NCBI RefSeq assembly: GCF_001281525.1
Contig: NZ_LGCI01000003.1
Coordinates: 1 to 40,123 of the forward strand
Source: Lysinibacillus macroides
GTDB lineage: Bacteria > Bacillota > Bacilli > Bacillales_A > Planococcaceae
Reading direction: 5' to 3'
Length of the DNA: 40,123 nucleotides
The notes under the pieces are model-generated. The model saw nothing but the letters and a program-made list of their open reading frames with translations. It was not told where the DNA came from and made no database searches. A program made the position numbers and the translations under genes. Positions 1 to 40,123 of this stretch are shown here, piece after piece (the stretch's first letter is position 1; every line of letters begins with the position of its first letter).

Positions 1-83
1 GCATCCATTTTGATGTCCAAAATTTTTGTTTCGTTCACTCGCCGAAGCTAGCTACTTAAAACGTTATTGATTACGTTTTGCTT

Positions 84-104
84 GTTCAGTTTTCAAGGTT
101 CATG
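84..104 (-). promoter_or_regulatory. rRNA-operon leader antitermination-type box
   Basis: Read on the minus strand, this stretch is AACCTTGAAAACTGAACAAG, closely similar to the conserved leader/spacer sequence found in Bacillales rrn operons just before 16S or 23S rRNA. With the strong promoter about 50 bases upstream, it suggests that the window opens inside the leader of an rRNA operon transcribed leftwards. The rRNA gene itself would lie outside the window. The match is from memory of the family, not an alignment. Confidence 0.6.
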
Positions 105-146
105 TTTTGCTTTGTTTTAGCATGTCAACGTGGCGACTTGTATAAT

Positions 147-173
147 ATTATACCCTTATTTCGAAAAGGTCAA
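147..173 (-). promoter_or_regulatory. Probable rrn promoter
   Basis: On the minus strand there is a TTGACC -35 box (168-173) and a perfect TATAAT -10 box (147-152) with a 15-base spacer. A TAATAT overlapping the -10 (145-150) would give the usual 17. A/T-tracts directly upstream resemble an UP element. It points towards the leader box at 84-104, which fits a stable-RNA promoter. Confidence 0.6.
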
Positions 174-273
174 TACTTTTCCCTAAAAAAATTTAAGTTT
201 TTTCTTGCTATAGAAAAACTTCCTATTATTAATGACCATAAAATATTTTTACATCCACAGTTAGTTAGAAAGT

Positions 274-583
274 AATTTTATCATATCTTTTTATAAAAAA
301 TAATAGATTCTACAGAAAAATTGAGTAAAAACATATTAGCATAAAGCTTACAAGTTCACCCTTGCCGCCTATCTTCTATCCATTAAGTAAAAATTCAAAA
401 GGGCACCACTATTCTTGTACAAAAAATAAAATATAAAACCAAATAAATACTGCATACAAAAAAGGTTAAATTTTCAATAAACCACCTCGAAACATATTAT
501 TAGTCACATGCTTGAAATAGAGCCGTTACTAGCCATATATTAACCATTCACAAAAATGCGATTTCAATCTAAGATGTACAAAT
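274..583. other. Gene-free AT-rich spacer
   Basis: No open frame with a ribosome binding site is visible on either strand between the rrn-type promoter and the pxpA terminator. The stretch is AT-rich and I see no clear repeats. Confidence 0.6.
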
Positions 584-623
584 AAAAAATGCCTAAACGC
601 TATTAAAACAACGCTTTGGCATT
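584..623 (-). terminator. Terminator after pxpA
   Basis: An imperfect hairpin with AATGCC/GGCATT outer arms (588-593 and 618-623) and an inner CG pair is followed on the minus strand by a T-run (positions 588 down to 581). It lies about 50 bases beyond the pxpA stop. Confidence 0.65.
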
Positions 624-671
624 CTAAAATTGCAATGATGAAAAAACTTATCCCACATGCACCCTCTACTT

Positions 672-1439
672 TTATAACCAATCAGCTAACTTTTTTATTT
701 CTACGCCCCTGTCGATTAAAGCGGCTTTAATATCTTTGGCTAACGTCAAAGATCCAACTGTATCACCATGAATTAAAATACTTTCGCCCTCAACTGCTAT
801 CTCTTTTCCTGTAATCGTCTCTACTTTACCTTCTATTACCATCCGAACACAGCGATCAATAACAATATCTTTATTAAGGATTACAGCATTCGAATTTCTT
901 CTCGAAACTAATGTACCATCATCATTGTAAGCACGATCAGCAAAAATTAGCTTTGCTACTTTCATTCCTTTTTCTCTAGCAAGCCGCTCTAATTCACCTG
1001 CCTGTGTAACAATAATTAATGAGGGATCAAATTCGATTACCGCTTCAAGCATTGCGGTAGCACATTCTCTATCGACCATAGAAAGATCACCTAAACTACC
1101 ATGTGGACATATATGCTGTAATTTGCCCCCTGCCACTCTGACGAATGCCTCTAATGCGCCTAATTGATAAAGAACGTCTGTTTTTACTTCCCATGGTGTT
1201 ACACTAATATTTCTACGCCCAAAGCCTAGTAAATCCGGAAAGCCAGGATGTGCTCCTACACCTACGCCTTTTTTTATTGCTTCATAAACAGCCTTTGCCA
1301 TCGTTCTAGGATCTCCAGCGTGAAATCCACAAGCAACACTTGCTGAGCTAACAAGTTCAATAATACTAGCATCATCAGCAGCCTCGTATAGACCAAAGCC
1401 TTCACCTAAATCCGAAATAATATCAATTACACGCCCCAT
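672..1439 (-). CDS. pxpA: 5-oxoprolinase subunit A (LamB/YcsF family)
   Basis: PxpA is one of three subunits (PxpA, B, C) of the ATP-dependent bacterial 5-oxoprolinase, which opens 5-oxo-L-proline (pyroglutamate) to L-glutamate in the cytoplasm. The 255-residue product has the family's N-terminal DLGEGFG signature, then ACGFHAGDP, the GVGAHPGFPD block and, near the C-terminus, the ILIHGD motif. Length is normal. I place the start at 1439 because GGGGAG sits at a good distance upstream; an in-frame ATG at 1460 lies before that ribosome binding site. The gene is apart from pxpB and pxpC, separated from the glycerate kinase gene by a divergent LysR regulator that probably controls it. Its substrate could be a substituted oxoproline, given the odd neighbours. 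Confidence 0.9.
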   Translation of the reverse strand: MGRVIDIISDLGEGFGLYEAADDASIIELVSSASVACGFHAGDPRTMAKAVYEAIKKGVGVGAHPGFPDLLGFGRRNISVTPWEVKTDVLYQLGALEAFVRVAGGKLQHICPHGSLGDLSMVDRECATAMLEAVIEFDPSLIIVTQAGELERLAREKGMKVAKLIFADRAYNDDGTLVSRRNSNAVILNKDIVIDRCVRMVIEGKVETITGKEIAVEGESILIHGDTVGSLTLAKDIKAALIDRGVEIKKLADWL

Positions 1440-1573
1440 GTACGTCTCCCCTTTTTTCACAATTAAAGTCTTTTAAACGATTTACTTTTAATTTTAGGCA
1501 TTGAAAGAATATTTGTAAAATTAGATAATTCGAAATATAATATCAATAAAATTAATATATTGAGGTGTGGACG

Positions 1574-2449
1574 ATGGATTCAATTGGAATCGAAGCATTT
1601 CTCGCAGTGATTCGTCATGGCTCTCTAACAGATGCTGCCAACGCATTATTTATTTCACAATCAACATTAAGTCATCGTCTCGCAAAGCTGGAAAGTGATG
1701 TAGGGGTCAATTTAATAGAACGTGGACGCGGCATAAGATCATTATCGTTAACAGCAGATGGACAAGAATTTTTGCTATTAGCCAAAAGATGGGAAGGTCT
1801 ATTATTAGAAACAACACAAATACGCTCGCGAAAAAAATCAATTAGCCTTTCGATTGGTGCAGTAGATAGTATCAATTCTTATGTATTGCCACCTGTATAC
1901 CGAGCGCTTAGTGAATTAAGCAGGGATTTGGAAATAAGCATTCGCACACAACAATCTACGGAATTATATTTATTACTGGAACGCGGAGAAATTGATATCG
2001 CATTTGGTCTAATTGAACAACCCATGCCAGGAATGATTATTGATAAATTTTTAGCTGAACCTCTCGTTGTAATTCGTAGGGAAGAAACACCCCAAACTCA
2101 TGAAATGATTGATATTTTAGAATTAGATCCAGACAAAGAATTGTACATGAACTGGCATGCGTCATTTCACGCCTGGTACAATAAATATCGTTCAGCAACA
2201 AAGTATCCACCTATTCGTGTTGATACCTCTATATTGCTACATACATTTATGGAGACACCTGGCTATTGGGCAATTGTCCCTTTATCAATGGCGGAAAACT
2301 TTAAAGCAACCGGCAAATATGGATTATATCGATTAAAAAACCCACCTCCCGATCGTATATGCTATCAAATTCAATCTATATACCCGCGTCCAAGCGCTGT
2401 GGAAGGGTTAAAAATTTTAGATTCTGTTATTAAAAAAGTTTTATACTAG
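1574..2449 (+). CDS. LysR-family transcriptional regulator
   Basis: This 291-residue protein has an N-terminal winged helix-turn-helix of LysR type (about residues 1-60, with the SLTDAANALFISQSTLSHRLAKLE segment) and a C-terminal type 2 periplasmic-binding-like effector domain. A GTG at 1565 is possible, but GAGGTG at 1562-1567 is the ribosome binding site for the ATG at 1574, so I start there. It is transcribed divergently from pxpA across a 134-base AT-rich gap, the usual arrangement for a LysR regulator and its target. The likely regulon is pxpA and perhaps the downstream catabolic operon; the effector is unknown. A hairpin terminator follows the gene. Confidence 0.88.
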   Translation: MDSIGIEAFLAVIRHGSLTDAANALFISQSTLSHRLAKLESDVGVNLIERGRGIRSLSLTADGQEFLLLAKRWEGLLLETTQIRSRKKSISLSIGAVDSINSYVLPPVYRALSELSRDLEISIRTQQSTELYLLLERGEIDIAFGLIEQPMPGMIIDKFLAEPLVVIRREETPQTHEMIDILELDPDKELYMNWHASFHAWYNKYRSATKYPPIRVDTSILLHTFMETPGYWAIVPLSMAENFKATGKYGLYRLKNPPPDRICYQIQSIYPRPSAVEGLKILDSVIKKVLY

Positions 2450-2470
2450 AATATCTTTTAACAGATTTAA

Positions 2471-2508
2471 GGGGAAGTCAGAACGAAGTCTAACTTTCCC
2501 AATTTTTT
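2471..2508 (+). terminator. Terminator after the LysR gene
   Basis: GGGGAAGT(C)AGA pairs with TCTAACTTTCCC (2471-2500), followed by a T-run at 2503-2508. It points in the direction of the LysR gene. Confidence 0.75.
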
Positions 2509-3643
2509 ATACTTTATAAGCAAAAAAGGTTCTAACAACTTGTTCTGCACAATTAGTAAGTAAGTCAGATGCCTGCTCCACCGCCTTTTGTAAAGTGGTT
2601 GGACCATTTACAATGCTGTGAATACTAATAATACCGTATTGATACAGCACATCGATTCCTTCACCAATTGAGCCGGCAAGAACAATTGTAGGAACATTAT
2701 ATTTCTTCGCCTCCTGTGCAACTCCCATTGGCGTTTTCCCTTCTGCTGTTTGGCAATCAATCTGCCCTTCTCCCGTGATAACTAAATCCGCTCCTGCTAC
2801 AGCTTTTGTAAAGCCCGAATAATCAATAACAATATCGATGCCTGCCCTTATTTCAGCTGGAAAAAACGCCTGAAATGCCCCTCCTAAACCACCAGCAGCT
2901 CCTGCTCCTTCACTGTGGTGAATACGAATGCCAGTATGCTTTTCAATTAAATCAGCTAAATGCTGTAAATTATTATCCAAAAGCTCCACCATCTCAGGTG
3001 TTGCCCCTTTTTGTGGACCAAAAATAGCTGAAGCACCATTTGAACCAATAAACGGATTTTTTACATCTGAGGCAATGATAAATGTTGCTTCGGCAATTCT
3101 TTTATCAAATTTACGATTATCAATCATGGTAATTTTATTTAATGCTCCACCTCCAAAGCCAATTTCATGACCGTTACAATCTAAAAACTGTAAGCCTAAT
3201 GCCTGCAACATACCAACACCTGCATCATTTGTCGCACTGCCGCCTAAGCCAATAATAAAATGACGATATCCTTGATCTAATGCTTGTTTTATTAGCTGAC
3301 CCATCCCATAGGTTGTCGTCTTTAGAGGATCACGTTTATCTTCTGGAATAAGATATAGGCCTGATGCACTTGCTGTTTCAATAATGCATGTTTGAACATC
3401 TCCTAAAACACCATAGGCTGCTGTGATATCACTACCAAGCGGATTTTTCACTTGTGCGTGATAGATTACTCCGTTAGTGGCTGCTACAAGTGCATCCATT
3501 GTACCTTCGCCGCCATCAGCCATTGGTACAATAACGGTTGCAGCACTCGGTAAATATTTCTTTACCCCTTTTTCTATCGCGATTGCTGCGTCGTAGGCTG
3601 ATATACTTCCTTTAAAGGAATCGGGTGCAATCACTATTTTCAT
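2507..3643 (-). CDS. Glycerate kinase (GlxK/GarK family)
   Basis: The enzyme phosphorylates D-glycerate with ATP to 2-phosphoglycerate (some family members yield 3-phosphoglycerate). The 379-residue sequence opens with the hallmark MKIVIAPDSFKGS and contains PMADGGEGTMDAL, the GLGGSATNDAGVGMLQALG block and a C-terminal ITGEGQID motif. I start at 3643, since AAAGGTG precedes it at normal spacing; the GTG at 3655 overlaps that site. It is the last gene of the minus-strand catabolic cluster, 58 bases after pxpC. With the hydroxypyruvate-reductase-like gene in the same cluster, it suggests that hydroxypyruvate or glyoxylate-derived carbon is routed to glycolysis through glycerate. Confidence 0.9.
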   Translation of the reverse strand: MKIVIAPDSFKGSISAYDAAIAIEKGVKKYLPSAATVIVPMADGGEGTMDALVAATNGVIYHAQVKNPLGSDITAAYGVLGDVQTCIIETASASGLYLIPEDKRDPLKTTTYGMGQLIKQALDQGYRHFIIGLGGSATNDAGVGMLQALGLQFLDCNGHEIGFGGGALNKITMIDNRKFDKRIAEATFIIASDVKNPFIGSNGASAIFGPQKGATPEMVELLDNNLQHLADLIEKHTGIRIHHSEGAGAAGGLGGAFQAFFPAEIRAGIDIVIDYSGFTKAVAGADLVITGEGQIDCQTAEGKTPMGVAQEAKKYNVPTIVLAGSIGEGIDVLYQYGIISIHSIVNGPTTLQKAVEQASDLLTNCAEQVVRTFFAYKV

Positions 3644-3701
3644 ATGGAACAACACCTTTTACTCAATTTTCGTTAAAGATTTGGCTTTATATTTATCCTA
3701 A

Positions 3702-4658
3702 TTATTTGCTTGCCATTTTGTTATTTACCTTTATTAAAGATAAAAGTCTCTCTCTTTTTTTATAAAGCTCTTGTGCTTCCTCAATCTCTATTTTTTCAAA
3801 ATGGATTACATCTCCTGGCTTCTTTTGCGCTAAATATGGTAAATCCACATCAATGACAACACCGATTTTTGTATACCCACCTGTCATTTGACAATCTGCC
3901 ATTAATACAATCGGTTGCCCATTTCCTGGAATTTGAATTGACCCCATTGTAATATAATCCGAAATAATATCTGGTCCAACTTTATGTGAAATTGCTGCTC
4001 CTTCTAAACGAAAGCCCATTCGATCAGATTCATTTAATACCTTGTAGCGGCTTGTACAAAATTTTTCAAGCTCTGACGCCTTAAACTCATCTGCCTGTGG
4101 TCCTAAAATGAATCTCATCGGACGATCCTCTCCAAAATTTGGCCTATATTCCGTTGGAAGTATTCTTCCAATTGATGTATACATAGAATTCCCAATTGAT
4201 ATAATATCCTTGGACTGTAGGGCTTTCCCATCCATGCCACCAAAGCCAGCTCTTAAGGAAGTAGATTTACTACCAATAACTATGGGAACATCAATACCAC
4301 CTGCAATTGCAATATATGCACGACAACCATAGCCAGTTGCAAAGCCAAACGTTAATTCGTCTCCTTTCTCGACCTTAATGGAAGTCCAAAGCGGTACATG
4401 TTTTCCATTTAACTTCGCACCTATATCTGCACCCGTAATTGCAATAATACCACCTTCTAAAAACTTTAGATGTGGCCCCATCAAAGTTACTTCGATTGCT
4501 GCTTCCTCATCGTCATTGCCGACTAAAATATTGGCAATTCTCAATGAAAATTTATCCATTGCACCACTGGCTGAAATACCATATTTTTGATAATTAGCTC
4601 GTCCGAGATCTTGAATTGTTGACATTAATCCTGGTTTAATGATTTCAATGAATTCCAT
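3702..4658 (-). CDS. pxpC: 5-oxoprolinase subunit C (biotin-dependent carboxyltransferase family, KipA-like)
   Basis: The protein (318 residues) begins MEFIEIIKPGLMSTIQDLGR, the family's typical start, and carries GISASGAMD, ITGADIGAKLNG and the C-terminal ILMADCQMTGGYTKIG segment. PxpC acts with PxpB and PxpA to hydrolyse 5-oxoproline with ATP. The family was earlier annotated as KipA or urea-amidolyase-like carboxyltransferase. Its start lies inside the end of pxpB (34-base overlap), so the two are probably translationally coupled. There is no biotin domain in the protein, as expected for Pxp. Confidence 0.9.
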   Translation of the reverse strand: MEFIEIIKPGLMSTIQDLGRANYQKYGISASGAMDKFSLRIANILVGNDDEEAAIEVTLMGPHLKFLEGGIIAITGADIGAKLNGKHVPLWTSIKVEKGDELTFGFATGYGCRAYIAIAGGIDVPIVIGSKSTSLRAGFGGMDGKALQSKDIISIGNSMYTSIGRILPTEYRPNFGEDRPMRFILGPQADEFKASELEKFCTSRYKVLNESDRMGFRLEGAAISHKVGPDIISDYITMGSIQIPGNGQPIVLMADCQMTGGYTKIGVVIDVDLPYLAQKKPGDVIHFEKIEIEEAQELYKKRERLLSLIKVNNKMASK

Positions 4659-5416
4659 TTTTTAATCCACTCTCTCTGTTTATTGTCATTCCATTGTTCA
4701 GCTTCTTCTGCACTAATTGCCTCAAACTTAATATAGTTTCCAGCAAGCAATGTACTTGGGGGATTTTGATGTGGATCAAATGTTTCCATAGGGGTTTGAC
4801 CGATTACATGCCAGCCGCTCGGTGATGCTAACGGATGGAGCACAGTAAGTCGATTAGCAATAACAATTGAGCCCTTTTCTACTTTTATTCTTGGACTACT
4901 TCTTCTTTTTAGCGCTAATCGTTCATCTAAATCCCCTAAATATGGATAGCTGCCAATTACTCCTAACATATAAATAAAATATGGTTTAGACGTATGTAGT
5001 CGAATAACTTCATCCATATCTAATCCTGTGCTTTCAGCAACATATTCGATATCAGGACCATATTCCCCTCCATACACAACTGGAATATGAATAATATTCT
5101 GTGGCTTATGTTCCTTATACTGTTCAAAAACGAGGCGACTTTTTATTATTTCAAGTTCTTCTGTTAATGCTTTATACGCTATGCTTAAAGGATTATAACG
5201 AATCGCAACTGTACAAAATGTAGGAATAATTTGTGTGACACCTGAAATCTTTGCTACCTCAACTTCTTGCGCAAAGCTTAATACTTTTTGATTTATACTG
5301 ATTCCCATTTCTTTCTCAAATTGAGCCACGATTACTTGATCTCCTAATGGCAAAAACTTAGGATATTGTGCAATTATATTTTTTTCAGAGTGCTCTGCTG
5401 TAGTTTCCTTAAACAT
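4625..5416 (-). CDS. pxpB: 5-oxoprolinase subunit B (KipI-like)
   Basis: This 263-residue protein belongs to the PxpB/KipI family (carboxyltransferase domain, subdomains C and D). Recognisable parts are the FLPLGDQVIVAQFE opening, IPVVYGGEYGPD, and the C-terminal LTVLHPLASPSGWHVIGQTP block. I place the start at 5416 because GGGAGGG lies five bases upstream; the GTG at 5434 lies before that site. It overlaps pxpC. KipI of B. subtilis also inhibits a sporulation kinase, but the context here (pxpA, pxpC, transporter, aminotransferase) speaks for catabolism. Confidence 0.9.
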   Translation of the reverse strand: MFKETTAEHSEKNIIAQYPKFLPLGDQVIVAQFEKEMGISINQKVLSFAQEVEVAKISGVTQIIPTFCTVAIRYNPLSIAYKALTEELEIIKSRLVFEQYKEHKPQNIIHIPVVYGGEYGPDIEYVAESTGLDMDEVIRLHTSKPYFIYMLGVIGSYPYLGDLDERLALKRRSSPRIKVEKGSIVIANRLTVLHPLASPSGWHVIGQTPMETFDPHQNPPSTLLAGNYIKFEAISAEEAEQWNDNKQREWIKKWNSLKSLNQD

Positions 5417-5452
5417 CTTAACCCTCCCAGCCACTTTCTTACGAAGATGAAA

Positions 5453-5520
5453 ATATTGGAATCAGCATGAAATAGCGATGAGTATATTTTTACATCGGCA
5501 TCCTATGCTTCATCCAATAT
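5453..5520. repeat. Long segmented inverted repeat between the MFS gene and pxpB
   Basis: Three nested complementary segments face one another with nearly symmetric gaps: ATATTGGA/TCCAATAT (5453-5460, 5513-5520), AGCAT/ATGCT (5464-5468, 5505-5509) and CGATG/CATCG (5476-5480, 5493-5497), with a loop of about 12 bases. The minus-strand transcript would form a 68-base imperfect hairpin between the transporter and pxpB. No clear U-run follows, so it looks more like a processing, stability or attenuation element than a strong terminator. Confidence 0.55.
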
Positions 5521-5577
5521 CACATTACTACTTTCTAAAATCATCATTTATTGTTCCATTCTTCTTACTTGGATCTC

Positions 5578-6957
5578 TTAATCTTCACCAAAGGCTTCTC
5601 TACCAATTTCCTCCATTGATTTGAAACGTGTCTCTACCCCTAAAATTGCTACAACTAGGGCTACAACACCTAATACAGAGCCAATTGTAACAAATACTGC
5701 TACTTGCCCAAATTGCGTTAACACCCAAGCAATGCCATATGGCGTAAAGATTGTCACAACTCGTCCAACTGCATTACAAAAACCTGAGCCTCTTAAACGC
5801 ACCTCTGTTGGCCAAATTTCTGGAATATACACCGCAGAAGATAAACAAACGTATATATACAGCACTGTAATTAAAATAAAGCCTATAATCATAATGAAAA
5901 TTTCAGATGATTGTAGAGCATAAATGTATCCAAGAATAGCAATTGTCACTAACAATCCAACCGCTAACCATTTACGTGGAAACTTATCAATAATTTTGGT
6001 TGCCACAAACACACCAAAAGGGGCTCCAAATAAAATAATGGTTGTCATTAATAATGACTTAGTCACTGTAATTCCTGATTGAACAAATAATGTAGGAATC
6101 CAAGTCATAATACTATAAATAGCTGTATTCATCCCAATTAACACAAAGCTTCCTAAAATTGTTCTTCTTAATAAATTACCTTTAAATAAACTTGAAAAAG
6201 GTAATGATTTTACTTCTTGCCCTCCAACAATATCGGCTTCCATTACAGGAGGTAATTTAGCTCCTGTTTCTTTTTCAATATCCTGCTCTACCTTCGATAA
6301 AATAGCCTCGGCTTTATCGAGCTCTCCACGTGATGCAAACCAGCGAGGTGATTCAGGTAAGCCGTGACGAGCAACCCATAAAATTAATGCTGCTACCCCA
6401 GCAATCATAAACATAGCTCTCCATCCTAGCTCTGACCCTAAAGCAGGCATTACCAATAAACCTGTTAACGTTGCGATAGGTGGGGCAAAGTTTGCTAATA
6501 ATGATAATTTTGCTGACCACTTCCCACGAACTCTACTTGGAATAAACTCTGGGAACGTTGCAAATCCTACCACAAGCTCTGCTCCTAGCCCTATTCCAAT
6601 AATCCCACGTAAAATAATTAACGTAACCATATCTGTGGCAAAAGCTGCTGCAATTGAAGCTATTCCAAAAATTAACAGATTAATTTGGTAGGCGAATTTT
6701 CTTCCTTTATGGTCACCAAGCAGTCCTGCTAAAATTGAACCAATAAATAATCCTGCCATTGTTGCGGATGTAAAAGCAGCATTCAAGTAGTTATTGGACC
6801 ATCCATTTTCAATTAATTGAGCTAAAATGGCTCCTCCCATATAGTTGTCAAAACCATCAATTAAGATCCCAATCCCGATTAACCAGAATACACTTTGATG
6901 CCATTTTGAAATGGGTAAGCGATCCATTCTTGCGCCAATATCATTTTGTTTTGCCAC
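5578..6957 (-). CDS. MFS transporter (sugar/aromatic-acid porter type)
   Basis: The 459-residue protein has about 12 hydrophobic segments and classic MFS signatures: DGFDNYMGGAIL in helix 1, the loop 2-3 motif GDHKGRKFAYQ, RGIIGIGLGAE in helix 4, and the FPRKWLAVG loop between the halves. It is most like the sugar-porter/AAHS branch that takes up organic and aromatic acids. The start is a GTG at 6957 behind AAGGAGG. It sits inside the catabolic cluster, so it probably imports the substrate of the Pxp/aminotransferase/aldolase set. The exact substrate cannot be read from the sequence. Confidence 0.85.
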   Translation of the reverse strand: MAKQNDIGARMDRLPISKWHQSVFWLIGIGILIDGFDNYMGGAILAQLIENGWSNNYLNAAFTSATMAGLFIGSILAGLLGDHKGRKFAYQINLLIFGIASIAAAFATDMVTLIILRGIIGIGLGAELVVGFATFPEFIPSRVRGKWSAKLSLLANFAPPIATLTGLLVMPALGSELGWRAMFMIAGVAALILWVARHGLPESPRWFASRGELDKAEAILSKVEQDIEKETGAKLPPVMEADIVGGQEVKSLPFSSLFKGNLLRRTILGSFVLIGMNTAIYSIMTWIPTLFVQSGITVTKSLLMTTIILFGAPFGVFVATKIIDKFPRKWLAVGLLVTIAILGYIYALQSSEIFIMIIGFILITVLYIYVCLSSAVYIPEIWPTEVRLRGSGFCNAVGRVVTIFTPYGIAWVLTQFGQVAVFVTIGSVLGVVALVVAILGVETRFKSMEEIGREAFGED

Positions 6958-7120
6958 AGCATATTCCCCTCCTTAAGTAATATTCATTACAGCTATTCAT
7001 ATTTATGTAAACTTAAATATGAAGACTTTTTTGTATATAAGTGTAATTTGGATGGTTAGCTAGCTATAAATTACAAATATTTTAATATAATTATAACCAT
7101 AATTTTAGTTAGCTTTTTAG

Positions 7121-8074
7121 TTATACAATATTTCTTGCTGCTCCTGCCACAAATGCTTTTACATTGTCTACTGCCATATCCAATAATCGTCCACGGGCTT
7201 CTTTCGTTGCCCATGAAATATGGGGAGTTATCATACAATTTTTAGCGGATAATAACGGATTTGATGCGGACGGCGGCTCAACATCCAAAACATCCAAGCC
7301 AGCTCCTGCAATTACGCCATTATTTAAAGCATCAGCAAGATCTTGGTTATTTATTAACCTCCCCCTGGACGTATTAATAATAATCGCTGAAGCTTTCATT
7401 ATCGCCAGATTATCTCGATTGATTATTTCTTCTGTTTCTGGCGTTAATGGACAATGTAGGCTAATAACGTCTGCTTCTTTTAACAAATCTGTTAAATGAT
7501 CTGCCCATTGGAAATTAGGTAAATCAACCTCACGCTGTTGACGATTATACGCGATAATCGACATGCCTAATGCTGAAGCTACTTGTGCTGTTTGATAACC
7601 AATACGTCCAAAACCAACGATACCAAACTTTTTGCCAGCTAACTCAATTAATGGATAGTTCCAGAAACACCAATCCTGATGATTTGTCCATTCTCCCGCT
7701 CTTACTGCATCACTATGTCTTTGTACACGTTGGCAGTGCTCTAATAATAAAGCAAAGACCATTTGTGCTACAGAATGAGTGCCATAGGCCGGAATATTTG
7801 TTACAACGACATTCTGTTCTTTAGCTGCTTCAACATCTACTACATCATATCCAGTGGCGAGTACGCCAATATATTTTAATTTGGGTAATTGCGCTAAAAT
7901 TTCTTTTGGAAGTGGTGTTTTATTCGTTAAAATAATTTCAGCTTCTACAGCACGTTCCACAATTAAATTATTTGGCGTGCGATTATAGACAGTCACTTCA
8001 CCGACTTCTGATAATTTCCTCCAGCTTAAATCGCCTGGATTCAGCGTATAGCCATCTAAAATAACGATATTCAT
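7121..8074 (-). CDS. D-2-hydroxyacid dehydrogenase, hydroxypyruvate/glyoxylate reductase-like
   Basis: This is a 317-residue NAD(P)-dependent D-isomer-specific 2-hydroxyacid dehydrogenase. It shows the Rossmann GFGRIG motif near residue 150, the catalytic Arg in NTSRGRL, the Glu in DVLDVEPP and the His in TPHISWATKEAR. The ITPHISWATKEAR segment is what I associate with glycerate dehydrogenase/hydroxypyruvate reductase. The start at 8074 has AGGA six bases upstream; an in-frame ATG at 8098 adds eight residues before the usual first strand. With glycerate kinase in the same cluster it would reduce hydroxypyruvate to glycerate, or glyoxylate to glycolate. Other 2-oxoacids are possible. Confidence 0.85.
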   Translation of the reverse strand: MNIVILDGYTLNPGDLSWRKLSEVGEVTVYNRTPNNLIVERAVEAEIILTNKTPLPKEILAQLPKLKYIGVLATGYDVVDVEAAKEQNVVVTNIPAYGTHSVAQMVFALLLEHCQRVQRHSDAVRAGEWTNHQDWCFWNYPLIELAGKKFGIVGFGRIGYQTAQVASALGMSIIAYNRQQREVDLPNFQWADHLTDLLKEADVISLHCPLTPETEEIINRDNLAIMKASAIIINTSRGRLINNQDLADALNNGVIAGAGLDVLDVEPPSASNPLLSAKNCMITPHISWATKEARGRLLDMAVDNVKAFVAGAARNIV

Positions 8075-8114
8075 TGCTTGTCCTACCCTTCCTTTCATAT
8101 ATGATAATCACTGC

Positions 8115-9281
8115 TTATGAAAATGCCTTTGCCATTCTTTTCATCGCTTCCTTCAACATCTCATCTGAATTGGCACAAGATATTCTCACATTTTTCTTAT
8201 ATGCTGGTCCGAATGCCTCTCCTGGCGTTACAGCTACACCCACTTCCTCCAATAAATATTCTGCTAGTTGATAGGAATCAAAGCCTGCAAAGTCTACTTC
8301 TGGAAATACATAAAAAGCTCCCTCAGGTTTTTCACACGTTACACCAGGAATTTTATTTAAGCTTTCCACAACAAAATCTAATCTTTCCTCATAACGATTC
8401 TTCATTTTTACTACTTCTTCTTCACTATTTTTTAATGCAGCAATGCCAGCAATTTGTACGAAGGATGTTGTACACGTCATCATATGTTGCTGTGCCTTTA
8501 GCGCTGCACTACATAATTCCTCAGGTAATGCTAGGTAGCCTAGCCGCCAGCCTGTCATAGCATAGCCCTTTGAAAAGCTTTGAACAGTAATCGTTCTCTT
8601 TAATAGCTCAGGATCGCTCGCTACACTTATAAATGGATGGTCCTCATATGTTAGGCGATCATACACTTCATCAGAGATAACGATTAAATTATGCTCCTCG
8701 GCCACTTTGCGAAGCTCAGTGATTTCTTCCTGCTTTAATACTCTTCCTGTCGGGTTATTTGGTGTATTAATAATGATCGCCTTCGTTTTTGCTGTACAAG
8801 CTTCAGCAATTAATTGACCTTTTAATGTAAAGTTATCTTTTTGATCGAGGTTAACATAAACCGTTTTTCCTCCCACCATTGTAATTAATGGCTCATAGCT
8901 TACCCAAGCTGGATTAACAATCATCACCTCATCATCTGGATTAATCATTGACATAAGTGCGATATAAAGGGCTAATTTTCCTCCAGGCGTTACGATAATT
9001 TGTGAGGCATGATAATTACAGTTATCCACATTACGCAGTTTGAGAGCAATTTCTTCACGTAACTCAGGAATGCCCGGACTATTTACATAATGTGTTTTTC
9101 CTTTCTTCATTGCTTCCTCAGCAATATCAATAATATTGTGCGGCGTATCAAAATCTGGCTCTCCTCCGCCTAAATTAATAACGTCTTTCCCTTGTTCAAT
9201 TAAAGATCTCGCTTTATCATTTATTGCGACAGTTTTAGATTCTGATAAATGATTAAACACCTCAGCATTTAATAACGTCAT
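8115..9281 (-). CDS. PLP-dependent class I aminotransferase
   Basis: The 388-residue protein is a fold-type I aminotransferase. It has GGGEPDFDTP near the N-terminus, NTPNNPTGRVL, SDEVYDRLTYE, the PLP lysine in SFSKGYAMTGWRLGY and the substrate-binding Arg in VRISCANS near the C-terminus. It resembles bacterial aspartate-type aminotransferases (subgroup I-gamma). Its ATG overlaps the stop of the upstream RraA-like gene by four bases, with GGAGG inside that gene, so the two are translationally coupled. In this context it would deaminate the amino acid released by 5-oxoprolinase (glutamate or a 4-substituted glutamate), giving the 2-oxoacid for the coupled aldolase. Confidence 0.88.
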   Translation of the reverse strand: MTLLNAEVFNHLSESKTVAINDKARSLIEQGKDVINLGGGEPDFDTPHNIIDIAEEAMKKGKTHYVNSPGIPELREEIALKLRNVDNCNYHASQIIVTPGGKLALYIALMSMINPDDEVMIVNPAWVSYEPLITMVGGKTVYVNLDQKDNFTLKGQLIAEACTAKTKAIIINTPNNPTGRVLKQEEITELRKVAEEHNLIVISDEVYDRLTYEDHPFISVASDPELLKRTITVQSFSKGYAMTGWRLGYLALPEELCSAALKAQQHMMTCTTSFVQIAGIAALKNSEEEVVKMKNRYEERLDFVVESLNKIPGVTCEKPEGAFYVFPEVDFAGFDSYQLAEYLLEEVGVAVTPGEAFGPAYKKNVRISCANSDEMLKEAMKRMAKAFS

Positions 9282-9958
9282 ACATTCGTACCTCCTAATA
9301 CACCTTTTTTCATTAATGTTTCATCAATCCAGTCATAATTAAGAGTGCCTGCTTCAATTTGTTCTAGTTGTTTTTTTTCCATCGCTTCGATTCGTTGAGC
9401 CTCCTGTAATACTTCGTTATTTGCTCGCTCATAAGGAATAACAGTAATTCCGTTATCATCACCAATAATTAAATCTCCCGGCTTTACGATAGCTCCTGCA
9501 CAAATAATAGGTACATTGATTTGACCGGGGCCTTCACGGAATGGTCCAGCTGGTGTTGCTGCCTTTGCATATACTGGAAAGCCTAACTCCTTAATTTCCT
9601 CTGGATCACGAATCGCACCGTCAACTACAAATCCAGCAAGTCCTTTTTTCTGCCCAATGGAGCTCATAATTTCTCCTAACAATGCACGATTTTCAAAACC
9701 ACCCCCATCAATGACGATAATATCTCCAGGCTCCGCCATATGTATTGCCTTATGAATCATTAAATTATCGCCAGCCGATGTCTTTACTGTAAAAGCGGTG
9801 CCCTTTAAGCGAATGCCAGGTTTATTAAAATGGCCAATTGAGCTCATACAATTGAAACGTCCTAAAGCATCTCCGATAATCGTTGTACTAATCTCGCCAA
9901 ATGCATCCACTAATTCTTTAGAAACTCTTTTCTCTACAGATTCCATACGATAAATCAT
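9278..9958 (-). CDS. RraA-like protein / 4-hydroxy-4-methyl-2-oxoglutarate aldolase family
   Basis: This 226-residue protein belongs to the RraA-like family (also mislabelled demethylmenaquinone methyltransferase). It contains the acidic-glycine loop VIDGGGFENRALLGEI and, at about residues 120-127, GFVVDGAIRDPEEI, whose Arg and Asp are the pyruvate- and metal-binding residues in HMG/CHA aldolases. Family members split 4-hydroxy-4-methyl-2-oxoglutarate into two pyruvates and can decarboxylate oxaloacetate; true RraA inhibits RNase E. Enzyme activity is more likely here, since the gene is first in an operon and coupled to an aminotransferase. AAAGGGG lies eight bases before the ATG. Confidence 0.82.
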   Translation of the reverse strand: MIYRMESVEKRVSKELVDAFGEISTTIIGDALGRFNCMSSIGHFNKPGIRLKGTAFTVKTSAGDNLMIHKAIHMAEPGDIIVIDGGGFENRALLGEIMSSIGQKKGLAGFVVDGAIRDPEEIKELGFPVYAKAATPAGPFREGPGQINVPIICAGAIVKPGDLIIGDDNGITVIPYERANNEVLQEAQRIEAMEKKQLEQIEAGTLNYDWIDETLMKKGVLGGTNV

Positions 9959-10009
9959 TTTTAAAACCCCTTTGATTTCTGTCTATTCAGAAATTTCTTA
10001 TTTTTCATT

Positions 10010-10038
10010 ATGATAATAGCTCTTTTATTAATTGTAAA
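10010..10038 (-). promoter_or_regulatory. Candidate promoter of the RraA-like/aminotransferase operon
   Basis: On the minus strand, TTTACA (10033-10038) and TATCAT (10010-10015) are separated by 17 bases. The TATCAT box is about 50 bases upstream of the RraA-like ATG. Both boxes are imperfect. Confidence 0.4.
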
Positions 10039-10054
10039 ATTGAATATATTGAGT

Positions 10055-10081
10055 TTTAAAATCGAAAAATTAGATTTTAAA
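10055..10081. promoter_or_regulatory. Inverted repeat, possible operator
   Basis: A perfect 9-bp inverted repeat, TTTAAAATC and GATTTTAAA with a 9-base gap, lies just upstream of the candidate -35 box of the catabolic operon. A related GTCTTTTAAA occurs at about 10101 and again in the pxpA-LysR gap near 1469, so this may be a site for the LysR protein. AT-rich chance matches are possible. Confidence 0.35.
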
Positions 10082-10125
10082 GCCTTATAGATAGAATAAG
10101 GTCTTTTAAAATTGAAATAAAAAAA

Positions 10126-10180
10126 TACTAACACCAGTAGCACAAACCTTAGCTTTGGTTTGCACTACTCTGTGTTAGTA
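10126..10180 (-). terminator. Terminator after the DASS transporter gene
   Basis: A long hairpin has outer arms TACTAACAC/GTGTTAGTA and an inner ACAAACC/GGTTTGC-type stem. On the minus strand it is followed by a run of seven T (10125 down to 10119). It lies four bases after the transporter stop. Confidence 0.8.
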
Positions 10181-10183
10181 TGT

Positions 10184-12037
10184 TTAAAATGGGAAGAAGA
10201 ATGGAATGGCTACCATCATAACAATAAGCATCACAATTTGTAGTGGGATACCTATTCTTACAAAGTCCATAAATTTATAGCCCCCCGCTGTCATAACTAA
10301 TGCATTTGTAGGGGAAGCAATTGGTGTAGCAAATGCCATACTGGCTGCGACTGCTACAGCAATCATAAAGGTGGTAGGGCTAACATCCATTGCAATAGCA
10401 GCACTCATTGCAATGGGGGCAAATAATACAGCAGTCGCCGTATTACTAATAAATTGACCAAAAACGGCTGTTAATAGATAAACCCCAATTAACACGCCAT
10501 AAGGGCCATAATCACCCAATGCATTGATAATGCCATCCGATAGAAGGGTCATGCCCCCTGTTTTTTCTAATGCCGTTGCCATTGGTAGCATGGCTGCAAC
10601 TAATACAATACTTTCAAAGTTCATATTCCCATAGGCATCTTCCATATTGCGCAAGCAGCCTGTTAAAATCATAAGCACCGCGCCAATCATAACCGAAATA
10701 ACGGTTGGGAAAATTTCAAATGCCATTAATATAATCATCAATAGCATAATAATCCCCGCAATACCAGCTTTACCCGTAGCGGCTGCGACACTGGCATGTT
10801 CCTTCGGCTGACCCACAACCACAACATCTTGCGTTTCCCTTGCCAGTAATAAAATTTCATCCCAAGCACCTTGTACTAATATCGCATCTCCAAATTTCAA
10901 CTTATGAGAAACCATATCTTGAAGCTTATAACCGCCTCTACGGTTAATCCCAATAATATTTAAGTTATATTTTTCGCGGAATCCAAGTGAGCTAACTGTT
11001 TCGTTAATAAAGCTTGAATTGGGTGTAAGCAACACCTCGGCAATACCTAGATGTTTGGATACTAATTCATCTGCCTCACCTTTCACCAAGCCCTGCACCT
11101 CAAGATGATAATCCTCGGCAAAGTGGTAAATATCCTCTTCCTCACCTTGTACATATAACTCATCTTTAGCCTGGATTACACTTGTTGGACCTGCCATTTC
11201 CTGATAGGTCATTGGCAGTAAATTGATACCCTCCTGTGATTTTCGATGAATTTTCATCATGCAAAGCGTATACTTAGCTGGCAGCTTTAATTCTGCCAAT
11301 GATGTTGCAATAATGGGTGAATCCTCTGGTACAGAAATTTTAAAGAGCCGATTGTTTAAATCATATTGCTTCATGATTTTCTTAGGTGAAAGCTTGTAGC
11401 CTTCATTTGTTTGTGTACGACTTTGATCTTTTGGTAATAAAATATTACGTACAAGCACTAAGTAGCTAATTCCTGCAATCATCCCAACAATGCCAATAGG
11501 TGTTATTTCAAAAAAGCCTAGCTTACTATAGCCTCGATCCACCAATAATTGATTGACAATTAAATTAGTGGGTGATGCAATCAATGTCATCAGACCTGAT
11601 AAACTTGCGACATAAGACAATGGCAATAAAAATTGAGAAGGGCTGACTTTCATGCTGATCGCGATACTAACAACAATCGGCATCATTAATGCTACCGTAC
11701 CTGTATTACTCATAAAAGCCCCAACTGTTCCTACAATAATGAGCAGTAGTACAAATAATTTCAGCTCACTATTGCCTGACCATTTCAGCAATAATTGCCC
11801 TGCCATCCCTGCAAGACCGGTGCGTAAAATGCCTGCACCCACCACAAATAGCCCTGCAATCATTAACACGACTGAGTTGGAAAAACCGGCTAATGCCTCA
11901 GCAGGTGTTAGAATATCTGTAATAACAAATGCCAAAAGTGACACAATCGCTACAAGGTCTGCGCGTATTTTATTGGTCACAAATGCAAAAATTGTTGCTC
12001 CTAAAATAAGAAATGTTAATGTAAGCTGCACATCCAT
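10184..12037 (-). CDS. DASS/SLC13-type transporter with central RCK (TrkA-C) domains
   Basis: The 617-residue membrane protein has two blocks of hydrophobic segments (about residues 1-200 and 420-617) around a soluble part with two TrkA-C-like domains (about 220-400). Both halves carry the family's SNTGTVALMMPI/SNTATAVLFAPIA and IASPTN/IASPTNALV signatures, the clamshell loops of divalent anion:sodium symporters. Substrates in the family include sulfate and C4-dicarboxylates; RCK-containing members are often sulfate or cation-regulated carriers. I choose the start at 12037 (GAAAGGA just upstream, first helix immediately after). An in-frame ATG at 12076 has no ribosome binding site. It has its own terminator and is probably monocistronic. 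Confidence 0.82.
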   Translation of the reverse strand: MDVQLTLTFLILGATIFAFVTNKIRADLVAIVSLLAFVITDILTPAEALAGFSNSVVLMIAGLFVVGAGILRTGLAGMAGQLLLKWSGNSELKLFVLLLIIVGTVGAFMSNTGTVALMMPIVVSIAISMKVSPSQFLLPLSYVASLSGLMTLIASPTNLIVNQLLVDRGYSKLGFFEITPIGIVGMIAGISYLVLVRNILLPKDQSRTQTNEGYKLSPKKIMKQYDLNNRLFKISVPEDSPIIATSLAELKLPAKYTLCMMKIHRKSQEGINLLPMTYQEMAGPTSVIQAKDELYVQGEEEDIYHFAEDYHLEVQGLVKGEADELVSKHLGIAEVLLTPNSSFINETVSSLGFREKYNLNIIGINRRGGYKLQDMVSHKLKFGDAILVQGAWDEILLLARETQDVVVVGQPKEHASVAAATGKAGIAGIIMLLMIILMAFEIFPTVISVMIGAVLMILTGCLRNMEDAYGNMNFESIVLVAAMLPMATALEKTGGMTLLSDGIINALGDYGPYGVLIGVYLLTAVFGQFISNTATAVLFAPIAMSAAIAMDVSPTTFMIAVAVAASMAFATPIASPTNALVMTAGGYKFMDFVRIGIPLQIVMLIVMMVAIPFFFPF

Positions 12038-12138
12038 GAATTCCTTTCTAACATTAAAAACATTTTTATAATCCATATCTATTTTTATTATAGCTTAGGC
12101 AAGATGATATATGATAAAGTTCACCGTCTTTTCAAAAT

Positions 12139-12168
12139 TAAAAAAGTATGGCGTTTAACCATACTTTT
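12139..12168 (-). terminator. Terminator after the NadD-like gene
   Basis: AAAAGTATGG/CCATACTTTT (12142-12151 and 12159-12168) form a tight hairpin, followed on the minus strand by a T-run. It lies about 14 bases after the stop. Confidence 0.85.
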
Positions 12169-12181
12169 CTTTGCATATTGA

Positions 12182-12796
12182 TTATTTCTGATAAAGATGA
12201 TGTTCTTTAATATAGTCGTAACATGCATCAGGCAGAAGGTATCTTGGTTCTCCCCCCATTGCCAATTCCTCTCGAATATAGGTAGAGCTAATTTCCATCG
12301 CCAACCCCTTGTCAATAAGATGGAACCGTCCATCATCATGATTTCTTAAAATAGGAGAACGGCTAATGGTGGATAGCATATCAATGCCATGTCTTGCCAT
12401 CACAATAAATTTATTTTCCGCTATGAGCGCATCACCTTTTTTCCATAACCCTGCGCCAATATCTCCTAATAAATCTGCACCCATAATAAAATGGACTTCA
12501 TCCTCTAGGTGCTTTTCCCTAAAATATTTCATCGTATCATAGGTGTAGATATTCCAGCCTTCTTGCTCCATTTCATAGGAATCTGCACTAAAACGCTGAT
12601 CTTTCGCAATTGCTAGCTGAACCATATTCCAACGATGCAGATCCTCTGTTTTGATTGTTTTATCCTTACGTTTACTCGAGCACGGTAAAAAAATAACCTG
12701 ATCTAGCTTGCAACGATGTGCAACTGTACTAGCTGTCCATAGATGAACATTGGTGATCGGATCAAAGGATGAACCATAAATACCTATTCTCGCCAT
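12182..12796 (-). CDS. Nicotinate-nucleotide adenylyltransferase-like protein
   Basis: This 204-residue protein is a nucleotidyltransferase of the NadD type (nicotinate mononucleotide + ATP to deamido-NAD). GSSFDP occurs at residues 8-13 and an ISSTYIR motif near the C-terminus, both hallmarks of the family. The active-site HxGH reads T-N-V-H (15-18) here, so the first His is Thr and the conserved Gly is Val, unusual for a housekeeping NadD. It may be a paralogue with altered specificity. A pncA-pncB salvage operon lies 3 kb away, which supports an NAD-related role. GGAG precedes the ATG at seven bases. Confidence 0.72.
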   Translation of the reverse strand: MARIGIYGSSFDPITNVHLWTASTVAHRCKLDQVIFLPCSSKRKDKTIKTEDLHRWNMVQLAIAKDQRFSADSYEMEQEGWNIYTYDTMKYFREKHLEDEVHFIMGADLLGDIGAGLWKKGDALIAENKFIVMARHGIDMLSTISRSPILRNHDDGRFHLIDKGLAMEISSTYIREELAMGGEPRYLLPDACYDYIKEHHLYQK

Positions 12797-13833
12797 TAGT
12801 ATTCTCCGCTACTAAAAATATAAAAAGTGTACATTTTTAAGGTTTTCCCGCTTGCTAGAACATTCCACAGGCAGTACGTTCAATTTAGCCAATCAATTCC
12901 CTACATAGTTTAGAGAAAGAGGCTAGCTACATGTTAAAAGTGCAAAAAATATTGGTGTGCAACCACTGCTAATTATTCATAATACTCCCCTCGATAGTGA
13001 TATACACTGATCAGTCACTATCGAATTTGCATATGCTAATCGGCTATCTGTTAACCAAGTATTAGTTTTTGAACCCTTAAAATGTTTTTATTTATATTCG
13101 CTCTTTGTTTAGTAGCAGATTTTTCACCTCTCTTTTTTAGCTGTTCGTATTCTTATGAAAAAGAGCGTTATCCACTTGCTAATATTCCTCTGTAAGCTGT
13201 TCATATCCTTTCTCTATCCTAATCTGTGGAATGTTTGAACAGGTATATTCATCATTTCTGTAAATACTTTTGGTTTGTATTAGGTCATAGCGACATTTCA
13301 CTACATAATAATTACATGTTACTCATACAGCGTTTACTATACCGTAATTGAGAAGGCCAAAATATTTTACAGCCTTTATAGAAATCAGTAAGTCGAAAAT
13401 ACTAATATTTCCATTGAATTTTATGTGACATTCAAGGATTATACATTGCTAACTTACATCTATTCACATAAAATATTGAATTAATATCATACATAAAGTA
13501 TCTAAATTTTCAGATTAATAGTATAGAATTAGATATATAAAGGACATTCCACTTCATCAAAAGTAATATTTTTACAACATTAAAACATTCATCCACTAGA
13601 ATTACATAATGCTCTCTAACTAATGGTGACTCTCCCCCAAGATATAAGCAGTATTCACACTAAACCATTTATATATTTTCTATACAATAATAAAATGAAA
13701 ATCCTCTCACTTTGAGAAGTTAATTGTGAGATTAGCTTGTTTCACCCTATTCACTATTAGTTACTTGCCCACCCTTTAATTACCTATACATTTTTACGCT
13801 TTATCACTTGATTTAAGAAAGGACGTACTATTT
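12797..13833. other. Gene-free kilobase between nadD-like and chemoreceptor genes
   Basis: I see no convincing coding frame in over 1 kb. It holds an isolated dyad (12991-13024, listed separately), pyrimidine-rich and AT-rich tracts, and the 5' region of the chemoreceptor gene. No recognisable sigma-D promoter (TAAA-N15-GCCGATAT) was found before the chemoreceptor. A deleted or decayed gene is possible but I could not identify remnants. Confidence 0.5.
12991..13024. promoter_or_regulatory. Nested dyad resembling a TetR-family operator
   Basis: TCGATAGTGA (12991-13000) and TCACTATCGA (13015-13024) are perfect inverted arms. Between and overlapping them sits the palindrome ACTGATCAGT (13006-13015). 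Such compact dyads are typical of TetR-type repressor sites, but no regulator or regulated gene lies next to it. Confidence 0.35.
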
Positions 13834-15801
13834 ATGAAAATAACGGCAAAAGTATCAATCGTATCGGCTATCATCTTAGTTTTAATCATTACAATCCTGA
13901 CATTCAATTCAACCATAAATATACAAAAGGTTATCAGCCAATTAGAATCCTCTGAAACAAAAAATATCTCTATTGGTTTAAACAATGAAATTAAAAACCA
14001 ATTTGATTTACTAAGCATTGGAAATACACCTATCATAAATAACCAAGAAATTTTGAAAGCCTTTGCTAATCGTGATCGAGAAACATTAGCGAACTTAACT
14101 TTACCCTTAATGAAGCAATTAGAAGAGCAAGGAGTTAAACAATTTCAGTTTCATTTACCTAATGCCACCTCATTTTTCCGCGTTCATAGCCCTGAGGAAT
14201 TCGGAGATGATTTATCCTCCTTCCGTCATACGGTTGTCAAAGCGAACGATGAGCAAACAATCGTTGAAGGGCTTGAAGGCGGCGTTGCGGGTGTAGGATT
14301 CCGTTATGTTGTTCCTCTTTTTTACAACGGTTCACCTATTGGTACGGTGGAGCTTGGGATGGGCATTACAGAAGGCTTGCTAGAAAAATTTCAGGAAAAT
14401 TACAGTGGAAATTGGACCCTATATGCCATAGAAAATGAAAGCTCCCAATTTATGCTTAGCACTGGGAAAGAAAAAGAATCCTCTATTCCTAAAGAAAATA
14501 TTAATAAATTATTGAATGGCGAAGAAATAGAGTATTTGGACAACACAACAAAAATATTAGCATTTCCGTTAACTGATTTTTCGGGTAAAGTGAAATGGTA
14601 TTTAGAAAGCGAAATCGATTATGCAGCTATGATTACACAGAAAAATTCATATTTATACACGATCTTGATGGCAGGGATTATTATTAGTGTTATTGGTCTT
14701 GCTATTGTCTTTTTATTCCTTCGTCAAATTTTAAAGCCACTCTCTATTATCTCAAGTGATGTGGAGCAAATTGCTGATGGGAATCTTACAATCGAACCAA
14801 AAACATATACCACTAAGGATGAAATCGGTATTCTATCTTCCAGCTTTCATAAAATGACAGCTAATTTAAAGTCACTTATTTTAGGTATTCAACAAAAAGC
14901 ACAGGAGTTATCTCAAAACGCTACCTCTATCAGTCACAATGTTTTAGAATCTAAGGATGAAACGAATGAAATCGTACGCTCAATAGCATCGATTAATGAT
15001 AATACACAACAAGTAAAAGTGGCCTGTGAAGAAACAGCTAAGGCAGTAACCGAAATCTCGCAGGGAATTGTTCGTGTAGCTGATAATACAGCCAATATTG
15101 CAGAGGCAACGAATACAATGAATGACATGACTACACAAGGAAGTAGCTCTGTACAATCCGCCATTGGACAAATGGAGGCCATTCAGCAACACTCCATCCA
15201 ATTTGCCAAAATTATTGGCGAATTAAAGGTCGATTCAGATGAAATTGGGCAGATTATGCAATTAATTAGAGGTATTGCAGAGCAAACAAATTTACTGGCC
15301 TTAAATGCAGCCATTGAAGCTGCTCGAGCAGGAGAAGCTGGCAAAGGCTTTGCTGTAGTTGCTGAGGAAATTCGAAAATTAGCCGACCAAACTTCAAACT
15401 CTGCCTCTAAGGTACGCACGTTAATCGATGAAATTCAAGCAAAAACTGAAGTTGCTGTTCAATCAATGGAATCTAGTAGTACGGGAATACAGGAAGGAAC
15501 TCAGCTTATCTATAAAGTTGGTACATTATTCACGACTATTCAGCATGCTGTACAAAACCTCTCAACAGATATTGATGATTTATCAGCGTTATCTGAGCAG
15601 ATGTCTGCTGGAAGTGAGGAGGTTACAGCTTCTATACAGGAAATTGCCTCTATGTCTGTGCATTCTGCGGACTCATCTAGTCATGTGACAGTAGCTTCAG
15701 ATGCCCAGCTAGCCACAATTGCTGAAATAGCCTTGGCTACTAAAGCATTAACCAATATGTCTCAGGAGCTTGAGAATAACGTAAATATTTTTAAGGTGTA
15801 A
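13834..15801 (+). CDS. Methyl-accepting chemotaxis protein, dCache-type sensor
   Basis: A 655-residue transmembrane chemoreceptor. It has an N-terminal helix (about 7-26), an extracellular ligand domain (about 30-265) with [13 protein letters not shown] and [23 protein letters not shown], typical of a double-Cache (dCache_3-like) sensor, a second helix (about 275-298), a HAMP domain (about 300-352) and a cytoplasmic signalling domain. The last holds the conserved hairpin tip [20 protein letters not shown] and [13 protein letters not shown]. The ligand is unknown. AAAGGA lies ten bases before the ATG. The gene stands alone on the plus strand between minus-strand NAD genes. Confidence 0.92.
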
Positions 15802-15905
15802 TAAAGTGAATATTTATTCAGAAGTTTTTTGGTCTTTGCTGAATGGTACCTGTACTAAATAAATTTTCATCTACCAACTGAAATAAAAACCTCACTGTTA
15901 AACAG

Positions 15906-15933
15906 TCCCCCTTCCAAATACATGTAAGGGGGA
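15906..15933. terminator. Probable terminator between the convergent chemoreceptor and pncB genes
   Basis: TCCCCCTT (15906-15913) pairs with AAGGGGGA (15926-15933). A second small dyad (CTGTTTAACAG on the minus strand) and a T-rich stretch follow in the pncB direction. The T-run on the plus side is weak, so direction is uncertain. Confidence 0.5.
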
Positions 15934-16040
15934 TTATTGCACTCTTGTAGGGTCCATAGACTGCTCATACACTTGCTGCATGTTCCGCAAATTCTTGTGA
16001 TCGCTACATATGATTACTGGTCACTGCCTCCCATTGTCTT

Positions 16041-17495
16041 TTATCTGCTCAAAACGTTTTCCTTTATTGCCTGAATGCTTGCCATTTTATTGTCCCAGCA
16101 AGCCTGACTTAAATCGACAGGATATTCTTCCGGATTGAGCGTTCGCTTATACTCACACCATAGCAATTGCAAATTTTCCTTTACATATGCCTGTGTTTCT
16201 TGCAGTGTCGGCTCCTGATAAACAATCTTACCATTTTCTATAATCCTTTCATGCAATTCAATTGCTGTAAAGTTTGTGACAAATTTACTAATATACGTAT
16301 GAATAGGGTGGAACATTTTCAAGCGTTGTACTTCCTGAATATTTTCCCCATCCAATGCAATATAGTCCCCTTCAGCATGACCGTTCTCATTATTAATAAT
16401 ACGATATACACGCTTACACCCAGGGGTTGTCACCTTTTCAGGATTAGCTGAAATTTTCATCGTATCAACCATTTTGCCATCCTCATTTTCAATGGACACT
16501 AATTTATAGACGCCACCAAGAGCCGCTTGATCGTACGCTGTAATCAGCTTTGTGCCAATTCCCCAAGCATTAATTTGAGCTCCCTGTGACTTTAAATGCA
16601 TAATTGTATATTCATCTAAATCATTTGAAGCCATGATCTTTACTTGTGTAAAGCCTGCATCATCCAGCATTTTTCTTGCCATCTTTGAAAGATACGCTAA
16701 ATCCCCACTATCTAAGCGAATACCAATAAAATTAATCGTCTCGCTTAACTCCTTCGCTACACGTATAGCATTTGGCACACCTGAACGCAATGTATCATAG
16801 GTATCCACTAAAAACACACAATCCTTATGAGCCGCCGCATATTTTTTAAATGCTGTATACTCATCGCGATAAGCCTGTATCATCGCATGTGCATGTGTTC
16901 CTGATACAGGAATGCCAAATAATTTTCCAGCCCGCACATTGCTTGTAGCAGAAAAGCCACCAATATAAGCCGCACGAGTTCCCCAAATAGCCGCATCAAA
17001 TTCATGAGCACGTCGAGTACCAAATTCCATCACTATTTCCTCGCCTGTTACCTGTTTAATACGTGAAGCCTTTGTAGCAATAAGCGTTTGGTAATTCACA
17101 ATATTTAATAACGGTGTTTCAATTAATTGTGCCTGTGCCAATGGTGCTTCGATTCGTAAAATTGGCTCATTTGCAAAGACTAGCTCTCCTTCCTTCATTC
17201 CTACAATTGTGCCTGTAAACTTCATATCCTGTAAATATTGTAGAAATTCTTTTGGATAGCCCCCTTGTTCACGCAAATATTGAATATCACTAGCGGAGAA
17301 TCCAAAGTTTTCCATAAACTCGATCACTTTTTTCAAGCCTGCAAAGATGGCATACCCATTGTCAAACGGAAGTTTTCTAAAATATAGCTCAAAAATAGCC
17401 TTACGTTGATGAATACCATCCTGCCAATAGGCTTGAGCCATATTTATTTGATATAAATCTGTGTGTAGCATAAAGCTATCATCTGTGTATGTCAT
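16041..17495 (-). CDS. pncB: Nicotinate phosphoribosyltransferase
   Basis: The enzyme joins nicotinate to PRPP, giving nicotinate mononucleotide in the Preiss-Handler salvage route. The 484-residue protein has the opening LHTDLYQINMAQAYW, the EFGTRRAHE block with the conserved arginines, the phosphate-binding GIRLDSGDLAYLSK segment, and a C-terminal extension typical of Bacillales PncB. GGAGGG precedes the ATG. It follows pncA by 21 bases on the same strand, so the two are one transcription unit: nicotinamide is deamidated by PncA and the nicotinate captured by PncB. Confidence 0.95.
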   Translation of the reverse strand: MTYTDDSFMLHTDLYQINMAQAYWQDGIHQRKAIFELYFRKLPFDNGYAIFAGLKKVIEFMENFGFSASDIQYLREQGGYPKEFLQYLQDMKFTGTIVGMKEGELVFANEPILRIEAPLAQAQLIETPLLNIVNYQTLIATKASRIKQVTGEEIVMEFGTRRAHEFDAAIWGTRAAYIGGFSATSNVRAGKLFGIPVSGTHAHAMIQAYRDEYTAFKKYAAAHKDCVFLVDTYDTLRSGVPNAIRVAKELSETINFIGIRLDSGDLAYLSKMARKMLDDAGFTQVKIMASNDLDEYTIMHLKSQGAQINAWGIGTKLITAYDQAALGGVYKLVSIENEDGKMVDTMKISANPEKVTTPGCKRVYRIINNENGHAEGDYIALDGENIQEVQRLKMFHPIHTYISKFVTNFTAIELHERIIENGKIVYQEPTLQETQAYVKENLQLLWCEYKRTLNPEEYPVDLSQACWDNKMASIQAIKENVLSR

Positions 17496-17516
17496 GGCTA
17501 TCCCTCCATTTGTCTA

Positions 17517-18068
17517 TCAAATAACTGTTGCACCTAATGTATGCTCAAAATGACCTAAAGCCCATTCATGTCCGACTTGGTTAAAGGATGCAACCGCATT
17601 TTTATGAATAACAATTTTAAATCCTTTATTATAAGCATCTACTGCTGTATGAAGAACACAAATATCTGTACAAACACCCACTAAATGCAGCTCAGTGATG
17701 CCCCTTTCACGCAATTTTAGCTCTAAGTCTGTTCCTGCAAAAGCAGAATATCGTGTTTTATCTATATAGTAAACATGATCCTGCTCTCGATTTTCTTCAT
17801 ATAGTGACTGTAGAGCCCCATACAGTTCTCTACCTTTTGTCTCCCGAATATTATGCGGTGGAAATAGCTTTGTTTCTGGATGGTAAATATCTCCTTGTTC
17901 GTGAACATCTATCGCAAATACCGTAAAGTCCCCATTCATAATAAATTCCTTTGTTAACGCTACATTTGCTTGCTCTAGTAGCTGTCCCGGTTCTCCACAG
18001 GTTAAAGCTCCATCCGATGCAACAAAATCCACTGTATAATCAATATTAATCAATGCACGCTTTGTCAT
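17517..18068 (-). CDS. pncA: Nicotinamidase (isochorismatase-like cysteine hydrolase)
   Basis: PncA hydrolyses nicotinamide to nicotinate and ammonia. In this 183-residue protein the catalytic triad can be read as Asp10 (ALINID), Lys104 (YIDKTRY) and Cys137 (GVCTDICVL). Metal-site residues Asp54 and His56 (AIDVHEQGD) and His72 are present. Length is normal for the family. It sits between the NrtR-like gene and pncB, and the gap before it contains a copy of the operator-like element also found before the NrtR gene, so it may have its own regulated promoter. Confidence 0.92.
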   Translation of the reverse strand: MTKRALINIDYTVDFVASDGALTCGEPGQLLEQANVALTKEFIMNGDFTVFAIDVHEQGDIYHPETKLFPPHNIRETKGRELYGALQSLYEENREQDHVYYIDKTRYSAFAGTDLELKLRERGITELHLVGVCTDICVLHTAVDAYNKGFKIVIHKNAVASFNQVGHEWALGHFEHTLGATVI

Positions 18069-18095
18069 TATTTCATCACTCCATTTTATTAATTA

Positions 18096-18118
18096 GTAAT
18101 GCAAATATTACAAATTAC
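18096..18118 (+). promoter_or_regulatory. Operator-like element, copy 2 (before pncA)
   Basis: GTAAT-N6-ATTAC (18096-18111) followed by AAATTAC. The same 23-base layout occurs in the other orientation at 18984-19006, upstream of the NrtR-like gene, with 18 of 23 positions identical. It lies about 28 bases before the pncA start. A binding site for the NrtR-like protein is the simplest reading. Confidence 0.6.
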
Positions 18119-18152
18119 AAAATTTAAAATAATCAGGAAAGACAGCTCTTTC

Positions 18153-18953
18153 CTAGTGATAAATGGATTCCACAATCTCACGGTCATTAAATGTATATAA
18201 TTGTGAAGGTCTAAATGAATTTCGCTTTGTTTTCTTTGGCTTTCCTTCCCTATCCAATACCTTATCAATAAAAGGTAATTTAGGAGCCTTTGCAAAAAAT
18301 ACAGAGTCATTTGCAATTCTTGGGTCTTTCCCAACGGTTAGCAGCACCCGTTGTAATTCAGATAACGTAAACTCTGATGGTAAAAAGTTTTTTGCAACAG
18401 TTGTTTGAATCATATCTCTTTTAATAAATGCCAATGCATCGGCAATAATTTGACGATGATCGAAGGCAAGTTGGAGTGTAAATACCTCCTCGATCCCAAA
18501 TAACTCCACCTCAGCGGCATCATCGTTCGCCTGCCGTTGCTCAATAAACATTTCTGGCACAATTGCATAAAAGGCATTCGATATCATCCATCCACGAGGG
18601 TCACGATCAACCTTATCGTAAACGCCAAAATGTTGTAAATGCAATCCCTCTACGTTTGTTTCTTCTTTTAGCTCTCTTTTCGCAGCAATATAGGCTGTTT
18701 CCCTTTGGCTCGCATCTACAAAGCCTCCAGGCAATGCCCATTTGCCACCTTCAATATTTGGATTGCCTTCCGCATCCTTTGCTGCACGCTTGATGAGCAT
18801 AATTTTTAACGTCATATTGGGTGGTGCTTTTTCTTCTTTTTTCTCTGATACAATTGTAAAAATTGCAATATCTGCTGTATAGCCATCAGGTGTTTGATAT
18901 TTGGAAGAATCATAGTTCGCAAGCACTTCTTCTTCATTACGAAATTTTGCCAT
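18153..18953 (-). CDS. NrtR-like Nudix regulator of NAD metabolism
   Basis: The 266-residue protein joins a Nudix domain (about 20-170) to a C-terminal winged helix (about 185-260), the NrtR layout. The Nudix box reads GGFVDASQRE...AAKRELKEET, with the RE-L-x-EE core intact but two extra residues before the first Glu. The C-terminal FTLSELQRVLLTVG and RPSQLYTFND segments match NrtR. NrtR proteins repress NAD synthesis or salvage genes and release DNA on binding ADP-ribose. Being first in an operon with pncA and pncB, and flanked by repeated palindromes, it is very probably their repressor. A pure ADP-ribose pyrophosphatase is the alternative. AAGGAG precedes the ATG. Confidence 0.85.
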   Translation of the reverse strand: MAKFRNEEEVLANYDSSKYQTPDGYTADIAIFTIVSEKKEEKAPPNMTLKIMLIKRAAKDAEGNPNIEGGKWALPGGFVDASQRETAYIAAKRELKEETNVEGLHLQHFGVYDKVDRDPRGWMISNAFYAIVPEMFIEQRQANDDAAEVELFGIEEVFTLQLAFDHRQIIADALAFIKRDMIQTTVAKNFLPSEFTLSELQRVLLTVGKDPRIANDSVFFAKAPKLPFIDKVLDREGKPKKTKRNSFRPSQLYTFNDREIVESIYH

Positions 18954-18983
18954 TATCTTACTCCTTTATTAAAACGGCATGAA

Positions 18984-19006
18984 GTAATTTGTAATTATAT
19001 AATTAC
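18984..19006 (-). promoter_or_regulatory. Operator-like element, copy 1 (before the NrtR-like gene)
   Basis: The core is a perfect 16-bp palindrome, GTAATTATATAATTAC (18991-19006), which on the minus strand is followed by AAATTAC. It contains a TATAAT that could be the -10 box, so a bound repressor would block transcription. It is about 38 bases upstream of the NrtR-like start. Its extended form recurs at 18096-18118. Confidence 0.65.
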
Positions 19007-19070
19007 TACTTAATGCAATAATAATCCTTGATCCTCATTATTGCAAGCTTTTAATAACTGTATTCAAAAT

Positions 19071-19114
19071 AAACCAACCAACTGTTAATAAAAATACTGA
19101 CAATTGGTTGGTTT
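19071..19114 (-). terminator. Terminator after rocA
   Basis: Perfect 11-bp arms AAACCAACCAA (19071-19081) and TTGGTTGGTTT (19104-19114) enclose a 22-base loop, with a T-rich stretch beyond on the minus strand. It lies a few bases after the rocA stop. Confidence 0.75.
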
Positions 19115-19120
19115 TTATAA

Positions 19121-20668
19121 TTAAAGCATCTCTGAAGATGTTTTTGCTTGCATATGCAGCAGTAAATAGTCTGGGCCACCAGCTTTAGAATCTGTACCTG
19201 ACATATTGAATCCCCCAAATGGTTGATACCCAACGATAGCTCCTGTACAGCCACGATTAAAGTAAAGATTTCCAACATGGAAGTCTTCACGAGCCTTTTC
19301 GATATGCTCGCGGTTATTCGTAATAACTGCACCTGTTAAGCCATATTCCGTGTCGTTAGCAATTTCAATGGCATGATCAAAATCCTTTGCCTTTGTGAAG
19401 CCAACAACTGGGCCAAAAATTTCTTCCTTCATAATTCTTGAGTCTGGAGAAAGGTCAGCAAATACAGTAGGTTGAATAAAGTACCCGATTAAATCGTTTC
19501 CTTCTCCACCTGTTAATAGCTTGCCCTCCTGCTTGCCAATCTCGATATAGCCCATAATTTTATTATATGCACTTTGGTCAATAACGGTTGCCATATAGTT
19601 TGCATAGTCAGTTGGATCGCCCTGTGTTAATTCATTTGTTAATGCTACCACACGTTCTAGCACTTGGTCATAGACATCTTCTACAACAACTGCACGTGAA
19701 CAGGCAGAACATTTTTGCCCTGAGAAACCAAATGCAGAAGTGACAATCGACTTCGCTGCTAGCTCAAGGTCTGCCTCTTTATCAACAACAATTGTATCTT
19801 TTCCACCCATTTCGGCAATAACACGTTTGATCCAAATTTGTCCGTCATTAACTTTTGAAGCACGCTCAAAAATACGAAGACCAACATCACGTGAACCTGT
19901 AAAGCTAATAAATCTTGTATCTTTATGGTCAACAAGGTAATCCCCTACCTCTGCACCGCTTCCTGGTACAAAGTTAAGCACACCTTTAGGAAGACCTGCT
20001 TCTTCCATGACTTCAACAAATTTAGCAGCAATAATGGGCGTCGCTGAAGCTGGCTTTAATAATACTGTGTTACCTGTCACAATCGCAGCTACAGTTGTGC
20101 CAGCCATAATCGCAAACGGGAAGTTCCAGGGTGAAATAATAATGCCAACACCTAGTGGAATATAATCATAACGGTTAAATTCATTTGGACGGCTTTGGAC
20201 AGGTGCGCCATCTTTTATAAGAAGCATCTGCCGTGCGTAATACTCTAAGAAATCAATCGCTTCTGCTGTATCCGCATCCGCCTCTCTCCACGGTTTACCT
20301 GCTTCTTTTGTTAGCAATGCTGAAAATTCATGCTTACGTCGACGAATAATAGCAGCAGCCTTGAGTAAAACATCCGCACGAAATTCAGGCTTTACCTTTT
20401 TCCATGTTTTAAATGCCTTGACAGCTGCTTGCATTGCTTTTTCAGCTAGCTCTTGGTCTGCCTTTGACACACGCCCGATTACTTCTTTTTTATTAGCAGG
20501 ATTATGGGAAACAATTTTATCCTCTGTTGTAATTCGTTCCCCACCAATGACTACATCATAATCTTGCCCTAAATATCCCTCAACTGTTTGTAAAGCCTTT
20601 GTATATGCTAAATGATTCTCTTCCACACTAAAATCAGTAAAAGGCTCATGCTTATATGCTATTACCAT
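19121..20668 (-). CDS. rocA: L-glutamate gamma-semialdehyde (1-pyrroline-5-carboxylate) dehydrogenase
   Basis: RocA oxidises P5C/glutamate semialdehyde to glutamate with NAD+, the last step of proline and arginine catabolism. It also accepts the 3-hydroxy derivative formed from 4-hydroxyproline in known homologues. At 515 residues it has exactly the length I recall for B. subtilis RocA, with the same YKHEPFTDF opening. The catalytic Glu286 (AEMGGK) and Cys320 ([11 protein letters not shown]) are visible, as is the [10 protein letters not shown] block. GGAGG precedes the ATG. It follows a DapA-like and a 2-hydroxyacid dehydrogenase gene after a 107-base gap that contains a hairpin, so it may be partly uncoupled from them. 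Confidence 0.95.
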
Positions 20669-20724
20669 AATGACCTCCAGTATTTTTATCCCGATTAATC
20701 AGGTAGTTTGATTTGCTCCACTAG

Positions 20725-20757
20725 CAATCAGGGGAGAAGAGAATCCTCCACTGATTG
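20725..20757. other. Hairpin between the DapA-like gene and rocA
   Basis: CAATCAG-G-GGAG pairs with CTCC-A-CTGATTG (11 paired bases, one mismatch, short loop). There is no T-run on the minus strand. It may modulate the rocA share of the operon transcript or be a weak terminator. Confidence 0.45.
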
Positions 20758-20775
20758 AATGTGTACTTTCTTCAC

Positions 20776-21663
20776 TTATCTTACTGGTACTTCTAATTCT
20801 GTTAACAGCTGTTTCAATTCCTCTTGAAGGTCAGTCGAAGCATCCACTAATGGCACTGAAACTGAGCCAACTGGTACATTAATCATACTTAACGCTGCTT
20901 TTACAGGTCCTGGATTGCCTTCTTTATATAATGCCTTCATTAATGGGAAGAATTTTTGATGTAATGCTACTGCCTCATCATATTTTTTCTCTTGAACGAA
21001 GTTATAAATTTGTACCCATACATCTGGAAGAAGGTTTGAGCTAGCCGTTATAGCACCTGGTGCTCCTGCGATAAATGAAGATACCGCCCTGAAATCTTCT
21101 CCACAAAGAACTGCGATTTTATCCCCAACTGTTTGAAGCAGCTCAAGAACATCACCAATATTATCTGAGCAAACTTTCATTCCTACTACATTTGGTACTT
21201 TTTCAACTACTTCTTTTACAACATCGTTTGCTAAATGAATACCTGTTTTGTAAGGGATGTTGTAAAGGATAATTGGCATATCTAAACGTCTATCAAGTTC
21301 TTGATAGTATTCGATAAAGCCTTGTCGTGTTGGATTTACATAGTATGGTGTCACGATCATCACAGCGTCAGCACCAGCTTGTTTAGCATAGTTTCCTAAT
21401 TCTACATTGTCCCCTATTCCTGGAGAAAGTAAGCCTACTACCACTGGCACACGACTAGCTGATGCTTTGATTGCTACATCAATTGCAACTTTTCGCTGCT
21501 CCATAGTAAGCGCAGCATATTCACCTGTTCCACCTAGTACGAGTAAAGAGTGAATATTATTGTTCAGTTGATCTTCAATTAAATGGGCAAAGTTTTCTTG
21601 ATCTACTGTCCCATCCTGATGTAAAGGTGTTACTAATGCTGTCATAATTCCATTGTATTTCAT
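20776..21663 (-). CDS. DapA-family (DHDPS/NAL) lyase, not a canonical dihydrodipicolinate synthase
   Basis: This 295-residue TIM-barrel class I aldolase carries the Schiff-base Lys163 (VVGMKVCSD) and Tyr134 (LYNIPYKTG). Two DHDPS hallmarks are altered: the GTTGE motif reads GGTGE (Thr44 of E. coli DapA replaced by Gly45), and Arg138, which binds aspartate semialdehyde, is replaced by Lys139. A different 2-oxoacid substrate is therefore likely. Mammalian 4-hydroxy-2-oxoglutarate aldolase belongs to this family, and the rocA and 2-hydroxyacid dehydrogenase neighbours fit that chemistry. A hydroxyproline-type deaminase or sugar-acid aldolase are alternatives. AAGGAG lies ten bases before the ATG; the upstream gene ends 16 bases earlier. 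Confidence 0.8.
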   Translation of the reverse strand: MKYNGIMTALVTPLHQDGTVDQENFAHLIEDQLNNNIHSLLVLGGTGEYAALTMEQRKVAIDVAIKASASRVPVVVGLLSPGIGDNVELGNYAKQAGADAVMIVTPYYVNPTRQGFIEYYQELDRRLDMPIILYNIPYKTGIHLANDVVKEVVEKVPNVVGMKVCSDNIGDVLELLQTVGDKIAVLCGEDFRAVSSFIAGAPGAITASSNLLPDVWVQIYNFVQEKKYDEAVALHQKFFPLMKALYKEGNPGPVKAALSMINVPVGSVSVPLVDASTDLQEELKQLLTELEVPVR

Positions 21664-21679
21664 AATTAAAACGCTCCTT

Positions 21680-22681
21680 TTAAATGTTATTTAGTATTTT
21701 ATAGGTCTTTGCAGAGCCTAATACTTGCGGATTTACCACATTTTTAGAAATTCTCCCATGTAACACAACACCAACCTCTTGTGTGATCGATTCAGAGCAT
21801 CTATCCTTCGCCTCTAATGTATCGCCCCCGAAATGTGGTGTAAGAATAACATTATCCAAGGCAAAGAGCGGGTTATCACTAGCTGGGGGCTCTTGCTCTA
21901 AAACATCCAATGCTGCACCAGCGATTTGCTTATTCACCAATGCGTGATAGAGTGCTTCTTCATCAATCAATGGCCCTCTCCCCAAATTAATGACATATGC
22001 TGAATTCTTCATTAACTCAAATTGCTTTGTAGAAAATGAATGATATGTACCCTTCGTCAGTGGTGCATGTAAGGAGATAAAATCACATATTGGAAGGTTC
22101 ATATTTAAATCATTGATTTTCACAACACCATGTAGCTGCATTTCGGATTCTGTGACGAATGGATCGAATCCTAAAACATTGATATTAAATGCCTTTGCTT
22201 TTTTAGCTAAATCCTGTCCAACTCTGCCCATTCCTACGATTAAAAGCGTCTTTCCATTCACTTCCATTGGGAAATATGTTTCTCGATAATGCCATTCATT
22301 ATTTCGAACTTTTGCATCACTAATTTTTAAATTTCTACTTAAAGCTAGAACGGACATCATTGCATGCTCCGCAACAGATGTATAATTGCTGGAAGGTGCA
22401 TTTAGTACAACTACATCATTTTCTGTAGCACTTTGAACATCTATATGGTCTAGCCCAACACCATGCATCCCAACAACTTCTAGGGAAGGACAGCTTTCTA
22501 AAATCTTTTTTGTTATTTTCTCTGTTCTGACGATCACCGCATGTGCCTGATGTTCATTGATATATTGAATAATGGTTTCCTCTGAACCATGCGGTGCTAA
22601 CACTACATTAAAGAGATTCGTTAAATACTTAACACCATTCGCTCGAATAGTAGGTTCAATTAATAGAACTGTTTTTGTCAT
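21680..22681 (-). CDS. D-2-hydroxyacid dehydrogenase family protein
   Basis: A 333-residue NAD-dependent 2-hydroxyacid dehydrogenase. It has Rossmann motif GMGRVG, catalytic Arg in INLGRGPL, Glu in LEQEPPASDNP and His in LTPHFGGDT. It resembles SerA/glyoxylate-reductase-type enzymes without the ACT domain, so it is not a full phosphoglycerate dehydrogenase. GGAG precedes the ATG. It is first in a unit with the DapA-like gene, and a GntR-type operator copy lies 26 bases upstream. If the DapA-like enzyme releases glyoxylate, this enzyme could reduce it; the true substrate is open. Confidence 0.85.
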   Translation of the reverse strand: MTKTVLLIEPTIRANGVKYLTNLFNVVLAPHGSEETIIQYINEHQAHAVIVRTEKITKKILESCPSLEVVGMHGVGLDHIDVQSATENDVVVLNAPSSNYTSVAEHAMMSVLALSRNLKISDAKVRNNEWHYRETYFPMEVNGKTLLIVGMGRVGQDLAKKAKAFNINVLGFDPFVTESEMQLHGVVKINDLNMNLPICDFISLHAPLTKGTYHSFSTKQFELMKNSAYVINLGRGPLIDEEALYHALVNKQIAGAALDVLEQEPPASDNPLFALDNVILTPHFGGDTLEAKDRCSESITQEVGVVLHGRISKNVVNPQVLGSAKTYKILNNI

Positions 22682-22706
22682 GTAATTTCTCCTCTAAACA
22701 CTCTGT

Positions 22707-22725
22707 TATAATACTTAGTATACTA
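22707..22725. promoter_or_regulatory. GntR-type operator, copy 1 (before 2-hydroxyacid dehydrogenase)
   Basis: TATAATACT-T-AGTATACTA, an imperfect palindrome matching the perfect copy at 25072-25090. It sits between the ABC operon terminator and the dehydrogenase start, indicating a separately initiated but co-regulated unit. Confidence 0.6.
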
Positions 22726-22753
22726 AGTTGGCATAAAAAAATATATCCTTTTA

Positions 22754-22796
22754 GGAATGGAAGTCTTCGTTTCTCAATACAAAGACTCCATTGCCT
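22754..22796 (-). terminator. Probable terminator after the ABC transporter operon
   Basis: On the minus strand, GG(C)AATGGAGTCTTT pairs with AAGACTTCCATTCC around a short loop. A T-rich stretch with seven consecutive T follows about ten bases later. It starts two bases after the ATPase stop. Confidence 0.6.
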
Positions 22797-22797
22797 T

Positions 22798-23520
22798 TTA
22801 TAATACTTTTGATAAAAATGCTCTTGTTCTTTCATGAGATGGGTTTGTAAATATATCTTTTGGATTTCCATCTTCCACAATATTACCCCCGTCAATATAG
22901 ATCACACGATCAGCTACCTCACGCGCAAAGCCCATTTCATGTGTGACAATTACCATTGTCATTCCTTCTTGCGCTAGTTGCTTCATAACTCGTAAAACTT
23001 CACCAACCATTTCAGGGTCCAAGGCAGATGTCGGTTCATCAAATAGCATTACATGTGGCTCCATTGCTAACGCCCTTGCAATGGCAACACGTTGTTGCTG
23101 TCCACCTGATAAGTTCGTTGGATAAGCATCTGCTTTTGCTGCTAATCCTACTTTCTCTAGCAGTTCCATTGCCTGCTTTTCAGCTTCTGTCTTGCTTTTC
23201 TTTTTCAGCTTCATTGGTGCTAATGTAATATTTTCTAAAACTGTTTTTTGTGGAAATAGATTAAATTGTTGGAACACCATACCCATTTTTTGACGGAGCT
23301 TATTAATATCAACGCTTTTATCCAAAATATTTTCGCCTTCTATAATAATTTCCCCACCACTTGGCTCTTCCAATAGGTTCAAGCATCGTAAAAATGTACT
23401 TTTACCTGAACCAGAGGAGCCGATAATACACACAACCTCTTTTGCTGCAATCTCTGTGCTAATATTTTTTAAAACCTGTAACTCGCCAAAGGATTTTGCT
23501 AGATTATTTACTTTTATCAT
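22798..23520 (-). CDS. Polar amino-acid ABC transporter ATP-binding protein
   Basis: The 240-residue GlnQ-type ATPase powers uptake through the adjacent permease. Walker A (GSSGSGKST), Q-loop ([17 protein letters not shown]), signature ([15 protein letters not shown]), Walker B ([12 protein letters not shown]) and the switch His (VTHEMGFA) are all intact. Its ATG overlaps the permease stop by four bases, giving tight coupling. Confidence 0.94.
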
Positions 23521-24173
23521 GAGATAACGAACCTCCGTTCCATCTTAGTTGAGATAAAGGAAACCGTGTAAATTGTGATAAAGTAGAATAATCCGACCAT
23601 CGTTAATATTTCAAAGGATCTGAAATTCATCGCATAAATGGATTGTCCAACCATTGTTAATTCTGCAATACCGATAACTGACAGCATCGATGTATCCTTA
23701 ATTGCATGCGTTAATTGGTTTACAAAGGATGGAATCATGCGTCGTACAGCTTGCGGTAAAATAATTAAAGCCATTGTTTGTGCATAAGAGAAACCTAATG
23801 ATCTACCCGCTTCCATTTGACCTTTGCCGATCGATTCAATTCCTCCACGGAAAATCTCTGTGTTATAAGCCCCGATATTTAAACTAATGGCAATCAACCC
23901 TGCTGTAAAAGCAGAAAGATGAATATCTAAAGCTGTTGGTGCACCAAAGTAAATAAATAGTATTTGAATAAGTATTGGTGTACCACGAATAAGATTGACA
24001 TAGATGGCTGCTGGATATCGTAAAACTGCGTACTTTGACATTCGCATAAAACAGGCAATAAGCCCAATTACAAGCGAGAAAATAATTGATAAAACAGATA
24101 TTAATATTGTCATATATAAGCCTTTTAAAAGATAAGGCAGTGCGTCTACAATAACGTTAAAAGTTGTTTCCAT
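23517..24173 (-). CDS. Polar amino-acid ABC transporter permease
   Basis: This 218-residue inner-membrane protein of the HisM/GlnP type has about five hydrophobic segments. The EAA loop reads [28 protein letters not shown]. The [16 protein letters not shown] segment is characteristic of amino-acid permeases. GAGGTG lies five bases before the ATG. It probably forms a homodimer, as no second permease gene is present. Confidence 0.93.
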
Positions 24174-24209
24174 ACAAACACCTCACTTTAAATGAATCAT
24201 TAACGAATC

Positions 24210-24983
24210 TTATTTACCAAACCATTTTTCATGGATTTTGTCATACTCACCATTTTCCTGAACCTTTTTTAAACCATCATTGATTTTATCAGCTAGCTCT
24301 TTATTTCCTTTTTTCACCGCAAATGCATGCTCATCCACTGTCATATGCTCGCCAACAATTCGGAATTTTACATTGTCCCCATCTACAGCCAAGCGATAAT
24401 CTACTGTTGGAGAATTTAATACAAGTGCATCTGCATTTCCGTTCTCTACATCTAAATACAATGCATCAGTTTCTTTCAATGGCTTCGCTTGTCCACCATA
24501 TTGCTCTGCTAATTTCTTCGCTTCTTCATATGTCGTAGAACCCTGTGTCGCAACAATTGTTTTACCTTTTAAATCCTCGAAAGATTGAATGGAACTATCG
24601 TTTGCTACAGCAAGCACTAGACCTGATTCTAAAAAGATATCCGTAAAATCTACTACTTCTTTTCGTTCTTCGCGTATTAAAATGGAAGAGGCAATATCTA
24701 CCTGATTAGATTGTAAGCCTGGGATAAAACCATCAAACTTCATTTCTTTAAATTCAAGCTCCAAATTTTCTTCCTTTGCAATCGCTTACAATAAATCGTA
24801 TTCAAAACCAGTTAATTTACCATCCTGTTTAAAAATAAGTGGTGGATAATTATTTAAAGCAGCTACGCTTACTTTTTCTGCACCATCCGCACTCTTATCA
24901 TTGTTATTACTACACCCCACAAGACTCATGGATAACAATCCAACCGTCCCTAATAAAAAAAGCAATTTTCTCATTTTAAACAT
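24210..24983 (-). pseudogene. Amino-acid ABC transporter substrate-binding lipoprotein, interrupted by an in-frame stop
   Basis: The frame is continuous with a family 3 solute-binding protein except for one TAA at 24786-24788, about 65 codons in. Before it come a lipoprotein signal (RKLLFLLGTVGLLSMSLVGC) and the LNNYPPLIFKQDGKLTGFEYDLL strand; right after it AIAKEENLELEFKEM continues the fold to a normal C-terminus (KIHEKWFGK). A single base change from a Lys or Glu codon explains it; there is no frameshift. The start at 24983 has AAAGGGG eight bases upstream, while the ATG at 25010 lies before that site. Without readthrough, the importer lacks its binding protein. A sequencing error is possible. 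Confidence 0.85.
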
Positions 24984-25046
24984 TTCTTCATCCCCTTTGT
25001 TCACTTTCATTTAATTCTGATAATACCGAATAATTAGATATTAAAA

Positions 25047-25065
25047 TATAATACTAAGAATGTCA
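25047..25065. promoter_or_regulatory. GntR-type operator, copy 2 (degenerate)
   Basis: TATAATACT-A-AG matches the left half of the perfect copy 25 bases away, while the right half is degenerate. It lies upstream of the substrate-binding protein gene, together with copy 3. Confidence 0.45.
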
Positions 25066-25071
25066 ACATCT

Positions 25072-25090
25072 TATAATACTAAGTATTATA
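25072..25090. promoter_or_regulatory. GntR-type operator, copy 3 (perfect palindrome)
   Basis: TATAATACTAAGTATTATA is a perfect 9+1+9 palindrome. It lies about 90 bases upstream of the ABC operon start and just downstream of the GntR gene. Copies at 22707, 25047 and 25920 define the element. GntR regulators of the HutC type bind such AT-rich dyads. Confidence 0.7.
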
Positions 25091-25110
25091 TCGAGTTCCA
25101 TGCTCATTTT

Positions 25111-25134
25111 GCCAACTTTCATCGTTTCGTTGGC
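25111..25134. terminator. Weak hairpin after the GntR gene
   Basis: GCCAAC/GTTGGC arms with a 12-base loop lie just beyond the GntR stop. No T-run follows on the minus strand, so terminator function is doubtful. Confidence 0.3.
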
Positions 25135-25145
25135 TAATTAGTCTA

Positions 25146-25862
25146 TTAGAACTTAAAATAAGAGTAATATTTCCAATTATCTGTATTTATATAGAATATA
25201 TTCAAGTCCATAGGCTCCTTATTTTTTGCATAAGATATTCTTGTTCCTTTTAATACAGCTGCCGTATCGGAAATTTGCAGAGCACCCGCAATATATGGTG
25301 TCGCAATAACAGCCTCGATTTCATCCTCTACCTCAACAATATCCACATCCATTTTCTCTTTCAACAACTGTTGTACGGAGGAAATTGTTGTATTATCTTG
25401 ATAGATGTCCGCAGAAAGTACAGGGCGAATATAGTGCTCTAAGAAAAACATGGGCTGATTATTTAAATAGCGAATTCTTTTTAAATAGATGATCCCTGTC
25501 TCTTCCTCTAGTTTCAATAGCTTAGCAAAATGGGGATTGACCACCTTTTTCACTTCAATTGTTTTAACAGATATCTTTTCCCAATCATTTGAATAATGAT
25601 TTCTAAAGCCCGACATGCTCGTCCATGTTTGTTTTGGCTGTTGGTTGCTCACAAAAGAACCTTTCCCTTGCACCCTATGAATAAGCTTATCATTTTCAAG
25701 CTGCTTCAATGCATTCCTTACAGGTGTACGGCTGACATTGAACATTTTCTCCAGTTCAGCCTCAGAAGGTAAAATATCGCCCACTACATATGTGCCTTCC
25801 ACGATTTTTTCCTTAATTGAGTCATAAATTTTTTGATAGGCTGGTTTCGTTTGAATAATCAT
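25146..25862 (-). CDS. GntR-family regulator with UTRA domain (HutC subfamily)
   Basis: The 238-residue protein has an N-terminal winged helix (about 8-70; KIYDSIKEKIVEGTYVVGDILPSEAELEKMF and SRTPVRNALKQLENDKLIHRVQGKGSFV) and a C-terminal ligand-binding UTRA domain (LEHYIRPV, then EDEIEAVIATPYIAGALQI). UTRA domains sense small sugars, amino acids or their degradation products. The gene lies upstream of and parallel to the ABC operon. Palindromic sites occur before itself, before the ABC operon and before the dehydrogenase unit, so it most likely controls all three and itself. The ligand may be the imported amino acid. Confidence 0.9.
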   Translation of the reverse strand: MIIQTKPAYQKIYDSIKEKIVEGTYVVGDILPSEAELEKMFNVSRTPVRNALKQLENDKLIHRVQGKGSFVSNQQPKQTWTSMSGFRNHYSNDWEKISVKTIEVKKVVNPHFAKLLKLEEETGIIYLKRIRYLNNQPMFFLEHYIRPVLSADIYQDNTTISSVQQLLKEKMDVDIVEVEDEIEAVIATPYIAGALQISDTAAVLKGTRISYAKNKEPMDLNIFYINTDNWKYYSYFKF

Positions 25863-25919
25863 CTACCCCACTTCTTTTTAGAATATAATACCCTATAATT
25901 CATTATTTTCACAAACGCT

Positions 25920-25938
25920 TATAATACTAAGTATACAT
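25920..25938. promoter_or_regulatory. GntR-type operator, copy 4 (before the GntR gene)
   Basis: TATAATACT-A-AGTATACAT, matching the perfect copy in 14 consecutive bases. It lies about 58 bases upstream of the GntR start, suggesting autoregulation. Confidence 0.6.
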
Positions 25939-26059
25939 TTAACTATAACCCTATCTTCAAATATGTGAAGACTTTTCCTCTAAATAGTCTTAATATATTT
26001 AAAGTGTATAACCCCATTATAATTATTTTTTGATTTCAATCACCAAAAAATATATAAAA

Positions 26060-26086
26060 TCCCCCCATTTGTCAACAATGGGGGGA
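26060..26086 (-). terminator. Terminator of the hut operon
   Basis: CCCCCCATT/AATGGGGGG is a perfect 9-bp stem with a 7-base loop (26061-26085), followed on the minus strand by ATTTTATATATTTTTT. It lies about 57 bases after the hutI stop. Confidence 0.88.
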
Positions 26087-26142
26087 GAAAATTATTAATT
26101 TATTTGTCAACCATTCTATACTGATTGAGCAACCTCTCTCTT

Positions 26143-27423
26143 TCAATGCTCTTGTTCTAATAGAATGCCATTTTGCACAACGATGCGACCATTTTTAATG
26201 ACTGTATTTGTATGATTCATGCCGTAGAAGTATTGTAATTGCTTATAGTTGGCAACGTCTAATAGAATAACGTCCGCCTGTTTATCTGCCTCAAGGGAGC
26301 CTATTTGTGCGCCCCGATTAATTGCATAGGCTGCATTAATCGTTGTTGCAGTTAATACCTCCTCTAAGGTCATGCCCATATGCATACAAGCTAAATTCAT
26401 AATAAACGGCAAGCTCATTGTTGGTGACGAGCCTGGGTTAAAGTCTGTTGAAATAGCTACAGGTACACCTTCATCAATCATCAGGCGTCCTCTTGCAAAG
26501 GGCGCACGTAGGAAGAATGCAGTTCCTGGCAATAACACAGCAATTGTGCCCGCTTCAGCCATTTGTTGAATGCCTTCATCAGAGGCTACTAATAGATGCT
26601 CTGCTGAAATAGCACCTACCTCTGCGGCTAGCTCCGCTCCTTTATAGGGCTCGATTTCATCCGCATGGATTTTTGGTGTTAAGCCACGTGCTTTACCAGC
26701 CTCTAAAATACGCCGTGATTGCTCGGGTGTAAATACACCCTTTTCACAAAATACATCATTAAACTCAGCCAATTCTAGCTCTGCCACTTTCGGTAGCATT
26801 TCCTGAATTACAAGCTCAACAAAGTCATCCTCATGCCCCTTATAGTCACGTGGTACGGCATGAGCGCCCATAAAGGTGCTGACAACATCAACGCTATGTG
26901 TTTCCTGCAATTTTTTTGCAACCTCTAGCTGCTTCTTTTCAGTTTCCCAATCTAAGCCGTAGCCTGATTTTGCCTCAACGGTTGTCACACCATGCTTTAA
27001 AAATACATCTAAATGCTGCATCGTCTTTTTATATAATTGCTCAAAGCTTGTTTCTCTTGTACGCTTTGTTGTGGCATGTATACCGCCGCCTGCATTCATA
27101 ATTTCCATATAGGTTGAGCCGTTGAGTCGCATATTAAACTCCTGCTCACGTGTTCCCCCATGCACTAAATGCGTATGACAATCCACCAAGCCAGGCATCA
27201 CAACCTTACCAGCAGCATCCACAAGCTCAGCATTTTTTATGAAATCAGGGAAATCTACGACAAGTTGCTCAAAGGCACCTACTGCTACAATGCGGTTATC
27301 CTCTATTAACACACTGCCATTTTCTACAATGGCAATATCTCGCATCTGTTCCTTTGTTCGAGGCCCTTGCACATGGTCTTTTAACGTAATTACTTCATTG
27401 GCATTTTTTATTAGAATGGTCAC
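26143..27423 (-). CDS. hutI: Imidazolonepropionase
   Basis: HutI hydrolyses 4-imidazolone-5-propionate to N-formimino-L-glutamate, step three of histidine breakdown. The 426-residue amidohydrolase has the metal-binding His83/His85 pair in [10 protein letters not shown], the family's [13 protein letters not shown] segment, KIHADEIEP and [11 protein letters not shown]. The start is a GTG at 27423 overlapping the hutU stop by four bases, with AAAGGA inside the end of hutU. It is the last gene of the operon. No hutG (formiminoglutamase) gene follows within the window. Confidence 0.96.
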
Positions 27424-29090
27424 TTCACATCATCCTTTAGCATTGGTATATGGACACCTTTGTTTTTCGCAGTCTTAACGGCAATATCATAGCCTGCATC
27501 AGCATGACGAGCAACACCCATCCCAGGATCAGAAACTAATACACGTGCTATTTTTTCAGCAGCAAGCTCTGATCCATCTGCTACTAACACTTGACCAGCA
27601 TGCTGGGAATATCCCATACCTACACCACCACCATGATGCACACTCACCCAGCTTGCACCACTTGCTGTATTAACTAGTGCATTTAAAATTGGCCAATCCG
27701 ATACTGCATCCGAACCATCTAACATGCCCTCTGTTTCACGGTTTGGCGATGCCACGGAGCCTGAATCCAAATGATCACGCCCAAAGACAATTGGTGCCGA
27801 TAATTCACCATTGGCCACCATTTCATTTACTTTTAATGCAAAGCGGTGGCGATCACCATAGCCTAACCAGCAAATACGTGCAGGTAAGCCTTGCCATTTC
27901 ACCATTTTTTGCGCCATATCAATCCAGTTAACAAGGCCTTCATCTTCAGCGAACATCTCTTTCGCAAGTGCATCTGTTTTATAAATATCCTCTGGGTCTC
28001 CTGAAAGAGCAGCCCAACGGAATGGGCCCTTGCCTTCACAGAACAATGGACGAATATATGCGGGTACAAAGCCTGGGAAATCAAAGGCATTTGTCACACC
28101 CATTTCTTTGGCATAGGCGCGAATATTATTGCCATAATCAAATACTTCTGCGCCTGCCTCTTGGAATGCTAGCATTGTACGCACATGCTCTGCCATTGTT
28201 TCCTTTGCTCTACGCTCATATGTTTTTACATCTGTTTTGCGCAGTTCCAATGCTTCTTCAAAGGTCATACCATTTGGTACATAGCCATTAATCGGGTCAT
28301 GTGCAGATGTTTGATCTGTCACAAAATCTGGAATAATGCCACGATTCAATAGCTCACGATTAACATCTGCACAGTTACCAACAAGACCAATCGAAGCTGG
28401 CTCTTTTTGATTACGTAATTTATCAACTAATGCAATCGCCTCGTCCACAGTTTCCACGAGGTAATCACAGTAGCCTTCTTTAATTTTACGTTCAATGCGG
28501 GTACGATCTACCTCAACTACTAGAATCACAGCACCTGCCATTTTCCCCGCTAAAGGCTGTGCACCGCTCATGCCACCCATACCACCTGTAAGAATAAATT
28601 TCCCACGTAAATCCGCAGTGCCAAACACCTTTTTACCCGCTTCTACAAAAGATAAATAAGTTCCCTGTAAAATGCCTTGAGCACCGATATAAATCCAGCT
28701 ACCCGCAGTCATTTGACCATACATCATTAAATCTCTATCCTCTAATTCATAGAAGTGATCCCAAGTTGCCCATGCTGGGACAAGGTTTGAGTTGGCAATC
28801 AACACACGAGGAGAATGCTCATGTGTACGGAATACCGCTACAGGCTTCCCAGATTGAATCAGCAATGTTTCATCATTCTCTAACTTTTTTAACGAAGCGA
28901 TAATTTGTTTATAGCTTTCCCAATTACGGGCGGCCCTGCCAATTCCCCCATAAACAATTAACTCATCTGGATTTTCTGCTACTTCAGGATCTAAATTGTT
29001 CATCAGCATACGCATTGCCGCTTCCTGTGTCCAGCCCTTGCATGTTAATGTATTTCCCCGTGGTGCACGAATATTTGTTGTTATTTTCAT
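27420..29090 (-). CDS. hutU: Urocanate hydratase
   Basis: Urocanase converts urocanate to imidazolonepropionate using bound NAD+. The 556-residue product has the NAD-binding [15 protein letters not shown] block, VGNCADVN, and the active-site Cys in [12 protein letters not shown] start at 29090 because AAAGGGG precedes it; the ATG at 29108 overlaps that site. B. subtilis HutU has a similar length. It follows hutH closely and is coupled to hutI by overlap. Confidence 0.96.
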
Positions 29091-29109
29091 ACGCCTATCC
29101 CCTTTCATA

Positions 29110-30624
29110 TTATTTAGATAATTCCACTAAATCATTACTATCTAGTAAATACTGTGCTAGTGCTTCAATTTCCTCGCCAATTGGTTGATCTGCTAGTAAT
29201 GGTGGGCAGTATTCACGTACCTTCTCTAAATACTTGCGAGTTGTTGGAGATAATTCGCCTTCAGCCTTATCTAAATAGATAGCCTGCGATGCACAGATCA
29301 TTTCAATTGCTATGACACGAGCAGCATTGTGAACAATCTGACGTACTTGACGAGCAGAAGTTGTTCCCATGCTCACATGATCCTCTTGGTTACCAGATGT
29401 AGGAATTGAATCTACACTAGAAGGATGCGCCAGCACCTTATTTTCTGACACAATGGACGCTGCTGTATACTGAGCAATCATAAGCCCGCATTCAATCCCA
29501 GGATTTGTTGCTAAAAACGGTGGTAACCCTTCATTTAGCTGAGGATTTACCATTCGTTCTGTACGACGCTCTGAAATATTTGCCCACTCACTGACCCCAA
29601 CTTTTAAAAAGTCCATTGCTAAAGCAATCGGTTGACCATGGAAATGTCCACCTGACAGCACCTCACCACTTTCTAAAACAATTGGATTATCCGTTGTCGC
29701 ATTCATTTCTGTTTGTACACGATTTTCTGCATAGAAAAATGATTGCCAGGAAGCTCCATGTACTTGTGGGATACAGCGCAGTGAATACGCATCCTGCATA
29801 CGAATTTCTCCTTGCTGTGTGACGCGTTTACTATTCTCAAGCCACTTACGAATACGTCCCCCGACAAGCTCTAATTCTGAATGTGGTCTTACTGCTAAAA
29901 GCGCTGGATCAAATGCCGATATAATACCTTTTAATGCTTCAAGCGTTAAACTAGCCGCCATATCCGCAGCAAGCCCAATACGTTCAGCTTCATTGACTGT
30001 TAATACACCAATACCTGTCATTGCCTGTGTACCATTGACGAGTGCCAGCCCTTCTTTAGCTTGAAGTCGCACAGGGGAAAGTCCTGCCTGCTGTAATGCC
30101 TCACTACCAGATATTACTTGCCCGTTAAATTCCGCCTTGCCTTCACCCACTAGCACTAAGGCCAAATGTGATAATGGCGCTAAATCGCCACTCGCTCCCA
30201 CGGAACCCTGTGACGGCACAATGGGATGAATCCCTTTATTAATAAACTCTACTAATAGCTGTACGGTTTCCTCCCGAATACCCGAAAATCCTCTTGCTAA
30301 AGCATTCACACGCAGTACCATCATGGCCCGCACAACATCAGTTGGGAATGGCTTGCCAACCCCTGTTGCATCTGAACGTAATAAATTTAACTGTAAAAGC
30401 TCAATATCCCTTTCTTCAATTTTGATATTGCTCAGCTTACCGAATCCTGTATTGACACCATAAATCGTTTGTCCTTCTGCTAAACGCTTCTCAATACGCT
30501 CCCTGCTTAAACGAATACGCGCCACACTTTCCGCAGACAATGCAACCATTGCATGCCCCTTCACAATTTGTTCGATTTGCTGTCTTGTTAATGTATTGCC
30601 ATCAAGCTCGATGATTGACTTCAC
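29110..30624 (-). CDS. hutH: Histidine ammonia-lyase
   Basis: HutH removes ammonia from L-histidine to give urocanate, the first step of the pathway. The 504-residue protein has the self-cyclising Ala144-Ser145-Gly146 triad ([14 protein letters not shown]) that forms the MIO cofactor, the catalytic Tyr55 ([11 protein letters not shown]) and the [14 protein letters not shown] block. The start is GTG at 30624, seven bases behind AGGGGG. First gene of the hutHUI operon. A cre-like site lies about 45 bases upstream, and a divergent AraC-type response regulator gene about 230 bases away. Confidence 0.96.
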
Positions 30625-30666
30625 ATGACATCCCCCTGTTTCTTATATGGCTATATAAAAATTTTT

Positions 30667-30683
30667 ATTAAGCGCTTTCGCAT
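30667..30683. promoter_or_regulatory. cre-like catabolite-response element before hutH
   Basis: On the minus strand the site reads ATGCGAAAGCGCTTAAT, with the GAAAGCGCTT core of CcpA sites. Carbon catabolite control of histidine use is known in Bacillus. Position between promoter region and start is compatible with repression. Match judged by eye. Confidence 0.55.
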
Positions 30684-30852
30684 ACATTTAAAAATAATTC
30701 ATTACTCTATTTACATTGTACTAACTCCCTTTTTCGGAATATAGAGAATTTTAAAAGGGGAAATATAATTTTTTTCAGATTTCTATGTTATTTTTAATAA
30801 TATAATCGTACTTTTATCCAAAACTAGAATATTTTAAGGAAAGGTGAGGTAG

Positions 30853-32313
30853 ATGAGGCTACTATTAATTGATCGAGATTCTACGGAACTCTCAGGAATA
30901 AAGTGGTTTTTACATACATATTTCCCTGGCGATATTGTTATTGAAATATGTACAACTATTTCAGAAATATCCCAAAGCATTCAACAATGTAAGCCAGATG
31001 CCATTCTTGTAAATATCGACTTACTTTCTAAGCAACGTCTGACTGCTCTTTATCGCGATGTACAACAGCTTGCTATTGCGATTTTAGCCATGACAACAGA
31101 GCCTTTATTTAAAAATGCACTAAAGGCAATTGAATTACAAGTAGCGCATCTTTTTGTAAAGCCGATTGATTTAGAGGTATTAAAGCAACAGCTGACAGCT
31201 ATTTCACTTCGCACACCACAGTTTATGGAATATGCGCAGGAAGCTACAAATGAAACCTTTTACTATCAATTATTTTTAGATCATAAATCCAGCTCTATTG
31301 AAACAGAGATTATCTTCACAATGATTGAACCTGAGCATATTGAAGCCTTTCATAAGCTCTATAGCTGGCTTCAACAAACACCTATTCATTTTCATATGAG
31401 AAGCTATCCGTTATCAGATAAAATAGTATGCCTTTTCCAAACAGCTGATCTTAAAATGGTGGAGAAGGATGTACGAACATTGATGAAGGAATGGCATGTC
31501 ATTAGTAATAGCTCTTTAAATATAGGTATTTATGATGGTGCACCAGCAACAATCAAAAATATGTATACATTAACAAAGCGTGCACTTCATCAAAGCTTTT
31601 ATGAAGGCTTTGGGCAAATTTTTTATGCTAGCAAACAATTTGAAGCACAGCCTTTCGATCCCTTATTAACACCTGAGGAGCAGCAATTATTAATAAGTAG
31701 CTTAGAGGATGGTAATTTGGAGGCTGTAAAGGCATTTTTGTATCGTCTGGCGAATGAGGGCATTTATTATGAGCAAGATGATTTACGCATTCATCTCACA
31801 AGTGTTTTAGCACAAATTCGACGTTTTATGTTGAAATATAAATTACATGAAAAAGCAGCGGTAGAGCAAAGTTATCGTCAGCTATTTCACTTAATCATTG
31901 AACATCCTATACTGTATACCATTCTCAATGGCATCATTTCCTTTACACAAAGATTAATTGAATTAGCTGGTGAGGCCCGCATGGAAAAAAGAGCTGATTA
32001 TGTGGAACTTGCTGTAGAAATCATTGATCAGCAATTTAAGGATAGTGCTCTTTCTCTACCATATGTTGCACAGAAGCTTGGCATTAGCCCTAATTATTTA
32101 AGTACCATTTTTTCAAGGAAGCAAGGTCTACCATTTAAACGTTATTTACAGCAGACAAGAATTCATCATGCTACAAAAATGCTTGTAGAAACAGATTTTG
32201 CAATTAGTGAAGTCGCTCAATTAAATGGCTTTGATGACCCTAATTATTTTATTAAAATATTTAAACAGCAAGTTGGTATAACGCCTAATCGCTATCGAAA
32301 AGCAATATACTAG
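30853..32313 (+). CDS. Response regulator with AraC-family output domain
   Basis: The 486-residue protein starts with a receiver domain (about 1-120): acidic residues in LLIDRDS, a likely phospho-acceptor Asp in ILVNIDLLS and the conserved Lys in FVKPID. A long middle region (about 130-380) shows no domain I recognise. The end (about 385-486) is a double helix-turn-helix of AraC type (LSLPYVAQKLGISPNYLSTIFSRK and ISEVAQLNGFDDPNYFIKIFKQ). No histidine kinase gene is adjacent. It is divergent from hutH with a shared gap, so a hut activator is the natural guess, in place of the HutP antiterminator of B. subtilis. AAAGGTGAGG precedes the ATG. Confidence 0.87.
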   Translation: MRLLLIDRDSTELSGIKWFLHTYFPGDIVIEICTTISEISQSIQQCKPDAILVNIDLLSKQRLTALYRDVQQLAIAILAMTTEPLFKNALKAIELQVAHLFVKPIDLEVLKQQLTAISLRTPQFMEYAQEATNETFYYQLFLDHKSSSIETEIIFTMIEPEHIEAFHKLYSWLQQTPIHFHMRSYPLSDKIVCLFQTADLKMVEKDVRTLMKEWHVISNSSLNIGIYDGAPATIKNMYTLTKRALHQSFYEGFGQIFYASKQFEAQPFDPLLTPEEQQLLISSLEDGNLEAVKAFLYRLANEGIYYEQDDLRIHLTSVLAQIRRFMLKYKLHEKAAVEQSYRQLFHLIIEHPILYTILNGIISFTQRLIELAGEARMEKRADYVELAVEIIDQQFKDSALSLPYVAQKLGISPNYLSTIFSRKQGLPFKRYLQQTRIHHATKMLVETDFAISEVAQLNGFDDPNYFIKIFKQQVGITPNRYRKAIY

Positions 32314-32363
32314 CGCTATTAGTAATTTTCAATTAGTTTGTTTTATTTTCAATAGCGTTTTTT
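32314..32363 (+). terminator. Probable terminator after the response regulator gene
   Basis: CGCTATT (32314-32320) and AATAGCG (32351-32357) are followed directly by TTTTTT. The loop is long (30 bases), so the hairpin is weaker than usual. Confidence 0.55.
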
Positions 32364-32519
32364 ATAATACTAGTTATTATTTATAAGCTTCTTTCATTCT
32401 TTCTATAAAAATTTTTATAATGTCATTCAAAATTACTGATAATAAGGTAGAAACTATGTATAAAGTTTCTCCTTTCAACATATTATTATAGTTGACCTTT
32501 AAATATATAAATTCTTTAA

Positions 32520-32534
32520 CGATAATTATTATAA
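32520..32534. promoter_or_regulatory. PerR-like box before katA
   Basis: CGATAATTATTATAA matches the Bacillus PerR consensus TTATAATNATTATAA at 13 of 15 positions. It lies about 80 bases upstream of the catalase start. Peroxide-inducible, PerR-repressed catalase is standard in Bacillales. Confidence 0.6.
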
Positions 32535-32615
32535 TGTACTAGCAATTCTAGTTTATATTTGTTATAGTTATAGACGAAGCGTTTGATTCACATTTTTTTC
32601 AGGAGGTAAACTAAT

Positions 32616-34121
32616 ATGACAAATGCAAATGATCGTAGCCGTCGTTTTACAACAGCAGGTGGTGCTCCAGTAGTAAGTAACCATGACTCTATGTCAGCAG
32701 GTCCACGTGGCCCTCTTTTACTTCAAGATGTATGGTTGGTTGAAAAGCTCGCAAACTTCAACCGTGAAGTAATTCCTGAGCGTCGCATGCATGCAAAAGG
32801 TTCTGGTGCTTTTGGTACATTTACTGTAACGCATGATATTACAAAGTATACGAAAGCAAAAATATTCTCAGAGATTGGTAAGAAAACAGAAATGTTCGCT
32901 CGCTTCTCTACAGTTGCTGGTGAACGTGGTGCTGCAGATGCTGAGCGTGATATTCGTGGCTTTGCTCTTAAGTTCTATACAGAGGAAGGTAACTGGGATC
33001 TAGTAGGAAATAATACACCTGTATTCTTCTTCCGTGACCCATTACACTTTACAGATTTAAATCACGTGGTAAAGCGTGATCCACGTACAAATATGAAAAA
33101 CGCTAATTCAAACTGGGATTTCTGGACTTCATTACCAGAGGCTCTTCACCAAGTCACAATCGTTATGTCTGATCGTGGTATTCCAACTGGCTACCGCAAT
33201 ATGCACGGCTTTGGCTCTCATACGTATAGCTTTATCAATGCAGATAACGAGCGTGTATGGGTGAAATTCCACTTCCGTACAGAGCAAGGCATTAAAAACC
33301 TAACAGGTGCTGAGGCTAATGAAGTCATTGGCCAAGATCGTGAATCTTCACAACGTGATTTATATGAAGCAATTGAAAAAGGCGACTTCCCTAAATGGAA
33401 AATGTACGTACAGGTAATGACAGAGGAGCAAGCGCGTGAGCTACCATACAACCCATTTGATTTAACAAAGGTATGGTATAAAAAAGACTTCCCATTAATT
33501 CCTGTAGGTGAATTCGAGTTAAATAAAAACCCGGATAACTACTTTGCAGAGGTTGAGCAAGCAGCATTTGCACCGTCTAACATTGTTCCTGGGATTAGCT
33601 TCTCACCAGATAAAATGCTACAAGGACGTATCTTTGCATATGCTGATGCACAACGCTACCGTCTTGGTGTAAATCACTATATGCTACCTGTTAACGCACC
33701 AAAATGCCCATTCCGTACATTCCATCGTGATGGGGCTATGCGCTTTGATGGCAACCTTGGTTCAACGTTAGGTTATGAGCCAAATAGCTATGGTGAATGG
33801 GAGCATAACTTAGATCATAAAGAGCCTGAATTACGCATTGATGGTCATGCAGGGATTCATGACTTCCGTGAAGACGATAACAATTACTTTGAGCAACCAG
33901 GTAAGCTATTCCGTCTAATGACTGCGGAAGAGCAACAACGCCTGTTTGAAAATACAGCAAATGATATGGCTGCTGTTGAAGAGTTCATCAAACGCCGCCA
34001 CATCCTTCACTGCTATCTAGCTGACCCAGCATATGGTGAAGGTGTCGCAAAAGCGATGGGTCTTTCATTAGAAGGTATGGACCTTACAAACCCATACGTA
34101 AAACAACCGACAAACGTTTAA
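32616..34121 (+). CDS. katA: Catalase, monofunctional haem type
   Basis: KatA dismutates hydrogen peroxide. At 501 residues it is a small-subunit (clade 3-like) catalase. The distal His59 ([13 protein letters not shown]) and Asn132 ([10 protein letters not shown]) are present, as is the proximal haem Tyr in [12 protein letters not shown] (around residue 340). The cofactor-binding region and PLHFTDLNH block are intact. AGGAGG precedes the ATG. A PerR-like box upstream and a strong terminator downstream make it a single-gene unit. Confidence 0.97.
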
Positions 34122-34158
34122 GATTCCACTTATTATTGATATCCAAATTCAACTTTTA

Positions 34159-34195
34159 CTCCATGTGAATCTATTATTCACATGGAGCTTTTTTG
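34159..34195 (+). terminator. Terminator after katA
   Basis: Perfect 11-bp arms CTCCATGTGAA (34159-34169) and TTCACATGGAG (34177-34187) with a 7-base loop, followed by CTTTTTT. Confidence 0.92.
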
Positions 34196-34200
34196 TATAA

Positions 34201-34238
34201 AAAAGACTTGTGTCAAATGAAACCAACACAAGTCTTTT
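34201..34238 (-). terminator. Terminator after thiC
   Basis: AAAAGACTTGTGT (34201-34213) pairs perfectly with ACACAAGTCTTTT (34226-34238). On the minus strand the stem runs into TTTTTT. Back to back with the katA terminator. Confidence 0.9.
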
Positions 34239-34241
34239 CCC

Positions 34242-36023
<1,782 letters not shown>

Positions 36024-36081
36024 CTACTTCTCTCCCTTACATATATTGTGATACAAGGACCGAATCTAGCTCACCCCAACA

Positions 36082-36124
36082 AAATAAATAAAAGCCGAAT
36101 CCAAAATAATCATTTGGATCCGGC
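36082..36124 (-). terminator. Riboswitch-controlled terminator before thiC
   Basis: GCCGAATCCAAA (from 36094) pairs with TTTGGATCCGGC (to 36124), and the minus-strand stem is followed by TTTTATTTATTTTG. It lies between the TPP aptamer and thiC, the expected place for an expression platform that terminates when TPP is bound. Confidence 0.85.
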
Positions 36125-36172
36125 CGTCAATGTAAAGGTCTATTGATTGCATACATTATACGATGCAATAGC

Positions 36173-36275
36173 TTCTTAACTTTCCCACGCTGGTATGAGC
36201 CAGATCAGGTCCAAAGGGTCAAGAAACTTTTTAGCGTTTCCCTCTCAGCCTGACTCATCAGACTCCCCTAGTTAA
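36173..36275 (-). promoter_or_regulatory. TPP (THI-box) riboswitch
   Basis: On the minus strand the conserved parts follow in order: GGGGAGTC, CTGAGAGGGAAACGC, ACCCTTTGGACCTGATCTGG and ATACCAGCGTGGGAAAGT. These are the hallmark P2, P3 and P4/P5 sequences of the thiamine pyrophosphate aptamer. With the terminator downstream it should switch off thiC when TPP is plentiful. Confidence 0.95.
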
Positions 36276-36341
36276 TACTATTTAGTTTGATGCTAGTGTA
36301 GCAGATATTGCTAAGAGATGGAAGCTTATTTTTTCCTTTCC

Positions 36342-37271
36342 CTACGCAAATAATATTTCTGCTAGATAAATAACAACGGTTACCGTTATACAGCTTACAA
36401 TTGTTGAAAACAATACGGTTTGTGCAGCGATTGCTGATTCCACATCATATTCTAATGCTAAACTAGAGCTATTGCGGGATGTTGGAAAAGCACTGGCGAT
36501 CAGCAATGATTGTGCAACAACTCCGTCCAAGCCCAATAGAAAAATAATTGCTAATGCTATAGCTGGCCCAATAATTAAACGCGTAAAACAACTAATAAAA
36601 ACCGTTTTATTAAACATTGATTTTATTTCAAGCTGTGATAGCTGTGCACCCAAAGTGATTAATGCCACCGCAATAAAACCATCTGCTACATGGTCTATCG
36701 GAATTCTAATAAACTGTGGAATACCAATATTCCAATAGTTCATAGCGACTCCAATAATAAGTGCGTGAATAATCGGCATTTTAAAAAAGTCTTTGATAAT
36801 TGAGAGACCTGATTTTGTAGAGGAAATTAAATTATATAAACCATATGTATAAGTTGTCATATTTTGAAATATAACAAGAATGACTTGAATGGCTACACCA
36901 ATGGGCTGCATGGCAAAAATCATCTGAGCAACAGGAATACCATAATTACCCGAGTTAATAAGTACCACACTATTTTTAAAGACAGCTGCCTCTGTTTTCA
37001 CTAATCCAAGCCCTTTCGCTAAAAGGTGACTAAGCAGCATTTGACTTCCCATGAACAGCACAATAAATAGCGCTACCTCTCCAAGCACAGATAATTCTAC
37101 ACTTGTTTCATATAAATTAATAAAAACAGCTGCTGGCATAAAACAATAGGTAATAAGCTGCGATAATGCTTTTAAGTTAAATCGAAATTTCTTTTGCAAG
37201 ATCGCTCCTAGTACAAGCAACACTAAGATAGGCGCGACAATTTGAAAGAAAATCATACCAAGATAAGCCAT
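36342..37271 (-). CDS. AEC-family (auxin efflux carrier-like) transporter
   Basis: The 309-residue membrane protein has about ten hydrophobic helices in two five-helix halves joined by a short loop near residue 155. VVLINSGNYGIPVAQ in the first half and ASAFPTSRNSSSLALEY in the second are the family's crossover motifs. Bacterial members move organic acids such as malate or malonate, often without proof of direction. AAAGGAGG lies about 11 bases before the ATG. The gene has its own promoter and stands alone, so its substrate is unknown. Confidence 0.88.
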   Translation of the reverse strand: MAYLGMIFFQIVAPILVLLVLGAILQKKFRFNLKALSQLITYCFMPAAVFINLYETSVELSVLGEVALFIVLFMGSQMLLSHLLAKGLGLVKTEAAVFKNSVVLINSGNYGIPVAQMIFAMQPIGVAIQVILVIFQNMTTYTYGLYNLISSTKSGLSIIKDFFKMPIIHALIIGVAMNYWNIGIPQFIRIPIDHVADGFIAVALITLGAQLSQLEIKSMFNKTVFISCFTRLIIGPAIALAIIFLLGLDGVVAQSLLIASAFPTSRNSSSLALEYDVESAIAAQTVLFSTIVSCITVTVVIYLAEILFA

Positions 37272-37296
37272 ATAAATGCCCTCCTTTCCATCCCTA

Positions 37297-37325
37297 ATAG
37301 TAGTGCTGATTATTCATGAGGTCAA
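37297..37325 (-). promoter_or_regulatory. Promoter of the AEC transporter gene
   Basis: TTGACC (37320-37325) and TACTAT (37297-37302) on the minus strand are 17 bases apart, 25 bases before the transporter ATG. Confidence 0.6.
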
Positions 37326-37520
37326 TTAAAGCGTAATAATAGCACGGTTATCCTTTCGTTATGGTGTGCTATCCATTCCTTTACATAGCTATCCTTTTGC
37401 GAAGGCTCTTTCTGTTATGCTTGTCTATCTATCCTCCCTTTTCACTTAGCTAGCCGTGGCTTTCTTCTGGCTATCCTCCTCTTCCCGTCTTCTATCCGCC
37501 ACCACAGATCAGATAAAAGA

Positions 37521-37547
37521 AAGGCTACCCTCCGATTAGGCAGCCTT
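37521..37547 (-). terminator. Terminator after the second chemoreceptor gene
   Basis: AAGGCT/AGCCTT arms (37521-37526, 37542-37547) are followed on the minus strand by TCTTTTATC. It lies ten bases beyond the stop codon. Confidence 0.6.
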
Positions 37548-37556
37548 CCCCATTCT

Positions 37557-39658
37557 TTATGCAAGTTTAAATCGATTCACGACCTCTTGTAGCTCCTGAG
37601 AAATATGATTCATATTGTCAATAGACGTTGCTACCTTTTGCAACTCTGCTTGTTGATCCATTGCAGAGGCACTTACTTGCTCAGCAGAGGCAGCAGTTTC
37701 CTCTGAAATCGCTGAAATGCTTTGGATAGCCATAATTGCCTGATTTTTATATTCCAATATATGAGCAAGCTTATTCATTAACTCCGTAATTGAAGTAGCG
37801 ATGGAATGAGATAATTCACTGCTGTCTTTAAAGGCTCGCTGTGTGCTTTGTACGGATTCACTTTGAGATTGCATTAAATCTGCATTTGAAGTGATAACAG
37901 CGATTGTTTGAAAAGAACTATTTAGGATGTTCTCTACAGTATTTTGAATCATTTCTGTTTCTTTTCTCGATTGCTCCGCTAGCTTTTTTACTTCCTCCGC
38001 TACCACTGCAAACCCTTTGCCGTGTTCGCCAGCACGTGCAGCCTCAATACTGGCATTTAAAGCTAATAGATTTGTTTGCTCTGTAATATTTTGAATAGAG
38101 GAAATAATCTGATTAATATTGATAATACTAGATCCCAATGCCTCCATTTGTTGTTGAATCCGTCCATTCATCTCATTTGTTTCACTATTACGCTCGTGTA
38201 AGTTTTTAACTTCTTCCATCCCTTTTTCTGTCGTTGCATTAGTTTGACGAGAAATCTTCTCCATTTCATTAGAAAGTGCAGTAATCGCATCAATTTGCTC
38301 TGCTAAATCCATCATTTGACAATTCGTTTCTTCGGTATCCTCTGATTGCTTAGAGGCTCCTTGTGCAATTTCATTGATAGCTACTGAAACCTCTTGACTC
38401 GAAGCAATGATTTCATTAAAAGCCTCATGAATTTGGTTGGAAGACTGGTTCAATAATGCCGTAGCATTTAAGACCGTTTGCATCGCATCAGTATTTTTAT
38501 CGAGCATATTGTTATAAGCAGATGCGACCTCTCCAATTTCATCAGCCTTAATATATTTTTCATCTACTTTTTGCGTTAAATCACCCTCTGCTGCTCGTTC
38601 AATCGATGCACGTAAGAATTTTAACGGCTTTAGCTGTCGATAGATAAACAGCACACTTGCCACAGCCATTAATGCCACCATAATAATGCCTGCTACCACT
38701 GCAAACATGGATATATAGTGATAGGTTTCTAGGATTTTTGACTCAGGCAGCACGATTTGAACAATCCAAGCTTCATCAGTATTCTCTAAAAGCATCGGGG
38801 CAAACACATTAAAAGCTTTCTCCTTTAACTGCGCAGAATCTATATACATTGTTGTGATTTGGCCACTTTCCATTGCTTTGCCTATATTAGTCCACGCTGT
38901 ATCCTCTTGCATATTACGCCCATCTAGCTCTTCACCAAAGCTATTGGCTGTTAACATACCTTGGTTCGTAATAATGGTAGCATAACCGCCTTCAGGTGCG
39001 ACAGATTTTGTTAATTCATTTAAGTAATCAATGGAGATATCTGCTGTCAACACCCCAAAGAATGCACCTGAAGCATCGACTAATGGCACTGAAATGGTTG
39101 TCATTAATACAGTCTGTCCATTCACATTATAATCATAAGGCTCCGTTAAAACCGAGCGCCCTTCCTCTTTTGGCACCCAATACCATTCGGAGACAGCTCT
39201 ATCGTCAGTTCCTTCCACAACAGCAGATGTAATGTCATTATTACTTTTACTTAAATAAGGGCTAAAACGCTTTTTTGGATCGACTAAAGCAGGAACTTCA
39301 TTTGGTTCAAGGGGAATGGTATCCGGATCAAAAATAGCTCCTACACCTACTAAATCATCATTATTAACTAAATTACTTTCCATTATGTCTAAGATCGCTT
39401 TTGTAGATAATGTATTATTCTTTTCCATACTTTCAACTATTCGTTTTGTTGTCAGTAATGTCGTATTTGCTTTTTTAAAACGTTCACTCATAATAGCTGC
39501 TGAGGACTCAGCCGTTTGCAATGCTCCATACTCTGCATCTTCTATACTTTGTTTTTTGATCATCACACCCGTTATAACTGTATAGGTTATAAATAATACT
39601 AAAAATAGTCCTATTACAAGAGAAGATAGTTTTAAAGCAATACTTCTGTACTTTTTCA
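37557..39658 (-). pseudogene. Methyl-accepting chemotaxis protein with its start codon removed by an IS insertion
   Basis: The frame encodes a full chemoreceptor: a first helix ([18 protein letters not shown]), an extracellular double-Cache sensor with [19 protein letters not shown] and [18 protein letters not shown], a second helix ([19 protein letters not shown]), HAMP and a signalling domain with [23 protein letters not shown]. It reads open upstream through [13 protein letters not shown] to position 39658, exactly where the IS element begins. The codon there is now CTG; an ATG would be restored if the IS supplied the first base. The next in-frame start (GTG at 39566) lies after the first helix and lacks a ribosome binding site. 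The gene is therefore probably silent unless a CTG start or an IS-borne signal is used. Confidence 0.7.
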
Positions 39659-39703
39659 GAGAGTATAAAATATTTTGTGTAAATAGAAAATTCCATAGAA
39701 AAA

Positions 39704-39763
39704 GGAAGACCCTTTCTTGGTAGAATTAAGTCACCACAACCAATCCTAGAAAAGAGGTCTTCC
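39704..39763 (+). repeat. IS leader inverted repeat overlapping the transposase ribosome binding site
   Basis: GGAAGACC (39704-39711) is complementary to GGTCTTCC (39756-39763). The right arm overlaps the AGAGG ribosome binding site of the transposase. A transcript starting outside the IS would fold and hide the site, while one starting between the arms would not. Confidence 0.5.
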
Positions 39764-39765
39764 CT

Positions 39766-40123
39766 ATGAATCAGTTTACAACAGAAATTGTCGATGCACT
39801 AGTCAAAAAACAAGATATTACCGAGGTTTTTCGTTCGCACTTGGAAATGGCGATCAACTCGCTACTGGCGACAGAGCTGACGGAATTTTTGGATTACGAA
39901 AAATACGATCGTATCGGGTTCAACTCAGGCAATTCTCGCAATGGGTCTTATTCGCGTACACTTCACACGGAGTACGGCGATTTAACGCTTCAAATCCCGC
40001 GGGATCGCAACGGTGAGTTTAAACAACAGACAGTGGTACCATATAAGCGCTCGAACGATACGCTGGAAGAAACGGTCATTCACTTGTTCAAAAAAGGCAT
40101 TACGATGGCGGAAATTGCGCAAT
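39766..40123 (+). CDS. IS256-family (Mutator-type) transposase, N-terminal part
   Basis: The frame is open from the ATG at 39766 to the window end (119 codons). The product begins MNQFTTEIVDALVKK and contains ELTEFLDYEKYDR, NSRNGSYSRTL, GDLTLQIPRDRNGEF and VIHLFKKGITMAEIA, the typical N-terminal segment of IS256 transposases. The catalytic DDE residues would lie beyond the window. AGAGG lies eight bases upstream of the start. Confidence 0.92.
   Translation, partial: MNQFTTEIVDALVKKQDITEVFRSHLEMAINSLLATELTEFLDYEKYDRIGFNSGNSRNGSYSRTLHTEYGDLTLQIPRDRNGEFKQQTVVPYKRSNDTLEETVIHLFKKGITMAEIAQ

Follow-up and report, generated by a model that had tools for sequence, protein, structure and literature searches.

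The stretch of Lysinibacillus macroides DNA analysed here (the window; 40,123 nucleotides, contig NZ_LGCI01000003.1) carries near its start a series of nine genes, which we identified from open reading frames and profile families:

9278-9958, minus strand: rraA-like gene (226 aa), predicted class II 2-oxoacid aldolase
8115-9281, minus strand: class I/II PLP aminotransferase (AT, 388 aa; PF00155, 254 bits)
7121-8098, minus strand: D-2-hydroxyacid dehydrogenase (Hpr, 325 aa; PF02826 and PF00389), predicted hydroxypyruvate/2-oxoacid reductase
5578-6957, minus strand: MFS transporter (459 aa; PF00083/PF07690), predicted importer
4625-5434, minus strand: pxpB (TIGR00370, PF02682)
3702-4658, minus strand: pxpC (TIGR00724)
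2507-3655, minus strand: glxK, glycerate kinase (TIGR00045)
1565-2449, plus strand: lysR (PF00126 and PF03466), predicted regulator of both transcription units
672-1460, minus strand: pxpA, divergent from lysR (NF003814, PF03746)

All of the genes named in the original prediction are present, uninterrupted and on the strand it gave, and the 4-base overlap that it described between the rraA stop and the AT start is there (9278-9281). The span that it proposed, 2507-9958, was too narrow and omitted pxpA and lysR; the conserved, inserted block runs from rraA to pxpA (672-9958). The pxpB and pxpC genes, which overlap by 34 bases, sit within this series and not at its side.

One other Lysinibacillus genome (G087) has all nine genes in unchanged order, with 85-97% protein identity (96% for lysR) and with rraA and AT again abutting. 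Comparison of L. macroides (G000) with G087 gave dN/dS values of 0.03-0.19 for the nine genes, which indicates purifying selection on every one of them. Since gene order and identity are kept and dN/dS is this low, the combination of genes in the block is not due to chance. In G087 the block lies between an rRNA operon and dass, a gene for a DASS-type transporter (10184-12076 in the window, upstream of rraA) that is present in 32 of 32 genomes of the genus and is thus a genus-core gene, and none of the nine block genes lies beside dass in nine other fetched loci from the genus. Positions 672-9958 are one nine-gene unit that was inserted as a whole. We found no further sequenced example among 200 genomes of the class and 398 of the phylum, in which the best other RraA and PxpC matches are 49% and 53% identical, respectively.

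Four features in the intergenic DNA bear on transcription of the block:

10121-10185, minus strand: inverted repeats with a T run, following the DASS gene
9959-10075, minus strand: DNA upstream of rraA, in which the alignment of G000 with G087 shows near identity
10035-10052, in this minus-strand region: operator-like element common to the lysR-pxpA intergenic region
1488-1564, plus strand: lysR-pxpA intergenic region, likewise nearly identical in the two genomes, with the matching element at 1547-1564, minus strand

The inverted repeats and T run suggest that the DASS gene is a separate unit and that rraA begins a new one, although a consensus terminator scan did not list these repeats, and the promoter and terminator sites found by consensus scanning were no more numerous than in shuffled sequences. 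The element common to the two promoter regions was equalled in 14 of 1000 dinucleotide shuffles and, in such AT-rich DNA, is modest evidence for joint control. An Rfam scan of the window found one TPP riboswitch, outside the block.

The predicted fold of the RraA-like protein resembles that of 3noj, the HMG/CHA aldolase of P. putida F1, which is its best fold match at 27-30% identity. In the alignment, which covers the catalytic residues around R123/D124 of 3noj, R117, D118, N65, H69, R34, G138 and R189 are identical to the corresponding 3noj residues, while E96 stands at 3noj D102, a proline at T145, and Met193 at E199; the adjacent Glu194 is invariant in a 24-row alignment. E36, D102, D124 and E199 of 3noj also have roles in the enzyme, E199 as an active-site residue. 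Mutations of 3noj R40, N71, H75, R123, G144 and R195 are described in PMC5065237. On this modelled basis the protein is predicted to be a class II 2-oxoacid aldolase, although it missed the cut-offs of the LigK/PcmE equivalog model TIGR02798 (136.2 versus 304.5 bits) and of PRK09262 (152.9 versus 179 bits). We rejected the reading as a regulator of RNase E because the cut-offs of NF006875 (88.4 versus 136 bits) and TIGR02998 (49.3 versus 241.25 bits) were missed and the best fold match is an aldolase. To our knowledge, few RraA-family genes have a tested role. They occur in all kingdoms, even where aromatic degradation and RNase E are both lacking, and the HMG/CHA aldolase is part of protocatechuate/gallate degradation (PMC5065237), whereas the block has no aromatic pathway genes.

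All three subunits of 5-oxoprolinase are encoded in the block: PxpA, PxpB and PxpC exceeded the cut-offs of NF003814 (313.3 versus 226 bits), TIGR00370 (159.3 versus 145.55 bits) and TIGR00724 (319.7 versus 230.2 bits), respectively, while PxpC missed that of the equivalog model NF045499 (263.9 versus 500 bits) and is 36-53% identical to its matches in the phylum sample of 398 genomes. PxpABC is described as a one-lactam enzyme serving repair and nutrient use (PMC13274462). The operons treated there (B. subtilis, C. glutamicum pxpTABC and C. difficile pxpAGBC) share homologous PxpA, PxpB and PxpC with the block. The NRAMP-type PxpT/PxpG transporter and the GntR gene known from such operons are missing from the block, which has MFS, LysR, aminotransferase, RraA, Hpr and GlxK genes instead. 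An NRAMP-type oxoproline transporter, which the block lacks, is not universal in pxp operons.

The other enzymes are assigned with differing precision. GlxK exceeded the TIGR00045 cut-off (490.6 versus 168.45 bits), and its gene is the only PF02595 match in G000. The solved structures closest to AT are aspartate and aromatic aminotransferases, and AT reached none of the cut-offs of the 25 NCBIfam models listed. In the PDB, Hpr matches 5tx7 best (364 bits), ahead of chains of phosphoglycerate dehydrogenase, glycerate dehydrogenase and glyoxylate reductase; Hpr missed the GhrA, GhrB and PRK13243 cut-offs (74.2, 190.8 and 229 bits versus 403, 492 and 455) and is predicted to be a hydroxypyruvate/2-oxoacid reductase. 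The MFS protein scored under the TIGR00895 cut-off (186.5 versus 418.55 bits) and shares 50% identity with the product of a gene that an E. coli plasmid record labels ydjE.

We propose, with a probability of about 0.4, that the block serves to break down a hydroxylated 5-oxoproline (a 4-hydroxyglutamate in lactam form); the substrate, every reaction and the regulation of this route are what we infer. The MFS protein would import the lactam, PxpABC would open it with ATP to a hydroxylated glutamate, and the aminotransferase would convert this to a 4-hydroxy-2-oxoacid. The RraA-like metal aldolase would break the C3-C4 bond of this acid, which would leave two 2-oxoacids. Hpr would then reduce the three-carbon 2-oxoacid, most likely hydroxypyruvate, to D-glycerate, and GlxK would yield 2-phosphoglycerate for glycolysis, with LysR controlling both promoters. 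Two substrates could explain every gene: 3,4-dihydroxy-5-oxoproline, which would give hydroxypyruvate plus glyoxylate, on which malate synthase could act, and 4-hydroxy-4-hydroxymethyl-5-oxoproline, which would give pyruvate and hydroxypyruvate. We assume that RraA uses a hydroxypyruvate enolate. Mammals degrade hydroxyproline with ALDH4A1, an aminotransferase, HOGA1 and GRHPR, and the aldolase has the DapA fold, as opposed to the RraA fold in the block. That pathway shares the logic of 4-hydroxyglutamate, transamination, aldol cleavage and 2-oxoacid reduction (for the HOGA step, PMC13117884); unlike it, the block would begin with ATP-dependent opening of a lactam and adds a glycerate kinase. 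In plants, 3,4-dihydroxyglutamate is reported from rhubarb leaves and the seeds of cress, and 4-hydroxyglutamate from several species (PMC6350885).

If the pathway reading in the original prediction holds, pxpBC would be expected to co-occur with RraA and glxK genes in other genomes, and this was borne out in part. Among the 30 closest RraA matches, 5 apparently share a contig with a PxpC match, compared to 1 of the next 90 (Fisher p 0.0037), where sharing, outside Lysinibacillus, was read indirectly, by equating contigs whose sizes agree; on contigs of at least 3 kb, the counts are 5/24 versus 0/49. The contigs apparently shared include one of 3,460 bases, small enough for chance agreement, yet its contig number and source concur, and one of 11,748 bases that also matches the MFS list. 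A third, also one of the five, is a long contig of 209,019 bases with a PxpC from the opposite half of the PxpC tree. In this tree, which was built by a quick method with two rows of fused proteins omitted, 7 of 8 RraA-linked rows lie in one half and 1 in the other; these rows do not form a clean clade (3 changes, a number this low in 3 of 500 shuffles). The same contig test was not significant for the MFS gene (2/30 versus 2/90). Near more distant RraA genes (41-56% identity), pxp was found at none of 80 named loci, while hpr was near 43, glxK near 9 and AT near 5. A view that the pxp linkage is peculiar to Lysinibacillus, drawn from these distant loci, was revised after the contig-sharing result. 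Elsewhere RraA lies near other ring-opening enzymes, in one context an amidohydrolase and an amidase and in another a HyuA/HyuB oxoprolinase with an MFS gene. Two annotated Bacilli clusters share with the block RraA and D-glycerate dehydrogenase, and one of them also glycerate kinase; they carry Ldh, an iron-containing alcohol dehydrogenase, an aldehyde dehydrogenase and a TRAP or sugar-type ABC transporter. Unlike the block, they have neither pxp nor an aminotransferase, but these three oxidoreductases and transporters in their place. The apparent pxp linkage, the predicted aldolase fold and residues and the frequent pairing of RraA with hpr support the predicted pathway in part.

The strongest competing explanation, which we consider rather unlikely, is that two functions lie side by side, with PxpABC an ordinary 5-oxoprolinase that replaced the native one and RraA, AT, Hpr, GlxK and MFS handling an unrelated hydroxyacid or serine-like compound. 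The pxpB of the block is the only PF02682 match in the L. macroides genome, and G087 likewise has one pxpB, the same gene; PxpABC may therefore also, or only, serve ordinary 5-oxoproline recycling. Neither genome has a match to pyroglutamyl peptidase, which is found beside pxp in two other members of the genus, and RraA with Hpr in the absence of pxp is the common arrangement. Against a side-by-side arrangement are the position of pxpBC inside the gene series and the contigs that relatives of RraA and PxpC seem to share in several lineages. Some genomes (Peribacillus saganii and Bacillus sp. JJ1532) apparently hold a block-type PxpC plus another PxpC on the same contig. We also examined 40 PxpC loci, drawn from the 100 genomes other than our own with a match in the phylum sample of 398: 19 carry an NRAMP-type transporter, which the block lacks, and 2 a pyroglutamyl peptidase. 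None carries rraA, AT, glxK or mfs, and one carries hpr, which sets the block apart from ordinary recycling loci. However, 4 of the 40 stretches span less than 7 kb and several others are cut off early at one side, which makes the absence of genes there less telling.

It is quite improbable, in our view, that the substrate is plain 4-hydroxy-5-oxoproline, converted by PxpABC and AT to 4-hydroxy-2-oxoglutarate and cut by RraA to pyruvate and glyoxylate, with Hpr reducing glyoxylate to glycolate. This is the simplest hydroxylated lactam and forms from 4-hydroxyglutamate during urine sample processing (PMC13117884). Malate synthase is present in the genome, and hydroxyproline-type enzymes lie in the same window (19121-22681: a P5C dehydrogenase, a DapA-family aldolase and a second hydroxyacid dehydrogenase). 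Mammals use these enzyme types for hydroxyproline. However, the scheme leaves glycerate kinase without a substrate, as a profile search found no glyoxylate carboligase over the cut-off in G000 or G087; acetolactate synthase is the probable identity of the matches below it (338 and 341 bits). For this reason a route from glyoxylate through tartronate semialdehyde to glycerate is disfavoured, and of the two candidates originally named for the second 2-oxoacid, glyoxylate and hydroxypyruvate, the latter fits GlxK better.

Very improbable is a role of RraA as a decarboxylase of oxaloacetate or another 2-oxoacid, or as a dehydratase, that serves AT in a pathway ending in serine or hydroxypyruvate built with glutamate nitrogen: HMG/CHA aldolases do decarboxylate oxaloacetate (PMC5065237) and one RraA-family enzyme is reportedly a dehydratase/decarboxylase and not an aldolase (PMC8563752), which also speaks against the main reading, but the pairing with Hpr, and at some loci GlxK, across different clusters fits cleavage of a carbon chain better. 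Opening of a 2-oxo-oxazolidine carboxylate would yield serine; as a task for PxpABC this would fit AT, Hpr and GlxK, but it was set aside, since it would leave RraA without a task.

A literature search, with most subscription journals outside its scope, returned no described pathway with this gene set; degradation of a hydroxylated 5-oxoproline would be a new route built from known enzyme families. It is rather unlikely that a PxpABC branch and a hydroxypyruvate-releasing RraA were recruited together into a mobile pathway, complete in itself, that degrades polyhydroxylated pyroglutamates, for example plant 3,4-dihydroxy-5-oxoproline. If they were, then within the literature searched no earlier catabolic route both opens a lactam and leads to glycerate, and a physiological role would be known for the first time for this subfamily of RraA. 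The small, bounded and selected gene set joins PxpABC to RraA, and its reductase and kinase point to the product, which leads to a short list of testable substrates. The neighbours of pxp genes should thus be inspected before these are annotated as 5-oxoproline recycling. A survey anchored on the MFS gene (398 genomes, E 1e-120) gave one match outside our own genome, a single case in which the locus holds a hydroxyacid dehydrogenase, a LysR-like match and a DmpG-type aldolase that narrowly missed its cut-off.

The nine genes at 672-9958 are all intact and form a real, bounded and selected catabolic unit, which most likely serves as a route for hydroxylated pyroglutamate. The unit is laid out as follows:

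672-9958, the whole block of nine genes
Minus strand, in order: rraA (predicted class II 2-oxoacid aldolase), AT (aminotransferase, overlapping rraA by 4 bases), hpr (D-2-hydroxyacid dehydrogenase), an MFS gene, pxpB, pxpC, glxK (glycerate kinase)
Plus strand: lysR, convergent with glxK
Divergent from lysR: pxpA

The original prediction placed the unit at 2507-9958; the genes it named are intact, but its stop at 2507 is too short, as the unit reaches pxpA. Inverted repeats and a T run, absent from the output of a consensus terminator scan, lie past the end of the DASS-type transporter gene upstream of the block, and therefore rraA is probably the first gene of a new transcription unit.

The block is one inserted unit under selection. 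In a 150-genome sample of the order, RraA has a match at E 1e-20 in 79 genomes, and the only close one besides the window's own is in G087, another Lysinibacillus genome (93%; next best 55%). G087 carries all nine genes in the same order at 85-97% identity, with dN/dS of 0.03-0.19 across the nine. All 32 genus genomes carry the DASS gene; G087 has the block between this gene and an rRNA operon, while none of nine other relatives fetched has block genes beside it. The neighbor in these nine is the rRNA region in six (confirmed by Rfam in L149, the one relative scanned), the gene beyond the rRNA directly in one, and a contig end in two. The window's contig ends 671 bases beyond pxpA, and the left flank of the block is therefore that seen in G087.

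The main reservation is that the role of PxpABC may be limited to the recycling of 5-oxoproline, as the genome has no other pxp copy: PF02682 matches once in 30 of the 32 genus genomes (not at all in two), and its sole match here is the block pxpB. Judged on gene context, the pxp genes of the block are nevertheless not of the ordinary kind. Seven other genus loci encode PxpABC at 28-43% identity, and rraA, AT, hpr, glxK and the MFS gene are found at none of the seven. Neighbors were listed for three: pyroglutamyl-peptidase I adjoins pxp in two and an Nramp-family gene in the third; this peptidase, used as a query, has no match in the window's genome or G087. Across a phylum sample, PxpC matches at E 1e-50 in 101 of 398 genomes, never above 53% identity except in the window's own genome. 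Among 40 loci fetched from the 100 other genomes (mostly best-scoring; four stretches <7 kb), pxpB is present in 40, pxpA in 39, an NRAMP-type transporter in 19, pyroglutamyl peptidase in two and hpr in one (29% identity), and rraA, AT, glxK and mfs each in none. The original prediction had joined pxpBC, rraA and glxK in one cluster; no other pxp locus examined outside G087 has the combination.

A route for hydroxylated pyroglutamate would begin with PxpABC opening the lactam to an amino acid, which AT, encoded next to the 2-oxoacid aldolase, would convert into the aldolase substrate. The aldol cut would require a 4-hydroxyl, and a cleavage product would supply Hpr and then GlxK. A glyoxylate route to GlxK would need glyoxylate carboligase, whereas hydroxypyruvate needs Hpr only; no glyoxylate carboligase scores above cut-off in either genome. 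The block glxK is the only one in the window's genome, and G087 has a second. Hydroxypyruvate could arise from 3,4-dihydroxy-2-oxoglutarate, together with glyoxylate that could enter malate synthase (present as a database match), or from 4-hydroxy-4-hydroxymethyl-2-oxoglutarate, together with pyruvate. Plants are described in PMC6350885 as containing 3,4-dihydroxyglutamate and 4-hydroxyglutamate.

At 80 RraA-anchored loci from named genomes (41-56% identity), hpr occurs in 43, glxK in nine, AT in five and pxp in none; therefore RraA and Hpr form a common module, with pxp outside it in the wider family. No other RraA exceeds 49% identity in a 200-genome sample of the class. In the protein database, we paired RraA and PxpC matches by equal size of the longest contig. 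Such pairs were found for 5 of the 30 closest RraA rows (99,668; 11,748; 166,207; 209,019 and 3,460 bases) versus 1 of the next 90 (2,189 bases; p 0.0037); contig numbers agree as well in two pairs (12 and 12, 3 and 3). The 99,668- and 11,748-base contigs also occur in the MFS list, where the same test was not significant (2/30 versus 2/90). Contig sizes and numbers thus give indirect evidence of an RraA-PxpC link in other genomes. Of eight RraA-linked rows in a quick PxpC tree, seven fall in one half and the 209,019-base row falls in the other; each half seems to supply one PxpC to contigs labeled Peribacillus saganii and Bacillus sp. JJ1532. Equal contig sizes also suggest two different pxpC genes per contig in several Bacilli (rows P0250/P0305, P0251/P0324, P0253/P0321, P0303/P0346).

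Other clusters were noted among the fetched loci. The closest RraA relatives after G087 (54-56%; L043 6233-10657 and L035 3084-9844) neighbor SDR-like, cytosine-deaminase-like amidohydrolase and amidase genes, read as a ring-opening cluster, with an allantoin-type permease in L035. On a Bradyrhizobium plasmid (L135 2407-9891, NZ_CP022220.1), HyuA/HyuB oxoprolinase, MFS, RraA, cupin and alpha/beta hydrolase genes form one run, in which RraA adjoins a second lactam-opening ATPase family, HyuA/HyuB. A recurrent RraA cluster (L133, L134, L136) has an Ldh-family oxidoreductase, iron-containing alcohol dehydrogenase, aldehyde dehydrogenase and TRAP or ABC transporters, with D-glycerate dehydrogenase in two of three. 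At L230 5344-14027, an MFS relative (48%) lies near a DmpG-type aldolase-like gene, DUF6282, a hydroxyacid dehydrogenase and a LysR-like gene.

Two intergenic regions, about 110 bases upstream of rraA and about 65 bases in the lysR-pxpA interval, are almost unchanged between the window's genome and G087, versus synonymous divergence of about 0.4-0.7 in the block genes. An 18-base element, with one extra base, is common to both regions; its score was equaled or exceeded in 14 of 1000 shuffled pairs and exceeds that of four other intergenic stretches, which suggests a possible single LysR regulon for both regions.

Further features of the window are:

12182-18953, likely an NAD salvage group: NadD-like gene, nicotinate phosphoribosyltransferase, isochorismatase-family protein, 266-aa NUDIX/NrtR-like protein
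19121-25862, second gene set: P5C dehydrogenase (NF002852 over cut-off), DapA-family aldolase, D-2-hydroxyacid dehydrogenase, amino acid ABC transporter, GntR regulator
24786-24788, in-frame TAA in the ABC solute-binding protein reading frame
26143-30624, histidine degradation set: hutI, urocanase and aromatic amino acid lyase family genes
34242-36020, thiC
36165-36279, TPP riboswitch upstream of thiC

The NadD-like gene was assigned from its sequence, and the NUDIX/NrtR likeness was judged by eye, as no family matched this protein at the thresholds applied. The second gene set, conserved in G087 and partly in a further genome (G156), includes the enzyme types of mammalian hydroxyproline breakdown; its D-2-hydroxyacid dehydrogenase is 34% identical to Hpr. 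Matches to hutU and hutI lie near the DASS gene in eight of the nine relatives fetched.
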